The notes: generated by a model from the letters alone, not told the origin. Shown: positions 1-64,000, numbered from the stretch's first letter. The stretch: 64,000 nt of DNA from Balneolaceae bacterium (GCA_009711805.1 VEMX01000019.1:1-64000), one strand, 5' to 3'. Numbers and translations: made by a program.

Positions 1-238
1 TTAGACCAATCTTAGAGGTGCCAGGCTGGCTCGATTCCAATAGAATGTGCTGAGGGTAAAGATCATAACGTACGTATGCAATCTTTTTCCAGCTGATAAA
101 TGTTGATACCTTCAACATATGAGACCGATAATCGGTCAGATCGGGTACGGGATTAACCTTGTTTCCAACCACCCAGTCCGCATAGAGGCTCCATATTACA
201 TTTAGTTGGTTGCCATACAATGGAGATCCTTCATCCAT
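1..238 (-). CDS. Partial protein at left edge, function unknown (possible outer-membrane strand protein)
   Basis: An open frame runs on the minus strand from an ATG at 238 off the left edge, giving about 79 residues with no stop. The frame also stays open upstream of the ATG to about 285. The translation holds short segments of alternating polar and hydrophobic residues rich in Tyr, Trp and Arg (for example YRSHMLKVSTFISW), as in outer-membrane beta-strands. There is no signal peptide at this start, which is odd for such a protein, so the visible part may be internal to a gene with a disrupted 5' end, or the start is wrong. I do not recognise a family. It would be divergent from the repeat protein at 427. 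Confidence 0.4.
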   Translation of the reverse strand, partial: MDEGSPLYGNQLNVIWSLYADWVVGNKVNPVPDLTDYRSHMLKVSTFISWKKIAYVRYDLYPQHILLESSQPGTSKIGL

Positions 239-426
239 CGTGTTTTCTTCTTCGCCAAAGGCCCGGATTCTCGCGAAGCGATGCCTTTAGCTCAATCTGT
301 ATTGCGGAAGCCGCCCGGTGCCAACGCTCATTTCTACAAAAAATACGGGGCAAAAATCTAATTCAATACAACTTTCTTTTTTTTGCTTCGTAACCATGCG
401 CGCTTTTGGGAATAAAAAATATAATT

Positions 427-1932
427 ATGCAAAAAAAATATACAACCTTTCTTCTGGGCATTCTTCTCTCGGTATTTGGTGTTCAAAACCTGTTTGCTCA
501 AACTCAGACCAATCCGGACTATGATCTCGAATATCGCAAATGGAGGATTACCCTCTTCCCTCCTCTCAGTACAAATGGTGTAGAAGCACCAGCATATACC
601 GCCCGTTATTCAATCAACCTTTTATGGGGCTATCATGGTGGGCTCGATGGTGCTGAAATAGGAGGACTTGTCAATTACAATAAACACTACGCCCATGGCT
701 TTCAGCTGGCTGGGTTGGCAAATGCGACCGGTGGAGATATGTTAGGCTTAAACATAGCCGGACTGGCCAATATAGCCCATAATGACATTTCCGGGGTGCA
801 GGGAGCAGGGTTATTCAATTATGCCGGAAACGAACTTCAGGGAATTCAAGCAGCCGGCCTTTTAAATTTCTCAAAAGAAAGCAGCAGTGGAATCCAATTT
901 GCAGGCATAGGAAATTCTTCTACCGGAGACCTGGAAGGACTTCAGTTTAGCGGTGTCTTTAATACCTCTTGGGAAGATATATCCGGGGTGCAAGGTTCCG
1001 GAGCCTTTAATATGGCCCGGGGAAGTGTTGAAGGGCTACAGGTTACCGGGGGATTGAATTTTGCAGGAGAAGAAATATCAGGTTTGCAGGTAGCTGGGTT
1101 AGGGAATATTGCCATGGATGATATTGAGGGCCTCATGGTGTCCTCTGCCTTTAACTTTGCCGGGAAAGACGGCAGCGGTTTATTGATAAGTGGAGGCATC
1201 AACTACGCCAACAACCTGGAAGGAGTCGTCATTTCAGGAGGGGCTAATATAGCCCGTGAATTAGAAGGATTGCAGTTTGCCGGTATTCTAAATGCTTCAA
1301 AAAAAGCAACCGGACTTCAAATTGGCCTCATTAACTATGCGGAAGAATTTGAAGGTGTGCCCATAGGAATGATAAGTCTATACGGAAATGGACGTAAAAA
1401 CTTTGATGTGCGCTATTCTGATGGAGGCTTCACTGACATTGGAATCACCCTGGGAACTTACCGCGTGTACAACACGGCTCTGTTTGGGTATAACACCCTC
1501 CTAGACCGGGATGTCTATCGTTTGGGCTTAGCGGTAGGGCTTGAAAAAAACATTTCAGATTCCTTTGAACGGCTAAGCAGCGAAACGCTATTTGTGAACC
1601 AGGAAATAAGTTACCTCCATCATTTTGAAGAAGACTTCTCTCGAAAAACAAATGCCATTTGGTCCTACAAATTCCTGGTCGGTAATCGCTTTGCCAGTGG
1701 ATTCTCTATGTACGCCGGCCCAAGCTTCAATATGCAGGTGTCACGAGTGTCAGAAGCATCGGATTACACTTGGTACAGTCTCTGGTCACCAGAGTGGAAA
1801 GGACGTCAATATCGTTTCTGGGCTGGTTTCACAGTGGGAATCCGTCTGTTCAAACAAAAGAAAATGAAGCCTTTCAGAGAAGTGATTCATAACTGGGATA
1901 ATGGTAAGCCTGACTGGGAAATTGAGTGGTAG
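427..1932 (+). CDS. Secreted protein with tandem 16-residue repeats and C-terminal strand-rich domain
   Basis: I chose the ATG at 427, because a clean signal peptide follows (MQKKYTTFLLGILLS, cleavage near FAQ). An upstream TTG at 406 is in frame but less natural. About residues 70-300 are roughly thirteen tandem repeats, first of 16 residues and then 15, with the pattern G-(L/V/I)-Q-x-(A/S)-G-x-x-N-x-(A/S)-x-x-x-(I/L)-(S/E). This resembles the glycine/asparagine surface repeats named after Leptospira LA_2272 and suggests a stacked beta-helix or solenoid. The last ~170 residues are rich in aromatic alternating segments and could form an outer-membrane beta-barrel. The repeat description is direct, the fold and surface location are inference, and the function is unknown. 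It has its own transcription unit, flanked downstream by an inverted-repeat element. Confidence 0.85.
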   Translation: MQKKYTTFLLGILLSVFGVQNLFAQTQTNPDYDLEYRKWRITLFPPLSTNGVEAPAYTARYSINLLWGYHGGLDGAEIGGLVNYNKHYAHGFQLAGLANATGGDMLGLNIAGLANIAHNDISGVQGAGLFNYAGNELQGIQAAGLLNFSKESSSGIQFAGIGNSSTGDLEGLQFSGVFNTSWEDISGVQGSGAFNMARGSVEGLQVTGGLNFAGEEISGLQVAGLGNIAMDDIEGLMVSSAFNFAGKDGSGLLISGGINYANNLEGVVISGGANIARELEGLQFAGILNASKKATGLQIGLINYAEEFEGVPIGMISLYGNGRKNFDVRYSDGGFTDIGITLGTYRVYNTALFGYNTLLDRDVYRLGLAVGLEKNISDSFERLSSETLFVNQEISYLHHFEEDFSRKTNAIWSYKFLVGNRFASGFSMYAGPSFNMQVSRVSEASDYTWYSLWSPEWKGRQYRFWAGFTVGIRLFKQKKMKPFREVIHNWDNGKPDWEIEW

Positions 1933-1933
1933 T

Positions 1934-2124
1934 CTATAGTTTATAACGCGTTTACCGGTTGGAGATTAGCTTAAAACAGTATTGGAAGGGAGTAACCTCG
2001 CAGCGTCCGTAGGCCCTGCGAGCGTTACGGGATTCTCGCTGGAAAGCCGAACGCTACGAGGACCTGCGGACGCTCGTAGGTTCTCTAAATGGTACTTCTA
2101 ACCGGTAAACGAGTTAGTTTATAG
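1934..2124. repeat. Nested inverted-repeat element (MITE-like)
   Basis: The outer arms at about 1934-1960 and 2098-2124 are imperfect inverted copies sharing the core CGTTTACCGGTT and its complement. Inside them, 1996-2030 and 2049-2083 form a second long, GC-rich imperfect hairpin around AGCGTCCG and CGGACGCT. The element is non-coding and fills most of the gap between the repeat protein and msrB. The structure is seen directly. Reading it as a non-autonomous mobile element or a large RNA hairpin is inference. Confidence 0.6.
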
Positions 2125-2245
2125 TCTTGTGATACCTTTACCGGAAATATTTGTTTACTTCTGAAAAAACCAAACGTTCGGTTAATTCATACTGTTACCG
2201 TAACAGCCAACGATTAAACGAATACAGACCGTAAACATAATTGCT

Positions 2246-2821
2246 ATGAAATATTTCATATCCGTTACAATCCTCCTCTTAGTGTTAGGTGGCATCACTT
2301 TTTCTTCAACAACAACCCAATCATCAGAAATAGACAAACATATTCATCCGGCAACCTTCACCTTCACTCCCCAAGCTGATACCGTTAAGGATGGTCAGTA
2401 TCCCTTTCAACGCTCGGAGAAAGAATGGAAGCAGATATTAACGGCCAAAGAATATCGCATTTTAAGGGGAAGAGGAACCGAGCTCCCCTGGGTGAATGAA
2501 CTGAATGACAATAAAGAAGAAGGAGTTTACGTGTGCGGTGCCTGTGGACAAAAACTGTACAGCTCGGAACACAAGTATAAAAGCGGTAGTGGGTGGCCCA
2601 GTTTCTGGAAACCCATCAACAAAACGCTGGTACAGGAAAAAGAAGACAACAGCTGGTTTATGAACCGCACCGAAATTGTGTGCTCGCGATGCGGAAGTCA
2701 CCTCGGGCATGTGTTTGATGACGGGCCCGAACCTACCGGACTCCGATACTGCATGAACTCTGCTGCATTGGATTTTGTGCCTCAAGAAAAAGTAGCCTCC
2801 TACAAACAGAAAGAGAATTAG
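2246..2821 (+). CDS. msrB: Peptide-methionine (R)-S-oxide reductase MsrB, exported
   Basis: MsrB reduces methionine-(R)-sulfoxide in oxidised proteins. The 191-residue protein has a hydrophobic N-terminal segment (about residues 4-20) indicating export to the periplasm or envelope, then the full MsrB domain from about residue 55. Visible marks are the two zinc CxxC pairs (C97/C100 and C146/C149), the conserved SGSGWPSFW segment, the GHVFDDGP loop and the catalytic cysteine in RYCMNSAAL (C169). Cytosolic MsrB is shorter, so the ~50-residue leader is the unusual part. An exported form fits repair of oxidised envelope proteins. It appears to be a single-gene unit. The start is the ATG that begins the signal segment. 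Confidence 0.95.
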   Translation: MKYFISVTILLLVLGGITFSSTTTQSSEIDKHIHPATFTFTPQADTVKDGQYPFQRSEKEWKQILTAKEYRILRGRGTELPWVNELNDNKEEGVYVCGACGQKLYSSEHKYKSGSGWPSFWKPINKTLVQEKEDNSWFMNRTEIVCSRCGSHLGHVFDDGPEPTGLRYCMNSAALDFVPQEKVASYKQKEN

Positions 2822-3030
2822 CCAGTTCCTCCCTCTTTACATCAACTATAATCGCTTTATTTGTATGATACACAGGAGGAGTGGCCTCCGTTACCAGATA
2901 GGATAGCCATCTACATGTTATACTTGCCGCAATTGCCCCGTTATAAAGTCGTGTTTACACTCTGTAAAAAACCTGACAAATCAATACCATACAGAAGAAC
3001 GAATAACAAGATTATCAGACTTAACTGTTT

Positions 3031-3441
3031 ATGAAAGTAAAGAAAGTTTGGGCAAACCTATCAGTAAATGATGTTGAAAAAACCTATGAGTTCTACAAAG
3101 CATTGGGCTTCAGGCCTAATGGAACATTTCCTAATGAATATGAATTGGCTAGTTTTTTGGTCGGCGAGGACGATTTTGTAGTTCATTTCTTCTCAAAGAA
3201 AAGCTTTAAGCCTTCGCTTGGTGGAAAAATAGCAGATTTAGAACAAGGAAATGAAGTCATGTTCACCCTGTCGGCTGAGAGTATAGAAGAAGTGCATGAA
3301 TGGGCAAAAGCAGTAAAACAAGCAGGCGGCACCATCTTCAGCAAACCGCAGAAAATTCAGGGAAGTTGGTACGGGTGCGGTTTTACTGATCCGGACGGTC
3401 ATAAATGGAATGTTTTTTACAATGGTAATGCACAAACTTAA
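3031..3441 (+). CDS. VOC superfamily (glyoxalase/bleomycin-resistance-like) protein
   Basis: This 136-residue cytosolic protein has the vicinal-oxygen-chelate signature: an N-terminal beta-alpha unit (WANLSVNDVEKTYEFYKALGF), a central strand with the VHFF segment, and the C-terminal DPDGHKWNVFY motif. In such families these positions often supply metal ligands. The length fits a single VOC module that works as a dimer. Close relatives are usually annotated as lactoylglutathione-lyase-like without proven substrate, and nothing nearby suggests one. It is isolated between msrB and the IS30 remnant. The family is secure; the reaction is unknown. Confidence 0.85.
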   Translation: MKVKKVWANLSVNDVEKTYEFYKALGFRPNGTFPNEYELASFLVGEDDFVVHFFSKKSFKPSLGGKIADLEQGNEVMFTLSAESIEEVHEWAKAVKQAGGTIFSKPQKIQGSWYGCGFTDPDGHKWNVFYNGNAQT

Positions 3442-3662
3442 CAATTCAGGAATCCATCGGACAAAGTATGTAGAACGTTATCCTAAATTCGTTCTATTTG
3501 CTCCAACGTATACATTAACCTTCGAAGACAAACATGGGTTTTTACGGTTAATGACGTAGATGGCTTTTTATTCTGCAGTTGGCTTAACATTAGCATATTG
3601 CATCGCAGTAATCGCAAAATGAATTAGACAGCAATGAAGATAATAAGTTTTAAATGCTGTGT

Positions 3663-4175
3663 TCAAGTCATTACTGCAACAGCGCGGTGTTTAAGGGTTT
3701 GTTGAATGGGTGAAAGATAATCAAACTTTCGTATAGGTCTATTGTTGATGTGTCGTTCGACGGTTTTAATGCGTTGCTCAGATACTTCCCGCAGATCCGT
3801 ACCCTTAGGAAAGAACTGGCGGATCACTCCAATTCTGTTTTCCACCATGCCTTTATCTTGTGAGATATAAGGGCGGGTAAAGTACACATCGGCGTCTAAT
3901 TTGCCGGTGATCGCCTGGTGGTTAGCAAAGGTCTTATCATTATCGAGCGTCAGGGTTTTGATAAACGCTTTTGGAATCCGTGCCAGCATCTGCACAATAG
4001 CCACTTCGGTGTGATCGGCCCGGCGGCTGGTAACCTTCCTCAGTCGGGTGAGCACCTTGCACGATCGGTGAGGACCAGCAAGGCAGACTGGTGGGCCTTC
4101 TGCCATCAGGTCCCCTTCCAAGCCTCCAAGGCGTGTGCGCTCCTCGCGATGGCACTTGATTTTTTGTGGGAGCAC
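3663..4175 (-). pseudogene. IS30-family transposase remnant, N-terminally truncated and frameshifted
   Basis: The minus-strand reading matches the DDE catalytic half of IS30 transposases: EGDLM (first Asp), TLDNDKTFANH (second Asp), then VENRIGVIRQFFPKGTD (Glu) and NNRPIRKFDYLSP at the end. The N-terminal helix-turn-helix region is missing. Between EGDLM and TRLRKVTSRRAD the expected segment (HQSALLVLTDRA) lies in a neighbouring frame, so two compensating indels have shifted about 20 codons. The usual DWEGD is read as GLEGD. The copy is therefore dead. Its upstream end abuts the tandem 145-bp repeat at 4222. I could not define terminal inverted repeats or a target duplication. Confidence 0.85.
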
Positions 4176-4221
4176 AGTTACCGGGGCGATTTGCAGACTT
4201 TGTTCGAGTCGCTGCTACCTC

Positions 4222-4511
4222 CTCGGTCTGACGGCTCCAAGCCCGTCTGACCGATGGGTGGATTCGCCCCCCCGTGTTTTAGCCAATCGATCAGACGGAA
4301 CGTTGCAGGATTTGGGGTAACGAGGTAAGACCAGCCGTCAGATCGTGTTCTTGGTTTTTTTGACATCTCGGTTTGACGGCTCCAAGCCCGTCTGACCGAT
4401 GGGTGAATTCGAACTCCTGTGCCTTATCCATCGATCAGACGGAACGTTGCAGGATTTGGAGGTACTGGGCAAGTCCAACCGTCAGATCGTGTCCAGGTTT
4501 TTTTGATATTT
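4222..4511. repeat. Tandem 145-bp direct repeat (two copies) with internal palindromes
   Basis: Unit 1 (4222-4366) and unit 2 (4367-4511) follow head to tail with a 145-bp period. Each begins CTCGGTYTGACGGCTCC and ends in a run of seven T. The arms of each unit carry inverted motifs related to GATCWGACGG and CCGTCAGATC, and the first ~30 bases form an imperfect stem of their own (GGTCTGACGG with CCGTCTGACC). The second unit is interrupted by a few point differences only. No gene is visible here. The position between the IS30 remnant and the broken propeller gene suggests duplication at an insertion site, which is inference. Confidence 0.75.
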
Positions 4512-4556
4512 CGTTGTGTTGCACTTATTACTTGAATTCAGGAATTCATTTTTTTA

Positions 4557-5532
4557 TTGAGTTTAACTATCATTACAAATACCGGAATTCTATTATCTCA
4601 AAACGTAAAGTCTTCCGATCCGCATTATGTATCGCCGTACCCCCTTCCTGAACCTGTAATATTTGCCCCCGGAATTATATCTACCGGCGATGACGAGTCA
4701 CATCCTACCTTTACCCCAGACGGGAAGACTCTCTACTTTCTGAAGAACACGCCTACTTTCAATCATTGGACGATTGTGGTTTCAAGTTTTGAAAATGATG
4801 GATGGAGCCAGCCGGAAGTTGCCTCGTTTTCTGGACAATACAGCGATGCAGATCTAGCATTCAGTCGAGATGGCCGTACAATGTTTTTATTTCTACCCGC
4901 CCTACAAAAGAAGGGCAATTACCCAAAGAGGGTACCGATATATGGATGATGCAGAAAAGATCAACAGGCTGGGATGATCCTCAACGGGTAGCAATATTAA
5001 ACAGCGACAACCTTGAATGGTTTCCATCAGTAACCGATAATGGAACCATCTATTTTGGCTCTGAGCGGCAAGGAGGTAATCTCGAACCGAAAGGTACCAG
5101 CGATTTATGGCGTTCCAGGCTTGTGAATGAGAAATATACAGAGCCCGAGAATTTGGGGAACATTATCAATACCCCAGGTAATGATATTGAAGGTTATATC
5201 GCTCCCGATGAAAGCTTCTTAATCTTTTCTTCCAATGGATACAAAAATACCCGGGGTACTTACGATCTTTATATCAGTTATAACCGGGAAGGCGCATGGA
5301 CCAAACCACAGAATCTTGGTGATATGATTAATTCTGAAGGCTGGGAGTTTGGTGCTAAATTATCGCCTGATGGAAAATACCTGTTCTTCACCAGTAATCG
5401 CAGTCCCTTTAATCACCCATTAGAAAAAAGATTAGATTACGAAGAGCTCATCAGAAAATTCGCAGCCCCGGTAATGGCCTGAGGGATATATCTCAGGTAG
5501 ATGCGGATGTGCTGCCTTCAGTAAAAGATTGA
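4557..5532 (+). pseudogene. PD40/TolB-like beta-propeller protein broken by two single-base deletions
   Basis: Three consecutive reading frames together encode a WD40-like (PD40) propeller protein with repeated motifs such as HPTFTPDGKTLYF, EGYIAPDESFLIFSS and AKLSPDGKYLFFTSNRS. The frame from 4557 fails near 4880, where one more T in the T5 run would restore MFFISTRP. The next frame fails near 5470, where one more A in the A4 run would restore IRSPGNGL and read on to the stop at 5530-5532. Relatives end with this SPGNGL tail. The 5' end also looks cut: a TTG at 4557 gives no proper signal peptide, and the 145-bp repeat lies just upstream. The gene is either decaying or affected by homopolymer sequencing errors. 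Confidence 0.8.
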
Positions 5533-5775
5533 ATTCAGTAACAAGAAAGGTGCTAAACTAAAATTAGTTTCGGAATAAAATCCTGGATACTTAGGGTTCC
5601 AGTGAACATAGCTTTGTTCTCTTTGGTATAGGCTACACGTTGAAAATTTATGTGTGTCTATCGGTGTATGGATCACAGGGCATTTATCCCTTCCCTTGTT
5701 TTTAAAAGATTAATGTTGCTTTTTTATGAGCTATAAACATCGAACTGATATCTTCAATAATCTGCAGAACTACTT

Positions 5776-6177
5776 ATGGAAATGGATGTACAACAGAAAT
5801 ATGATGCTTATCCCGACCACATCCGACCAAAGATGCAGAGCCTCCGTAACTTGATTTATGAAGTTGCACAGACCACTGAGGGTGTCGGCGAACTGGAGGA
5901 AACACTGAAGTGGGGCGAACCCGCCTATTTGCCCTCCCAAACCAAAAGCGGAACCACCATCCGAATTGACTGGAAGCCTAAAAAACCAGATCAAATTGGG
6001 ATGTATGTAAACTGCAATACAACTCTGGTGGACACCTATAGAACTCTTTTTGAGGATGTACTCGAATTTGAAGGAAACAGGGCAGTCATTCTCCCGGTTG
6101 ATCAACCTCTCCCCCAAAAGCCACTCATGATATGCATACGCATGGCCCTCCGGTATCACCTGGATAAGCATACATAA
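5776..6177 (+). CDS. DUF1801 (YdhG-like) domain protein
   Basis: This 133-residue cytosolic protein matches the DUF1801 family. It has an N-terminal helical stretch (IRPKMQSLRNLIYEVAQTTEG), the conserved LKWGEPAYL segment typical of the family at about residue 46, and a strand-rich C-terminal half with MYVNCNTTLVDTYR. The domain is compact and related folds bind small ligands or iron chaperone partners, but no function is proven for this subgroup. The start at 5776 (MEMDV) could equally be the second Met two codons in. It lies alone between a pseudogene and a convergent secreted propeller gene. Confidence 0.85.
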   Translation: MEMDVQQKYDAYPDHIRPKMQSLRNLIYEVAQTTEGVGELEETLKWGEPAYLPSQTKSGTTIRIDWKPKKPDQIGMYVNCNTTLVDTYRTLFEDVLEFEGNRAVILPVDQPLPQKPLMICIRMALRYHLDKHT

Positions 6178-6292
6178 CGGCTGGAATGAAATGGGAATAG
6201 CATTTTACCATAATGAATAGTACCCAACGTAACACCTACGGCGGGGAACTATGAGTTCTTTACAATGGCTTTTTTTGAAGAGGTTGTAACAC

Positions 6293-7303
6293 TCAATAGG
6301 TCTTATTGTGTGGATTCAGCCAATAATCTGAAAACGCAAACACGCGAACAATGACCGGTTCTGATTCAATATTCACAAAATATACCTTGCCGTTGTGTAC
6401 ATATGAGGGAAGATCGGATCTACCTACTATCTTTGATTCGGTGTTTTGATTTTCAAAGTTCACCCTGGTTACAAACCCCTCTTTGCCCTGATCCACATAC
6501 CCAAGCAGCCCCATAATCAGTAACTCATTATCACTTAGTGCATATATCCTATTTACTACAGATCTCCCCTTTGTTACTTGAACCCAATCTTGAATCAATT
6601 TTTGAGTATTTCCACCAGGAACTTTTCGTAAATCTCGTCCAGGTTTAAGAAACCCCTCCAAATCAAGTGCAAAAGACCGTTCTAACTGACCACTGAGATT
6701 AAATACATATATCGTGTTCGTATAGGCCGATAAAAAATAAATGTAGTCCTCGTGATACAACACCTGATTTTTTTCATCACTTCGATAGGCTAAATTTGGA
6801 AATTCCAATTGAACCTTATCGAATCTAAGTACAAGTTGATCATCTCTGTCCACACCCCGTAGTTCATGTTCACCATTGTGTTGGGTATAAAAACCTATGT
6901 AAAGTGAATCATGTACAAAATCATACGCACTGGTTGCTAAAAATTTATGTCCGGCCACCTGTGTCACAGTATTGTCATAAGTAATATAGACTCCCCAAGG
7001 TGCAGAATTTGTGAAAAACACTTCATTCTCAAGCAATTTGGGTTGAATGGGAGTCCAGTTAAATCCCGGGAAACTGTCGGATGCGTTTATTTTGGTTAGG
7101 AATTCACCTGTCTCATGATCATACAATAGGAATAGTTTCTGAGAACGGTCAAATATACCCAAATAGTCATCATTAACCACAAGTTGAGCCGAGCTAAGCA
7201 AAACATCATCAGGCAATACAATTGTCTTTTGTTGAGACATGGCCGGACGGATACATATCACTGACAGAAAAAGAACTACAACTACTAATTTCAGAATTTT
7301 CAC
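6293..7303 (-). CDS. Exported beta-propeller-like protein, function unknown
   Basis: This 336-residue protein has a strong signal peptide (MKILKLVVVVLFLSVICIRP, cleavage after AMSQ). The mature part is a chain of four-stranded blade-like units with recurring patterns such as DDYLGIFDRSQKLFLLYD and NTIYVFNLSGQLERSF. This is the style of the six-bladed propeller proteins common in Bacteroidota, which are placed by fold rather than by activity. No catalytic or metal motif is evident. It is expected in the periplasm or on the cell surface. It is a single minus-strand gene, convergent with the DUF1801 gene. The propeller fold is an inference from the repeat pattern. Confidence 0.7.
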   Translation of the reverse strand: MKILKLVVVVLFLSVICIRPAMSQQKTIVLPDDVLLSSAQLVVNDDYLGIFDRSQKLFLLYDHETGEFLTKINASDSFPGFNWTPIQPKLLENEVFFTNSAPWGVYITYDNTVTQVAGHKFLATSAYDFVHDSLYIGFYTQHNGEHELRGVDRDDQLVLRFDKVQLEFPNLAYRSDEKNQVLYHEDYIYFLSAYTNTIYVFNLSGQLERSFALDLEGFLKPGRDLRKVPGGNTQKLIQDWVQVTKGRSVVNRIYALSDNELLIMGLLGYVDQGKEGFVTRVNFENQNTESKIVGRSDLPSYVHNGKVYFVNIESEPVIVRVFAFSDYWLNPHNKTY

Positions 7304-7647
7304 TTTGTATGATTTAAATCTTCAAGTGTAATTACAAACCAAGGCATAAACTAAAGCCCGGAAGCAAAAAAATCTTACCGGAAATGGCAAACTATTAAAA
7401 TTTCGATTACATCAGGGTTAATCTTACAAATTATCCTATAATTTTTGTGAACAGCTATTTTCCGAATTTTGTCATTATTTGTTTCCGGTAAAATCAAGCA
7501 CACCATCAACCATCCCCAACAACCACAACTCCTCCTTTACTTCTATTGTTTTCCTGGAAGCAAAATAGTAACATCTGTTCAAACTTTGACCTCCTGAACG
7601 AACTCTAAGCTGTACCTATAATCACCCCCTTTAATCGAAAACAAACT
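7304..7647. other. Divergent intergenic region with no gene seen
   Basis: This 344-bp AT-rich stretch separates two divergent genes (6293-7303 minus and 7648-8202 plus) and must hold both promoters. It contains an inverted pair, ATCTTACCGGAAAT at 7372-7385 and TTTCCGGTAAAAT at 7482-7494, about 100 bp apart. A similar sequence also occurs inside a coding region near 42003, so regulatory meaning is doubtful. No small ORF of convincing quality was found. Confidence 0.5.
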
Positions 7648-8202
7648 ATGAATTCCAAAGCCACCGTACTTCATGAAGCCGAATTCAACCCAAAAATCAA
7701 ATCCTATCTGCTGTGGTTTAGCTCATTTATACTTTTGATTACAGTAGTAGGTATTGTAGTACTTCCCCTTTGGTGGATCTTTGGCACCTTCTACCTGAAT
7801 AAATATTTTGAACGCCTGGAATGCGAACTCACCTCCCGCTCCCTTCGGTTTAAGAAAGGCTATATTTTTCATACTGAAAAAACAATCCCACTTGATAAGA
7901 TTCAGGATCTCACCTTTAAAGAAGGCCCCTTGCTCAAATCTTTCGGTTTAAGTATTCTGCGGGTTGAAACTGCAGGAAGTTCTGCTCAAGGCGGACCAGA
8001 TTTATCTCTCATTGGTATTGTAAATGCTTCAGACTTTCGGCAAATGGTCCTGGATCAACGGGATGTAGTCACCGATAACAAAAGCAGTTCAACTCCCTCC
8101 TCTGGCGAAGCTACTTCAACTACAGAACTACTTACAGATATCAGAGACTCACTTCTCAGGATTGAAGGGAAGATAGATTCCGGGAATTCAGATATTGATT
8201 AG
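7648..8202 (+). CDS. Membrane protein with bacterial PH (bPH2/YdbT-type) domain
   Basis: This 184-residue protein has two hydrophobic segments near the N terminus (about residues 22-55, LLWFSSFILLITVVGIVVLP and the following WWIFGTFYL). They are followed by a bPH2 domain with the family pattern ELTSRSLRFKKGYIFHTEKTIPLDKIQDLTFKEGPLLKSFGL and the closing LRVETAGSS. The last 50 residues are Ser/Thr-rich and end in a short helix (ELLTDIRDSLLRIEGKI). Such proteins sit in the inner membrane with the PH-like domain in the cytoplasm; their biochemical role is unproven. It is a single-gene unit, and one of the DnaA-box repeats begins 59 bp after its stop. Confidence 0.85.
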   Translation: MNSKATVLHEAEFNPKIKSYLLWFSSFILLITVVGIVVLPLWWIFGTFYLNKYFERLECELTSRSLRFKKGYIFHTEKTIPLDKIQDLTFKEGPLLKSFGLSILRVETAGSSAQGGPDLSLIGIVNASDFRQMVLDQRDVVTDNKSSSTPSSGEATSTTELLTDIRDSLLRIEGKIDSGNSDID

Positions 8203-8260
8203 CAAAACTGTAACGTATTGAATCGAAACAAACCCAATGGCTATACACCTGTGCAGTAAA

Positions 8261-8480
8261 GTATAGACATAAAAAAATAGCCCGGATCACATCTGTATAT
8301 TCATTCTGGTGGGAAATCCTATTCAGTAAGGTCGCGGACTGTTGTTTCGACCTTGCCGTTAATCATACCGTAGTACTTTTAACTACTGTGTTCACCCATT
8401 AATTAGCATAATTTTTAACCTCTTGTCAACTTTACTTTTCCACAATTTTCCCACCCGTTTTCCACGAAGTTATCCACATT
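8261..8480. repeat. Dispersed ~225-bp element, copy A, with DnaA-box-like cluster
   Basis: This non-coding element is shared with 10183-10412. It has three conserved blocks. The first is an A-run followed by TAGCCCGGATCACATCTG. The second is a core with a 7-bp hairpin, AAGGTCG (8328-8334) and CGACCTT (8348-8354), followed by TACCGTAGTACTTTTAAC. The third is a block of four DnaA-box-like 9-mers starting at 8436, 8446, 8458 and 8470: TTTTCCACA, TTTTCCCAC, TTTTCCACG and the consensus TTATCCACA. On the minus strand the order is DnaA sites, a TTGACA-like hexamer, the hairpin, then a T-run, so it could specify a small RNA. The function is unknown. Confidence 0.7.
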
Positions 8481-8572
8481 ATGGATTTGCTGTATGAAAA
8501 ATAACTCTTAGTTTTGAATCTATTGACACATAACTGTTTATCCGGGATTAACCAAACAGCCATACATCACCC

Positions 8573-9148
8573 ATGAGTCTTACCAATACCTTTGCAGATT
8601 TTGTACACCACCTCTCTCCTCTTGAGGATGAACTGAAAAAGAGCCTTCAGAACCAGGTCGGCCATCTTCACCTTCAGCCGGGAGATCACTTTATTGAAGC
8701 CGGGCGAAATTGCACCAGCATAGCCTATATAAAGAAAGGACTGTTCCGCTATTATTACCTCAGTGATGACGGTAAAGAATACACTAAAGGTTTTTTTGAT
8801 CAAAACTCAATCCTTATAGCCTACGATGCTATTCTCGAAGACCGCCCCTCCTATTATACCATTGAGGCTCTTGAACCATCACATCTGGAAATTATAGACT
8901 ATAACAAGTTTATTAAGCTGCTTTCAACTAAAGCGTCTTTCCAAAACTTTATCATTACTATGCTGCAAAAGGGATACTTGGCCAAAGTGAAGCGGGAACG
9001 GGAATTCCTGCTGTTTGATGCCGAAGAACGCTACCGTTCTTTTCTCAAGCAATATCCAGGACTTGATTCAAGAATTAAGCAACATATCATTGCTTCTTAC
9101 CTGGGCATCACCCCCGAGTCGTTGAGCCGCATCAGAAAAAATTTGTAA
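8573..9148 (+). CDS. Crp/Fnr-family transcriptional regulator
   Basis: This 191-residue protein has the Crp/Fnr layout. An N-terminal cyclic-nucleotide-binding-like beta-roll (about residues 25-115) carries the LQPGDHFIEAGR turn and GLFRYYYLSDDGKEYTKGFF. A long dimer helix follows, then a C-terminal helix-turn-helix (about 163-190, ending in IASYLGITPESLSRIRKNL). The phosphate-binding residues of true cAMP receptors are not evident, so it probably senses another signal. This short form, close to 190 residues, is the common Bacteroidota subgroup often found beside SDR or oxidoreductase genes. Here an SDR gene follows 279 bp downstream, and the pair is bracketed by the DnaA-box repeats. The start at 8573 gives the full beta-roll. 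Confidence 0.9.
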   Translation: MSLTNTFADFVHHLSPLEDELKKSLQNQVGHLHLQPGDHFIEAGRNCTSIAYIKKGLFRYYYLSDDGKEYTKGFFDQNSILIAYDAILEDRPSYYTIEALEPSHLEIIDYNKFIKLLSTKASFQNFIITMLQKGYLAKVKREREFLLFDAEERYRSFLKQYPGLDSRIKQHIIASYLGITPESLSRIRKNL

Positions 9149-9427
9149 TGCGTTTCTGTGAATGAATCTTTCTATGGAAAACGATACATGAATAGCTTTT
9201 AAAAAACTATGCAATACGCAGAGAAAGGAATTTTTACATCTCGGCGTGCTGCATTCGATTTTTAGCTCCATTTTCGGGCATCTTTGTTCACTCTTTATTT
9301 AGTGGCTTAATGACAAATGACCCACCCTCTCACTCAATAATAACTTACCCTCATTAACACAGATCAATGACTTGCTGGCATTAACCGGCTATCATAAACC
9401 ATAACATATTCAACAAACACAATATTT

Positions 9428-10162
9428 ATGGTCTTAAGAAACAACACCATTTTGATTACAGGCGGCAGTTCCGGGCTTGGATTAGAGATGGCCCGGAAGT
9501 TCAGTACCCACAATAAAGTGCTTATTTGTGGCCGGAATATAGATAAGCTAAAACAGGCACAAGAAAAAATTCCGGGCATTCATATTTTTCAATGCGATCT
9601 TTCAGAAAGGGAAGAATGTCGAAAACTGGCCGGGTGGGTAAAAAGCAATCATCCCGAATGCAATGCTCTCATCAACAATGCAGCTATTGTGCACCAAACA
9701 AATTTCTATGAAGATGAACAGATTATTTCGAAAGCAGAAGATGAGCTCAATACCAATTTTTTAGCTCCGCTTCGGCTCATTAAGCTATTGATTCCCGTTA
9801 TTGAATCAAATCCATGCCCAGCTCTCATAAATATTACAACCGGATTGGTTTATGCTCCCAGGGCTCTATACCCTATCTATAATTCCTGCAAAGCAGCTCT
9901 GCATTCCTTTACACAAGTATTGCGAATCCAGCTCAGGGATCACCCCATCACTGTTATAGAGGTGTTTTTTCCGGTGGTAGATACTCCCTGGCACCAAGGC
10001 AATACCCCCGATATTGCCATTACTCCCAACGAGGCCGTTACGGAATTGATTAAAAAACTACATAAGGGGAAGGAAGAAATACGAATAGGAAAAGTGAAAT
10101 TACTTTACTTTCTCTCCAGGTTGGTTCCCCGTCTTGCACTGAAAATCATTAATAAAGTGTAA
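9428..10162 (+). CDS. Short-chain dehydrogenase/reductase (DltE-like)
   Basis: This is a cytosolic NAD(P)-dependent oxidoreductase of 244 residues. The Rossmann motif TGGSSGLG is at residues 11-18, the NNAA motif at 83-86, and the catalytic pair at Y151 and K155 in YNSCK. The usual catalytic serine position falls in NITTGL (about 135-140), where Thr replaces Ser; Thr often substitutes there. Overall it looks most like proteins annotated as DltE-type SDRs, whose substrate is unknown. The gene follows the Crp/Fnr regulator on the same strand and may be its target, which is inference. The DnaA-box element copy B begins 20 bp after the stop. Confidence 0.9.
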   Translation: MVLRNNTILITGGSSGLGLEMARKFSTHNKVLICGRNIDKLKQAQEKIPGIHIFQCDLSEREECRKLAGWVKSNHPECNALINNAAIVHQTNFYEDEQIISKAEDELNTNFLAPLRLIKLLIPVIESNPCPALINITTGLVYAPRALYPIYNSCKAALHSFTQVLRIQLRDHPITVIEVFFPVVDTPWHQGNTPDIAITPNEAVTELIKKLHKGKEEIRIGKVKLLYFLSRLVPRLALKIINKV

Positions 10163-10182
10163 GCCAGGTCGGGACAGGAAAA

Positions 10183-10412
10183 GTATAGACATAAAAAAAA
10201 TAGCCCGGATCACATCTGTATATTCATTCTGGTTGAACTCCCATGCAGTAAGGTCGCGGACTGTTGTTTCGACCTTGCCGTTAATCATACCGTAGTACTT
10301 TTAACGACTATGTTCACCCATTAATTAGCATAATTCCTGGGAGTGTGTCAACAAAAAAATGTATTACTTTTCCACAACTTTCCCACCTGTTTTCCACGAA
10401 GTTATCCACATT
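10183..10412. repeat. Dispersed ~225-bp element, copy B, with DnaA-box-like cluster
   Basis: This is a second copy of the element at 8261-8480, in the same orientation. The hairpin AAGGTCG/CGACCTT and the flanking core are intact. The four DnaA-box-like sites start at 10368, 10378, 10390 and 10402, with the same 10-12-12 bp spacing as copy A, and the last is the consensus TTATCCACA. Two short stretches between the conserved blocks differ completely between the copies, so the blocks seem to be under constraint. The rest of the gap to the symporter gene (10413-10545) shows no gene. Confidence 0.7.
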
Positions 10413-10545
10413 CAATGACTTAGAGTAATACAAAGGCATGCTCAAGATTTATATAAACAAAGAGTTATAAAAAAACACCCTCAGGTCATTTAAAACACCG
10501 TTTCCCGGCTACTCTTTATTAAGCGCAATTTCTGCTGTGCGTGAA

Positions 10546-12033
10546 TTACGATACTGTTTTGGGAGTAAGCTTTTTTCGGTAGAAATAAACCAATCCCAGG
10601 GCAAGCAGCCATTGTCCCACCACGGTAGCTACAGAATATGTACTTAAGGGGTTGAACCAAGTGTCGGGCGCGTACTCTGTTGCACTTAAGTACATCCACC
10701 AGCCCAGCAGGGTAACTACTTCTACCGGAACGATAAACTTGATGATAATCTCCCACCAGCTTCCAAGTTTAGTTTTGCTTTCTTCTGTATTCACCAGCTC
10801 TTCTCTGAACTTGGTGGTACCGTATTTTATTACGGCATAGGAAATCATAGCTCCTGATACCATCAAGCCCACACCCCACACAAAATCCTGATTAGCAAAA
10901 AAGGTGAGATTTAATGCCGAAGGTAAGCCAAATACAAAACCAGCTGCACAAATGCTGACTGTGGCTCTTCTTCGGTTTGCCCCCATATCTACAAACACTT
11001 TTACTGCAAGTTCAATCATCGAAATCAACGAACTAAAGGCTGCAAAGGTAAGCCCGAGGAAGAAAAGTATCGCAAAGATCCCCCCTCCCGTCATTGTGGC
11101 AAAAAGCTGAGGCATCCAAATAAAGGTTAAACCTGTGGAAGCAGGGCCTGAAGTCTTCATAATATCGAGAATCTCCGGATTGCTCATAGCAGGACTAAGT
11201 GTCCCAAAAACTGTTGAAAAAATGATTACAGCTGAAACCAGAGATACCATATTATTCCCAATTCCCGTCTGGAACGCACTAATAGTCACATCATCACTTT
11301 TACGCATATACGCTGCATAGGTCAGTATCAACCCCCAGGCGGCCCCGGTATCCCAGGCATTTTGCGTAAGAGCCTCCAGCCAGATTTCAGGATTTTTCAA
11401 AGTAGACCAATCGGGGGTAAATAGATATTCCACCCCAATTCCGCTTCCCTCAAGAGAAAGTGATTTCGCCAGGGAAACCAACAACACCAAAAGCAGCGAA
11501 GGAATGAGAACCTTATTAACCTTTTCAATAGCTGAGATGCCTTTTATGACCACAAAGCCACCCGCTACAATAATAAAGCCATGTGCTATACTTGGCCAGT
11601 TTGATCCCTGAAACCCTTCCCAAACTGCGTTTGCCTGCTGTAAGTCGGCCGGCAAAGAAGTGGTAATGGTTGTAATCAGGTAATACAAACACCAACCTGC
11701 CACTACGCTGTAATAAAACATGATGGCGGTAGCTACAAATCCAACAAAACCGCCAAGCCATCCTTTCTTTTCTCCAATAAGTTCAGCGAAAGAACCTACA
11801 ATTCCCTTACGGCCGTTTCTCCCCATCCCATATTCAGCAATAATGAGCGGTATAGACCAAAGTAACAAGAAACAAAGCCAGGCAAACAGGAAGGCACCGG
11901 CACCTTCCTGGCCTCCATTTTGAGCGGCAATTCGAGGAAACCGCCATATATTCCCTGTTCCAATTGCAATCCCAAGTACGCTCAGTATCAGTCCCAGTTT
12001 GGATGAAAAGCGTTCATTTGTTTTAGCTGCCAT
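10546..12033 (-). CDS. Sodium-dependent transporter, neurotransmitter:sodium symporter (SNF) family
   Basis: This inner-membrane protein of 495 residues has about 11-12 hydrophobic helices. The family hallmark is in helix 1, GTGNIWRFPRIAAQNGG at about residues 25-41, where the helix unwinds to bind Na+ and substrate. The next conserved stretch is IPLIIAEYGMGRNGRKG. Bacterial relatives such as LeuT, TnaT and MhsT carry amino acids, and the substrate here cannot be read from sequence. The length is typical. It is transcribed alone on the minus strand, with a 178-bp divergent region before the DUF2723 gene. The start is a Met right before the cytosolic N-terminal segment. Confidence 0.93.
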   Translation of the reverse strand: MAAKTNERFSSKLGLILSVLGIAIGTGNIWRFPRIAAQNGGQEGAGAFLFAWLCFLLLWSIPLIIAEYGMGRNGRKGIVGSFAELIGEKKGWLGGFVGFVATAIMFYYSVVAGWCLYYLITTITTSLPADLQQANAVWEGFQGSNWPSIAHGFIIVAGGFVVIKGISAIEKVNKVLIPSLLLVLLVSLAKSLSLEGSGIGVEYLFTPDWSTLKNPEIWLEALTQNAWDTGAAWGLILTYAAYMRKSDDVTISAFQTGIGNNMVSLVSAVIIFSTVFGTLSPAMSNPEILDIMKTSGPASTGLTFIWMPQLFATMTGGGIFAILFFLGLTFAAFSSLISMIELAVKVFVDMGANRRRATVSICAAGFVFGLPSALNLTFFANQDFVWGVGLMVSGAMISYAVIKYGTTKFREELVNTEESKTKLGSWWEIIIKFIVPVEVVTLLGWWMYLSATEYAPDTWFNPLSTYSVATVVGQWLLALGLVYFYRKKLTPKTVS

Positions 12034-12211
12034 GCAAATAAATATTATTTTAGAATACGATAAACCAAATCACGTTAACTGCGCGATAAGTTTAGTTATC
12101 TTATGTATCTTTATTTTGATTAGATTAAGGCTGTGCTTATAATTGCCAGCCAACTATAAAATGTTAATCACGAATATCCAAGAACTTTCTCAGTCGGTAT
12201 AAAAATATTAC

Positions 12212-15190
12212 ATGTTTTCAGATCATAAAACGACCAATAAGTATCTCGCTCTATTCACTTTTATTGTTTCACTGATTATATATACCCTCACACTTGCACC
12301 AACGGCAAGTTTTTGGGATGCAGGTGAATTTATAGCCGTAGCTAACGGTTTGCAAGTTAACCACCCGCCGGGAGCACCTTTTTATTCTTTACTGGGTAGA
12401 ATTTTTTCCATGTTTATGCCTATGGAATACATCGCGCTGAGTATCAATTTTATAAGTGCTCTTTCTTCGGCTCTATCTGTCATGCTTCTATACCTCATTA
12501 TAGTGAGGCTGGTACGTGAATGGAAAGGCAGTCCCGACTCCATGGATGTGATGGATAAAATTGGAATGTACGGAGGGGCATTGTTAGGAGCTCTTACTTT
12601 TGCGGTAACCGATACCTTCTGGTTCAGCGCCGTAGAAGCCGAAGTATATGCTCTCTCTATGTTTTTTACCGCTATTGTGGTATGGCTGGCTCTCAAATGG
12701 TCCGAGAATCATGACAAACCTTACAATGAGAAATGGCTAGTGTTAATTGCCTATATGTTTGGAATTGCTATAGGGGTTCACTTGCTCAACCTGCTGGCAC
12801 TATTCTTTGTAGCCCTTATTATCTACTTCAAAAAGAAAGAGTTTGAGTGGAAATCATTCCTGATGATGGGAAGTGTAGCTGTACTTTCATTTTTTATTGT
12901 TTATCCTTTTACCATTCAAACCTTGCCAAGCATTGCCAATGGAGTAGACGAAGGAACCTATGGGATGATTGGTCCTCTTACCTTCATTTTCCTGTTTATG
13001 ATTTTGATAGCCTGGGGTATCTATTATACCCACAAGAAAAAATACAGGCTGGCTAACATTGCTTTGATCTGCTACGCTATGATTATGATCGGCTTCTCGT
13101 CCTATTCGGTCATTATGATCCGCTCTATTGCAGATCCACCCATTGATGAAAATGACCCTGAAACGGTAGAAGCCTTTATCAGCTATCTGAAACGGGAGCA
13201 ATATGGTGCTACCCCTATCCTTAAAGGTAATAATTTTGATCCTGCTACCAACCGAATCAGCCGCAATAAGGAAGAGTATTTCCCGAGAAGATATTCGACA
13301 AATCCGCAGCATATAGACTTCTATTCCCGCTATGATTCTGACTGGAATTTCTTCTGGGATTACCAGGTAAACCATATGTATCTGCGGTATTTCAACTGGA
13401 ACTTTGTAGGGCGCGATGCTGATGTGCAGGATGCTGGATGGCAAGCTGGCTTTTCAGAAACCGAATATCCCAATAATGCGGCTCATAATTCCTATTTTTA
13501 CATCCCCCTGATACTGGGGCTTTTCGGAATGATCTTTCATTTCAGATCCGACTGGAAACGTGCATTTGCCGTATTGGCTTTATTCATAGTCACAGGCCTG
13601 GCCATTATAATATTCCTCAATCAAACACCTTACCAGCCCCGGGAGCGTGATTATGCCTATGTGGGCTCTTTCTTTGCCTTTTCAATATGGATAGGCTTAG
13701 GGGCCACAGGATTCATTGAGATGTTGAAAGAATACATGAACGAAAGTAAAATACTCGGTTTTGCTACCATCCTTTTATGCCTGATCGCATCCCCGGCATG
13801 GATGGGATATCAAAACTGGGACGATCACGACCGCAGCGACCGACACGTAGCCCCTGATTATGCCAAAAACCTGCTCAATTCGGTGGCCCCCAATGCTATA
13901 ATTTTCACGAATGGGGATAACGACACTTTCCCGCTTTGGTATGCACAGGAAGTTGAAGGTATTCGTACCGATGTACGCATTGTATGTTTAAGCTTGTTGA
14001 ACACCGATTGGTACATCAAACAGCTTCGGGATCAGTGGTCTCATGAATCGGCTCCCCTCCCTATTTCATTGTCGGATAGTGAGATAGACCGATTAACGGA
14101 GGGAATTACACAATGGAGGCCGCAAACCATAGAAATCCCCGTTAACAAAGAAATGCTAAGAAATGCATTTAGCGAAGACCGGGAATACAAGGAAGCCATA
14201 GGGGTAAAACCAGACACCTCTCTGCCCATCTTCAGATCCGGGGTAGACTACGAAATGCCCGTTGATTCTTTAGATGATACCGTATCATGGGAGTTTGAGG
14301 GACGCATGTATGGGCAGGATCAACAAGGCAATCCTATTCATATTCTGCAAACGCAAGACCGTGTCATCCTTGATATGCTGAAAACGAATGCATGGCTCCG
14401 CCCTATGTATTTTGCCAATACAGTATCCAGCCAAAGCCAGTTGGATCTTGAAAACTATTTCAGAACCGAAGGTAAAGCATACCGCATTGTACCCAAGAAA
14501 TTCAGCAATGACGGCAGCGGCACTCTGGATATTGATATTCACATAGATCGGCTGGAAAAGTTCAGCTTTACCGAATGGAATAAACCCGGGGTATATCTGG
14601 ATGAAAATATTCGAAGAATGCTCAGTAATTATCGATTCAACTTCATTCAACTGGCTGATAAGTACCTGGAACAAAATCAACCTGATAGTGCCGGCCACTG
14701 GCTGAAAACCGGTGAAGAGAAAATTCCATTCAGAAAAGATGAGCAGAATAATTCCATAAAATTGTATTATGCGATTAAGTATATACAAGCTGAGTTAGGC
14801 GATGAAGCTTTACGCTTAGCCCGTTCGGTGCACGATCAAGCAGTTACAAATATGGAATCCAGCTACTCTACCCTTCTGGATATTCAGTCGAAGTATGCAG
14901 CTCAAAAAGAAGAGATGGAGTTGGCACAAGCAAATGGGAATATTAGTGAACAACGCAGTTTACGATCAGCATTGAACAACCTGGCATCCAGGTACGAATC
15001 GGTTGCCCGTGCCATATCTCAAAGCAGACAATCTGTTATATTGATACAGTATATATTCTATAAAGCCGGCAAAACAGAAGCAGCTAATGAACTTGCAACC
15101 AAGATCGACTCTCTGCTGGGGCCGCAATTTCCAGCTATGCCCTCTTCACTTGAAGAAAGCGAAAAAGAAGTATCCAGATACGGATTATAA
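12212..15190 (+). CDS. DUF2723 / GT117-family membrane glycosyltransferase (TMEM260-like)
   Basis: This 992-residue protein begins with a multi-helix membrane domain of the GT-C type (about residues 12-560). It has the conserved first loop FWDAGEFIAVANGLQVNHPP, whose acidic residues match the DxxE-type catalytic loop of GT-C enzymes. Further family signatures are QTPYQPRERDYAY, near residue 470, and NGDNDTFPLWYAQEVEG, near residue 570. A soluble C-terminal region of about 420 residues ends in long helices. Homologues are annotated as protein O-mannosyltransferase-like, and a role in envelope glycosylation is likely but unproven here. It starts a same-strand run reaching 22207 and is 64 bp from the next gene. 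Confidence 0.9.
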   Translation: MFSDHKTTNKYLALFTFIVSLIIYTLTLAPTASFWDAGEFIAVANGLQVNHPPGAPFYSLLGRIFSMFMPMEYIALSINFISALSSALSVMLLYLIIVRLVREWKGSPDSMDVMDKIGMYGGALLGALTFAVTDTFWFSAVEAEVYALSMFFTAIVVWLALKWSENHDKPYNEKWLVLIAYMFGIAIGVHLLNLLALFFVALIIYFKKKEFEWKSFLMMGSVAVLSFFIVYPFTIQTLPSIANGVDEGTYGMIGPLTFIFLFMILIAWGIYYTHKKKYRLANIALICYAMIMIGFSSYSVIMIRSIADPPIDENDPETVEAFISYLKREQYGATPILKGNNFDPATNRISRNKEEYFPRRYSTNPQHIDFYSRYDSDWNFFWDYQVNHMYLRYFNWNFVGRDADVQDAGWQAGFSETEYPNNAAHNSYFYIPLILGLFGMIFHFRSDWKRAFAVLALFIVTGLAIIIFLNQTPYQPRERDYAYVGSFFAFSIWIGLGATGFIEMLKEYMNESKILGFATILLCLIASPAWMGYQNWDDHDRSDRHVAPDYAKNLLNSVAPNAIIFTNGDNDTFPLWYAQEVEGIRTDVRIVCLSLLNTDWYIKQLRDQWSHESAPLPISLSDSEIDRLTEGITQWRPQTIEIPVNKEMLRNAFSEDREYKEAIGVKPDTSLPIFRSGVDYEMPVDSLDDTVSWEFEGRMYGQDQQGNPIHILQTQDRVILDMLKTNAWLRPMYFANTVSSQSQLDLENYFRTEGKAYRIVPKKFSNDGSGTLDIDIHIDRLEKFSFTEWNKPGVYLDENIRRMLSNYRFNFIQLADKYLEQNQPDSAGHWLKTGEEKIPFRKDEQNNSIKLYYAIKYIQAELGDEALRLARSVHDQAVTNMESSYSTLLDIQSKYAAQKEEMELAQANGNISEQRSLRSALNNLASRYESVARAISQSRQSVILIQYIFYKAGKTEAANELATKIDSLLGPQFPAMPSSLEESEKEVSRYGL

Positions 15191-15254
15191 AAATCATTCT
15201 ATTTAAAGTTAGGTTAAGGTATCGTATATTTGGGTTCACAACCTCGAGGAAATT

Positions 15255-15701
15255 ATGATTCATCAATTTACTAAAGAGAATATCGACACCATCGGTAAGG
15301 TATTGGGAGCAACCCCTAAACCCTTGGGCAATGACGTATTTCGTTTCGAAGTTAAAAACGACGAAGAGCAGCGGAAATTAGCGCTTGAAATCCATTTGGG
15401 ACTGGATGTAAATGGAGAACCCATGAACATGGTTTCTGTTTACGCATACAGTACATTTTTGCAACTCCACAACTGTACGGCCTTTGTTGCCAGCGATATG
15501 CTTCAACAAGTTACGTTTTTCGGTAAATCAGGCTCTAAAACCTCAGGGCTTATTGTAGAAAAAGCCTCCGGATGTAGTTTATATGCAAATGTAGACGAAT
15601 CCATTATCGCAGGAGACTTTACTCAACTCCCTGAAGACCTTATGATGTGTGGCATTGCCCTGTCGCTGACAGAGTCAATGGACGACGACTTCAGTTTTTA
15701 A
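15255..15701 (+). CDS. Conserved-looking cytosolic protein, function unknown
   Basis: This 148-residue protein has no signal peptide or membrane segment. It has a mixed alpha/beta pattern, with regular strand segments (ALEIHLGLDVNGEPMNMVSV, SGLIVEKASGCSLYANVD) and an acidic C terminus (ESMDDDFSF). I do not recognise the family. It is only 10 bp upstream of the ybeY start and 64 bp after the DUF2723 gene, which suggests cotranscription with ybeY. Cys residues are spread (C57, C109, C132 approximately) without a metal-site pattern. The coding call is supported by tight packing in the operon. Confidence 0.75.
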   Translation: MIHQFTKENIDTIGKVLGATPKPLGNDVFRFEVKNDEEQRKLALEIHLGLDVNGEPMNMVSVYAYSTFLQLHNCTAFVASDMLQQVTFFGKSGSKTSGLIVEKASGCSLYANVDESIIAGDFTQLPEDLMMCGIALSLTESMDDDFSF

Positions 15702-15711
15702 TTGTATCAGT

Positions 15712-16155
15712 TTGGCTACACAGTCGCCCATACTTCAGCTTTTTAATGAAAGCGGAATTGATATACCAGTTCAGCAACGTCAGCTTGAAACCATACTAAA
15801 CTGGGTTTCTGAACAAGAAAAAGTTCTGTTCGAGATGCTGGAACTTGTTTATGTAACTGAAGAGAACATCATAAAAATTAACCGTGAGTTTCTGGACCGG
15901 GCGTATGTGACAGATATTATTTCTTTCCGATACGACGAAGACAAAACAAACGCCGCTATTGAAGGAACACTTTATTGTTGTGCTCCGCGTATACAAGAAC
16001 AGTCTGAAGAGTTTGCAGAATCGGAAGAACAAGAGTTTAAACGAATTTTTATTCATGGCCTGCTTCACTTGATTGGTTATGAAGATGGCTCAAAAGAGCA
16101 GAAAAAGAAGATGACCTCCCTAGAAAATAAATATTTAAAATTGGCTAAAAACTAA
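15712..16155 (+). CDS. ybeY: rRNA maturation endoribonuclease YbeY
   Basis: YbeY is a zinc-dependent single-strand RNase used in 16S rRNA 3' end processing and ribosome quality control. The 147-residue protein has the TDIISFRYDED motif (about 67-77) and the metal motif H115-G-L-L-H119-L-I-G-Y-E-D125. The third ligand is Asp where proteobacterial YbeY has His; as I recall, lineage relatives often carry a K/E-D pair here, so activity is still likely. No ATG is available at the 5' end. The TTG at 15712 gives the normal family start (PILQLFNESG). It sits in the 12-22 kb run, followed after 38 bp by the DUF445 gene. Confidence 0.93.
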   Translation: MATQSPILQLFNESGIDIPVQQRQLETILNWVSEQEKVLFEMLELVYVTEENIIKINREFLDRAYVTDIISFRYDEDKTNAAIEGTLYCCAPRIQEQSEEFAESEEQEFKRIFIHGLLHLIGYEDGSKEQKKKMTSLENKYLKLAKN

Positions 16156-16193
16156 TTGAGGTTTCTTCCGTACATAAGCTCAAAAATTTACGG

Positions 16194-17351
16194 ATGGAAA
16201 AACAAAAGGAAACGAATATCATCGTAAAGAGAAGCAAGCAATATGCTTCTCAGTTTTGGCGGCTTGTACGTGTTCAAATCGATAAGCAATCGAAAAAAGA
16301 TGAGCCTTTCATCGAGCGTTACATCCCTCCTAAAAAGGAAAGTAAACACAAATGGCTGCTCTCCCTTCTCTTTGTGGTGCCCTATGTGTTAATCGCCATT
16401 TTTGCGGGATCGTTTTTTTGGGATTTTGATGGGATTTCTAAGACCATCTTTGGGATTACCCTAAACTTTGAAGGCCTCCTTAGAATCTTGAGCATAAGTG
16501 GTTTGATAGGTTTTTTAACAAACTGGCTGGCTATTACCATGTTATTCCGTCCCACACATAAACGCCCCATTTTAGGACAGGGACTTATTCCGGCTCAAAA
16601 AGACCGTATAGCCTATCGACTGGCCCGGGCTGTCTCCGAAGACCTCATTAACCCAGAGATCATTAAAAGAAAAATTCATGAATCTCAGGCAATCAGTAAA
16701 TACCGGGAAAAAGCAACCGTCTATGTTAAGAATATCATTGATGAACCTGAATTTCGGACCGACCTTAAAACATTGGTCACCGGCTATGTAAATGAAATGA
16801 TAGCAGACCCCGAAATCAGGTCCAGGCTTGCCAAAACAGTGATTGAACATCTTGATCAAGCCATTGAAGAAAACTCTTTCGAAAAAGTGGCATTAAAAGC
16901 TTACAGCTTCTTAAAGGGGCAAGAAATGCAGCACCTGGTAGAAGATGCCCTCGAAAAACTTCCCGGCGGTATCGAAAAGGGTCTGGACAGAATGGATATT
17001 TATCTTGATAGCCTCCCGGAAAAACTCGAAGAACACAGCGAGATAATTGAAGAGGTTGTAACCTCTCTCCTCTACCGTTTAGTTAACCAATTGGATGTGC
17101 ATGCCCTGGTTGAAGATAACCTGAGGCAGTATGATGAAAAAAGATTGGAACAACTGATAAAAAATGCCAGCAACGATCAGTTACAATACATTCAGTATTT
17201 AGGAGCTGTATTAGGTACATTTGGAGGCTTTATAATCTGGGAGCCATTAGTTAGTTTAACATTATTGGGTTCCATATTGGGACTTACTTTACTCACAGAT
17301 CACCTCATTCATAAATCATCAACAGACTCTATACAGGGGAGAAACCCCTAA
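16194..17351 (+). CDS. DUF445 family membrane protein
   Basis: This 385-residue protein has a basic cytosolic N terminus of about 58 residues, a hydrophobic hairpin (about 59-120), the family core ISGLIGFLTNWLAITMLFRP followed by RPILGQGLIPAQKDRIA, a long helical, charged domain (about 150-320), and a C-terminal membrane segment pair (about 333-370). DUF445 proteins are inner-membrane proteins of unknown biochemical role, usually with this GFxTNWLA motif. The start at 16194 keeps the charged leader. It lies 38 bp after ybeY and 25 bp before the S8 peptidase, so probably in one transcript. The family call is secure; the function is not known. Confidence 0.9.
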   Translation: MEKQKETNIIVKRSKQYASQFWRLVRVQIDKQSKKDEPFIERYIPPKKESKHKWLLSLLFVVPYVLIAIFAGSFFWDFDGISKTIFGITLNFEGLLRILSISGLIGFLTNWLAITMLFRPTHKRPILGQGLIPAQKDRIAYRLARAVSEDLINPEIIKRKIHESQAISKYREKATVYVKNIIDEPEFRTDLKTLVTGYVNEMIADPEIRSRLAKTVIEHLDQAIEENSFEKVALKAYSFLKGQEMQHLVEDALEKLPGGIEKGLDRMDIYLDSLPEKLEEHSEIIEEVVTSLLYRLVNQLDVHALVEDNLRQYDEKRLEQLIKNASNDQLQYIQYLGAVLGTFGGFIIWEPLVSLTLLGSILGLTLLTDHLIHKSSTDSIQGRNP

Positions 17352-17376
17352 TAATAATCTATCTTTTGGGCATGTT

Positions 17377-19041
17377 ATGAAACATCTAATATTTGGGTTG
17401 GCTGCGGTTTTGCCGTTTTTCGGCTTAGCCTCGTGTACCACCACAAATAAAGCTATACAAAATGATACCGCCCCTGCAGCAGGTACGGCAAACACGACTG
17501 AAACGGTTACCCTAATTAATGATTGGTTCCATAAAGACCCCTTAAGCAGTCCATATTATGGAATCAGTACCAAACAGGCTTACAATAATTTTCTTGCAGA
17601 TAAACAGCCCAAAAAGAGTGTCATTGTAGCCATTATTGATTCCGGAACCGATATTGAGCATGAAGACCTTGCGGCTAATATCTGGGTTAATGAAGATGAA
17701 ATCCCGGATAATGGTAAAGATGATGATGACAATGGCTATATAGATGACCTCCATGGATGGAATTTTATTGGAGGCCCCAACGGCCAACATGTAGAAAAGG
17801 ATACCTATGTTCTTACTCGCATGTATTCCAGCCTATCCCGGAAATATGGTAGCAAAGGACCTTCTGATATTGCTCCTGAATACAAAAAAGAATATGAAAA
17901 ATACCTGGAAATAAAATCCAGATTCGAGCGCAGGGTTAAGAGAAACAAAGAGCAGATCCGGGAACTAAGTGATATCGTAAAAGCGATTGATGTATCTAAG
18001 CAGATACTTGGCATTAGCTGTATTGACTCTGCATCCACAGAAGAGCTGAAAGTAGATCCGAACGATCAGATGATTATAAAGCAAGCAAAACAGATCTTTC
18101 AGCTGTTGAAACAGGATGGCGTTACCGAAACCACAGTCTCCGATACTCAGAAATACCTCGAACATCTCATCAGGAAAAGAGATTATGGCTTAAATCCGAA
18201 CTTCAATCCCCGCAAAACAATAGGCGACAATTATGAAGATTTTAACGACCGCTTTTATGGTAATAATGATGTAAAAGGTCCCGCCAGTGAACATGGTACC
18301 CATGTGGCCGGAATTATAGGCGCGGTCAGGAATAATGGCCTTGGGATGGATGGCATTAGTGCTCATGCCAAACTTATGATCATCAGAACCGTGCCAGACG
18401 GAGATGAGCGGGATAAAGATGTAGCTAATGCCATTCGGTATGCCGTGGAAAATGGAGCCGATATTATAAATATGAGTTTTGGGAAAGAGTATTCGCCCCA
18501 TAAGGTATATGTAGATGAGGCCATACGGCTTGCCGACCGTTCCGGAGTGCTTATGGTGTCAGGAGCCGGAAATAATGGCGAAAGCATTGAGGATAAAAAT
18601 AATTATCCTTCCCGCTACTATGCGGATGGAAACAAGGCAAATAACTACCTGATGGTTGGTGCTTCATCATGGAAACCAGATTCTGCCCTTGCAGCCAGTT
18701 TTAGTAATTATGGGCAAACAAAAGTGGACCTTTTCGCTCCGGGGGTTGATATATATTCTACCTATCCCAATCATACCTATAAAATGGAAAACGGTACCAG
18801 CATGGCTGCTCCTGTGGTAGCTGGGGTTGCGGCCTTGATTATGACATATTATCCGGAACTTCAAACTTCTGAAGTAAAACAGATTTTATTGGATTCGTCC
18901 ATAAAAGTAGATCAAGAAGTTAATAAACCCGGATCGACTCAGAGCCTTAGTTTTGAAAGATTATCGGCCAGCGGCGGAATTGTAAACGCTCTACAAGCAT
19001 TGAAACTGGCAGAATCCACAATTAATAACGGGGTTAATTGA
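17377..19041 (+). CDS. S8 (subtilisin-family) serine peptidase, lipoprotein
   Basis: This is a secreted subtilase of 554 residues with a lipoprotein signal (lipobox LASC, C20), so it is anchored at the membrane facing the periplasm or surface. Catalytic residues are D88 (IDSGTDIEHED), H306 (EHGTHVAG) and S475 (NGTSMAAPVVAG). After the Asp motif comes an acidic DDDDNGYIDD loop typical of Bacteroidota S8 proteins. Between D88 and H306 there is an inserted region of about 140 residues rich in Lys, Glu and Arg, predicted helical and partly coiled-coil (about 150-290), which is longer than in classic subtilisins. The oxidoreductase gene begins in the stop codon (TTGA overlap), so the two are translationally coupled. 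Confidence 0.93.
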   Translation: MKHLIFGLAAVLPFFGLASCTTTNKAIQNDTAPAAGTANTTETVTLINDWFHKDPLSSPYYGISTKQAYNNFLADKQPKKSVIVAIIDSGTDIEHEDLAANIWVNEDEIPDNGKDDDDNGYIDDLHGWNFIGGPNGQHVEKDTYVLTRMYSSLSRKYGSKGPSDIAPEYKKEYEKYLEIKSRFERRVKRNKEQIRELSDIVKAIDVSKQILGISCIDSASTEELKVDPNDQMIIKQAKQIFQLLKQDGVTETTVSDTQKYLEHLIRKRDYGLNPNFNPRKTIGDNYEDFNDRFYGNNDVKGPASEHGTHVAGIIGAVRNNGLGMDGISAHAKLMIIRTVPDGDERDKDVANAIRYAVENGADIINMSFGKEYSPHKVYVDEAIRLADRSGVLMVSGAGNNGESIEDKNNYPSRYYADGNKANNYLMVGASSWKPDSALAASFSNYGQTKVDLFAPGVDIYSTYPNHTYKMENGTSMAAPVVAGVAALIMTYYPELQTSEVKQILLDSSIKVDQEVNKPGSTQSLSFERLSASGGIVNALQALKLAESTINNGVN

Positions 19042-20477
19042 ATAATCGGAACAATGAATACGATGCGGTAGTTGTTGGGTCAGGTCCTAATGGATTGACC
19101 GCAGCCATCCGGCTTGCCAGCAAAAAACTGAATGTTCTTGTACTTGAAGCTGAAAAAACCATAGGCGGCGGTACCCGCACCAAGGAACTTACCGAAGCTG
19201 GTTTTAAACATGATGTATGTTCAGCAGTTCATCCTACAGCTGTATCATCTCCCTACTTCAACCAACTGGATTTAGGTAAATATGGGCTGGAATGGATACA
19301 CCCGCCTTATCCTTTTGCTCATCCACTCAACAACCACGAAAGTGTCGTGGTATCCAGGTCACTTGAAGAAACGGCTACAAACCTTGGTATTGATAACAAA
19401 GCATATCATAAGCTGTATGATCGGTTTGTAGCAGATTGGGGCTCGCTTTCTGAAGATATATTTGGACCGCTGAGAGTACCTGCATATCCACTAAAAATGG
19501 CCCGGTTTGGACTCTCCGGATTACCTTCAGCAAGTACATTAAGTACACGCTTATTTAATAGTCCCCGGAGCAGGGCGCTGTTCGCGGGTTGTGCAGCACA
19601 TAGTATATTACCGTTGGATAAACTGTTTACATCTTCTTTTGGTATTGTACTTGGTGCTTCGGCTCATGCGGTAGGCTGGCCTATAGCAAAAGGAGGATCT
19701 GCTTCAATTACTGATGCTTTGGCTAAATTGTTTAAATCGCTGGGAGGCAATATAGTAACAAACAAAAGAGTAGCTGATATTCAGGATATTCCTTCCGCCA
19801 AAGCTGTACTCTTTGATCTGACACCTCAACAAATTCAAAAAATACTTGCTGATAAACTTCCTTCATCCTACCGAAGCAAATTAGTAGATTACAGATATGG
19901 TCCAGGCGTCTTTAAAATTGATTTTGCCCTCTCTGAAGCTGTACCCTGGAAAGATAAACAACTTCTTAAAGCAGGCACCCTTCACCTTGGAGAGTCGCTG
20001 GAAGAAATAATGAGATCTGAACAGAATGCATGGCAAGGAAGGCATTCGGATACTCCCTATGTACTTCTCTCTCAGCCCAGCTTATTTGACCCTGAGAGAG
20101 CCCCGGAAGGCAAACATACGCTCTGGGCTTATTGCCATGTCCCCAACGGTTCTGAACGGGATATGTCGCAAGCAATTGAACAACAAATAGAACGGTACGC
20201 TCCGGGCTTTAAAGACACCATCATCAACAAACATACCATGAATACCAGCCAGCTGGAAGTATATAACTCCAACTATATAGGAGGTGATATTAATGGAGGA
20301 GCCCAAATGATACAGCAATTATTTGCCCGCCCTGTTTTAAAATGGGATCCGTACAGCATCCCCTTAAAAGGTTATTATATTTGCTCCTCATCTACTCCTC
20401 CTGGCGGTGGCGTACACGGCATGTGCGGATATCATGCCGCTGCCTCGGTATTAAAAAAGGAATTTGGTCTTTATTAA
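19038..20477 (+). CDS. FAD-dependent oxidoreductase (phytoene-desaturase/PYROXD2-like)
   Basis: This 479-residue flavoprotein begins with the dinucleotide-binding motif VVVGSGPNGLTAAIRLA, followed by LEAEKTIGGGTRT, the usual flavin pattern of the amine-oxidase/phytoene-desaturase superfamily. The C terminus has the closing motif GGGVHGMCGYHAAASVL expected of the FAD-binding fold. These relatives are often placed with PYROXD2 rather than with carotenoid enzymes, and no carotenoid genes are seen nearby, so the substrate is unknown. The start is a TTG at 19038 overlapping the previous stop by four bases, with no in-frame ATG close by. It is followed after 32 bp by the iron permease. Confidence 0.88.
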   Translation: MNNRNNEYDAVVVGSGPNGLTAAIRLASKKLNVLVLEAEKTIGGGTRTKELTEAGFKHDVCSAVHPTAVSSPYFNQLDLGKYGLEWIHPPYPFAHPLNNHESVVVSRSLEETATNLGIDNKAYHKLYDRFVADWGSLSEDIFGPLRVPAYPLKMARFGLSGLPSASTLSTRLFNSPRSRALFAGCAAHSILPLDKLFTSSFGIVLGASAHAVGWPIAKGGSASITDALAKLFKSLGGNIVTNKRVADIQDIPSAKAVLFDLTPQQIQKILADKLPSSYRSKLVDYRYGPGVFKIDFALSEAVPWKDKQLLKAGTLHLGESLEEIMRSEQNAWQGRHSDTPYVLLSQPSLFDPERAPEGKHTLWAYCHVPNGSERDMSQAIEQQIERYAPGFKDTIINKHTMNTSQLEVYNSNYIGGDINGGAQMIQQLFARPVLKWDPYSIPLKGYYICSSSTPPGGGVHGMCGYHAAASVLKKEFGLY

Positions 20478-20509
20478 TGACAAAAGCTTAAAGAAGCTTA
20501 TCTTTTACT

Positions 20510-22207
20510 ATGCTTAAGGCTTTACACACGACGATTCAACACTTATCCAAGACCAACAAACCGACCGAGCAAGGAACGAACCGATGGACATTGCTGAGTC
20601 TGTTTATAGCACTCTTAATCTCCATACCGGTACTTACCGTTGTATTTTCCATTTTTACTCCGGCAGGAGAAATATGGAGTCACCTGGCTTCCACCGTTTT
20701 AGATGATTATGTACTCAATTCCCTCATTCTACTTCTGGGGGTCTCAACCGGGGCCTTGTTTTTTGGAATTTCATCGGCCTGGCTTATTACGATGTGCGAC
20801 TTCCCCGGGAGAAAGATATTCGAATGGGCCTCCCTGCTTCCTTTTGCTATTCCAGCTTATTTGATGGCTTACATTTATACGGACTTCCTGGACATTGCCG
20901 GTCCCCTGCAAACGACCATCCGTACCATTTTTAGTCTTGGGATAGATGAATATTGGTTTCCCCAGGTTCGCTCCATACAGGGAGCTGTATTAATTATGAG
21001 CCTGGCCTTCTACCCTTATGTATATATGCTGGGCCGCTCGGCTTTTCTGAAGCAATCTACTTCCCTGTTGGAAGCCAGCAGAGTAATGGGGTATTCCACC
21101 TTAAAAAGTTTTTTCAAGGTCTCCCTCCCGGTAGCACGACCAAATATAGCAGCCGGCCTTGCCTTGGCCCTCATGGAAACACTGAACGATTTTGGCACCG
21201 TGCAATACTTTGGAGTGCAAACATTTACAACTGGCATTTATCGAACATGGTTTGGTCTTGGGGAACGTCCGGCAGCAGCTCAGCTTGCTGCTTTTTTAAT
21301 GACTTTTATAATTGTTTTGCTGGTTCTGGAACGTTGGTCTCGCAATAAAATGAGTACAAAACAGCATAGTACAAACCGGTTTAAAACATTAAGTCGGTTT
21401 AACCTGAAAGGCCCTAAAGCTATAGCTGCATTTACAGTTGTAGGTTTACCGGTATTGCTTGGTTTTGTGATCCCTGTGATTTTGCTGCTTGTGATGTTCT
21501 TTTCGAACCTGGACCTGATGGATAGTAAGTTTCTTGAGCTGACCTTTAATTCAGTCACCGTTTCAGGTATTACCGGGGTATTAGCCGTTGGTATTGCCCT
21601 TATCATGGCTTATGCAGCGCGTCTAAATCCTTCAAAACTGGTAAAAACATTCAACAGAATCAGCTCGCTGGGATATGCTATTCCGGGCTCAGTTATTGCC
21701 GTAGGGGTACTGATTCCTTTTGGAGTCTTTGACAATGCCATAGATTCTTTTCTTCGCGAAAACCTCGGTTTTTCATCCGGTTTATTGCTAAGCGGGACAC
21801 TTTTTGCGATGGTGTTTGCTTACATCGTTCGCTTTTTATCGGTTTCATTTGGAGGTATAGAGGCAAGCATGGAGAAAATCACTCCAAGTATGGACGAAGC
21901 AGCCCGGGGCATGGGATATCGTTTTTCCAAAGTTCTCCGAAAAATCCATATCCCCATGATGTCCGGAGGGTTATTAACGGCAGGACTACTGGTCTTTGTA
22001 GATGTGATGAAGGAGCTTCCGGCTACCCTTATTGTTCGCCCCTTTAATTTTGATACACTGGCTGTTCAGGTATATAGATATGCCTCAGATGAACGGCTTA
22101 CTGAATCGGCCGGAGCAGCTCTTATGATTGTATTGGCAGGGATTATCCCGGTGATTGTAATTAGCAGAACCATTGCCCGATCACGCAAAACAGAGACTAA
22201 AAAATAA
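20510..22207 (+). CDS. Ferric-iron ABC transporter permease (FbpB/FutB-like, fused halves)
   Basis: This 565-residue inner-membrane protein has about twelve hydrophobic helices in two similar halves, the fused arrangement seen in ferric-iron permeases. Each half carries an EAA-loop for contact with the ATPase: LEASRVMGYSTLKSFFKVSL (about residue 190) and DEAARGMGYRFSKVLRKIHI (about 465). It should import Fe3+ together with a binding protein. The matching iron-binding lipoprotein is encoded convergently 60 bp away. No ATPase gene is in the window, so that subunit must come from elsewhere. It is the last gene in the plus-strand run before the hairpin at 22211-22237. Confidence 0.9.
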   Translation: MLKALHTTIQHLSKTNKPTEQGTNRWTLLSLFIALLISIPVLTVVFSIFTPAGEIWSHLASTVLDDYVLNSLILLLGVSTGALFFGISSAWLITMCDFPGRKIFEWASLLPFAIPAYLMAYIYTDFLDIAGPLQTTIRTIFSLGIDEYWFPQVRSIQGAVLIMSLAFYPYVYMLGRSAFLKQSTSLLEASRVMGYSTLKSFFKVSLPVARPNIAAGLALALMETLNDFGTVQYFGVQTFTTGIYRTWFGLGERPAAAQLAAFLMTFIIVLLVLERWSRNKMSTKQHSTNRFKTLSRFNLKGPKAIAAFTVVGLPVLLGFVIPVILLLVMFFSNLDLMDSKFLELTFNSVTVSGITGVLAVGIALIMAYAARLNPSKLVKTFNRISSLGYAIPGSVIAVGVLIPFGVFDNAIDSFLRENLGFSSGLLLSGTLFAMVFAYIVRFLSVSFGGIEASMEKITPSMDEAARGMGYRFSKVLRKIHIPMMSGGLLTAGLLVFVDVMKELPATLIVRPFNFDTLAVQVYRYASDERLTESAGAALMIVLAGIIPVIVISRTIARSRKTETKK

Positions 22208-22210
22208 TAA

Positions 22211-22237
22211 GGGATGCAATATCAGCTACTGCATCCC
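22211..22237. terminator. Bidirectional intrinsic terminator-like hairpin
   Basis: GGGATGCA at 22211-22218 pairs perfectly with TGCATCCC at 22230-22237 around a 11-base loop. It lies between the convergent iron permease and binding-protein genes. The T-rich tail is modest (TGTTATT), so strength is uncertain. Confidence 0.7.
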
Positions 22238-22267
22238 CTGTTATTGTAGAAACAAATGTGATTGTGA

Positions 22268-23305
22268 TTATTGCCAGCCAGCTCTATCCATCAATTGAAT
22301 AGCTTCCGGGTTATTTTTTCCCAATGCCGAAACATTTACTGCATCGCTTTCAAACTCACCAAAGTTGGTTAATACTTCTGGCAGCTCCGTTTCTTCATTA
22401 ATCGGGTATTCGTTATTGCCGGCTGTAAAATATTGCTGGGCATCTGTGGTTGTCAGATACTCAAGAAAAAGTACGGCATGCTCTTTGTTTGGAGCATTTT
22501 TAAGTATTCCTGCCCCACTGATATTAACATGAGCTCCGCGTCCATCTTCACCCTGATTGGGAAATACAAACTTCACTTTTGATGCCGCTTCCTGGTCGGC
22601 TTCATCATCACCTGTAATCATAATCGCAAGATAATAATGGTTTGATATAGCTACATCACAAACACCAGTGGCCACTCCCCTGATCTGGTCGCGGTCGCCT
22701 CCCTGCGGACTTCTGGCAAAATTAGAGACAAGGCCTTCAGCCCACTCTTCGGTCGCTTCAACGCCTTTAGTTTCAACCATTGAGGCTACCAGCGACTGAT
22801 TGTATATATTATTGGACGAACGTACACATACACGCCCTTCAAAGCGGGGATCAGCTAAATCTTCGTACGTAAGTTCTTCGTAGTTTTCCACGGTCTCGGG
22901 ATTTACTACAATACCTCGTACTCGTTTTGAAAGTCCCATCCACAATCCTTCTGGGTGCCGAAATGAGGAAGGAATACGCTCTGAGAGAATCTCAGAGTCT
23001 ACAGGTTGAAGGATATCTGCTTCTTCAGCTCTCCAAAGACGACCCGCATCTACAGTAATGAGGACATCTGCTGGAGAGTTAATTCCTTCACTTTTCACCC
23101 TTTCAATTAATTCATCAGAACCACCTTCAATCAGGTTTACTTTTATTCCTGTTTTTTCTGTAAACTCGGAATATAGAGCATCATCGGTATCGTAATGCCG
23201 GGCTGAATAAACATTAACTATTTTTTCACTATTCGCTTTTTTCTCGTTTGAACAAGCAATAAATAGAGTTGCACAAGCAATAACTGCTAGTATTCTTAAT
23301 TTCAT
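22268..23305 (-). CDS. Ferric-iron ABC transporter substrate-binding lipoprotein (FutA/FbpA-like)
   Basis: This 345-residue protein has a lipoprotein signal ending in LFIAC (Cys at about 18), then a type-2 periplasmic-binding fold. Family signs are the N-terminal VNVYSARHYDTDDALY (first metal tyrosine), ADVLITVDAGRLWRA, NIYNQSLVASMVE, and the adjacent tyrosines in ISNHYYLAIM, which coordinate Fe3+ in FutA/FbpA proteins. It is tethered to the inner membrane or in the periplasm and delivers iron to the permease encoded convergently at 20510-22207. An upstream region of about 70 bp is shared with the divergent Rieske gene. The iron specificity is inferred from these tyrosines. Confidence 0.9.
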   Translation of the reverse strand: MKLRILAVIACATLFIACSNEKKANSEKIVNVYSARHYDTDDALYSEFTEKTGIKVNLIEGGSDELIERVKSEGINSPADVLITVDAGRLWRAEEADILQPVDSEILSERIPSSFRHPEGLWMGLSKRVRGIVVNPETVENYEELTYEDLADPRFEGRVCVRSSNNIYNQSLVASMVETKGVEATEEWAEGLVSNFARSPQGGDRDQIRGVATGVCDVAISNHYYLAIMITGDDEADQEAASKVKFVFPNQGEDGRGAHVNISGAGILKNAPNKEHAVLFLEYLTTTDAQQYFTAGNNEYPINEETELPEVLTNFGEFESDAVNVSALGKNNPEAIQLMDRAGWQ

Positions 23306-23374
23306 TATTTGGAGTATTTATTAATGTTAGTTGCGTGCAGAAATTACCACATTATTTAGAACTAATCTAAACTA

Positions 23375-24481
23375 ATGGACAAAAATCAGGTAAAAAAAAT
23401 TATTTCACCCAGTGAGCTCGGCATTGATCCCATTGCTAAAGCCCATACTATTCCTTCTCAGTGGTATACATCGCCCCAGGTGTTTGAACTGGAACAACAG
23501 TATCTGTTCAAAAAAAACTGGCAGTATGTATGTCATGCAGATCAAATATCTGCTGCCGGTTCCTCATATTGTAGCCGCATAGCGCAAAATCCCGTTATTG
23601 TATTCAAAGACTCAGAAGATCAGATACGATGCTTCTATAATGTCTGTAAACATCGGGGTGGACCTCTTGCAATCAAGAAGGGTACCAAAACTGTACTTCA
23701 ATGCCAATACCATGGGTGGACTTATCTGGATGACGGCTCTCTCAGGGGAGTTCCCGACTGGAATAAAGTAGATTTATTTGATACGAAGGATTTTGGACTG
23801 GACCCCATACCTTTTGAACTCTGGCATGGATTAATATTCGTGAAACTAAACGAAGCTTCTCCTTCCCTCAACCAACTTTTGGGTGGTATCCCTGAGGCTA
23901 TAGCGCCCCTTTCACTCTCAAATATGGAATTCCATTCCGAGCAAGTTTACGACATCCATTGTAACTGGAAAGTATATGTAGACAATTTCTTGGAGGGCTA
24001 TCATATTCCCATTGTGCATCCCGAACTTGCTAAGTTACTTGATTATAGAGCTTATACAACTGAAACGGCGGAATGGTATTCTTTACAGCACAGCCCTTTT
24101 AAAAAGGGTGAAAATATGTACTCATCAAAAGGAGGGCAGGCTTTTTACTATTTTGTATATCCAAACATCATGTTGAATATACTACCGGGCAGGTTACAAG
24201 TGAACTCGGTAATCCCCGTGTCGGCTGATCAATGTAAAGTTGTTTTCAGCTACTTCTATGAAGATGCGGCATCACGAACAAAAAGTGGACTTATTCAAGA
24301 GGATATTGATTACAGCCATCAAATCCAGTTAGAGGATATCGAAATATGCGAGGCTGTTCAGCATGGGTTAGCATCTGATGCATATCACAAAGGCCGGTTC
24401 TCAGTCAAAAGAGAAGTTGGGGTGTATCATTTCCAAAATCTGCTCAAAAAAGAGTACAGGGATGTGTTAAATCAGCTGTAG
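23375..24481 (+). CDS. Rieske non-heme iron oxygenase alpha subunit (SRPBCC/RHO family)
   Basis: This 368-residue protein has an N-terminal Rieske [2Fe-2S] domain with C91-x-H93 and C110-x2-H113 (CKHRGG and CQYHGW). The catalytic SRPBCC domain carries the mononuclear-iron site in NFLEGYHIPIVH (H210, H215) and a likely acidic ligand near EDIEICEAV. The layout matches the alpha-only monooxygenases of quaternary amines and related ring-hydroxylating enzymes; no reductase or small subunit is adjacent. The substrate is unknown. The next gene, a DUF971 protein, is convergent and 9 bp away. It diverges from the iron-binding lipoprotein over about 70 bp. Confidence 0.9.
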   Translation: MDKNQVKKIISPSELGIDPIAKAHTIPSQWYTSPQVFELEQQYLFKKNWQYVCHADQISAAGSSYCSRIAQNPVIVFKDSEDQIRCFYNVCKHRGGPLAIKKGTKTVLQCQYHGWTYLDDGSLRGVPDWNKVDLFDTKDFGLDPIPFELWHGLIFVKLNEASPSLNQLLGGIPEAIAPLSLSNMEFHSEQVYDIHCNWKVYVDNFLEGYHIPIVHPELAKLLDYRAYTTETAEWYSLQHSPFKKGENMYSSKGGQAFYYFVYPNIMLNILPGRLQVNSVIPVSADQCKVVFSYFYEDAASRTKSGLIQEDIDYSHQIQLEDIEICEAVQHGLASDAYHKGRFSVKREVGVYHFQNLLKKEYRDVLNQL

Positions 24482-24490
24482 TTGAGGTTG

Positions 24491-24817
24491 CTACTTATGG
24501 TTCTCGGGATCAAGCCAACGCAAGGTCTCCCACTGGTACATGCCGCTGTTGTGTCCATCGGACCAGGTAATTTTTATGGCATGATTGCCCACTTGTTCAA
24601 TATCCCGAATTTCTATGCGAGAAGGGTCATCCTCAAAAAAAGATTCCGGTTCAAAATCTCCCATACTGCCGTGCCCTCCCCTGCAAGTAACGCAGGGACA
24701 GTTTTTACGCAGCCCAAACAGCGGATACACCGAAGTTTGATCATCACTCCAGGTAATTTCCAGTACCTGATCTTTATTGCTTACTTCTATACTCTTTGGG
24801 GTGGTTGATTGCTCCAT
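24491..24817 (-). CDS. DUF971 protein (gamma-butyrobetaine-hydroxylase-like N-terminal domain)
   Basis: This 108-residue protein matches the DUF971 / GBBH-like_N domain: an ITWSDDQTSVYP start, a conserved LRKNCPCVTCRG zinc-type cysteine cluster at about residues 36-47, and the typical ending GNHAIKITWSDGHNSGMYQWETLR. In dioxygenases the domain is found at the N terminus; alone it is a small, mainly beta protein of unknown role, often near Fe-S or cofactor genes. It ends 9 bp from the convergent Rieske gene and begins 31 bp from the divergent membrane gene. The reverse frame is also open but lacks a family match, so I take this one. Confidence 0.88.
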   Translation of the reverse strand: MEQSTTPKSIEVSNKDQVLEITWSDDQTSVYPLFGLRKNCPCVTCRGGHGSMGDFEPESFFEDDPSRIEIRDIEQVGNHAIKITWSDGHNSGMYQWETLRWLDPENHK

Positions 24818-24848
24818 TGATTGTTACCTTTTGTAGTCTTTACTATTA

Positions 24849-25568
24849 ATGCAAAAATACGCAATGCTCTGGATAATTATATCAGCTTCTTTAGTTGCAC
24901 TGATTAGTATATATCTGGGATATTCCCGATTGGTATACCTCGATCAAATCAACAAAAGAAACCTTTCAATAAGCCTGCTTTTAATTTTGGCTCTCTTTTT
25001 AGTACTTCAACTATTACACTCGCTGGGATGGTTTCCCCAGGAAATTGCTGCAGGCACCATGACTTCGGTGTATGCATCCATCGGCGGGTTTTTTGGGGGA
25101 GCGGCTCTGCAACAGTTTCGACAAAAGAGCAGCAGTGGACCTATAGAATATGTCCATAACTCTTTCTGGACTGATATTTTCCCAAATGTTGTAGCCTTAG
25201 GATTAATCCTTTTTGGTATTCAGCGCACCTCATTACTTGGCGACCTGCCGGTTACCCCTATTCGTTTTACTTCAGGATGTTCTATTCTGGCCGTTGGCTG
25301 CTGGGGATTTACGATACGGCTGGTACCTGAGTTCAGGGCAAAAGGTATTATTTTGATCGACCGGCTTATATCGTGGGATCAATTGTTTGCCTATTCATGG
25401 TATAGCGAGCATGTGATAGAGATTGAATACCTAAAGGATGAAAAAGTTAAAAGCTTTAAAACGATGGTTCCGGATGACGATCATCTTGAAATTGAACAAT
25501 TACTCTCTTCAAAAATGGCACAAAAAATTGAGAACGAATCCTTCGATGAATATGAAGAGGTGGATTGA
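24849..25568 (+). CDS. Membrane protein of unknown function
   Basis: This 239-residue protein has about four or five hydrophobic segments in the first 160 residues (about 5-22, 42-58, 70-90, 112-128 and 138-156). A soluble C-terminal domain of about 80 residues follows, with strand-like segments (KGIILIDRLISWDQLFAYSW) and an acidic end. The C-terminal half is reminiscent of a PH-like soluble tail, but I cannot name the family. It diverges from the DUF971 gene with only 31 bp between starts. The coding call rests on consistent membrane topology and codon pattern. Confidence 0.75.
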   Translation: MQKYAMLWIIISASLVALISIYLGYSRLVYLDQINKRNLSISLLLILALFLVLQLLHSLGWFPQEIAAGTMTSVYASIGGFFGGAALQQFRQKSSSGPIEYVHNSFWTDIFPNVVALGLILFGIQRTSLLGDLPVTPIRFTSGCSILAVGCWGFTIRLVPEFRAKGIILIDRLISWDQLFAYSWYSEHVIEIEYLKDEKVKSFKTMVPDDDHLEIEQLLSSKMAQKIENESFDEYEEVD

Positions 25569-25599
25569 TAGTAGATATGAGATATAGGATTTGGGATTT

Positions 25600-26028
25600 T
25601 TATTTAATATTTCGATCCCATTCTACCATAATGCATCGGTTACGGATATAGGGTAGTTCATGCTGCTCAGCGATCTCTTCAGCTTCTTTTGATGATACAT
25701 CCAGTTGAGTCCACACTACCGGACTTTGTCCTGTTTTCTCTTTCCATCTAACTACATCTTTTAAGGCATCAGCGGTGTATTTCTTATTTCTAAAGATGTT
25801 AACCACATCAATTTCTTCAGAATCGGGTACATCAATGAGGCGGTCATAGCATGGTTTTCCCATAATCTGATCTGTTTTAGGATTTATGGGTATAATTCGA
25901 TACCCCTTCTCCTGCAAGAAGTTAGCCGCATAATTACTGGTACGGTATCGGTTTGGAGAGCATCCAATAATCGCAATCGTTTTTGTTTCTGTGAGTATCT
26001 CTTTTAATGATGAAATTTGGTTTGCCAT
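25600..26028 (-). CDS. CoA-binding domain protein (YccU-like)
   Basis: This 142-residue single-domain protein of the CoA_binding_2 family has a Rossmann-like fold. It begins with TIAIIGCSPNRYRTSNYAANF (nucleotide-binding turn), followed by GYRIIPINPKTDQIMGKPCY and a closing RNRCIMVEW. Members bind CoA or a related nucleotide; no enzymatic activity is established for the small stand-alone form. Translation runs from the ATG at 26028. It is convergent with the membrane gene, and the FKBP gene diverges upstream. The family call is secure; its cellular role is not known. Confidence 0.9.
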   Translation of the reverse strand: MANQISSLKEILTETKTIAIIGCSPNRYRTSNYAANFLQEKGYRIIPINPKTDQIMGKPCYDRLIDVPDSEEIDVVNIFRNKKYTADALKDVVRWKEKTGQSPVVWTQLDVSSKEAEEIAEQHELPYIRNRCIMVEWDRNIK

Positions 26029-26114
26029 TAAAACTGGGGTTTAGCCATCAATTGTCTTTAATAATCAGTATCTTTACACCGTTCTAATAATTGTAATTAA
26101 ATTAAAGTATTATT

Positions 26115-26552
26115 TTGGCAACAGTAAAAGAAGGCAGCATTGTAAAAGTTCACTACACTGGAAAGTTATCCGACGGATCCGTATTTGATTCTTCCGTCGA
26201 GAGAGATCCACTGCAGGTAACATTAGGCGAGGGAAAATTGATCCCCGGTTTTGAAAAAGCCGTTATTGGGATGGAAGTTGGTGATTCCACTACGGCAAAT
26301 ATTCCTGCAGAAGAAGCTTATGGCCCTCGAAGAGACGACCTTGAGTTAGAAATTGAAAAATCACAACTACCAGAAGACATTGAAGCCGAAGTTGGAATGC
26401 AACTTCAGCTAAACCAACCTAATGGTCAACCTGTTCCGGTTCAGGTAACTGAAGTTGGAGAAGAAGAAATCAAGATCGATGCAAATCACCCATTGGCAGG
26501 TAAAGACCTGACATTCGACATCGAGCTGGTTGACATTCTCGATAAAGAATAA
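26115..26552 (+). CDS. FKBP-type peptidyl-prolyl cis-trans isomerase (SlyD-like)
   Basis: This 145-residue cytosolic isomerase and chaperone has the FKBP core (IVKVHYTGKLSDGSVFDSS, then GEGKLIPGFEKAVIGM and the EEAYGPR loop). An inserted chaperone-flap segment runs at about residues 70-120, ending in the NHPLAGKDLTFDIEL motif typical of SlyD-type proteins. There is no histidine-rich metal tail. The start is TTG at 26115, since no ATG gives the proper N terminus. A strong hairpin with a T-run (26583-26609) ends the gene. It is a single-gene transcription unit between a CoA-binding gene and an RNA methyltransferase. Confidence 0.92.
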   Translation: MATVKEGSIVKVHYTGKLSDGSVFDSSVERDPLQVTLGEGKLIPGFEKAVIGMEVGDSTTANIPAEEAYGPRRDDLELEIEKSQLPEDIEAEVGMQLQLNQPNGQPVPVQVTEVGEEEIKIDANHPLAGKDLTFDIELVDILDKE

Positions 26553-26582
26553 GACACACATTTGTTGTGTTCTAAGTTTTTC

Positions 26583-26609
26583 AAGAGCTCCGTATGGGGC
26601 TCTTTTTTT
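26583..26609 (+). terminator. Intrinsic terminator of the FKBP gene
   Basis: The stem AAGAGCTCC / GGGGCTCTT is formed across a short loop and followed by a run of seven T. It lies about 30 bp after the FKBP stop codon. Confidence 0.85.
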
Positions 26610-26646
26610 ATAAACAGTTTTTTCACTACCTAATTACTTTCTATAC

Positions 26647-27792
26647 ATGGCTGATTTTTCCTTTAAAGACACGATTTCTATCACCTGTCCTAAACGTATT
26701 ACTCCCTATTTAAAGGAGGAATTACAAGCCCTGGGTTTCCCAATCCAGAAAGAGCGGTTGGCAGGTATTGAAACCCGGGGTTCACTAAATGACTGTATGT
26801 TATTGAATCTCTCTCTCAGAACAGCCCATCGTGTTCATTTTCAGCTTAAAAAATTTAGTGCCCGCAACGCCGATGAGCTCCATGAAAAATTGATGGGGAT
26901 TCCATGGGAAGAGTATATCGACCGCCACGGTTATGTGAGTGTAACCTCTTTTATCAAGAACAAAACCATAACCAATACTCAGTTTGCCAACCTTAAAGTA
27001 AAAGACGCTATCGTTGACCGTATTCGCAAAAAAACCGGGAGCCGGCCTGATTCGGGTCCCAACCTAAATAAGACGGTTGTTTTCCTTTTCTGGAAAAACA
27101 ACGACGCCCAAATCTATCTTGATACTTCCGGTGAGTCAATTTCTAGGAGAGGCTACCGTACCCAGAGCCATACTGCCCCTATGCAGGAGACACTGGCGGC
27201 TTCGATGGTTTTGGCCAGTAAATGGGAAGCCGGGCAACATTTTATAAATCCCATGTGCGGAAGTGGCACCATTGCCATTGAGGCAGCTCTTCAGGCACTG
27301 AACAAAGCTCCTGGTCTCTTACGTCCTAATTATGGCATAAAGCATATACTTGGCTTTGATGAAGAACGTTGGAACGATTTACGGCAAGAACTAAAGAATA
27401 AAGCCTCTAAAGAGTTTGAAGGAAAAATCATTGCCTCCGATTATGATACCAGAGCAATAAAAGCGGCCCGAAAAAATGCTCGTACCGCTGGAGTAGATCA
27501 TTTGATTGAAATCAAACAATGTGATTTCAAAGACACTCAAGTTCCTGCTGACGGTAACGGTGTTTTGATGCTCAATCCTCCCTATGGAGATCGTATTGGA
27601 GATGAAAAGGACCTGGAAGAAACTTATAAAGCCATTGGAGATTTCTTTAAGCAGGAATGCACCGGATACTGGGGGTATGTTTTTACGGGGAATTTTGAAC
27701 TGGCCAAACGCATTGGCCTGAGAACCAATCAACGTATTAAGTTTTACAATTCCACCATTGACGCACGATTACTTGAATATGAACTCTATTGA
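26647..27792 (+). CDS. THUMP-domain class I SAM-dependent RNA methyltransferase (RlmL N-domain/YpsC-like)
   Basis: This 381-residue protein has an N-terminal ferredoxin-like/THUMP region (about 1-160) and a methyltransferase domain. The SAM pocket is indicated by FINPMCGSGTIAIEAAL (about residue 203). The catalytic NPPY motif, with LNPPYGDRIGD, lies near residue 310. Relatives methylate guanine N2 in 23S rRNA (the RlmL N-terminal half and B. subtilis YpsC type), so rRNA is the probable substrate, by family inference. The start ATG begins a short leader before the THUMP domain. The gene is alone; a long repeat-bearing gap follows. Confidence 0.92.
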   Translation: MADFSFKDTISITCPKRITPYLKEELQALGFPIQKERLAGIETRGSLNDCMLLNLSLRTAHRVHFQLKKFSARNADELHEKLMGIPWEEYIDRHGYVSVTSFIKNKTITNTQFANLKVKDAIVDRIRKKTGSRPDSGPNLNKTVVFLFWKNNDAQIYLDTSGESISRRGYRTQSHTAPMQETLAASMVLASKWEAGQHFINPMCGSGTIAIEAALQALNKAPGLLRPNYGIKHILGFDEERWNDLRQELKNKASKEFEGKIIASDYDTRAIKAARKNARTAGVDHLIEIKQCDFKDTQVPADGNGVLMLNPPYGDRIGDEKDLEETYKAIGDFFKQECTGYWGYVFTGNFELAKRIGLRTNQRIKFYNSTIDARLLEYELY

Positions 27793-28548
27793 TTAAATGT
27801 CATTAGTATAGTTCAATTAAGAATTATTCAATTAGGAATGGGGAGTACTCAGTGACAACCTTTCACTTCTGCCTTTTCCAGGTTGGGTGCTAGTGTTTTA
27901 TTCAAATACAAATGACAAAAAAGACCCGCCAGGAGTTAAAGAGAGGCTCGATTGGTTGATTTGGGATTGAGTGATGAAACAGGAATCCCGTAGGGGCGCA
28001 TCGCATGCGCCTGAGGTGAAGTTCAATTCTCATTATCGGCGTTTCTGGTCTTCACCAACGCCAACCCTGTCATTCAGGGTACTCCTGATGAATTTTCTTA
28101 TGATCTGCACCTACACGGTATATCAACATCTATTCTCAAAATACCCATAGCCCAACCTTCTGTCGTAGACACTCCTCTGGAGGAAAGAAAGTATCGATTT
28201 TTACCATCATCGGGGCGAAGGTTTGTCCTTACCGGTTTCCGTATCCCCGGATTGCATCCGGGGCTCTTTGCTTTCGTCCCTTCAGGACTGAGATAAATGG
28301 AGCCCCTCAATCACTAAGCTACTGCCCCAAGGCTGTCATCCCGAATGCCCCATAAAAGCTCTAGGTATCAATAGTAACACGGAGGGATCTCAAATGCTGA
28401 ACTACCTGCCATGTTGTTTATTTGAGACCCTTCGCGATCCTACTCCACCCCTTCATCCAGTAATTTCACGCTCAGGGTGACAGCTTTGGGTGATAGTTCA
28501 GTCGATATTAATAGGATGAAAAAACGGGCTAACCGAATGGTATAAAAG
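27793..28548. repeat. Long intergenic region with dispersed-repeat remnants, no gene seen
   Basis: About 755 bp without a convincing ORF. It holds a perfect palindrome, GGCGCAT-CGC-ATGCGCC at 27995-28011. It also holds an inverted pair around GGGATCTCAAATG and ATTTGAGACCC (about 28384-28430), leading into CACGCTCAGGGTGACAG. These are the kind of REP-like sequences that many genomes carry in multiple copies. Short ORFs on both strands look like noise. Confidence 0.5.
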
Positions 28549-30324
28549 CTATTCTGCCGCAACCTGATCTTTGTACTGCAATTCATACAGTTTCTTATAG
28601 ATGCCCTTGTCCTGAAGAATAAGTTCATGGTGAGTCCCTGACTCACGAATTTCTCCTTTATGCATTACAAGAATAGTATCGGCATGCTGTATAGTGGAAA
28701 GCCGGTGTGCAACTACTATAGAGGTTCGTCCCTCCATCATAACCGTACTGGCTTCATTCACCAGGGCTTCTGTCTCGGAATCTACACTGGAGGTAGCTTC
28801 ATCCAGGATTAGAATTTCAGGATTGTACACCAGTGCCCGAACAAAACAGATCAGCTGCCGCTGCCCCATCGATAATGAAGCTCCTCTTTCCTTTAGCACA
28901 AAATCGTAGCCGCCCGGCAGTTTATCAATAAATCGATAGGCTTCTACTTTGTGAGCCGCCTTTATCACCTCTTCCCTGCTTATATCGGGATGCCCCAGTG
29001 TTACATTCTCGAGTATACTACCTGAAAACAGGGCATTGTCCTGCAGTACCAACCCAAAGTGTGAACGGAGTTCATCCAGTGTCAAATCCCTGATGTCAAT
29101 CCCATCCAGTTTTATGCTTCCTTTATCAATATCATAAAACCGAAACAGCAAATTGATAATCGTGGTTTTACCTGCCCCGGTAGCACCAACAATTGCGATA
29201 TCCTCTCCAGGTTCTGCGATAAATGAAACATCCTTGAGTACATAATCTTCCCCTTCATTGTACTTAAACCATACATTCTCGAATTCAATCTTCCCACGGG
29301 GATATTCTATTGATTTGGGATTACTTGTCTGTACAACCCGGGTATCGGTATCCAGTACATTAAAGATGCGTTCGGAAGAAGCCAGGGCAGACTGCAAAGT
29401 GTTAAATTTTTCTGAAAGCCCGCGGATGGGTTGAAAAAACTGCCGGGCATATTGTATAAAGGCCAATAACACCCCAAAAGATACTCCACCCATCAAAGCT
29501 CGTCCTCCCCCATACCAAACAATCAGAGCCATGGCAAGGCTGGCTGTTATTTCTACAAAGGGCCAAAAAATGGCAAAGTAAAATATAGTTTCAACATACG
29601 CTTCCCGGTGACCAGCGTTTATTTTTTTGAATTTTTCCATTTGTGTCTCTTCCCGGTTAAAGAGCTGAACTACATCCATCCCGTTAATATGCTCCTGCAC
29701 AAATGAATTTACTTTAGAGATTTGATCTCTCACTTTAAGGAATGATACCCGTACTTTTGCCTTAAACCAGAAGGTAGCATAGAAAAGTAAGGGAAGTACC
29801 GCAATGGTAACCAGGCTCAACTCCCAACTCATGCTAAACATGAAGTAGAGAATAAATATAATCCTGAACATATCTCCTATAATGGCTACCACTCCGTTTG
29901 AAAGAAGTTCACTCAGAGCTTCAATATCACTGGTAGTCCGGGTTATAAGCCGGCCTATAGGATTTTTATCGAAGTATTGAACATTGAGCGACTGTATTTT
30001 TTTAAATACAGCATTCCGGAGGGAATACAGAGAATTTTGGCCAAACCAGCGGGTTATATATGTATTAAAAACCAACAAAATAAACTCTCCCACTAAAGCT
30101 GCCGACAACAGCCCTATAATCCACCACAGCCCGCCAAAATCATCTTTAGCGATATAATCATCTACGGCAAGTTGCGTTAGTTTGGGGCGAATGGTTCCCA
30201 GGTATGAGGCTGAAAGTGTTAATACAATGGCCAGCAGAACCCAGTAACGATATGGTTTAATGAAAAAATAAAGCCGCCGGAGGAGAGTCCTGTCGACGGC
30301 TTTTGAATGTTTGTCTTTACTCAC
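28549..30324 (-). CDS. ABC exporter half-transporter, heterodimer partner with catalytic ATPase residues
   Basis: This 591-residue exporter has six membrane helices (about residues 20-310) and an ATPase domain. The ATPase has Walker A GATGAGKTT, Q-loop LQDNALF, Walker B ILILDEATSS with the catalytic Glu, and H-loop VAHRLSTI. Its ABC signature is LSMGQ rather than LSGGQ. The partner gene at 31658 shows the complementary defect (Asp for the catalytic Glu, normal LSGGQ). This fits heterodimeric exporters of the TM287/288 and BmrCD kind, with one degenerate ATP site. The substrate (lipid or drug) is unknown. It is last in a four-gene minus-strand series, 12 bp after the RNase Z-like gene. Confidence 0.93.
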   Translation of the reverse strand: MSKDKHSKAVDRTLLRRLYFFIKPYRYWVLLAIVLTLSASYLGTIRPKLTQLAVDDYIAKDDFGGLWWIIGLLSAALVGEFILLVFNTYITRWFGQNSLYSLRNAVFKKIQSLNVQYFDKNPIGRLITRTTSDIEALSELLSNGVVAIIGDMFRIIFILYFMFSMSWELSLVTIAVLPLLFYATFWFKAKVRVSFLKVRDQISKVNSFVQEHINGMDVVQLFNREETQMEKFKKINAGHREAYVETIFYFAIFWPFVEITASLAMALIVWYGGGRALMGGVSFGVLLAFIQYARQFFQPIRGLSEKFNTLQSALASSERIFNVLDTDTRVVQTSNPKSIEYPRGKIEFENVWFKYNEGEDYVLKDVSFIAEPGEDIAIVGATGAGKTTIINLLFRFYDIDKGSIKLDGIDIRDLTLDELRSHFGLVLQDNALFSGSILENVTLGHPDISREEVIKAAHKVEAYRFIDKLPGGYDFVLKERGASLSMGQRQLICFVRALVYNPEILILDEATSSVDSETEALVNEASTVMMEGRTSIVVAHRLSTIQHADTILVMHKGEIRESGTHHELILQDKGIYKKLYELQYKDQVAAE

Positions 30325-30335
30325 AAATAGTATTT

Positions 30336-31613
30336 TTAAAACCTGTCAAAATCATCATAAGAAGACCTTGGTGTAATCTTTTTATGAGAATCAGAATCAG
30401 ATTTGTCGCTTTTTTTATCTTCTATGTTAGGACTATAGGTATTGCTACCGTAGGTCTTTTTATATTTCTTCTTCTTATTATCATCGCTTCTATAACTTCG
30501 GCTGCTTCTGGATCGTTTTGATCTTCTGCTCTTTCCGCCGGAATCACGACTTTTTCGGGAGCGGTATTTCTTTTTCCCGCCGCTGTGCCCTTTTCGGCGA
30601 TTACTGCTTCCTCTACTTTTACCATCCCCTTTTTTATTCAGTTCCTGAATCTCAACCTTAGGGCTTAAGATGCCTCTTTCGTGAGTGGGATCGGTAAAAA
30701 TAGGTCTCAATTCGTGTGCAAGCCATGCGGGATAAAACCCTTCTCTTGCTTCTTTGAGCAGAACATGTGCATTGGTGTACCGCGCTGAAAAGTGACCAAT
30801 AACCAACAATTTGGTTTGAGCTTCGGTAGCTACACGTGCCGCATCTGAAGTAGAGGAATGTCCTGTTTCATCAGCTTTGTCAGCAAGCTCTTTACCAAAG
30901 GTGGCTTCATGATATAGGATATTTGTATTCTGAGCCAGCTTCACTGAATTCGGGGAATATTTTGTATCTGTGATATAAGCAAAACTGTCGCCCGGGCGTG
31001 GATGCCCAACAATCTCATACGATTTTATGACAGTACCGTCATCCAGTGTTACATCTTCTCCGGCCTTCAGTTGTTTGTACTGATGGTCTTCAGAAATTCC
31101 CAATCGTTCGGCTTTATCAGCATCTACTTTTCCAGGTTTATCCTTTTCCTGGAATCGATATCCGATGCAAAACGAACTATGGTTTAACGGACGAGCATCT
31201 ACATAGTAATCATCGCCATCTACTACCCTTTCGTTTTCAAATCCTTCTTCTACTTCTACAAACTCGACTTCATAGACGAGATTGATGCCAGCAAAATCTA
31301 AATTCCACTCTACGTATTCCTGTAAGCCTTTTGGACCAACCAGTGTTAGCTTTTTGTCTCTGCGTTGAAGCTGTAAAGTTGATAATAAGCCTATTAGGCC
31401 TGAAAAATGATCTACATCAAAATGTGAAATAAATACACATTCAATTTTAGATCGTTTAATGCCGGCCTGTAGCATACGCATTTGAGCATTTTCTCCACAG
31501 TCAAAGAGAAAAACACTTCCTTCTCTCCAAAGTGCTACAGCTGGCAGATGCCTTACTGCAGTTGGTGTTGCTGAGGCTACTCCTAATGGTACTACAATCA
31601 TTTTATCACCCAT
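30336..31613 (-). CDS. rnz: RNase Z-like metallo-beta-lactamase protein with basic Ser/Arg-rich tail
   Basis: RNase Z trims the 3' trailer of tRNA precursors. Residues 1-300 have the fold: N-terminal strands, motif II at 64-69, the His in LNHSSFCIGYRF, the Asp in YITDTKYS, HEATF, GHSSTSDAA, and the closing HFSARY. Motif II reads H64-F-D66-V-D68-H69, where the family has HxHxDH; the second His is Asp. Residues about 315-425 are a low-complexity tail of Lys, Arg, Ser, Gly and Asp (KSRDSGGKSRRSKRSRSSRS), absent from the ~305-residue bacterial enzyme and probably RNA-binding or disordered. It lies between the two ABC half genes. The tRNA function is probable by family; the altered ligand makes activity less certain. 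Confidence 0.85.
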   Translation of the reverse strand: MGDKMIVVPLGVASATPTAVRHLPAVALWREGSVFLFDCGENAQMRMLQAGIKRSKIECVFISHFDVDHFSGLIGLLSTLQLQRRDKKLTLVGPKGLQEYVEWNLDFAGINLVYEVEFVEVEEGFENERVVDGDDYYVDARPLNHSSFCIGYRFQEKDKPGKVDADKAERLGISEDHQYKQLKAGEDVTLDDGTVIKSYEIVGHPRPGDSFAYITDTKYSPNSVKLAQNTNILYHEATFGKELADKADETGHSSTSDAARVATEAQTKLLVIGHFSARYTNAHVLLKEAREGFYPAWLAHELRPIFTDPTHERGILSPKVEIQELNKKGDGKSRGSSNRRKGHSGGKKKYRSRKSRDSGGKSRRSKRSRSSRSYRSDDNKKKKYKKTYGSNTYSPNIEDKKSDKSDSDSHKKITPRSSYDDFDRF

Positions 31614-31657
31614 TTATTTTTGGGGTTCCTTGCTTTCATACAATTTGCCCCTGTAAG

Positions 31658-33451
31658 TTATATTTCCGCCAATTCTTCTTCTAACATTTGTTTATTATAC
31701 ATGTCAAAATAGTGGCCTTTTCCCGCTAAAAGATTCTCGTGTGTTCCAGACTCCACAATTTGTCCTTCCTCTATGTAATAAATCATATCCGCGTCCTTTA
31801 TAGTAGATATTCGGTGGCTTATCATAATAGTTGTTCTGCCACTCAACTCGCTTCTAAGATGTTTAAGTATTGCGTCTTCAGTTTTAGTGTCTACCGCACT
31901 TAATGAATCATCGAAAATTAAAATCTTTGGATCTTTGATAAGAGCTCTTGCAATAGCTGTCCTTTGCTTTTGCCCTCCTGACAGGGTTATCCCTCTTTCT
32001 CCTAGCATGGTCTTAAATTTTTTCTCAAAATCCAAAATATTATCCTTTACCTGAGCCTTTTCAGCTGAATCTTCTATCATTTTTTGGGATGCACCCTGTA
32101 CACCAAACGCAATATTTTCGCCAATCGTATCTGAAAATAAAAATGTTTCTTGTGGTACAAAACCAATAGACTCTCTAATTTTTTCCAGCGACCAATCTTT
32201 TAAAGGAATGCCATCAAGCCTTATATTACCCTTAACAGGGTCAAAAAGACGGGGTATTAGCTGAACAAGACTGGTTTTTCCTGCACCGGTCCTTCCAACA
32301 ATGGCTACGTTTTCTCCTGGATGAATTTTTAAGTTAAGATTTTTTAATACCAATTCTTCTGTTTCAGGGTATTTAAACGATACATTCCTAAACTCAATTG
32401 CTCCTTCAACTTCTTTGGTTATGGGCTCTTCTTTATTCTCAATCTGAGCATCCAGATTTAATATTTCTGATATCCTCTCCCATGACGCCAGCGACCGTTG
32501 AAAACGATTGGTGGTATATCCCAAGGCAGCTACCGGCCAAATTAAATACGCTACATAAATCAAAAATTCGGCAATATTTCCAATTGTTAATGTCCCCGCG
32601 ATCACCATCTCTCCTCCTTTCCAAATTACAATAATGAGGGAGATTCCAATCAGGAAGTTTAAGCCCGGATGAAAAAGGGATTCAATCATATCCAACCTGA
32701 GTTTTTTTACCCGGTACGACTCACTCTCTTTTTCAAAACGATTTTGTTCATATTCAAGACGGTTAAATGCTTTTATCAATCGTATGCTCGAAAATGTTTC
32801 TTTAGCTCTGCCGGCCAGCACTGAGTATTGTTCCTGAATAATAGTTGAATGCCGATGAATGAAACCGGTAATCCAGTAGGCAAAAAATGAAATTAGAGGT
32901 AATGGAAGCAGAGCCCACAATGTCAGTTCAGTATTAACAAGAAACATCATCGTTAATACAAATCCAGCTCTTGTAATTGTATTAATACTGTACATGATTA
33001 CCGGACCATAGTATTCCCTCACTTTGTTTACATCTTCTGTTGCCCGTACATAAACTTCTCCGGATGAATATCTTGAGTAAAAGCTTTGTGGGAGTTTCAT
33101 CAGCTTGTTAACGATATCATTACGGATATCAAACTCAACTTTTCTGGACGTTACAATAAGTGTTTGACGGGTGGCAAAAAGCAATACCCCGTACATAAAA
33201 ACAGTCCCTATCAAAATGAGGGAGTTCCAACCAAGCACCTCTGCTGCTTCGGTGGTAAACAATGTCTCTAAAATACGGTCAGGAACCTGGTAATTGTTTT
33301 CTGATAGCTGTTCTACCCTATCCATGGTCTGCCTGATAAGAACAGGAATCCAAACAAGGAAAAAATTTGCTCCAGTCAGAAAAATGGCACCAAGTACCAT
33401 GGTACCTTTATACTTTTTCAGGTAGTGATTTAGTTCTTTTAGTGCACTCAA
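31658..33451 (-). CDS. ABC exporter half-transporter, heterodimer partner with degenerate Walker B
   Basis: This 597-residue exporter has six membrane helices (about 15-320) then an ATPase domain. Walker A is GRTGAGKTS, the Q-loop is PQETFLF, the signature is the consensus LSGGQ, and the H-loop is ISHRISTI. Walker B ends ILIFDDSLSA, so Asp replaces the catalytic Glu. Together with the LSMGQ signature of the partner at 28549, the two make one active and one degenerate ATP site, as in known heterodimers. The RNase Z-like gene sits between them, 44 bp downstream of this gene. The substrate is unknown. It is preceded by a renalase-like gene on the same strand, 39 bp away. Confidence 0.93.
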   Translation of the reverse strand: MSALKELNHYLKKYKGTMVLGAIFLTGANFFLVWIPVLIRQTMDRVEQLSENNYQVPDRILETLFTTEAAEVLGWNSLILIGTVFMYGVLLFATRQTLIVTSRKVEFDIRNDIVNKLMKLPQSFYSRYSSGEVYVRATEDVNKVREYYGPVIMYSINTITRAGFVLTMMFLVNTELTLWALLPLPLISFFAYWITGFIHRHSTIIQEQYSVLAGRAKETFSSIRLIKAFNRLEYEQNRFEKESESYRVKKLRLDMIESLFHPGLNFLIGISLIIVIWKGGEMVIAGTLTIGNIAEFLIYVAYLIWPVAALGYTTNRFQRSLASWERISEILNLDAQIENKEEPITKEVEGAIEFRNVSFKYPETEELVLKNLNLKIHPGENVAIVGRTGAGKTSLVQLIPRLFDPVKGNIRLDGIPLKDWSLEKIRESIGFVPQETFLFSDTIGENIAFGVQGASQKMIEDSAEKAQVKDNILDFEKKFKTMLGERGITLSGGQKQRTAIARALIKDPKILIFDDSLSAVDTKTEDAILKHLRSELSGRTTIMISHRISTIKDADMIYYIEEGQIVESGTHENLLAGKGHYFDMYNKQMLEEELAEI

Positions 33452-33490
33452 GATGAATTACGATCGTACAATATGTTCATATTCAGCTTT

Positions 33491-34522
33491 TTATACCGGA
33501 TACTTTTTGCACCAGTGCTTACCAAGTTTAAGTCCAGATAGATAAGCAGATTCAATGGTGTTTCCGTTCAGATAATCTCCAACAAGTGCAAGCGGCGTAT
33601 CTTTACCTTCAATTTCCATAAAATCGTGGTTAAGCGGATTTTCAGACTGACTGTATTTCCATAATTGAATTTGTTTCCATTCAGGAAGAGCCGCCCAGCC
33701 TCCTATCATTTCACCCAGTCGGTCAGTAACTATCTCCGATATCTCCTCTTTATTATCAGTGGCATGCTTACCAGCAAATTCTCCCGTAGTTTGAATTACC
33801 AACGCATTCCCTGATTCCTGCTTTCTTTTGGTAGATTCATTGGATACCCATTCTATTATATCGTCTTCACATTTCAAGGCATTCCAATCGGGTAAGTCTG
33901 TATTGCCATAGCCAGCCAGCACTGCAAATTGAGGTTTATATATTACTTCGTCAATCTCTTTTACAAGATTTAGCGTTTCTATCTCATCTATAGTGGTATT
34001 CAATAAACCATACGCCTGCCGGCTGGGTGTGGCAATGATTAAAGCATCAACTCCTTCTGTACGGGACGATGAAAAATTAATCATCCATGTTCTCTTTTTT
34101 GCACTATGCTCACCAATATGAGTGAAACCACCTACATTTGTTCCCGTTCTCACATCAAGCATTCTCCCTAAGTGTTTACCAACGGCATTCATCCCCTCCG
34201 GAGCTATAAAGTAAGGACATTCGGGGTGGTAAAGACTTATTTCTCCGTTTGTATTTCTGTAGGCAAACTCCCCTTCCCATTTTTGCAATATATTGTGCAC
34301 CTGAAGTTCTTCAAGAAAAGACTTAAACCAAGAACTTTCTGCTGACAGGTATGTCAAACCATGGTCCATCCTTATTTGGTTCTGCTCTCCTGCGTATCTA
34401 CAGGCCATTCTGCCGCCAATGTCTGTACTTTTTTCATATACAATAACTTCGTGCCCTGCTTTGGCTAATTCCCTTCCTGCTGCCAAACCTGCTATTCCTG
34501 CTCCGATTACTCCAATTTTCAT
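33491..34522 (-). CDS. Renalase-like FAD/NAD(P)-dependent amine oxidase-fold protein
   Basis: This 343-residue flavoprotein starts MKIGVIGAGIAGLAAGRELAK, the dinucleotide-binding motif, followed by VIVYEKSTDIGGRMACR, the pattern of renalase-type oxidases. The C terminus has ALVGDYLNGNTIESAYLSGL, where GD is the second FAD-contact motif. Bacterial renalases oxidise isomers of NAD(P)H; whether this protein does so cannot be shown from sequence. It is cytosolic. The upstream AtuA gene ends 22 bp away and the ABC gene follows, so the four are likely cotranscribed. Confidence 0.88.
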   Translation of the reverse strand: MKIGVIGAGIAGLAAGRELAKAGHEVIVYEKSTDIGGRMACRYAGEQNQIRMDHGLTYLSAESSWFKSFLEELQVHNILQKWEGEFAYRNTNGEISLYHPECPYFIAPEGMNAVGKHLGRMLDVRTGTNVGGFTHIGEHSAKKRTWMINFSSSRTEGVDALIIATPSRQAYGLLNTTIDEIETLNLVKEIDEVIYKPQFAVLAGYGNTDLPDWNALKCEDDIIEWVSNESTKRKQESGNALVIQTTGEFAGKHATDNKEEISEIVTDRLGEMIGGWAALPEWKQIQLWKYSQSENPLNHDFMEIEGKDTPLALVGDYLNGNTIESAYLSGLKLGKHWCKKYPV

Positions 34523-34544
34523 CTGTACGCTAAACCTTATTTAA

Positions 34545-35918
34545 TTAGTTAATTTCAAAAATTGTTACTCTTGGCGAAACTGCTTTTTTATCTAATAAGG
34601 CCGGCCAGTAAGCTACTACTTCGCTGGCTTTTGGCCTTCCCCCTGCAAAACCAGTAACCCCGCTGGGTCCTGTCAATATCAGAGGGGCCATTTCCTGTCC
34701 AAATCTGTTTAAGTCTTCTTTTGCTTTACCGGATACCGAAATCCGCATTTGAATCTCATCATATTCGGTATTCAGAGCATCTTCATCCACTGGTTTTTCG
34801 GAATTACCGTTAAAGCCAATATACTCCTTGTTAAACTCCTCGAAGGATAAGCCCAACGCTTTTGCTCTTTGTTCAAGAATGTCTGCTCCTTTTATGGCCT
34901 TCTTAAGTGCACCGGGCCAGCTGTATACCAGGGTAGAAGATAGTTTATACCCATCTTTATAACTTGCCGAAATCTTGTAGGTAGGCGTTTCTGGTTTACC
35001 TGTTATTCCTGAAACTTTTACCCGATTGGAAGTACCTGTTTCTTCTACCTGAACGGAAGTAAAATCAGCAATTACATCAGGAGTTATATACTCGGAAGGG
35101 TCCCCTATCTCGTATAAGAGCTGTTCCTTAACGGTCATCGCATTAACCAATCCGCCTGTATTTTCATGTTTGGTTACATAAAAATCTCCACCTGGATAAG
35201 CCTCAATGATTGGGAAACCAATATCCGTAAAATCTTCTACTTGTTCCCAATCGGTAAAATTACCTCCTGAGACCTGAGCACCACACTCAATGATATGTCC
35301 GGCAATAGTACCTGTAGCCATTTTATCATAATCATCGTAATCCCATCCAAACTCATAGATCATGGGGGCAAGTGTCAGGCCGGTGTCTGTAACCCGCCCT
35401 GTAATTATTACATCGGCCCCTTCTTCCAAAGCCTGTACGACCGCCCGGCATCCGAAATAAACATTAGCGCTCAATAGCTCATCTTTTACCGTGCTAATGG
35501 GGTCTCCGTTGTCCATATTAGCCAGTTCGTACCCATCAGCAATAAGCTGATCAATATTGGGGAGTATATCATCTCCATTCACAACAGCTACCTTAAGGTC
35601 TGTGTATCCTTTCTCGAGAGCTGTTTTCAGGATTTGATCTTTACAGGCCATTGGGTTTACCCCACCTGCATTGCTGATAACTTTAATTCCTTTTTCAGAA
35701 ATATCAGGCAATACTTCTGATACTACTTGCACAAAATCTCGTGCGTAGCCGTACTCAGGATTTCTCATGCGTTGTTTTTGCATAATGGACATCGTTACCT
35801 CGGCCAGGTAGTCCATAACGAGATAATCAATGGGCCCTTTTCTCACCTGATTGATGGGGGCATTTGGCAAGTCCCCCCAAAAGCCCTGTCCCGATGCGAT
35901 TCGAATAAAATCTTTCAT
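34545..35918 (-). CDS. AtuA-family (DUF1446) protein
   Basis: This 457-residue protein belongs to the acyclic-terpene-utilisation AtuA family. The start MKDFIRIASGQGFWGDLPNAP is the conserved N terminus. Further family signs are the VVNGDDILP segment, the DVIITGRVTDTGLTLAP block and the ending ITGPSG region. I place the start at 35918 rather than at an in-frame Met at 36038, because the extra 40 residues run through a terminator hairpin (35988-36023) and do not match the family. AtuA members accompany acyl-CoA carboxylase genes in terpene or fatty-acid pathways, yet no such gene is here. Its catalytic role is undefined. It overlaps no neighbour; the renalase gene follows by 22 bp. Confidence 0.88.
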   Translation of the reverse strand: MKDFIRIASGQGFWGDLPNAPINQVRKGPIDYLVMDYLAEVTMSIMQKQRMRNPEYGYARDFVQVVSEVLPDISEKGIKVISNAGGVNPMACKDQILKTALEKGYTDLKVAVVNGDDILPNIDQLIADGYELANMDNGDPISTVKDELLSANVYFGCRAVVQALEEGADVIITGRVTDTGLTLAPMIYEFGWDYDDYDKMATGTIAGHIIECGAQVSGGNFTDWEQVEDFTDIGFPIIEAYPGGDFYVTKHENTGGLVNAMTVKEQLLYEIGDPSEYITPDVIADFTSVQVEETGTSNRVKVSGITGKPETPTYKISASYKDGYKLSSTLVYSWPGALKKAIKGADILEQRAKALGLSFEEFNKEYIGFNGNSEKPVDEDALNTEYDEIQMRISVSGKAKEDLNRFGQEMAPLILTGPSGVTGFAGGRPKASEVVAYWPALLDKKAVSPRVTIFEIN

Positions 35919-35987
35919 ATAGGTTAAACCCTTTAAATGCTTACAGAATTCGGGCTGAATATCGGGATATTCTGACTGCATTGAAAT

Positions 35988-36023
35988 AAAAAACCCTGCC
36001 TTTTTCAAAAGACAGGGTTTTAA
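35988..36023 (-). terminator. Intrinsic terminator after the NarL-type regulator
   Basis: On the minus strand the stem AAAACCCTG / CAGGGTTTT is followed by a T-rich tail. It lies about 115 bp beyond the response-regulator stop and before the AtuA start. It marks the end of that transcript and supports the shorter AtuA start. Confidence 0.75.
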
Positions 36024-36088
36024 GTTTAGGTTAGCCAAGTCTTGGAAGGACTTAAACTGCTATAATGTAAAGCAGATTTACTTGTTAT

Positions 36089-36110
36089 GAACCACATAAG
36101 GATGTGGTTC
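36089..36110. promoter_or_regulatory. Perfect 9-bp hairpin of unknown role
   Basis: GAACCACAT at 36089-36097 pairs with ATGTGGTTC at 36102-36110 around a 4-base loop. It lies just past the end of the response-regulator gene, with no T-run. It may be an RNA end-stabilising structure or a protein site. Confidence 0.45.
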
Positions 36111-36136
36111 TTACCTTCCGGCAGGGCTAAAAAAGA

Positions 36137-36769
36137 CTATTCAGGGTCTATAAGGCGTTTTGAAATGCCTTTGGCGATAGCTTCGGACCGGGAATGTACT
36201 TCCAATTTCTGGTAGATTTTCCTGATGTGGTGCCGAACTCCATCAACGGATAAAAATATTTCTTTGCCAATAGCGGCATACGATCTCCCGGTAGCAAGCT
36301 GGCGCAGTATCTGCAATTCACGGTCGTTGAGTTCCTCCTCCAGGTTTCCGGTAGCGTGAAAAGTGCCAATTACTTTCCGGGCTATGTTGGGAGTAATAGG
36401 TGAACCTCCCTCATGAGCATCACGAACAGCGTCAACCAATTTATCCGGTGTAACTTTCTTTTCGAGGTAACCGACGGCACCCGCTTTTAAGGCTTCAAAA
36501 ATATGATCATCATCATCAAAGACCGTAGCCATAATTATATTTATATCCGGGTAGTGTTCCCTTAGATATTTTACACCTTCAATACCGGTCATTCCCGGCA
36601 GGCCAATATCCATAATCATAACATGAATGCTTTCGAGTTTCTCAAACTCAAAGGCTTCTTCACAGGAACCAAAACTTCCGGTCACAACCAAATCGTTTTC
36701 GAAATCAAGGAATGTCTCCCATCCCTCCCGCATATATTTATTGTCTTCAACAATTCCTATTCTGATCAA
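36137..36769 (-). CDS. NarL/FixJ-type response regulator
   Basis: This 210-residue regulator has a receiver domain (about 1-125) with acidic pocket residues (IVEDN), phospho-acceptor D54 in MDIGLPGMTG and the Lys switch in YLEKKVTP. The LuxR-type helix-turn-helix is at about 145-208 (LNDRELQILRQLATGRSYAA, LSVDGVRHHIRKIYQKLEVH). It should bind DNA when phosphorylated. The partner kinase lies 109 bp upstream (36879-39758) on the same strand, so the two form a cognate pair. Target genes are not known. The terminator at 35988 ends the unit. Confidence 0.93.
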   Translation of the reverse strand: MIRIGIVEDNKYMREGWETFLDFENDLVVTGSFGSCEEAFEFEKLESIHVMIMDIGLPGMTGIEGVKYLREHYPDINIIMATVFDDDDHIFEALKAGAVGYLEKKVTPDKLVDAVRDAHEGGSPITPNIARKVIGTFHATGNLEEELNDRELQILRQLATGRSYAAIGKEIFLSVDGVRHHIRKIYQKLEVHSRSEAIAKGISKRLIDPE

Positions 36770-36878
36770 AATAAAATGTGTTTAAATTGGACTTTAGTAA
36801 AGATATACAAAAGCTTGTTGTATCTCACTACATGTTAATGTGGTATTTATCGTTAACACCCGAATAAATCATTCGCAG

Positions 36879-39758
36879 CTATAATGGAGCTATTAAAGTC
36901 CAACGGGTTCCAAACCCTTTGTCTGAATCTAATGTGATATCAGCCGCGATTTTATTGGCTCGTTTACGAATGTTATTGAGTCCGTTTCCTTTTTTCACTA
37001 TCTCTTCTTCCATGCCTGTTCCATTATCCTGAACTACCAGTTGTATTCCATTTGCCGAATGTGTTAAAATCACATCAAGCTGGTCGGCCTCGGAATGACG
37101 TACTGCATTGGTGAGCATTTCTTTAAAAATCATCCATAGGTTTTGGCGAAGTTCCATATCCAGTTTTCCGGGAATATGCTCATCTATCTTGAGGCTGTAT
37201 TTTATATTTTTACTTTCCAACAGATCTGATGCATATCGCCTGCATTTAGACAAAAATGAGCTCCAATCATCGTTTTCCGGATTAATGGCCCAAACAATAT
37301 CCGTAATCTTTTCCTTGGCATCTCCTGCACTGTCATGAATAAGCTTTACAAAACGGCCTTTATTTTTAAGCCGGTCATCTTCGATCGCCTGGGCAAAATA
37401 GCTGATACTACTGAGCGTGGCACTCACCTCGTCATGCAGGTCACTGGCAATACGGTCGCGCATGCGGTGTACTTTTAACAATTGATTCACCCGGATACGA
37501 TAAACCATATACAAAAATACCCCGCTGAATACCACATATAAAAAGTAAGCCCACCAGCTACGATACCAGGGAGGCAACACCGAAAACTCAAAAGAAACAG
37601 ATTCACTCACGGTTCCATACACATTCCTGGCTTGCACACTAAAACTGTAATCTCCTTCGGGAATATTGGTATAGTCCTTTTGTGTTTCGGACGTCCAGGC
37701 CGACCAATCCTCATCAAAATTCTCCAGTTTAACGCGGTATTGGGTTTTCTCCGGGTCATCATAGCTGGCAGCTGCGTAGGTGAACCTGAGTTCGTTATCG
37801 GCATATTTGAGCACATCTTTTTTCCGGTTGAGCCCGCCATTTATCAGGGAGTCGTTGCGAACCAGTACTTCATTAATACCCACATAATAAGGGGCGGCGT
37901 GATCAAAATTATGATCTTTAGTATAGCGCACCAGCCCCTTATCGGTAGCATACCAAATATAGCCGTAAGGGTCGGGATAAATGTCGTTACTTTGTCGGTC
38001 ATCTATCCGGTTCAAAACCCCTTCATACAGCTCATACTTCCCCTCCTCATTCTTTAACAGCCCTTGGTAAGCCTGCCCGGACCGTATCCAGAGGTCTCCG
38101 TCTGGGTCTTCTTCTATTTTGAAGTATTGACGGGTGGTGTCAGTGAGGAAGTCTCCATATTCGGTGACGGCTTCAAAATCGTCTTTCTGAGGATTGTAGC
38201 GTAGAACTCCTTTGCCATAATTAAGAAACACTATATCATCCTGTATTGTAGATAAATAAATTGACTTGTTATCCTGTCTACTATTCTTCAAATATTGTCG
38301 TAGAAACTCTAGTTTTTTATGTCCCTCCTGGTCGTTGTATTTAACCTTGAATATCCCATTAGTTCTTGTTGACACCCAAATATTTTTAAACTCATCATCT
38401 CTTACATGTATAACTCCCTCTATATTAAATTCAAGGCTATCTTTTTTTATAAAACTATTCCCAACCTGTTTTGCGACTCCTAAATTGTTTCCACTATAAT
38501 ACATTATAGTGTTACTATGCTTAATATTGTCTTTTAAAGAACCATAAAATTTTAATTTCGAGCCACTTTCACTAACCTTATATGTGTAACTTCCACAAAC
38601 TATATATAGATTACTATTTATAATTGAATACTCGTTACATCCTTCCCCTATTTGTAACTTCTTAAAGAATCCCTCTCTTATATTCTTATAAATTACCCCA
38701 GTATTCACTGTGACAAAATAATTTTCGTTGAAATGAGTAACTGTCATTGGCATTTCATTTATTCCAACCCGTCGATCATATCGTCTTAATGGTAAACTGT
38801 ATTCAACTTTTGAGATTCCATTTCTTGTAGCTACCCAAACAGCCCCCACTTGGTCTTCAAAAATATCGTAGACTGTATTATTTATAAGGCCTCGTTCTTC
38901 ATCCAAAATATGGAGAAGTTTTCCTGTACTATCCACATTAACAATGCCTCCTTGTCTTGTCCCAAACAAAAGTGTGCCATCTCTTAAAGCAATTACTTCA
39001 TCTATGTATTTTGAAGCAAAATAATCATCAGCTTCAGTTTTAAATTCCGAAAATTCTCCACTCAAATAATCATAGCACTTATTCCAAGTACAATATATCT
39101 CTTTTCTTGGAAGCTTAGCATAAGCATAGATGTAAGTTCCCTTTAAGTCATCAGCCCATTTCGCTGTAGTTAATTGAGTCCCCTTCAATTCTTTTAAACC
39201 TACATTGCCATCAGAGATAAATAATCTATCATCCCGAACAAACATATCAAAAATTCTTTTCTCTGGTCGTACTACTTGTACAGAGTTTCCGTCATATTTA
39301 AGAAGGTAATAGCTGGAATGAAAAAAAACATTTTTGTCAATAACCCTTATAGCATTAATTCTTCCAACATCAATTGAATCTGGCAAGTGTTTCTTTAAAG
39401 AATAATATTGAACTGTATTTATTGTATCAATGAGAGGCTTTGCTAAATAGCCAAATTCATTCCTTCCCCCTATATAAATTTTACCCTTTATATCTGATTG
39501 AACGCTATTAACTCCAAATCCAGGAAATGAAATATCTTTCCAGTTCTTCCCATCAAACCTCAATAAACTATTATTATTAGCTACATATATAACCCCGCTA
39601 CTATCTTGTGAAAATTCCCAGCTTTGCACATGGCTGTCATATTCCTGAGGAGTATAATTCTTAATAAAAGGAAAACCATCTTTATTTTTCTCTTGCCCAA
39701 AAACTAAAATGGGAATCCCTAAAAAGAAAAAAGCTAACCACTTCATTGCCCGACTCAT
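36879..39758 (-). CDS. Sensor histidine kinase with two-component-regulator propeller and Y_Y_Y domain
   Basis: This 959-residue sensor has a signal sequence (1-22). About 700 residues of propeller repeats follow in the periplasm (patterns such as LLRFDGKNWKDISF and GAVWVATRNGISKV). A Y_Y_Y domain (about 680-760, with YRVKLENFDEDWSAW) precedes one membrane helix (about 738-760). The HisKA_3 dimer domain has the H-box SDLHDEVSATLSS (His about 776). A HATPase_c domain has MLTNAVRHSEA, VQDNGTGM and GNGLNNIRKRA. It is not a hybrid kinase; the receiver is the next gene. The sensor half (38230-39758) is distinctly AT-rich compared with the kinase half, suggesting transfer or a domain swap. The stimulus is probably a carbohydrate or similar ligand, by analogy. 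Confidence 0.92.
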   Translation of the reverse strand: MSRAMKWLAFFFLGIPILVFGQEKNKDGFPFIKNYTPQEYDSHVQSWEFSQDSSGVIYVANNNSLLRFDGKNWKDISFPGFGVNSVQSDIKGKIYIGGRNEFGYLAKPLIDTINTVQYYSLKKHLPDSIDVGRINAIRVIDKNVFFHSSYYLLKYDGNSVQVVRPEKRIFDMFVRDDRLFISDGNVGLKELKGTQLTTAKWADDLKGTYIYAYAKLPRKEIYCTWNKCYDYLSGEFSEFKTEADDYFASKYIDEVIALRDGTLLFGTRQGGIVNVDSTGKLLHILDEERGLINNTVYDIFEDQVGAVWVATRNGISKVEYSLPLRRYDRRVGINEMPMTVTHFNENYFVTVNTGVIYKNIREGFFKKLQIGEGCNEYSIINSNLYIVCGSYTYKVSESGSKLKFYGSLKDNIKHSNTIMYYSGNNLGVAKQVGNSFIKKDSLEFNIEGVIHVRDDEFKNIWVSTRTNGIFKVKYNDQEGHKKLEFLRQYLKNSRQDNKSIYLSTIQDDIVFLNYGKGVLRYNPQKDDFEAVTEYGDFLTDTTRQYFKIEEDPDGDLWIRSGQAYQGLLKNEEGKYELYEGVLNRIDDRQSNDIYPDPYGYIWYATDKGLVRYTKDHNFDHAAPYYVGINEVLVRNDSLINGGLNRKKDVLKYADNELRFTYAAASYDDPEKTQYRVKLENFDEDWSAWTSETQKDYTNIPEGDYSFSVQARNVYGTVSESVSFEFSVLPPWYRSWWAYFLYVVFSGVFLYMVYRIRVNQLLKVHRMRDRIASDLHDEVSATLSSISYFAQAIEDDRLKNKGRFVKLIHDSAGDAKEKITDIVWAINPENDDWSSFLSKCRRYASDLLESKNIKYSLKIDEHIPGKLDMELRQNLWMIFKEMLTNAVRHSEADQLDVILTHSANGIQLVVQDNGTGMEEEIVKKGNGLNNIRKRANKIAADITLDSDKGFGTRWTLIAPL

Positions 39759-39777
39759 TTTTGAAACAAAATAAAAA

Positions 39778-39800
39778 AGACTGGCAAAATTACCAGCCTT
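39778..39800 (-). terminator. Intrinsic terminator of the small gene at 39809
   Basis: On the minus strand, GCTGG and CCAGT form a short stem around an AT-rich loop, followed by TCTTTTTT. It lies just after the stop of the gene at 39809-40177. Confidence 0.65.
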
Positions 39801-39808
39801 TAAAAATA

Positions 39809-40177
39809 TTACGCTTCTGTAGGGGGAGGAGGAATGGGAGGATCAGCTTGTTCCAGATCTCCATCGTCCTCTCCATCTCCAACTCCAGCTGAGTCTGTTA
39901 TGGTATACTCAAATACATACACCCGCCATGCACCATTCTCATCTGTACCCTCCCTGAATTGCACAGGACAATAAGTAATTCTATCACTCAATTCTTTAAA
40001 ATCGAAGCTGTCTATTGCCCCCATTCGAAGTACCAACAAGTTGTTTTCACCTGTAAGCTGTATTACTTGCCCCGGTTGCAAATCCGAATACTCTTTTCTC
40101 TGTGTAGGCGAATTCAAAAGCTGGTACTGAATCTCAAAATCAAGGTTATTTTTTATTGTTCCTCTTTTCATTGCCAT
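39809..40177 (-). CDS. Small protein of unknown function with acidic, proline-rich C terminus
   Basis: This 122-residue protein has no signal peptide. Residues 1-100 look like a small beta-rich domain (NNLDFEIQYQLLNSPTQRKE, GQVIQLTGENNLLVLRMGAI). The last ~25 residues are acidic and then Pro-rich (GDGEDDGDLEQADPPIPPPP). I do not recognise the family. A hairpin terminator follows the gene. It sits upstream of the histidine kinase on the same strand in an AT-rich stretch, with 50 bp between them, but the terminator separates the units. Whether it belongs to the same transferred stretch as the kinase sensor half is inference. Confidence 0.65.
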   Translation of the reverse strand: MAMKRGTIKNNLDFEIQYQLLNSPTQRKEYSDLQPGQVIQLTGENNLLVLRMGAIDSFDFKELSDRITYCPVQFREGTDENGAWRVYVFEYTITDSAGVGDGEDDGDLEQADPPIPPPPTEA

Positions 40178-40452
40178 CTCTTTTTGGATTAATGTTTAAT
40201 TGTATTTACTAAATATTTTTCATCTTTGCACTACATTATTATGTGGCATTTATAAAAACATATACTGTTTAGTAAACATTTGTCTTTATCGTTGATTTTA
40301 CTCAATACTTTATTCTTTTTTGTAAATAATTTTAAGAAAATACTTATGCAATGGTTCTTTACGGTTTGGTGATGCAGCTAGTAATCAGCTTTGTTGGATA
40401 TTATGAAGTAAAAGACACATTAGCACAAAACAGTAGTTTTAAACTGCCCAGA
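40178..40452. other. AT-rich leader region, no gene seen
   Basis: About 275 bp of AT-rich sequence upstream of the gene at 40177 and before the long repeats. It probably holds the promoter of that gene. No ORF of quality is visible. Confidence 0.45.
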
Positions 40453-41065
40453 CTCCCTCCGCGAAAATCCGCGTGAAACTACTCTACCTAAACCAACCTC
40501 CCGGCTTTTTTTCAATCCCTCTTTCTCGCAGAGGCCCGCAGATGAACCGCTGAGTTACGCTGATGGTTTTGGAATCGAATTCTGCATATGGGCAAGAATG
40601 GGCGTATGAATTTCAATATGCCATTATCAAAAGAATTACTCATCACCTCTGACCTCCCTCCGCGAAACTCTGCGCCTTACTCCGCGAAAATCCGCGTGAA
40701 ACTATACTACCAAAATCAACCCCCTGCCTTTTCCCCACTTTCCTTTTCTCGCAGAGGCCCGCAGATGAACCGCTGAGTTGCGCCGATGGTTTTTGGAATT
40801 GGATTCATGGGTGAGTAGATATGAGCGTATCAACTTCAATATATCATCATTAACGGGTACCCACTCATCAGACTCTTAAACAACTTCTGATCTCCCTCCG
40901 CGAAACTCTGCGCCTAACTCTGCGAAACTTCGCGTGAAACAATAATGTCCAAACCAACTACCCAGCCTTTTCCCCACTTCCCTTTTCTCGCAGAGGCCCG
41001 CAGATAAACCACTGAGTTGCGCCGATGGTTTTGGAATCGGATTCTATGAATGGGTAAGTACCTTT
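40453..41065. repeat. Three long direct repeats (about 200-240 bp each)
   Basis: Three units share the same blocks. Each opens with CTCCCTCCGCGAAA (at 40453, 40654 and 40892). It continues through a GCGTGAAAC block, a pyrimidine-rich run ending in TTTCTCG, the CGCAGAGGCCCGCAGAT block (at 40527, 40750 and 40989) and TGAGTT-CGC-GATGGTTTT. The spacing between the second blocks is 223 and 239 bp. The spacer sequences are diverged. No ORF is supported, and units of this length are not a CRISPR array. It is likely a dispersed family of non-coding repeats. Confidence 0.75.
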
Positions 41066-41095
41066 TAAACTCCTCTTTCCCCTTTCAACCCAACG

Positions 41096-41126
41096 AAAAA
41101 AAGCCACCCGTTGAGGGTGGCTTTTA
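41096..41126 (-). terminator. Terminator of the amidohydrolase/HtrA cluster
   Basis: A perfect GCCACCC / GGGTGGC stem with a 5-base loop is flanked by an A-run on one side and a T-run on the other. On the minus strand it follows the 41153 stop codon and ends in TTTTTTT. Confidence 0.85.
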
Positions 41127-41152
41127 AATATCAGTAAAGAGTAAATGAATGA

Positions 41153-42469
41153 TTAGTCGTTCACAGCATCGCGATCCAGGAATTCCTGGTAGAGCTGGAT
41201 GTGCCGGCTGTCCATCGGAATTTTATTTCCTTCAATGAATACCTGTTCTATCTGAGACATAGGTTCGAAAGGATCGCCATCCGAAATAAACAGGGTGGCC
41301 TGTTTGCCTTCTTCAAGAGAACCAAGTTCATCCGCTGCACCAAAAATCTCTGCCGGATTGATCGTCAAAGCTTTTACCGCTGCTTCTGTACCTAAACCAT
41401 ACGTAGCTGCATAACCTGCATGAAATGGAGCATTACGTACATTCTCCGTGTCTCCTGTTCCAATCGCCACTTTTACACCGGCTTCATGCAGCAATCCGGG
41501 ATTCTGGTATGGCCGCTGGTAGTTGTCATAACCACGTGTGGTATTATACAAGGTTGATACCAGGCATGGAATACCAGATTCTGCCAGCTCTTCGGCTACC
41601 CTCCAGCCTTCCTGCACGCCCTCGAATACGAAACGCATGCCTTCCTGCTTTTCCGTCCATTCGATGGCGGCCAATATATCTTTTTCTCTGCTTACCGAAA
41701 TGATCACCGGAATATCTCCGTTTACCACTTCACGCATGGCTTCCAGTTCAATATCCATATCTGGTTGCTCCTTGCCCCGTGGATTCTCTTCGTAGGCCGT
41801 CATCATCTCATTATAGAAACGAGCCTTGTCCAAGTAATCATTTATACGCTTGAGGCTTTCCTCATACTGCTTTTTGATTTCCTTTTCACTGCGTTGGTCC
41901 CACCAGCCTCTTTTGCCGGGTGAAGGTAAATTCAGCACTAAGGCTGCATTACCGGCTACAGCCATGGAGTCCGGAGAATATCCCCAGAGATTCATGAGTC
42001 CTGCTTTACCGGAAATACTCCCGGATGAAGGAGCCGATATGACCGTGGTTACACCACTTACCCGCGTAACGGGAATGGCTGCACTATGTGGATTGAAGGC
42101 AGTAAAGGCCCGCACGTGTGGGTTAAACCGTCCAAGTTCAGAGGCATCATTGGTGACCGGAACCGAGGAGACTTCTACGAGGCCTAAACGGGTCCATGAA
42201 TCAATGAAACCTGGATATACATGTTTGCCGGAGGCATCAATCTCGGTATACCCGGAGGTGTTAGCATTATCTCCTACATAAGTGATTTCCTTACCATCAA
42301 TAAGGATTACTCCATTATTGATAATCCCGTTGGTTACGGTATGCAAGGTAGCACCCGTAATGGCAAATTTACCAAACTCAGGTTTGTCTGTTATCTGAGC
42401 TTCTGCCGTCTGAAATCCCGCCAGCAAGAAGCATACAATTATAAAATTAATCTGTTTTTTCATTGTCAT
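41153..42469 (-). CDS. Exported amidohydrolase-like protein lacking the HxH motif
   Basis: This 438-residue protein has a signal peptide (MKKQINFIIVCFLLAGFQTA; the start is 42469 or the ATG two codons further at 42463). The domain layout follows the metal-dependent amidohydrolases: a split composite domain and the VYPGFIDSWTRLG segment at the position where active members have PGxIDxHxH. Here SWT replaces the two metal histidines. Late motifs of the family are present (VAIGTGDTENVRNAP, AVKALTINPAEIFG, LGSLEEGKQATLFI). It is probably a non-catalytic or altered paralogue, perhaps an assembly partner. It is the last of three related genes, 9 bp after the preceding one. Confidence 0.85.
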   Translation of the reverse strand: MTMKKQINFIIVCFLLAGFQTAEAQITDKPEFGKFAITGATLHTVTNGIINNGVILIDGKEITYVGDNANTSGYTEIDASGKHVYPGFIDSWTRLGLVEVSSVPVTNDASELGRFNPHVRAFTAFNPHSAAIPVTRVSGVTTVISAPSSGSISGKAGLMNLWGYSPDSMAVAGNAALVLNLPSPGKRGWWDQRSEKEIKKQYEESLKRINDYLDKARFYNEMMTAYEENPRGKEQPDMDIELEAMREVVNGDIPVIISVSREKDILAAIEWTEKQEGMRFVFEGVQEGWRVAEELAESGIPCLVSTLYNTTRGYDNYQRPYQNPGLLHEAGVKVAIGTGDTENVRNAPFHAGYAATYGLGTEAAVKALTINPAEIFGAADELGSLEEGKQATLFISDGDPFEPMSQIEQVFIEGNKIPMDSRHIQLYQEFLDRDAVND

Positions 42470-42478
42470 AATCTCCGC

Positions 42479-43870
42479 TTAATGTTGAAGGGTTTCTTCC
42501 ATGAGTATGAAAGCATCTTTCATACAGCTATCGTGTTCTCTTCCAGAGATGATTTCGTTGTAGTTCCGTGCATCGTCGAAATCCACATTGGGATTGATGT
42601 CAATCCTCATATCATCGGCATCTTCACCCCTATCAAAGTATTTGATTCCATCTACATAGGTTTTTTCTGCAATGCTATAGATGCTCAGCGGATGTCCGCT
42701 CCAGATTACCACATCACCATGCTTGCCTTCCTCTATGCTTCCCACTCTATCGTCAACCCCAAGCTGTACAGCCGGGTTGATAGTAATCATACGCAGGGCA
42801 TCATTTTGGGAAAGCTTACCATAACGGATGGTTTTGGCCGCTTCATGGTTGAGGTGACGAATCAACTCCCCACTATCACTGTTGATACTGTTTACCACCC
42901 CATTTTCATTCAGGATGGCTGCATTGTATGCCGTAGAGTAATACACCTCGAACTTATAAGCCCACCAATCCGCAAATACGGAAGTATGTGCACCATTTTT
43001 GGCTAATTCAGGAGCAACCTTAAAGGCTTCGTTTCCATGCTGAAAAGTGTAGTTCTCGATACCAAAGTCTTTGAATACACGCATCAACATTAAGATTTCA
43101 TCGGCGCGGTATGAATGGCAGTGAACCAGGATCTTACCGTCAATAATGTCGTTCAATACATCATATCTCAGATTTTGTGGAACGGGTACCGGAGGAGTGC
43201 CTTTTCCTCTACGGTCGTATTCGGCTTTAGCTTCCAGGTATTCTTCCCGGTTTCGTTTGTAATCCTGGGCGTCATTAAAGTAACCGCGTATTACCTGCTC
43301 TACTCCCATTCTTGTTCGGGGCTGAATGCCGCTTCCCTGCCCATGTACACGGGTTGGGTTTTCTCCAAGTGCAAACTTGATGGTTCGGGGAGCATCTTTA
43401 AAACGCATGCCCTCTTGTGTGGAGCCATACCGGAGTTTAAGGGTTTCACCCTGTCCCCCGATTACGTTGGCTGAACCGTGCATCAGATGAATGGTAGTAA
43501 CGCCACCGGCCAGTGCATGGTAAATACCCAAGGCATTGGGGTTCACCGATTCTTCCATGGTTACCTCGGCCGTAACCGGATTCCTGGCTTCGTTAATATC
43601 TACCCCGTTTAAATGGGAATGGGCATCCAGGATGCCCGGCATCACATATTTGCCTGTGGCATCTACTTCTTCGGCGCCACGTGGTTTTCTCAGATCCTTA
43701 CCGATCTTGGTGATTATCCCATCTTCGATAAGAATATCTGTTTCGGCCAAATCATCACCTGTTATTGTAATAACCGTACCGTTCTTAATTAATACCGAAC
43801 CCTTTTCCTGGGCCTTTGCTCCCGCTGCCGTCACTATCAGCAAAAGCAGTGTAGTTAATATCCTTTTCAT
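42479..43870 (-). CDS. Exported metal-dependent amidohydrolase, motif intact
   Basis: This amidohydrolase of about 463 residues has a signal peptide beginning MKRILTTLLLLIVTAAGAKA. I placed the start at 43870 because an in-frame ATG 12 codons earlier would overlap the upstream gene. Metal-site residues are visible: GILDAHSHLNG (HxH), then ILVHCHSYRADEI, FQHGNEAF, and SINSDSGELIRHLNHEA near the end. The C-terminal block LRMITINPAVQLGVDD is typical. Such periplasmic hydrolases act on cyclic amides or dipeptide-like substrates in various bacteria, and the actual substrate is not indicated. It is the only one of the three adjacent paralogues with intact metal ligands. Confidence 0.9.
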   Translation of the reverse strand: MKRILTTLLLLIVTAAGAKAQEKGSVLIKNGTVITITGDDLAETDILIEDGIITKIGKDLRKPRGAEEVDATGKYVMPGILDAHSHLNGVDINEARNPVTAEVTMEESVNPNALGIYHALAGGVTTIHLMHGSANVIGGQGETLKLRYGSTQEGMRFKDAPRTIKFALGENPTRVHGQGSGIQPRTRMGVEQVIRGYFNDAQDYKRNREEYLEAKAEYDRRGKGTPPVPVPQNLRYDVLNDIIDGKILVHCHSYRADEILMLMRVFKDFGIENYTFQHGNEAFKVAPELAKNGAHTSVFADWWAYKFEVYYSTAYNAAILNENGVVNSINSDSGELIRHLNHEAAKTIRYGKLSQNDALRMITINPAVQLGVDDRVGSIEEGKHGDVVIWSGHPLSIYSIAEKTYVDGIKYFDRGEDADDMRIDINPNVDFDDARNYNEIISGREHDSCMKDAFILMEETLQH

Positions 43871-43880
43871 GTTTATACTC

Positions 43881-45239
43881 TTAATTAAATTCATAAAACT
43901 CACCATTAGAAATACTATGCAGTACTTTTGCTTTCTTCTCGGTCATTTCTTTGTCAAAAACCGAAAAGCTGGCATTCTTGCCTTTTTCTATATCTCCAAA
44001 AGCTTTATCAATACCCAGTATACCGGCGGTATTGAGGGTCATTAATTCCAATAATTCATTTTCTGAAAGACCGCCTTCATCGAGTAATGTTTTTACTTTT
44101 TTGTTGAGGTCTTTAAGCTTCATACCGTTTGAGGCATATCCTACCTGTACTCCAGCATCCAACAGCTTTTTGATATTGGTGACTTCGGCTTTCCAGGCTG
44201 CTAACTGTCGTTCCCTGTAATTTTTCTCTTCCTCAGTAAGCTCTTCCTTTTCTTTATCCTCCTCTTCTTCTTTTTTATCCTCATCGTCTTTGTCATCGTC
44301 CTTTTTCTTAGACTTGACATACCACTCAGGAGCATCAGTAAAATCTACACTGGCGAGTACCGGAATATTTCGGTCGTTCAACTCATCTGCTTTGGCATGG
44401 GCCTCTTTTCCTGAAACAATAACTACATCAAAGCCAAACTGGTCCTGGAGTTTGAATAAACGCTCAATATCTTCTTTTGAATCAACCACAAAGTACAGGG
44501 GTTTGCTCTGATCCAATAATGAGAACAGAGTCTCCAATACTTTATCACGTTGAGGAGCGGTCATTTCAGGATTTTGCTGGTAATACTCCATGTGTTGTTT
44601 CAGGGCTTTTGCTTCAAACATGGTTTGCCTGAACTTGGCCATCACCCCCATTAATGTAGAAGGATAGGCGCCCGTGGTCCAACCACCGGGAGCTGATTCA
44701 AAAGAGCCACCAAAAGCAATACTCTCATGGATCAATCCATTTTCTGTATTCTTGGGTGAAACAGCGAATATTTCTACCTGTCCGGGAAGCATGTTTCCAT
44801 CAGGTATTAAAGCTGCGGTTGTAAATCCAGCTTTTGTTGCTGCTTCAAAACTTTTATCCTCTTTAAGCAGCTCCGAAGGTTTACGCTCGGGTTGAATTCC
44901 CGCCCGGTCGTAAGGAGGTTCTCCCGGGTTTGGGAGTCTTTTTAGATCTTTTGGAGGTTCCGGGCTTCCCCATTCTGCGTAGCCGTCGATTAGTCCCGGA
45001 TATACGTGAAGACTGTCTCCCCCGTCAATTACATAGGCATCAAAAGGGATATTCACCCTTTTACCTACCTCTTCAATGACCCCGTTTCTCCACACTATAG
45101 TCGCAGATTTGGTTACGGAACCATCGGCTTCATGAACAGTAACATTTTTTAGCGCATTGGCAGGAGTATCCTGGGCTTGAGTTCCCTGGACAAACAACCC
45201 TGCTATCAATAGCGCATAGAGCATGTATCTTTTTTTCAT
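43881..45239 (-). CDS. Exported amidohydrolase-like protein lacking the HxH motif, with charged insert
   Basis: This 452-residue protein starts with a signal peptide (MKKRYMLYALLIAGLFVQG, cleavage near TQAQ). At the position for the metal motif it reads VYPGLIDGYAEWGSP, so both histidines are lost. Between about residues 310 and 345 it carries a strongly charged, Lys/Glu/Asp-only insert. The family ending (LMTLNTAGILGIDKAFGDIEKGKNASF) is kept. It is related to the genes at 42479 and 41153 and is the first of the three. Likely role: non-catalytic partner in a periplasmic hydrolase complex; this is inference. It is separated from the lipoprotein gene upstream by 97 bp. Confidence 0.85.
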   Translation of the reverse strand: MKKRYMLYALLIAGLFVQGTQAQDTPANALKNVTVHEADGSVTKSATIVWRNGVIEEVGKRVNIPFDAYVIDGGDSLHVYPGLIDGYAEWGSPEPPKDLKRLPNPGEPPYDRAGIQPERKPSELLKEDKSFEAATKAGFTTAALIPDGNMLPGQVEIFAVSPKNTENGLIHESIAFGGSFESAPGGWTTGAYPSTLMGVMAKFRQTMFEAKALKQHMEYYQQNPEMTAPQRDKVLETLFSLLDQSKPLYFVVDSKEDIERLFKLQDQFGFDVVIVSGKEAHAKADELNDRNIPVLASVDFTDAPEWYVKSKKKDDDKDDEDKKEEEEDKEKEELTEEEKNYRERQLAAWKAEVTNIKKLLDAGVQVGYASNGMKLKDLNKKVKTLLDEGGLSENELLELMTLNTAGILGIDKAFGDIEKGKNASFSVFDKEMTEKKAKVLHSISNGEFYEFN

Positions 45240-45336
45240 AGCACTTTCTAAATTTTAGGTTATAGCTTTTCAAATAACCGTAATAATTTAGTCTTTAGAA
45301 AGAAGAAAGGATGAAAAGTTTGTAAATGAATTCCGT

Positions 45337-45885
45337 TTAGTGGAATTCTGCCCTGTACGCCCGGGATGTTCTGAATGTTTTCCAATAAAATGCGTTTTGG
45401 GAAAACCCTTTTTTCATCAGTTTCAAAAGGCTGGAAGTTGAGATGCGTGCAGCTGCAAAACCTCTGTAATGGTTTTCATCAAAGGAAGCTTCCGAAACTT
45501 GTATCTGAGCTTCTTCTACAATTTGCTGATGTGCATTTCTCAGGAGGATGATAAAATCACGTTGTTGTGCTACACTTTTTCCATTCGAAGCCATTTGACT
45601 ACGAACGGTTTCAAACTTATCGGCGAGACTGCTTTCCAGTTTTGTGCGAGCGTAGTCTTCGGCTACAGATATGGCTTTGTTTGAATCAGCGGCTATTGCT
45701 GTATGATAGGCTGTATATTGAGTTGATTCGGCCAAAAACCCTGCTTTTTTATACCATGCGGGATACACAGAGTCGACTTCATTAACTGCTTCGGTAACGG
45801 CTGTTGATGCTTTTTGAGTTGAAGAGCATGAGCTAACCACTGCGCTTAATACCAATCCAAGAACGAACGTCCTGACTAAGTTCAT
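45337..45885 (-). CDS. Small lipoprotein, LPP20-like region, function unknown
   Basis: This 182-residue protein has a lipoprotein signal (LSAVVSSC, Cys about 20). The mature part, about residues 30-170, is mixed alpha/beta with a helical segment (ISVAEDYARTKLESSLADKF), resembling LPP20-type periplasmic domains. The ATG at 45885 abuts the stop codon of the HtrA gene (45886-45888), so the two are cotranscribed and translationally linked. It probably works in the envelope. I cannot name a partner or activity. Confidence 0.75.
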   Translation of the reverse strand: MNLVRTFVLGLVLSAVVSSCSSTQKASTAVTEAVNEVDSVYPAWYKKAGFLAESTQYTAYHTAIAADSNKAISVAEDYARTKLESSLADKFETVRSQMASNGKSVAQQRDFIILLRNAHQQIVEEAQIQVSEASFDENHYRGFAAARISTSSLLKLMKKGFSQNAFYWKTFRTSRAYRAEFH

Positions 45886-47427
45886 TTAATCCTTTTTTAA
45901 TTCGATGTAACCCTGGGCTCCTTTATCATTAATAACGCCCAAAATAACCGATCCATTTTTATTGAGTTGTTTGGTCAGAAGTTCTTCTAAAGTTGAGAGA
46001 TCTTCAACCTTTTCTTTATTAAGGCTCACAATTTTTTGATTCTCTTTTAATCCCCGGTTCCAGGCTTCAGAATACTGGTCCACATCGGTTACTACTATTT
46101 CTGGTGTTTCTTCTTCCTCTCTTTCAATAGCCATAACTCTGAAACCCAGGTCAAATTCTCTGAACTGTATATTAGCGCCTTCATTTTCGGGAATTTCCAA
46201 TTGCAGTGGAGCGTCATCATAATTCAATTCAGATATTTCTTCCCTTTCCATTTTTTTGAGGGAAACCTGCTTTTCTATTTCTGTTCCCTCTCTCCAAATT
46301 TTCAAATGTACAATATCACCGGGCTGTTGAACAGCAACCTGCTGCTGCAACTCGTTCGAAGCATTTACCATAGTGCCATTTACTGCCAATACCACATCGC
46401 CAGCCTCTATACCCGAATTATCAGCTGCATCACCGGGCACCACAGTTATAATTTCTACCCCACGTACGGTGTTCATTCCTTTTTCCAATGCTCTGCTGTG
46501 ATCTATACCCGAAATAGTAACTCCAAGCAGCCCTCTTCTGAATTTTCCATACTGAATAATGTCTTCTGCTACCTTTATGGCCAGGTTGCTGGGTACCGCA
46601 AAACCATATCCCTGGTAGTTTCCATCCTGAGAAGCAATAGCAGTATTTATACCTATCAGCTGCCCACTTGTATTTACCAACGCTCCGCCGCTGTTTCCCC
46701 GGTTAATGGCTGCATCTGTTTGTATAAAGCTTTCTATACGCATGCGGTCGTTAATAATCCGAACCTCGCGACTGAGTGCGCTCACAATACCAGCTGTTAC
46801 TGTGGAACGCAATCTAAAAGGATTTCCTACAGCAAGTACCCATTCCCCAACATCCAGTGTCTCTGAATCGCCTACGGTTACAGTAGGTAAGTTTTCTCCT
46901 TCAATTTTTATAACGGCAAGGTCGGTACTGGAATCCTTTCCTACTATCTTTGCCATATATTCTCTTTTATCATTCAAAATCACTTTCAATCCCTTTTTTA
47001 CCGCTCCCTCAATCACATGATTATTTGTAAGAATGTATCCATCCGAGCTTATAAGTACTCCAGATCCTACCGTGCGGGCTCTTTTTGGCATCAACCGATC
47101 CCAAATGCTTTCTTCATTATCCTCTTCGCTGTCAAAATTGTGGGTTTCATCATTTGGTATAGCACCATCTACCGGTATAATTGCTTCTATATATACAACC
47201 GTTGGGGTGACTTCTTCAGCTATTTTTTTAAAAAGAAATCGGGCATCTTTTTCTTCGAGCTCCTCATCAGTTATAAAGGGCTCAGAGCTTTTATTGATCT
47301 CTGTGGTTTTGACTTCGGCAAGCGGAGCTAATTCATCATTTATTGTATATAGGGCAACTAATGTACCTATGGTAACACCAATTAAAACCAGCAATAATCC
47401 TGTTAGCAGAAAATCTCTTTTTCTCAT
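45886..47427 (-). CDS. HtrA/Do-family serine protease with two PDZ domains
   Basis: This 513-residue inner-membrane-anchored protease has one N-terminal membrane helix (about 6-28), a trypsin-like domain with H137 (LTNNHVIEGA), D169 (DSSTDLAVIKI) and S246 (NRGNSGGALVN), then PDZ1 (about 305-400, RRGLLGVTI... GVEIITVVPGDAADNSGIE) and a second PDZ-like domain (about 425-505). It should degrade misfolded periplasmic proteins and also act as a chaperone. An acidic segment (about 95-110) precedes the protease domain. The recO gene is 10 bp upstream and the lipoprotein gene directly abuts downstream. Regulation by envelope stress is normal for the family but not visible here. Confidence 0.95.
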   Translation of the reverse strand: MRKRDFLLTGLLLVLIGVTIGTLVALYTINDELAPLAEVKTTEINKSSEPFITDEELEEKDARFLFKKIAEEVTPTVVYIEAIIPVDGAIPNDETHNFDSEEDNEESIWDRLMPKRARTVGSGVLISSDGYILTNNHVIEGAVKKGLKVILNDKREYMAKIVGKDSSTDLAVIKIEGENLPTVTVGDSETLDVGEWVLAVGNPFRLRSTVTAGIVSALSREVRIINDRMRIESFIQTDAAINRGNSGGALVNTSGQLIGINTAIASQDGNYQGYGFAVPSNLAIKVAEDIIQYGKFRRGLLGVTISGIDHSRALEKGMNTVRGVEIITVVPGDAADNSGIEAGDVVLAVNGTMVNASNELQQQVAVQQPGDIVHLKIWREGTEIEKQVSLKKMEREEISELNYDDAPLQLEIPENEGANIQFREFDLGFRVMAIEREEEETPEIVVTDVDQYSEAWNRGLKENQKIVSLNKEKVEDLSTLEELLTKQLNKNGSVILGVINDKGAQGYIELKKD

Positions 47428-47437
47428 AATTCCGTTA

Positions 47438-48166
47438 TTAAATCATCTGTTCAAAAATAGTGTCAGACCGTCGTTCTTTGTATCCATCAATATGATATTT
47501 GAAATAGACATCTAAATGATGAACAAGTTGTTTTAGCTCTCCATTCTCTAAGTCAATATTGAATATCGCTTTGCTTTTGCTCCGGAGGCCTTGTAACACA
47601 AACCGGCTTTGGGCCGGAGTTAGCTTATAGGATAACTCCTCACTGGCCGAATTGGATACTGACCCACCTGCAACATTTAAGTATGTATGGTTTGCTTCGT
47701 TTTCAATATCAGGATGAATTCCAATCCCTATTATTTCAGCCATGCGAAGCTGGACATACGCAAACACAGAAGGAAAAGTTGTATCCGATTCTCCCAGCCA
47801 TTGAATGAAATTACCGGCAAAATTAAATACGGGTTTATTCACTTCATTATCATGAACAAGCTGAGCCACCAGTTCCAAAGTTGCATATAGAACGGCGGCT
47901 CTTTGAAAATCTTTCCTGAAAATATCAGATTTATAAAAAACGGAAGCTTCCGTCAGGGTTTGGACTCCCCTGTTGGCTTTATAGTAGTATACCACATCCA
48001 GAATATTTCCTACATCCAGTAATCCGGTAAATTTGTTTTTGGGTCTTTTTGCTCCTTTGGCTATAAGAGCAATTTTGCCATGTTCGGATGAGAGGACCGT
48101 CAGTATTTTGCTGGAGTCCTGATAATCAATGGCTTTTAAGAGAATAACTTTGGTATGACTAATCAC
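47438..48166 (-). CDS. recO: DNA repair protein RecO
   Basis: RecO anneals single strands and helps load RecA through RecFOR. The 242-residue protein has the N-terminal OB-fold (HTKVILLKAIDYQDSSKILTVLS, with GKIALIAKGAKRPK) and the helical C-terminal region with RAAVLYATLELVAQL. The zinc cysteine motif found in many RecO proteins is absent, which is common in this lineage. The start is GTG at 48166; its position gives the correct length. This GTG lies inside a perfect 12-bp inverted repeat (48158-48169 with 48191-48202), which could hide the start in mRNA. It is 10 bp from the HtrA gene. Confidence 0.93.
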   Translation of the reverse strand: MISHTKVILLKAIDYQDSSKILTVLSSEHGKIALIAKGAKRPKNKFTGLLDVGNILDVVYYYKANRGVQTLTEASVFYKSDIFRKDFQRAAVLYATLELVAQLVHDNEVNKPVFNFAGNFIQWLGESDTTFPSVFAYVQLRMAEIIGIGIHPDIENEANHTYLNVAGGSVSNSASEELSYKLTPAQSRFVLQGLRSKSKAIFNIDLENGELKQLVHHLDVYFKYHIDGYKERRSDTIFEQMI

Positions 48167-48202
48167 TTTACGTAGATGTTATTTCTATCAAAAGTGATTA
48201 GT
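48158..48202 (-). promoter_or_regulatory. Perfect 12-bp inverted repeat covering the recO start codon
   Basis: ACTAATCACTTT at 48158-48169 and AAAGTGATTAGT at 48191-48202 are exact complements with a 21-base loop. The GTG start codon of recO (48166-48164) is in the 3' arm of the minus-strand RNA. There is no T-run after the stem, so this is not a usual terminator. It may be a protein-binding operator or a translational switch, which is inference. Confidence 0.6.
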
Positions 48203-48237
48203 ATTCCAGAGAATTGCTAATTTTTTTTAATGAAATT

Positions 48238-48630
48238 CTATGCAGCTACCGAATTCAACACTTTGTTTAAAGAGTTAAACAGTGAATCTCTGGACACGGG
48301 TTTTCCGAGCATAGCTGTTGCCCCAAGTTTGGATGCTTTTACCTTATACTCTTCTGAACTGGTAGACGAAATATACATGAAGGGTATTTTCAATGTAGGG
48401 TACAAGCTTGTAACCATATTGTACAGTTCAAATCCATTTATTTCGGGCATCTCAATATCCGAGATAAATGCATCAGGGGTGTGTATGCTCAGCGATTGTA
48501 CAGCATCTGCCAGCTTTTCAAATGACATTACACGAAACCCTTTGGCTTCCAATACTCTAACGAGCAATGTCCGATATACCGAGCTGTCTTCAACTACAAA
48601 TAATAATCGGTTTTTGTTTGAATTCTTCAT
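48238..48630 (-). CDS. Stand-alone CheY-like receiver protein
   Basis: This 130-residue single-domain response regulator has no output domain. It carries the acidic pocket (VVEDSS, E14/D15), phospho-acceptor D58 in SDIEMPEING, the switch Ser/Thr in YISSTSS (about 89-90) and the invariant Lys in LGKPVS (K110). It should be phosphorylated by an unlinked kinase and act through protein contact. It starts 12 bp after the stop of the giant surface gene and is the last gene of that cluster on the minus strand. This linkage suggests control of the surface system rather than gene expression, by inference. The recO gene follows. Confidence 0.9.
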   Translation of the reverse strand: MKNSNKNRLLFVVEDSSVYRTLLVRVLEAKGFRVMSFEKLADAVQSLSIHTPDAFISDIEMPEINGFELYNMVTSLYPTLKIPFMYISSTSSEEYKVKASKLGATAMLGKPVSRDSLFNSLNKVLNSVAA

Positions 48631-48642
48631 TTCTATTGTTTT

Positions 48643-51600
48643 TTAATCATCAATTTTTACGCTGTAAGTTATAGTACCAGATGAACCGGGCATCAGTGAA
48701 CCACTAAAAACCCATTTTATGACCCCTGTTTGACCACTTCCCGGATCGGTAATGGTACAAGCTGTTAAATCATTAGGCAGGTTGGCGCATGCTGCAGACT
48801 GGAAAGAAGTATAGGCAGGAGTATCATCCGTAATCTCCAATGAAGTGATAGGCTGATTACCGTTGTTCTGATAATCAATTGAATAGGTTAGTACAGCCCC
48901 GGGAATGGCCTGCGCCTTATCTACAGCTTTCATAATCACTAATCCCCCTTGAGTCTCACTTACAATAACTAAATCTGTTCTGCTCAAGTCCTGTTTTATT
49001 TCCGGACTCGTATTAGCAAGAGTGAAATTAGCCTTGATTGTTACATTATTAGTTGACCCTGCTTGCACTCCCATAGGCACTGTTACTTTTACAGCCAGAC
49101 AAACTGTTTGGTTGGCGGATACAGTAATTGCCGTACTGCCGTCCAGTGCCGGTTCTCCCGAATCAACTGTTCCATTACAGTTCGAATCCTGGTACAAATT
49201 AACGGGCCAAACCGGATTCGAATTTGCTGTTCCATTCTCAGCTTCAAAAAGTACCGAACCGGCTGTTCTAGCTATAAACTGGTGAGTAAAAGTGGCCGTT
49301 GCTCCCGGAAATTGATTTTGTTGTCCGTCGGTAAGTAATGTACTTATTTGAACATCTGCGAAATTAACCCCGGTATATTCATCGCCGGCATTTACCAAAA
49401 AGGTAACTATATCTGTAGCAATGGTATAGCTACCGCCTGTATTTCCTGCATCCCCTCCTGTAGAGGTATAACTGGCCGGGGATTCTTCAATTACTTTAAC
49501 TGTACCCCCATTGGCTACCTCAGATTTTGGGATGAATAGGGTATACCCCCCACTGGCATTCAATACCGATTCGTCGATAAGTATATCGCTTGCATCTTTT
49601 GCTTTTATGGTAAACCCTGTTTGTGATATACCGCCCTCCGTACCATTTTGAATAGCATCGTTGGCAACCCCGCTTCCTATTCCATTATCATTGAAAACAG
49701 TTCCCTGAATCCTGGAACCAAGGAAATCTCCAAAGTTCATGGTTGCAGGGTTATTATTTACTTCAACAGGACGGACATTAGGGCTGGTTGAAATATGCTC
49801 ATTGGGATCTATCGCAGCAGGCGTACATACATCCGGAGTTGGAATACTTTGTCCGTAGGCTTCAATCACTTCATAGTCACCATTTAACACATTGGTAAAT
49901 TCATAATATCCGTCAGAATCCGTGAGTACACTCTTACAGTTATTTTCTGAAACGTTATAAAGCACCACTGTTATACTCTGCAGGCCATTTTCCGTATTCT
50001 CCTTCACCGAATTATGGTTAGTATCGGTGTATACATAACCGCTGACAGAAACACCGGTAGGTACAATACGCTGATTAGAACTAAATTCTGAGGTACTGCT
50101 TCCGCTGTTAATGGCAATAGCTGTAATACGGTCGTTCGTGGCAAGACTGATTCCACCCGGGATTGCAATACTTTCGTTAAAAGTGCCATCCGAATTGGTT
50201 GTTATAGTACCGATATAATAACGCCCCTCCCCATGTGGACGAACCAGGCTTCCTCCTTCTTCAATCAGGCCATCGTTGTTGCCGTCATCGTCGGCTTTAT
50301 AGATTTCAACCGTATAGGTGCCTGACAATTTTGTTGCATTGGTTCCTATAAATCCTTCTACTTTTAAGTCAGAGCTTTCAATAGTAGCCAAAGTAAACAT
50401 CGGGTAATCAAGTCCCTGATTGGGCTCGGTAGTGCCACTTACAATGCTTCCATCGTTTGGGGTTACCCCATCTGCCTGCCCGGATGAACCTCCTCCATAG
50501 GTAGTTACCACATCTATGGAAATACCGTGGTTGTTATAAAAACTATTTTGTGAAATTCTTATCCCCTCTACAGACTGGGAGTTAGGGAAGCTAAGTCGTA
50601 CACCGGCTCCCAATTTTTGTCCACCTGAAGAATAATTATCACCATTCCCGGCAATTATGTTTGTTTCTATCAATGAGCTTTCTGCCCTGTCGATTACTGT
50701 GATTCCTGTTACGTTATTTTGGAGTATGCTATTATCCCGGATGGTAACATTTTGGGCCGTAGCTGATGAAGAACCAAATTCAATACCTGCTCCTCCCGAA
50801 ACTGAGGAACTTGACCCATTACCGTTTTGGTGAATCAGGTTTTGCTCTATCGTCCAGCTTCCTGTGAATTGAAGGCCGTCTGCATCTGTATCACTTAACG
50901 CATTTTTGTAAAACTCATTCTTATAAAAAGTAACATCGGAGTTCGCATTGGTACCTTCTGCTCCATTCCCAGAGGCATAAACGATGTAGTTTTCCCGAAT
51001 AAGGATATTCAGGCTGGAACTTCCATTCACAGAAACACCATCGTCAACCCGCGAAGAGCCTCCGGGATCAGTACCATCCGCCCGGCTACCTATCAGGGTG
51101 TGTTCAATTAGCCCACCCGTTGTATTAGAAAGGCTAATCGCAATTGAATTGTTGTATAGCGCAATATCCCTGACGGTTATTGCTCCGGTACTGTTAATCC
51201 TGAAGGCATTATTTCCGGCATCATTTAAATTTATTTCAAGCTCTTTACGTTCAAAAGTATTTAGTGAGAGGCCATCTGTGCCTACACTGCCTCCCGAACC
51301 AACACTTCCAGTGTTGGTATCCTCTTCGCTCAGAGGGGCGTTCCTATCAAAAGCTGTACCATCTACAGTAGTAAGGGGATCAGTAAGTGCAGGTAATTCC
51401 GATGTAAGACTAACACTCCACCAGCTGCCTCCACTGCCGCTTTGATTGGTTGATACAGCAGGTACAAACCGCATGGTATTGGCCCCACTTTCCTGGTTGG
51501 CATTTTGGATGAATTGCCGTAATGAACCTTGTATGGACCGACCTGCGGATCCGTCATCATCTCCATCATCAATATTCGTGACCACATTAAAGCTGAAGCC

Positions 51601-54600
51601 GAAATCGATATCCGAAATTTGGGATCCGGTCATATTTACTTTGGCGATATGTTCTGCATTCAGTACATCACTTGCTGAAGGACTCGAAGATATATTATCG
51701 GATACATCACCTCTTCGACCTCCAAAGCAGTTACCGGCAGAACCAAGCGTGGAACTTCCCCCGGCTCCATCGCTACATATTCCATCCCCGGGTGCATAGG
51801 TTTGTTCTGCCCAGGATGTGCCATCAGAAAGATCTCCTGTTTTGGAATTAACAGCAATCCAGTAAGTACCATTCTCCCCAATCTGGAAGGCGTAATATCC
51901 TTCGTTATCTGTTGTTTCGGTTTTGATGTATGTGTCGTCACTTCCATCGGCTGCCCCATCTCCTCCATCCTTAAATAACAAAAGCTCTACATTTTCGGCT
52001 GCCTGCTGATCTCCGCTTGCATCCCCAAAGTTGGTGTCTCCATCCGTTATACCATCTCCCGTTAAGTCGTGAAATATGGTACCTTCTATAATGGTGCTAA
52101 CATCCACGGCTACTTCGGAAGTATCATTATTTATATTTGGATCGTGTTGGTTAAACCCAAGCACATGCGCCTTATTTGTGATTGTTGAGCCGGTATTCCC
52201 TGAATTAACGGTAGTCTCTAAAGCCAGAGTGGCCGAACTTCCTGAATTAAGTGTGCCCAAAGCCCAGGTGTCCGTAATCTGATTATAAGTACCCTGGCTT
52301 GGCACTGCTTCTACCAATGAAAGGTCGCTGGGAAGATCTTCGTGAATGTCTACCTCTGTAGCATCCTCGGGACCATTGTTGGTTACCGTTACGGTATAGT
52401 TAATGGTTTCATTTTCCAGTGGATTGGCTTCATCAACCGTTTTAATAACTTGCAGATCGGCATTTCGGTTTGTAACCACAGGATTGTCAAACTCTTCATT
52501 CAGACATCCGCGGAAATCAATGTCTACCAATCGCTGACTGTCGTATCCCCCTGTAGGCATAGATCCCGTTCGCACCTCTAATTCTGAGGTATATTGATAG
52601 GTGATATAGGCCATGTGATCGGTATCAAAAGAACCGCTGGCATCGGTGGTGGTCGAAGAGGCAAATATCTCAAAATCATCTTCGGTGGTTAACGTAAGAT
52701 TTGTACCCGATTCTACCGTATTAGAAACGTTTTGTGCAAAGCCGAGATAATCGCGGATACTCTCTCCCCCCGTTTGCCACCCGTCAATATCCAATCCTGT
52801 CATAGAAAAATTTCGTTTAACCGGACTGGTTGTACCCGTTTGTACAATCGTGATTTCCCAATCGATATATCCATTGCTGGTTCCATTTTGGGTTTCAAAC
52901 AATGGACTAAAATTAGCAGGACTGTCGGAAACGCTGTTGTTATCCAGCTCATTAAGCACTGCATTACTTATTTGCTTGATCTTAACCAGGGCGTCCAGTC
53001 CGGAAGCTATATTATTAAACCGGTAAATAGCGTTAACCTGTTTATCCACCCCTTGTTCAAGAGTGTAACCATTAAAGGAAAACATCGGAGGTTCATTACA
53101 GCTCAATCCCGATCCCGAATCATATACCAGGATATCTACCGATGCAGAATTATTAGGCTCAAAACCGTCCAGCCCATCTACATCATACAGCGAAGCCGTA
53201 TTGGTGATAGTTTCTCCCTCTTCTCCATTCTGAATGGTTGCCGAAAGTTGAAGAGTAGCTGTTTGTAAGCCCGACATATTTCCAATATCCCAAATACCTG
53301 TTGAGCTGTTGTACGTACCCTGGCTTGGGTTAGAAGAAACAAAGGTAAGCCCGGATGGTAAGTCATCATTTATCTCTACATCATTTACTGTTTTACCTTC
53401 ATTATTTGTAGCCTGAATGGTATAAGTGATGGTATCGCCCACTTCAGGAGAGTTATCATCTACCGATTTGGTCACGGCAATATCCACTACATCGGTAGTC
53501 ACCGGATTGTTGAAATTGTTAATCTCACATGGATCAAAGTTAACTGAGACAATCCGGTCATCAACCGTACCATCTGACTTCATTCCGGTTCTTAACTTAA
53601 ACGTTGGTTCGTTCGTGTAGGTAGCATATACCTTGTATTCCGAATAATTGGAATACTCCGGCCGGGTATCATTATAGTTGTTGGAAACAAATGTGGTGTA
53701 GATATTTTCCGCGCCGGTAACCAGTTCAGTTGTATTTTCAACCGTAAAGGAGGTCAGGTTTTCGTAACCTACAAAGTCACGGAGATTTCCGGTACCGTCA
53801 ACATCTGATGTGGTGGCAGTAAAAGATAAGTATCTCGAAAAGTCAGTGCTGTTATCATAAAATCTAATCTCGAAATCGATGTACCCGTCATCTCCGCTTT
53901 GATTTTCAATAAAAGGAGAAAAATCATTGGGCAAGCCGCTGGTTCCTTCATCATCAATATCTTTAAGGTCGGCGTTATAAATGGTTATAATTTCTACTTC
54001 GGCATACACCCCACTCATCACGTTTGGAAATTTATACACTGCCCCTACCTGTCCGTCTATCCCACTGATGAGGGTTTCATTCTCAAATGTTAGCAGCGGG
54101 CGGTCGTTACAAGTGGTTGGTGTAGACGGAGGCACCACATTAATACTTGCCGTGGCCGAGTTATCGCTGGCGTTAGGGTCTTCCTGGTCAAGATTATGAA
54201 GGGCCGCAGTATTATCTATGGCACTGCCCTCGGTATTACTCTCTACCCTTGTTTCTATGGTAAGCGTTACACTTGCACCATTGGCGAGAGTACCAATATC
54301 CCAAATCCCTGTAGATGTATTGTAAGAGCCGGTACTTGGGGTATCATCAAGATACTCAAGGCCGGTGGGTAACTGATCTATAATCTCGAGGTTAGTAGCT
54401 GTTTTAGGGCCATTGTTCACCACTGTTATGGTATAATCAACAAATGCCCCCTCGGTGGGTGCCGATTTATCTGCACTTTTGGTAATGGCTATATCTGCTT
54501 TTTCGGGACTCACCGTAATACCTGCCGACTGGCTGTTATTGGATAATTCAGGGTCGGTCTCATTTAAACCGGTAATTTGGGCAGTATTAGTGATTACATT

Positions 54601-56247
54601 CCCCAATGTTCCCGTATTAACGGTAGCCGAAATTTGAAGGGTTACGCTGTCTTCAGCAGCTACAGAACCTACATCCCAGATTCCTGTCCCCGATGTGTAT
54701 GTGCCTTGGTCGGTACTGGACGACACATAGGTAATACCAGGCGGTAACTGATCGGTAAGCTGAATTCCGGAGGCATCGAATGTGTCTGAAGTATTCTTAA
54801 GCCCGATGGTGAACGTAATTTGTTCACCCTCAATGGGTTTAGAGTTGTTAACTGTTTTAGTGATTCTAAGATCAGGCGTGGGAGGAACTGAAATAGTAAC
54901 CTCGTGATCTTCCACTTCGCCATCAGTAGCATTTCCTGTAGGATTTGAGATCTCCGCCAAGGAAGAAGCAATTCTAAACCGGGCGTGAGACGTCCCAGTC
55001 GTTAAACCGGAAAGACCACTCCAGTTTAAGGTTACACTACCTGAAGCACAGGTGCCGGAATCATACTCTCCCACATCAAAAGAACCGGAACGATCAAAAT
55101 CTACCCAACCTCCTACATTACCTCCATCAGTACACACCAGGGTTACGCTGTAGGATGTCTGATCGGTGGTTAACCCGGGCATTACCGAAATAGCATCCTC
55201 ATCATCCCCATTACCCATACCTGATGACTCATTATCATCTCCCTGTGATTGTGGACCGGGAGCTCCGTTACCGTCTCCATCAACACCAGCACCGAAATAT
55301 ACACTTGGAGAAACACTATTACTTAGAAAATGAAAGGCCGGGGATACCGCTCCTGCACTGTAACGGGTATAGTAAGAAGTTGGGGCATCTCCAAAGTCGG
55401 CCACTATAGCCATTCCGAAATGAATGTTATCGGGCTGAGAATCTACTTTCCTGATTTCGATTCTGTCTACATTTGTATCGGTGATTCGGAACCAAACGGG
55501 TACTGAGGATGAACTACAGGCAGAATTAGCTGATACTGTGGGTCTGATTTCAACCGTCGTATTTCCGTTGGTATACACCAGGTTAACAGTGTTGGTACAT
55601 ACTCCGCCATCGGTACCCTGTCCCGTCAACCAGTCGTTTACCGTAAGTTTGGTATTGCCGGAATCGTAGGCTTCCAGTGTGTACGACGTATTACCCGAAG
55701 CCGGGCGTAACCTGTTAAACGCAAGAATAACAGCATCGGATGGTATGCCTGATGGAATCTCAATATCAAAAGAAGTAGCATCTCCGCTGTTACCGGTGGG
55801 ATTCACCTGTGGGCCATTATACTTATCCCCAGAAAAAACTCCACTAGCCCATTCCTGAAGGGCATTGGGGGCAAAAGTTGTTTGGGGGCCAACTGCCGTA
55901 ATCGTACCAATAGTGGCATCTCCTACGATTGCGCTCATGGTTGTGCCATCATAAGTTCCATCGAAGCAGGCCCATGCAGCATCCTGCCCGTTAATAATTG
56001 GGCAGGGATCGGGAGCAAAGCCAGCCACTCGTGTTGTTGGGTTCTTATATGGTATCCCTAAAAAACCTGTGGAAAATTCCGGTTTCCCCACGGGGGACTC
56101 TGCTTCTACTATAAACTCTTGTTGCGGAGAGGGGCCCTCAAACGATAATGTATTATCATTATACTGGGCATTAGTAATTCCTGGTAAAGCTGCCAGCAGC
56201 AGTATAACACTCAATATTTGATATGTAGCTATTCTATATTTCCTCAT
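48643..56247 (-). CDS. Giant multi-domain surface protein (GEVED, DUF11, beta-helix, SdrD-like)
   Basis: This protein has about 2534 residues. I place the start at 56247 (MRKYRIATYQILSVILLLAA, signal peptide); an upstream in-frame start would overlap the previous gene. A GGAGG lies upstream of the ATG. Domains: a GEVED-type region with Gly/Asp-rich loops (about 300-440); DUF11 repeats at about 455 and 580; an unrecognised domain from about 713 (CNDRPLLTFENETL); DUF11 at about 917; a second copy of that domain from about 1048; DUF11 at about 1262; SdrD-like domains near 1386, 2070 and 2180; a right-handed beta-helix-like region (about 1660-1920); and a final DUF11 from about 2430. There is no type IX sorting domain. 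It is probably a surface adhesin or structural protein, follows the OmpA-linked gene by 4 bp, and is cotranscribed with it. Confidence 0.88.
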   Translation of the reverse strand: MRKYRIATYQILSVILLLAALPGITNAQYNDNTLSFEGPSPQQEFIVEAESPVGKPEFSTGFLGIPYKNPTTRVAGFAPDPCPIINGQDAAWACFDGTYDGTTMSAIVGDATIGTITAVGPQTTFAPNALQEWASGVFSGDKYNGPQVNPTGNSGDATSFDIEIPSGIPSDAVILAFNRLRPASGNTSYTLEAYDSGNTKLTVNDWLTGQGTDGGVCTNTVNLVYTNGNTTVEIRPTVSANSACSSSSVPVWFRITDTNVDRIEIRKVDSQPDNIHFGMAIVADFGDAPTSYYTRYSAGAVSPAFHFLSNSVSPSVYFGAGVDGDGNGAPGPQSQGDDNESSGMGNGDDEDAISVMPGLTTDQTSYSVTLVCTDGGNVGGWVDFDRSGSFDVGEYDSGTCASGSVTLNWSGLSGLTTGTSHARFRIASSLAEISNPTGNATDGEVEDHEVTISVPPTPDLRITKTVNNSKPIEGEQITFTIGLKNTSDTFDASGIQLTDQLPPGITYVSSSTDQGTYTSGTGIWDVGSVAAEDSVTLQISATVNTGTLGNVITNTAQITGLNETDPELSNNSQSAGITVSPEKADIAITKSADKSAPTEGAFVDYTITVVNNGPKTATNLEIIDQLPTGLEYLDDTPSTGSYNTSTGIWDIGTLANGASVTLTIETRVESNTEGSAIDNTAALHNLDQEDPNASDNSATASINVVPPSTPTTCNDRPLLTFENETLISGIDGQVGAVYKFPNVMSGVYAEVEIITIYNADLKDIDDEGTSGLPNDFSPFIENQSGDDGYIDFEIRFYDNSTDFSRYLSFTATTSDVDGTGNLRDFVGYENLTSFTVENTTELVTGAENIYTTFVSNNYNDTRPEYSNYSEYKVYATYTNEPTFKLRTGMKSDGTVDDRIVSVNFDPCEINNFNNPVTTDVVDIAVTKSVDDNSPEVGDTITYTIQATNNEGKTVNDVEINDDLPSGLTFVSSNPSQGTYNSSTGIWDIGNMSGLQTATLQLSATIQNGEEGETITNTASLYDVDGLDGFEPNNSASVDILVYDSGSGLSCNEPPMFSFNGYTLEQGVDKQVNAIYRFNNIASGLDALVKIKQISNAVLNELDNNSVSDSPANFSPLFETQNGTSNGYIDWEITIVQTGTTSPVKRNFSMTGLDIDGWQTGGESIRDYLGFAQNVSNTVESGTNLTLTTEDDFEIFASSTTTDASGSFDTDHMAYITYQYTSELEVRTGSMPTGGYDSQRLVDIDFRGCLNEEFDNPVVTNRNADLQVIKTVDEANPLENETINYTVTVTNNGPEDATEVDIHEDLPSDLSLVEAVPSQGTYNQITDTWALGTLNSGSSATLALETTVNSGNTGSTITNKAHVLGFNQHDPNINNDTSEVAVDVSTIIEGTIFHDLTGDGITDGDTNFGDASGDQQAAENVELLLFKDGGDGAADGSDDTYIKTETTDNEGYYAFQIGENGTYWIAVNSKTGDLSDGTSWAEQTYAPGDGICSDGAGGSSTLGSAGNCFGGRRGDVSDNISSSPSASDVLNAEHIAKVNMTGSQISDIDFGFSFNVVTNIDDGDDDGSAGRSIQGSLRQFIQNANQESGANTMRFVPAVSTNQSGSGGSWWSVSLTSELPALTDPLTTVDGTAFDRNAPLSEEDTNTGSVGSGGSVGTDGLSLNTFERKELEINLNDAGNNAFRINSTGAITVRDIALYNNSIAISLSNTTGGLIEHTLIGSRADGTDPGGSSRVDDGVSVNGSSSLNILIRENYIVYASGNGAEGTNANSDVTFYKNEFYKNALSDTDADGLQFTGSWTIEQNLIHQNGNGSSSSVSGGAGIEFGSSSATAQNVTIRDNSILQNNVTGITVIDRAESSLIETNIIAGNGDNYSSGGQKLGAGVRLSFPNSQSVEGIRISQNSFYNNHGISIDVVTTYGGGSSGQADGVTPNDGSIVSGTTEPNQGLDYPMFTLATIESSDLKVEGFIGTNATKLSGTYTVEIYKADDDGNNDGLIEEGGSLVRPHGEGRYYIGTITTNSDGTFNESIAIPGGISLATNDRITAIAINSGSSTSEFSSNQRIVPTGVSVSGYVYTDTNHNSVKENTENGLQSITVVLYNVSENNCKSVLTDSDGYYEFTNVLNGDYEVIEAYGQSIPTPDVCTPAAIDPNEHISTSPNVRPVEVNNNPATMNFGDFLGSRIQGTVFNDNGIGSGVANDAIQNGTEGGISQTGFTIKAKDASDILIDESVLNASGGYTLFIPKSEVANGGTVKVIEESPASYTSTGGDAGNTGGSYTIATDIVTFLVNAGDEYTGVNFADVQISTLLTDGQQNQFPGATATFTHQFIARTAGSVLFEAENGTANSNPVWPVNLYQDSNCNGTVDSGEPALDGSTAITVSANQTVCLAVKVTVPMGVQAGSTNNVTIKANFTLANTSPEIKQDLSRTDLVIVSETQGGLVIMKAVDKAQAIPGAVLTYSIDYQNNGNQPITSLEITDDTPAYTSFQSAACANLPNDLTACTITDPGSGQTGVIKWVFSGSLMPGSSGTITYSVKIDD

Positions 56248-56251
56248 AACC

Positions 56252-59200
56252 CTATTCACCTCCATTGCCAGAGACATTCACATTCTCAAGATTAATCAGC
56301 TTCATCTCATCAGCTCCCTCATAACTGAATTCAACCTGATCAGCTGTTACTGTTGTATCAGTCACAAGCCCTATCCTGTCCTTACCTATACCCCAACTAA
56401 CCAAATAACCGTAAATAGCTCCTGCCCTTTCCACATTTATACCCTTCCCATTATATTGAATCTCTATTGTTGCTTTTGGAGTCCGGTTGAGGAATGAGCC
56501 GATTCTGGATACCATGGCTTTGTTCTCGATACTCAGATCTGCCATATAGTTTTCAAATATCAGATTCTGAGGAAGCATCATAGTCTGTATGTCTGCACTT
56601 GTCAGTAAATGGTCTTTACGTTTCCTCAGTATGCTCAACAGATTATCCATCATCTCCAGTGCCTGCTTATTTTGAGCGAACTTAATATCGTCTTGCTGTG
56701 CATATACTTTTAAACCGTTCACATTAGAATAGGTAAAGCGTACCCCTCTTAGCTCAGGATTAACCCGTGTTGTAAACCGTTCTTTCTCTATCCCTTCTTT
56801 TATGAGAATAGAAGCAATAGCTTCAGCCAGGTGTGCATTTTTAGCTGTAATATTGAGTGCTACATTATCAAACTGATGGAGTACAATTCCTATTCTGTGG
56901 GTCATGTAGGTATGAACCTCGTTGAATGAAGAACCGGATACGTTAAATGCCCCTGGCACGGCATTGTGCTGAGCAGTAAATACATAATCCCAATCACCAA
57001 TACCGGCTATTGCTTCATTCACTTGCAAGTCTTCAATCTGATCGATGAATCGTACATTCAGCTTGTCAATATTAAGTTCAAGTTCTACCCGGCGGTTGGC
57101 GGCCATATCTACCCGGTCATTCTCTATTCGGGCTTCCTCGCTGTAGCTTAAACCCTCAAACTTTAGTTTTTTCGGATCTACACCTGCAGCTACAAAATAT
57201 GCACGTACTGCTTTGGCCCGCTCTTCAGAAAGCTTCATGTTATAGGAATAGGAGCTTTTAGTGTCGGTATGTCCAGTTAAACGAATGTAGTATTCATCTT
57301 CATTAGTCAGGAAACTGGCCACTTTGTCTAACATGTTTGCGGCGGCTTTATTTATATATGTGCTATTGTTGTTGAAGTGAATTAAACGCGGCAGTATATA
57401 GAATTGTCCATAATTGATATTTCTTGCCACCAATGGTGTAGTAATGCCTGGAAGTTTAAACTGTGGGAAGGAATACTTTATCAACTTATCAGCTGGTTTT
57501 TCACATTCCTCAGCACATATTAAATACCTGGATTCATCCAATATTGAATTGCTTCTTCGGGGTGCAAGGCTTCGGAATATTTGCTCGTCAAATTTATAAC
57601 TAAAACCGGCATACACCCCTCGCTGGGTGTAGTTGTTTGCTGCCAGATCTTCATCCTCGTAACCGAAGAAATTAAATCCTGACGCCAGGCGGAGATTGGT
57701 AGCTACCAGGAAACCGGCCTCAACACCCAAGCCATAATCCTTAATCGTAAAATCACTGTTGGCAATCAGGCTTGCGTTAATGCCGGCATCCCACTTTTCA
57801 TTAATATCATGAGTCAGGCGACCGGATACCAGCTCAAGGAAGCTAGCCGACTTAATCAGATCATCCTGCTCTACAGATCGCTTGGCTGCAATACGACCCG
57901 AAAATGTCCAGTCGGTTTCGGGATGATAATTCATATGAGCTGACATCACATGGGCAGCCCGGAAATGCTCATCCGCTATATTGGCATTTTTTTCATATTT
58001 AAACTCATAGCGGAAAAGAGCGTCAAAGCGGTTATGGTAAGAATCCCGGTAAGCCGCCCCTACTCTGAATCGCTCGGCTACTTTACTTAACCCGCTTTTT
58101 CCTTCCTGCGTATTTAATGAAAGAATATTTTTCCCCAGGAATGTCCAGTTTGGGCTTATGCGGTATCCTATTCCAAAAGTATTCAGGTATGTATTTGCCT
58201 GACTGCTAAAACGAGCCTCGGCTCTTGCCGTACCTTTCCAGTTTGGATTTGCGGTGTACTCTACCGATGAAGAAATTGCGGTTCCATCATTAGAAGAGGG
58301 CCCTTTTATGGTAAATATACGCTCGAAACCAACGTTCAATCCAAAACCTTTACTTAACTCAAAACGGTTTCTAAGCCCTATGGCTGCCTGACCACTTTTC
58401 CCGTCCATAGCATCATCAATGCGATATTCACTGTACACCTGCCCATTTTTCATATAATCTACATCCACCCCAAATACCGAGTTATTACGGCGGGCGCTTC
58501 CACTCATGGTATACCGCCCTCCTGTACTTGATATAAACTCATGGCGTGCATACAGTTTTGCAATATTTTTAATTTTATAATCGCCGCCTATCGCCATTAA
58601 TTTACGGGCTTTCTGGTGCAGATCCTGCTCATACTCAGCAGATATTGAAGCGCCTTTAACAAACGGTAAATCCGTTATAATTTCACTTCTCAAGTTTGTG
58701 CTCTTAGTGTCTCCGGAGGTTGGTTGTTTTTGTTCAGAGTGGCGTACTCCTATTTCTGCATTCATGTACTTGCCGAATGACTGCTGCACATTTACAACCC
58801 CACCCATTGTTTCGGCTCCTGAAGTATCATTTCTTGAAAACAGGAACTCACCATTGAGGTTAGTCGATTTAGTTACACTCAACCGGCTTCTAACTTTAGC
58901 TTCCGTTCTGCCTTGTCCCAGGGTGGCGCTTCGATTGTTGAAGTTCTTATCAGAGCTGCCTAATTGAGCTGTTACATCAAGTTTATCGCCCTGTCTTTCT
59001 ATTTGAACTCGTCCAGCACTTCCGGAACCTTTCGATTCTGTATGGGTGTTGGCTACTTCGGCCACTATGCGCGTTTTCTCACCCAGCTCCATACTCACTG
59101 TTCCGGAAGTCAGCGTAAGTTGATCCTGAGGATTATTATCCTGAACAATATTAGCTCCTAATTCAACCGACTCTCCCAGTTTAACAGCTCCATCAATTCC

Positions 59201-62200
59201 TCCTATGAAATACCGTTCTTTATCATTTTCTACTTCGTAAGTAGCTCGGATAAATACAGGGTTAAATTCTTTATCTACACTGGATACAGGATTTCGGAAT
59301 GTAATTACTCCGTTAAAAGGCTCAATAGCATAATCCGTAAACCTTGTAAGCCTTCTCACATCCAGGATCACTTCGGGTTGATCGCGATCGTATGTGACGA
59401 TCTCAATAATTTCACTGTTTTCAATAATATCATCATCCGGAAGTTCGTAGCGAGAAATACCCTGTCCTCTGAATTCTCTCACTCTGTTTGTAGAAAAGGA
59501 GCTTACGGCAAATGCGCTGGCTTCCATATTATCATTTTCCAAGTGTGCTTTAACCCCGGTTTGTGCCCTGCTATAATCCCCTAATTGACGATCCTGAGAT
59601 CTTTTCTGCGTGATGAAATCGCCATAAAGCGCATAGGTTTTATTTCTGTCAACCCGGATATAAAGTCGGCTGGTGGATTGTGCGTCAAATCCTTTGATAG
59701 ATGACTCACCATATACCGGGTAGAATTCATCGGGATTAATATCTCTGAAGAGGGCATCTTCTTTATTTTTCTCGGAGTCGTAACCGGCGGTGAGCAAGGT
59801 TTTACCGCTCACTTTTCCTTTCAGGAAGAAAGATACACGCCCATCGCCCGTAAAGTTGTTCATATCATAGGTCAGCGACTTCAATTCTCTTTCAAAGCCA
59901 TCATCGCCTTTGGCAGATGCAATATTAAGCGGATCTCTTAGCCGGATATTCCCCTCAATTATACCTGCTGCAATCAGCGGCCTTAAGTCGGGGAGGAAAT
60001 CAACCTTCGCTTCATCGCTAAGTTCGCCGGCATGTGCTCGTACAGTTACGGTTCTGGGTTCTATGGTTGATATAAGCTCAAATTCGGCCCTTCCATTTTC
60101 AACAAATACCTGGGTACCTGATTCTTTGTCATTCAGATCTTCAGCATTCCATTTTCCAAATGAAACATCCAATGTTACCGGAATACGGGATCCAACGGGT
60201 ATTCCTTGCTTATCCAGCAGTTCAACCCGTACTACGGCGGCTGATGTACCGTCGGCAGATACATCATTCACCGGAATATTTACGTTCAGTACATGAAGTT
60301 CTCCGGGGGCGTAAACACGGATCGTTTCTGTATCTCGTTCATTGCCAAACGGATCTACCTCTTTAAGGGTGATATTGTTTATGCCCGGTTTAAGTGAAAT
60401 ACTTACAAATTCCCACACTTGCAGATCTTTATGGCTGGAAACAGACCGCTGACCAATTTTATTTTCTTCTGTATCCTTTCCATTTACTGACAGTACAAAG
60501 TTGGCTCCTCTGCGGCCTTTGACCCAGAATGTGTTTTGATCTGAAGTAAGCGTATCTCCATCAACGATATTAAGGAACCCTAGTCCGGCTTCAGCTTTTA
60601 AAAGAGCCCATTCCATTTTATTCAGCTCTACCGAATCTGCCTTGGCTACAGCTGAATCGACCGGAGCATCTGAGGTGCCGGGAACTATTTGTTCTGCTTC
60701 GGGAGTTTGTATTTCATTTAAAGTTCCACTGGCTTTATCAAAGTTAACATTTTTAGCGTTGTTGGATCGATTATCTACATTCAGCTTTTTGGTAATATCC
60801 TTTTCCATCATCTGATCAGAAACAGACTGGAATGCTTTTGTTCGAGCGTTAATCTCTTCATGTACAGCTGGTGTACAGTTACAGATGGCAAAATCAGCCC
60901 GGTGCATTTCTCCTTTTTTCAGGTCTACAAAACGACTGGATGGGTCGTTGGCCTGGCGATTGTCAATAACCAACAGTTCACTTCCTTTTGGCAAGGAGTA
61001 ATTGTCTACCTTGAGGATATGCTTGTTTGGCTTTATGGCATAGAACGAGTACTTCCCTTCTCCATCGGTAATTACATAGTTACCATTTTCCAGGTACAGC
61101 CTTACACCGGGCACTCCTGCCTCTCCCCGGTCTTGCATGCCATCTTTATTACAATCCAGAAATACCTTACCTATTATATAGCCATCATCGGTAAATACAC
61201 CGCCATTAACTTCTACTTTTACCTGTGCTTTATTACTTACCTTGATAATAGCTTCATCACTCTCAGCTATTGCTGTGTTAATGCCGTCTCCCTTTTCAGA
61301 GCCCGGTCCAACATACACCTGGTACATAAGTTCTAAAGAAGTGCCGGGTTCAATTGCCCCCAAACTAAAGCTAAGATCCGGCCCTTTGCCTCCTTCGGGG
61401 TTATCGATTCGTTCTCCATCAATACGTGCCGAGCCAAGCTGATATACAAACCCAAATGGAAGCTCATCATATAAAGTAAGGTCATTAATCGTATTTACGG
61501 CTTCACTTCGGATAGTCAGTGTATAGTAGATGAAGTCTCCAATTTCTGCCACTTTCTTATTCACCTTCTTTTCAACAAACAGCACTCCCTTTCCTTTGGG
61601 ATCCAGGGGTATGTCAAAATCAACTCCCTGTGGTTCTTCCTCAAATACAAATGTTTGCCCATATGATCCTTCCGCATCTATCTCCCTGTCCTCCGGAAGT
61701 TGATCCGGGCTCAACTCAGAAGCAAAGTTATACCCGCTGGGAGGATTAACCTCTATTCTATATTCGCCCGGCAGCAAGTAAGGGTATTCGAATTTACCTT
61801 CCTGGTTGGTGTATTGGATATTCTCAATCGCTTTTTCTGCGTCGGCATCCAACACTTCCGCCAGGCCGCCGGCAATACCTCCGTTGGTTACTCCATTTAC
61901 GTCAATAATGCGTACTTCAGCGCCGCTTACAGGGGTATTGGTTTCACTATCAAACACTATACCTGATGGGTCAACGACCACTCGGGCATTAATAACAGCG
62001 GAACCACCACTGCCATTGCCGCCATTATCGCTGTCAAGACCTTCACAATTAAGAATAGCCTCTAACTCATCACCTTCAACTGTTTCCAGAATTTCATTAC
62101 CAAGTATAACTTCATGTTCCAGTCCGTCTCTTGTGGGTATTTTTTTGTTAACTCGGAAGCGGCCGGAATTAGGTCCTGTTTCAGTGGCATTAAAAAGTTC

Positions 62201-63418
62201 TTTATCGCCGGTAATCAGAGAATTAATTTCTATCGTAGCTATATCTACTTCATTTCGGGAGATATTGCAGGCAGAAGCAACCGCTTCGAGATGTAAATCG
62301 GCACCAATGGTAGATGTACCTGTCGTATTGGTAAATGTGTCGTCTGTGAAATAATCAATGTCTGCATCTTTTTCAGGTAATTCAGTTATCACTGTATTGG
62401 ATGCTGCTTCGGTTTCTACATTTCCGTTGGGATCTACAAATGAAATCTCGGCTGTATTTTCAATTTGGCCGGTAGCCCCGTCATTTATTTTTACATCAAA
62501 CAATATTTCAAAGCTCTCATTAACTTTCAGAGAATCGAAGGCTACGGCTACAACATCAACCTGATCCAGGTCTGCCGGGGGCGACATTGAAAATTCAAAT
62601 GCACCATCACCGGATGTATGAAATAAAGCTGTTCCTTTTTCCAGATCGGCGAAGCCAACCAGTGAAGTATTGGCAGGAACCGAGTCTACAAGCACTACTT
62701 TCTTTTGTAACTGGCTATTGATGGTTACATCCCGGCCAATAGCGGTTACATCTCCGGTATTTACCCCGGCTATAGAATAGGTAAAGGTATCGCCGGCCTG
62801 TATATCGTCAGCGCCGATTTGTTCCTTCTGGAGTTCAATATCGGCTCCTATTAATACTTTAATGGAATCTGTATTCTGCAGGGTAACTCCATACTGAGCT
62901 GAGGTAGCTTCTACTTGAACCACAGCTTCAATTTGATCATTAATCAGAGCTGAGCTCACCATCCCGGAATAGGTGAAGTCAAATTGCTCGCCGGGACCTA
63001 ATGTAACCGATGCTCTTAGCGTGTCATCACTTAGTTGTTTTGATTTGCCCTGGTGCTCCCAAGCCATATTGTCCAGGTCAAAGTCATCACCGGGCAAATT
63101 ATAGATAGCCAATTCAAATGAAGATGATACATTGCCTTTATTCTTAAGCACATGACTCAAGCTTTGAGTTCGCCCTTTAAACGTCTTTATGACATGATCA
63201 GGCTCTAAAGAGAAGGTGGGGTGAGACTGCACTATAACTTTTACTGTATTCGACTGAATGCTTACCCCATCATCTCCTTCCGGAGCGTTAAAAATTGTTT
63301 TAGCCTGGTTAATAATTGCTGTACCCGGAGGGGGGGTAGTTTGTTGCGCATACACCTTTACCATACCTGTCCCCAGCAGGAACATCATCAACGCTATGTA
63401 TGGCTTTAAGTGTTTCAA
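56252..63418 (-). CDS. Giant DUF11/SdrD/beta-barrel/OmpA fusion protein (outer-membrane partner)
   Basis: This protein has about 2388 residues. I prefer the TTG at 63418 (MKHLKPYIALMMFLLGTG, signal peptide, cleavage after VYAQ) over a TTG at 63469, since a hairpin lies between. Order: DUF11-like repeats (about 30-330 and 610-720); a CnaB-like insert (about 490-570); SdrD-like GKVFLDCNKDGMQDRGE (about 745); Ser/Asp-rich linkers; an Ig/BIG1-like strand block (about 1040-1150); a strand-rich barrel-like stretch (about 1190-1950) with the family motif YPVYGESSIKGFDAQ; an OmpA domain (about 2010-2115) with TGHTDTKSSYSYNMKLSEER and NRRVELELN; and a ~275-residue tail with a degenerate second OmpA-like module. 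It probably anchors the neighbouring giant proteins. The barrel count is inferred. Confidence 0.88.
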   Translation of the reverse strand: MKHLKPYIALMMFLLGTGMVKVYAQQTTPPPGTAIINQAKTIFNAPEGDDGVSIQSNTVKVIVQSHPTFSLEPDHVIKTFKGRTQSLSHVLKNKGNVSSSFELAIYNLPGDDFDLDNMAWEHQGKSKQLSDDTLRASVTLGPGEQFDFTYSGMVSSALINDQIEAVVQVEATSAQYGVTLQNTDSIKVLIGADIELQKEQIGADDIQAGDTFTYSIAGVNTGDVTAIGRDVTINSQLQKKVVLVDSVPANTSLVGFADLEKGTALFHTSGDGAFEFSMSPPADLDQVDVVAVAFDSLKVNESFEILFDVKINDGATGQIENTAEISFVDPNGNVETEAASNTVITELPEKDADIDYFTDDTFTNTTGTSTIGADLHLEAVASACNISRNEVDIATIEINSLITGDKELFNATETGPNSGRFRVNKKIPTRDGLEHEVILGNEILETVEGDELEAILNCEGLDSDNGGNGSGGSAVINARVVVDPSGIVFDSETNTPVSGAEVRIIDVNGVTNGGIAGGLAEVLDADAEKAIENIQYTNQEGKFEYPYLLPGEYRIEVNPPSGYNFASELSPDQLPEDREIDAEGSYGQTFVFEEEPQGVDFDIPLDPKGKGVLFVEKKVNKKVAEIGDFIYYTLTIRSEAVNTINDLTLYDELPFGFVYQLGSARIDGERIDNPEGGKGPDLSFSLGAIEPGTSLELMYQVYVGPGSEKGDGINTAIAESDEAIIKVSNKAQVKVEVNGGVFTDDGYIIGKVFLDCNKDGMQDRGEAGVPGVRLYLENGNYVITDGEGKYSFYAIKPNKHILKVDNYSLPKGSELLVIDNRQANDPSSRFVDLKKGEMHRADFAICNCTPAVHEEINARTKAFQSVSDQMMEKDITKKLNVDNRSNNAKNVNFDKASGTLNEIQTPEAEQIVPGTSDAPVDSAVAKADSVELNKMEWALLKAEAGLGFLNIVDGDTLTSDQNTFWVKGRRGANFVLSVNGKDTEENKIGQRSVSSHKDLQVWEFVSISLKPGINNITLKEVDPFGNERDTETIRVYAPGELHVLNVNIPVNDVSADGTSAAVVRVELLDKQGIPVGSRIPVTLDVSFGKWNAEDLNDKESGTQVFVENGRAEFELISTIEPRTVTVRAHAGELSDEAKVDFLPDLRPLIAAGIIEGNIRLRDPLNIASAKGDDGFERELKSLTYDMNNFTGDGRVSFFLKGKVSGKTLLTAGYDSEKNKEDALFRDINPDEFYPVYGESSIKGFDAQSTSRLYIRVDRNKTYALYGDFITQKRSQDRQLGDYSRAQTGVKAHLENDNMEASAFAVSSFSTNRVREFRGQGISRYELPDDDIIENSEIIEIVTYDRDQPEVILDVRRLTRFTDYAIEPFNGVITFRNPVSSVDKEFNPVFIRATYEVENDKERYFIGGIDGAVKLGESVELGANIVQDNNPQDQLTLTSGTVSMELGEKTRIVAEVANTHTESKGSGSAGRVQIERQGDKLDVTAQLGSSDKNFNNRSATLGQGRTEAKVRSRLSVTKSTNLNGEFLFSRNDTSGAETMGGVVNVQQSFGKYMNAEIGVRHSEQKQPTSGDTKSTNLRSEIITDLPFVKGASISAEYEQDLHQKARKLMAIGGDYKIKNIAKLYARHEFISSTGGRYTMSGSARRNNSVFGVDVDYMKNGQVYSEYRIDDAMDGKSGQAAIGLRNRFELSKGFGLNVGFERIFTIKGPSSNDGTAISSSVEYTANPNWKGTARAEARFSSQANTYLNTFGIGYRISPNWTFLGKNILSLNTQEGKSGLSKVAERFRVGAAYRDSYHNRFDALFRYEFKYEKNANIADEHFRAAHVMSAHMNYHPETDWTFSGRIAAKRSVEQDDLIKSASFLELVSGRLTHDINEKWDAGINASLIANSDFTIKDYGLGVEAGFLVATNLRLASGFNFFGYEDEDLAANNYTQRGVYAGFSYKFDEQIFRSLAPRRSNSILDESRYLICAEECEKPADKLIKYSFPQFKLPGITTPLVARNINYGQFYILPRLIHFNNNSTYINKAAANMLDKVASFLTNEDEYYIRLTGHTDTKSSYSYNMKLSEERAKAVRAYFVAAGVDPKKLKFEGLSYSEEARIENDRVDMAANRRVELELNIDKLNVRFIDQIEDLQVNEAIAGIGDWDYVFTAQHNAVPGAFNVSGSSFNEVHTYMTHRIGIVLHQFDNVALNITAKNAHLAEAIASILIKEGIEKERFTTRVNPELRGVRFTYSNVNGLKVYAQQDDIKFAQNKQALEMMDNLLSILRKRKDHLLTSADIQTMMLPQNLIFENYMADLSIENKAMVSRIGSFLNRTPKATIEIQYNGKGINVERAGAIYGYLVSWGIGKDRIGLVTDTTVTADQVEFSYEGADEMKLINLENVNVSGNGGE

Positions 63419-63439
63419 GTATTTGTTGTTTGTTTTAAA

Positions 63440-63466
63440 TAGGAGAAGAGGGGTCAACCCCTTCCC
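63440..63466 (-). promoter_or_regulatory. GC-rich hairpin between the two DUF11 genes
   Basis: GAAGAGGGGT and ACCCCTTCC form a stem with a 2-base loop region, within the 72-bp gap between the genes at 63491 and 63418. No strong T-run follows. It may be an attenuator or RNA processing site that sets different levels for the upstream and downstream genes. Confidence 0.4.
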
Positions 63467-63490
63467 CAAGTGGGTTATTTATAAGATTGT

Positions 63491-64000
63491 TTAGTTATTT
63501 ACTATTACAGAAAATGTAATGTCGAATGATTCTCCCGGAGCCAGCGAAGCAGATGTAACCTCAACCGTTCCGGTACTTCCTACACCAGGTTCATTGGAAA
63601 TGGCTGGCGATCCATCACCAGAAACAGCGACTGCTGTATTTTGAGTGGTATAAAAGGGAACATCATCAGAAACCGTAACCCCGGTAACTGTAGCAGCACC
63701 ATTATTGGTTACTGTTATCTTGTAGTGAACTACTTCACCAGGAAGAATGTCCTTATCTGTTTTGGCATAGGTTTGCGGGCTGCCAGATCCATTATCTAAT
63801 GCCTGGAACTTATCTACTGTAAGCAGACCAGCTACTACGGTGGTGATATCCTGATTAGATTTGTCGGACAAGACCCCTTCGTCATCACTAAGTGTAACGG
63901 TAGTTGTATTAGTAGCACCATCCTGCGCACCTGAGTTTGCAGTCACCTTTACAATGAACTTGAGCTGGGTACCATAACTCAATGCTCCTATTGTAGTATT
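63491..64000 (-). CDS. Partial DUF11-domain surface protein (C-terminal end)
   Basis: The frame is open to the right edge, so only the C-terminal ~169 residues are seen. They contain a nearly whole DUF11 repeat: PGEVVHYKITVTNNGAATVT followed by VTVSDDVPFYTTQNTAVAVS and ending SLAPGESFDITFSVIVNN. The stop is TAA at 63493-63491. No anchor or type IX sorting domain follows. The first codons read NTTIGALSYGTQLKF. It is upstream of the OmpA-linked giant gene on the same strand, with a 72-bp gap, so it is probably in the same operon. Confidence 0.85.
   Translation of the reverse strand, partial: NTTIGALSYGTQLKFIVKVTANSGAQDGATNTTTVTLSDDEGVLSDKSNQDITTVVAGLLTVDKFQALDNGSGSPQTYAKTDKDILPGEVVHYKITVTNNGAATVTGVTVSDDVPFYTTQNTAVAVSGDGSPAISNEPGVGSTGTVEVTSASLAPGESFDITFSVIVNN

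Follow-up and report, generated by a model that had tools for sequence, protein, structure and literature searches.

The question raised by this locus is how giant surface proteins encoded side by side in a bacterial operon are held at the cell and to one another. The window, i.e. the whole stretch of DNA analysed, comprises 64,000 bases from a Balneolaceae bacterium (C15:1-64000 of a 78687-base contig; the genome measures 4.08 Mb, and the named relatives nearest to it are the Balneolaceae Gracilimonas and Balneola). The original prediction described in it a row of four genes forming a self-contained surface system with linked signalling.

Organization and conservation of the operon

Reading of the open reading frames (ORFs) recovered the four genes, all on the same strand and with the expected products:

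48238–48630, minus strand: P0003, a CheY-like receiver of 130 residues (PF00072, 74.9 bits)
48643–56247, minus strand: P0001, a giant DUF11/GEVED/SdrD_B surface protein of 2534 residues (domain matches, and homologues in the same gene order)
56252–63418, minus strand: P0002, a protein of 2388 residues with DUF11, SdrD_B, Ig, putative barrel and OmpA parts
63491–64000, minus strand: P0004, a DUF11 stalk protein with donor and acceptor ends, of which the C-terminal 170 residues lie inside the window

The ORFs of P0001 and P0002 open at 56277 and, with a TTG, at 63469, respectively; counted from there, the proteins are 2544 and 2405 residues long. The whole P0004 gene extends past the end of the window (C15:63491-66286, 931 residues) and is followed by a fifth operon gene, P0005 (C15:66291-66824, minus strand; an ORF of 177 residues, about 160 from the ATG). 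The gene beyond P0005, encoding a von Willebrand/DUF58-like product, is divergent, and the start of the operon, which was to be sought beyond position 64000, was therefore placed at P0005. The operon is thus real, but its proposed extent of four genes was too small, P0005 and the split DUF11 ends described below having been missed. All eight DUF11 matches found by a genome-wide profile search lie inside this operon.

The largest protein, P0001, contains DUF11, GEVED and SdrD_B domains, all above the Pfam cut-offs. Its beta-helix match remains below threshold (21.6 vs. 25.9 bits). Homologues of P0001 in Balneolota are mostly 55–61% identical and found in the same gene order; outside Balneolota, conservation is mainly confined to the C-terminal module, as expected for a tip protein with a constant base and a variable head. 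The features of P0001 used hereafter are:

48646–48942, minus strand: truncated C-terminal DUF11 domain, acceptor half with the Asp, the Lys lying just upstream (the DUF11 match ends early)
48646–50055, minus strand: conserved C-terminal module, residues 2075–2544 of the 2544-residue ORF (the stretch shared with P0001 relatives in most distant loci)
54895–55119, minus strand: GEVED domain (PF20009, 41 bits)

Among the sampled relatives, homologues of P0002 of full or near-full length and 40–60% identity occur in about 17 genomes. The order P0004-P0002-P0001 is kept in all 16 Balneolota neighbourhoods examined, and P0005 stands ahead of P0004 in 15 of them, the exception being a locus (L028) where P0005 is not listed. 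A profile of the barrel region matches 284 encoding stretches among GTDB representatives, 80 of which were taken into a comparison of distant loci; the same set is found in most uncut loci of these 80, involving Geobacteraceae, Nitrospirota, Verrucomicrobia, Betaproteobacteria, Acinetobacter and others. Synteny in relatives, on which the predicted operon depended, hence extends over the 16 Balneolota and several other phyla, and the conservation of gene order is far beyond chance. Outside Balneolota, where it is fused, the OmpA domain is often encoded by a separate adjoining gene of about 360–450 residues (Acinetobacter, Geobacter and others), and in many Acinetobacter loci a P0001-type gene lies upstream of P0005. 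Plasmid records add clusters from Deinococcus aquaticus, Pacificitalea and Acinetobacter haemolyticus. The spread is patchy: of the 398 genomes sampled from the Acinetobacter phylum, 6 (one being the centre genome) have a strong P0004 profile match, and a barrel match occurs in 21 of 296 genomes of the window's own phylum.

The receiver P0003 does not share this conservation. Thirteen of the 14 Balneolota flanks examined carry it downstream of P0001, but the closest relative (G050) lacks it, and outside Balneolota its occurrence in the cluster is not constant. It was thus rejected as a core component, and the idea that linked signalling belongs to the system is not borne out; P0003 is a lineage-specific accessory, for which a regulatory role is possible. 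Further downstream, RecO and an HtrA-like protease were also considered as operon members and discarded, as these neighbours, although kept in Balneolota, look like chromosomal context.

A DUF11 domain divided between proteins

The DUF11 domain (PF01345), also named CLIPPER, was established as an isopeptide domain with a Lys-Asn bond in a survey of 2025, and its crystallographic triad in entry 9IFR consists of Lys 715, Asp 748 and Asn 806 (PMC12617251). Inspection of the protein ends encoded by the operon reveals two recurrent segments. Mature P0004 and P0002 open, directly behind the signal peptide, with a segment of the type PxAGTxIxNxAxAxYxDxxG...SNxVxTxV, and P0005, P0004 and P0001 end after a strand of the type LxPGxSxxITFxVxV. 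The corresponding features in the window, besides that of P0001, are:

63203–63334, minus strand: P0002 donor half of a DUF11 domain at the N-terminus, after the signal peptide (family N-termini match positions 95–128 of the local model)
63491–63757, minus strand: truncated C-terminal DUF11 domain of P0004, acceptor half with the Asp, the Lys lying just upstream (match reaching the stop codon)

These ends were compared with a local DUF11 model built exclusively from intact internal DUF11 domains; the sequences compared are phylogenetically uneven, many of them coming from Acinetobacter. The C-termini match this model in 67 of 67 P0004, 65 of 65 P0005 and 53 of 56 P0001 sequences (185/188 in total), and the match stops at median positions 93, 94 and 92, respectively, with a median of 1–3 residues left in the protein. 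Internal DUF11 domains run to about position 132, and only 0.4% of 473 end by position 100. With the Pfam model of 114 positions, the C-terminal match of P0004 covers positions 10–87, reaching the stop codon, and that of P0001 ends at position 84–90 (93 with the local model). The missing part is found at the other end of the proteins: positions ~93–134 of the local model are matched by the N-termini of 54 of 67 P0004 and 78 of 81 P0002 sequences. At E<0.01 no such N-terminal match was obtained for P0001 (0/56) or for shuffled sequences, and there was none for P0005 (0/65). P0002 thus carries a donor only, P0004 both halves, and P0001 and P0005 an acceptor only.

Joining an acceptor and a donor from the same locus increases the score by a median of 11–17 bits in all six combinations and extends the match to about position 130, whereas shuffled or random segments yield a gain of about 0 bits. 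The Pfam DUF11 model responds less, with only −0.3 to +3.6 bits for the joined halves (shuffled control, −4), its match end shifting from 84–85 to 96–102. On this sequence evidence, a DUF11 domain is split between different proteins of the operon. Fibrillar adhesins commonly contain DUF11 repeats (PMC12617251), so that the products might be seen as ordinary DUF11 stalk adhesins lying beside a porin-like protein, with truncated ends that are accidental and have no joint function. We consider this very unlikely: the same cut in three families, together with the matching complement opening two, in many phyla, would be very hard to obtain by accident.

The position of the cut also divides the catalytic residues. 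In the internal DUF11 domains of this set, the triad corresponding to that of 9IFR is formed by K8 (96%), D43 (94%) and N103 (98%), so that with a cut at position 93 the Lys and the Asp fall on the acceptor and the Asn on the donor. Alignment counts reveal that all three are conserved across the cut: the acceptor Lys in 66 of 67 P0004 and 47 of 48 P0001 sequences, the acceptor Asp in 66/67 and 46/46, respectively, and the donor Asn in 54 of 54 P0004 and 74 of 78 P0002 sequences. The donor Asn of P0002 is residue 54 of the 2405-residue ORF (63308–63310) and is invariant in 14 homologues. In contrast to the acceptors of P0004 and P0001, that of P0005 has a Leu in place of the Asp in 58 of 59 sequences, which suggests that P0005 is kept from bond formation.

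We therefore regard it as probable that the operon encodes a system by which diderm bacteria build a surface fibre or adhesin, whose subunits would be joined head to tail via a split DUF11 domain re-formed at each junction and locked by an isopeptide bond. The C-terminal acceptors of P0004 and P0001 would provide the Lys and the Asp, the N-terminal donors of P0004 and P0002 the bond-forming Asn, and a Lys-Asn bond would form autocatalytically when the two halves meet. One may also envisage donor-strand complementation that is purely non-covalent, the bond being absent or restricted to some of the junctions. Indeed, the split itself is shown by the sequences, the P0005 acceptor persists without the Asp, and not every DUF11 domain forms the bond (PMC12617251). 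Nevertheless, hardly any variation is seen in Lys, Asp and Asn across the cut in P0004, P0001 and P0002, just as in intact domains of the bond-forming type, which makes a system devoid of the covalent lock, or using it only here and there, rather unlikely.

As P0004 holds both halves, its N-terminal half could alternatively complete the C-terminal half of the same chain, so that each monomer would be closed, while P0002 and P0001 would pair directly and no polymer would be formed. An AlphaFold2 model of a P0004 orthologue (862 mature residues, 43 sequences; pLDDT 88.6, pTM 0.44) bears on this point, since its first 40 mature residues form four strands with pLDDT values of 90–94. Such a high-confidence N-terminus would not usually be expected of a free tail and agrees with docking, be it onto the same chain or another. 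A Foldseek search with this model returned generic Ig-repeat matches only. On the other hand, P0002 with a donor only, and P0005 and P0001 with an acceptor only, are found across lineages, so that pairing between chains is needed at least for these single-ended proteins. Moreover, three P0004-type units are encoded in one Acinetobacter cluster; all of them carry a donor as well as an acceptor that retains Lys and Asp, and this fits chaining. Self-complementation of P0004 accordingly appears improbable, and head-to-tail joining of separate subunits remains the reading that we prefer.

The putative P0002 barrel and the possible export of the subunits

If P0002 forms the base of such a fibre, it should be anchored in the envelope. 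The protein had been predicted to combine barrel-like strands with a peptidoglycan-binding OmpA part, and the following features of it were obtained:

57092–57376, minus strand: OmpA peptidoglycan-binding domain (PF00691, 75.6 bits, above the cut-off)
57575–59980, minus strand: giant putative beta-barrel region, approximately residues 1164–1965 (AlphaFold2 and Foldseek)
61253–61579, minus strand: internal DUF11 domain (36.3 bits)

SdrD_B and DUF11 domains are likewise above the cut-offs in P0002. The barrel region is matched by no Pfam or NCBIfam model, and none of the solved outer-membrane structures is convincingly related to it in sequence. The AlphaFold2 model calculated from a 47-sequence alignment (pLDDT 79, pTM 0.64) contains 32 consecutive long strands, residues 385–941 of the fragment, preceded by approximately seven more. 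The best Foldseek matches in the PDB are mostly outer-membrane proteins (LptD, SlpA, TonB-dependent receptors, SprA and FimD, the latter with TM-scores of 0.26/0.31), and none of the TM-scores rises above about 0.3. Because of these long strands and of the mostly outer-membrane matches, the region is likely an outer-membrane barrel of unusual size; a soluble fold of residues ~1190–1950, which would have spoken against the predicted surface system, is disfavoured by the same results. Together with the conserved gene order and the OmpA part, the barrel-like nature of P0002 upholds the idea of a self-contained surface system.

Regarding secretion, searches with Pfam and NCBIfam models detected no type IX tail in P0001, P0002, P0004 or P0005, in agreement with the earlier reading of the giants, despite 37 TIGR04183 tails elsewhere in the same genome; type IX sorting of the operon products was consequently rejected. 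The type IX system resembles the present one in having a very large outer-membrane barrel, SprA, but its cargo tails are those of other proteins of this genome, and homology of the P0002 barrel to SprA was discarded on account of the low Foldseek TM-score and the lack of a sequence match at E≤1. Classical type V autotransporters consist of an N-terminal passenger and a C-terminal 12-strand barrel (PF03797). P0002 has the passenger-then-barrel order but no match to this model, and at least 32 long strands are predicted for it.

The order passenger-then-barrel, the very large predicted barrel, the low-scoring (by TM-score) top Foldseek matches, among them LptD, SprA and the FimD usher, and the absence of type IX tails could be taken to mean that P0002 is a new, autotransporter- or usher-like secretion channel exporting P0004 and P0001, the donor being a recruitment signal instead of a structural junction. 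This reading leaves the donor of P0004 unexplained, and the P0002 barrel has no sequence relation to solved channels; we judge it extremely unlikely. A channel role as such is compatible with a split-DUF11 fibre, to which it would be an added role, and the subunits may plausibly be exported through the P0002 barrel.

Proposed assembly and relation to known systems

Halves of a DUF11 domain at the protein ends offer a concrete mechanism by which the giants could be held. In the split-DUF11 fibre that we favour, P0002 would be the base, with its barrel in the outer membrane, its OmpA domain gripping the peptidoglycan and its donor at the end of an N-terminal stalk. P0004, having both ends, would form the stalk and could be chained once or repeatedly. 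P0001, which has an acceptor only and a variable giant N-terminal part, would be the distal tip, possibly adhesive. The chain would thus run from P0002 at the membrane via P0004 to P0001 outermost, with every C-terminus directed towards the cell. P0005, the acceptor of which lacks the catalytic Asp, would probably act as a non-covalent cap or chaperone of the donor.

Several known systems share part of these properties. In chaperone-usher pili, incomplete Ig-like C-terminal domains are completed by the N-terminal segment of the next subunit. As far as can be judged from sequence, the operon proteins likewise have an incomplete Ig domain and an N-terminal complement, with a predicted acceptor-only tip, a predicted donor-only base and a likely outer-membrane barrel. 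They differ in the size of the subunits (900–2500 residues), in the apparent donation of more than one strand, in the predicted covalent lock and in the predicted barrel, which would have 32 strands or more and shows no sequence relationship. Pfam and NCBIfam searches of the operon genes turned up neither a PapD-type chaperone nor a FimD-family usher, and the barrel gave no usher sequence match. SpyTag/SpyCatcher is an engineered split isopeptide domain, and a covalent joining of the two halves would be common to it and the operon proteins, in whose sequences the catalytic residues are divided between separate chains. The version proposed for the operon is natural and part of a conserved gene set, belongs to the CnaA-like DUF11 and not to a CnaB-like domain, and carries the Lys on the large half and the Asn on the small one.

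The described CLIPPER domains belong to the same DUF11 family and have the same Lys-Asp-Asn triad as the internal copies and the combined halves studied here, but they are described only as forming an intramolecular bond within one chain, whereas here the cut falls between Asp and Asn and the halves reside on different proteins (PMC12617251). In archaeal threads, Saci_0406 subunits complement one another head to tail by donor strands and are linked by an isopeptide bond between subunits; compared by description only, this bond connects the N-terminal residue with an Asn of the second subunit further on, the subunit is archaeal, there is no barrel, and DUF11 is not mentioned in that paper (PMC9715654). 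The grappling hooks of Aureispira and Litorilinea, GhpA/GhlA, are surface filaments in which GhlA consists of tandem DUF11 Ig-like domains; in the parts of that report considered here, one giant polypeptide spans the filament and neither split ends nor a barrel partner are described (PMC13319060). No description of the gene set itself was found in the open-access literature searched, and its linking principle resembles these known mechanisms. The chances seem to us evenly divided that it represents an undescribed class of bacterial surface fibres, extending from Balneolota to Deinococcota, in which a split-DUF11 isopeptide polymer would be combined with a dedicated barrel of more than 30 strands as anchor and possible exporter, and with a catalytically dead P0005 controlling assembly.

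If true, the split-DUF11 fibre would be a natural, multi-phylum counterpart of SpyTag/SpyCatcher, in which an enzyme-free covalent ligation builds a surface structure in outer-membrane bacteria. The effects of single-residue mutants of the Lys, the Asp and the Asn are predicted by it and directly testable, and acceptor/donor pairs could serve as new ligation tools. Attention is also drawn to a barrel family that lacks a Pfam or NCBIfam model. Moreover, a function is offered for several giant 'hypothetical' proteins, including those of the Thermus thermophilus HB8 cluster, which should be thermostable and tractable. According to the plasmid records, this cluster on pTT27 encodes proteins of 164, 888, 897, 1795 and 996 residues, and P0002 is represented in it by two separate proteins, a stalk protein with the donor and one of barrel type.

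Proposed stalk genes in Acinetobacter

Two Acinetobacter loci bear on the organization of the proposed stalk, here the DUF11 protein of about 900 residues typified by P0004.

L147, reverse complement of 2857–15871: cluster of Acinetobacter ANC 4910

Three P0004-type genes (903, 885 and 907 residues) flank the tip-type gene in this cluster, and all three carry a donor, the N-terminal part of a split DUF11 domain, at the start and an acceptor, its truncated C-terminal counterpart, at the end; a multi-part stalk is therefore possible. On plasmid p4 of Acinetobacter haemolyticus (L129, 7697–9900) the P0004-type gene is split into several short ORFs while the adjoining genes are intact, which suggests a decayed (or switchable) stalk gene.

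Separate barrel genes and the wider barrel family

L131, record positions 173362–187718: cluster on pTT27 of Thermus thermophilus HB8

This is the same gene cluster as in the window, except that the barrel protein is here encoded by two separate genes; all five cluster genes are annotated as hypothetical or DUF11. On pTT27 it lies upstream of the type I-E CRISPR cas genes, with a few genes in between. A distant version of the same family occurs in two further genomes (L030 in G051, L031 in G014), with a DUF11 giant of at least 2900–3700 residues followed directly by a separate barrel protein of 1237–1440 residues. Weaker barrel relatives, some annotated as TonB-dependent receptors, were observed on plasmid records of cyanobacteria and alphaproteobacteria (H14–H29); the barrel family is therefore wider than the fibre operon.

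Neighbouring genes in the window

45886–48166, minus strand: RecO and an HtrA-like trypsin/PDZ protease, after the receiver
41153–45239, minus strand: three amidohydrolase genes in a row, each overlapping the next or spaced from it by a few bases
36137–39758, minus strand: Reg_prop/Y_Y_Y sensor kinase adjoining a LuxR-type response regulator

In 12 of 14 Balneolota flanks RecO and the protease come after the receiver, and they are probably chromosomal context. The amidohydrolase genes are apparently tandem paralogues. The kinase and LuxR-type regulator, a candidate pair, share the window with the orphan receiver (P0003).
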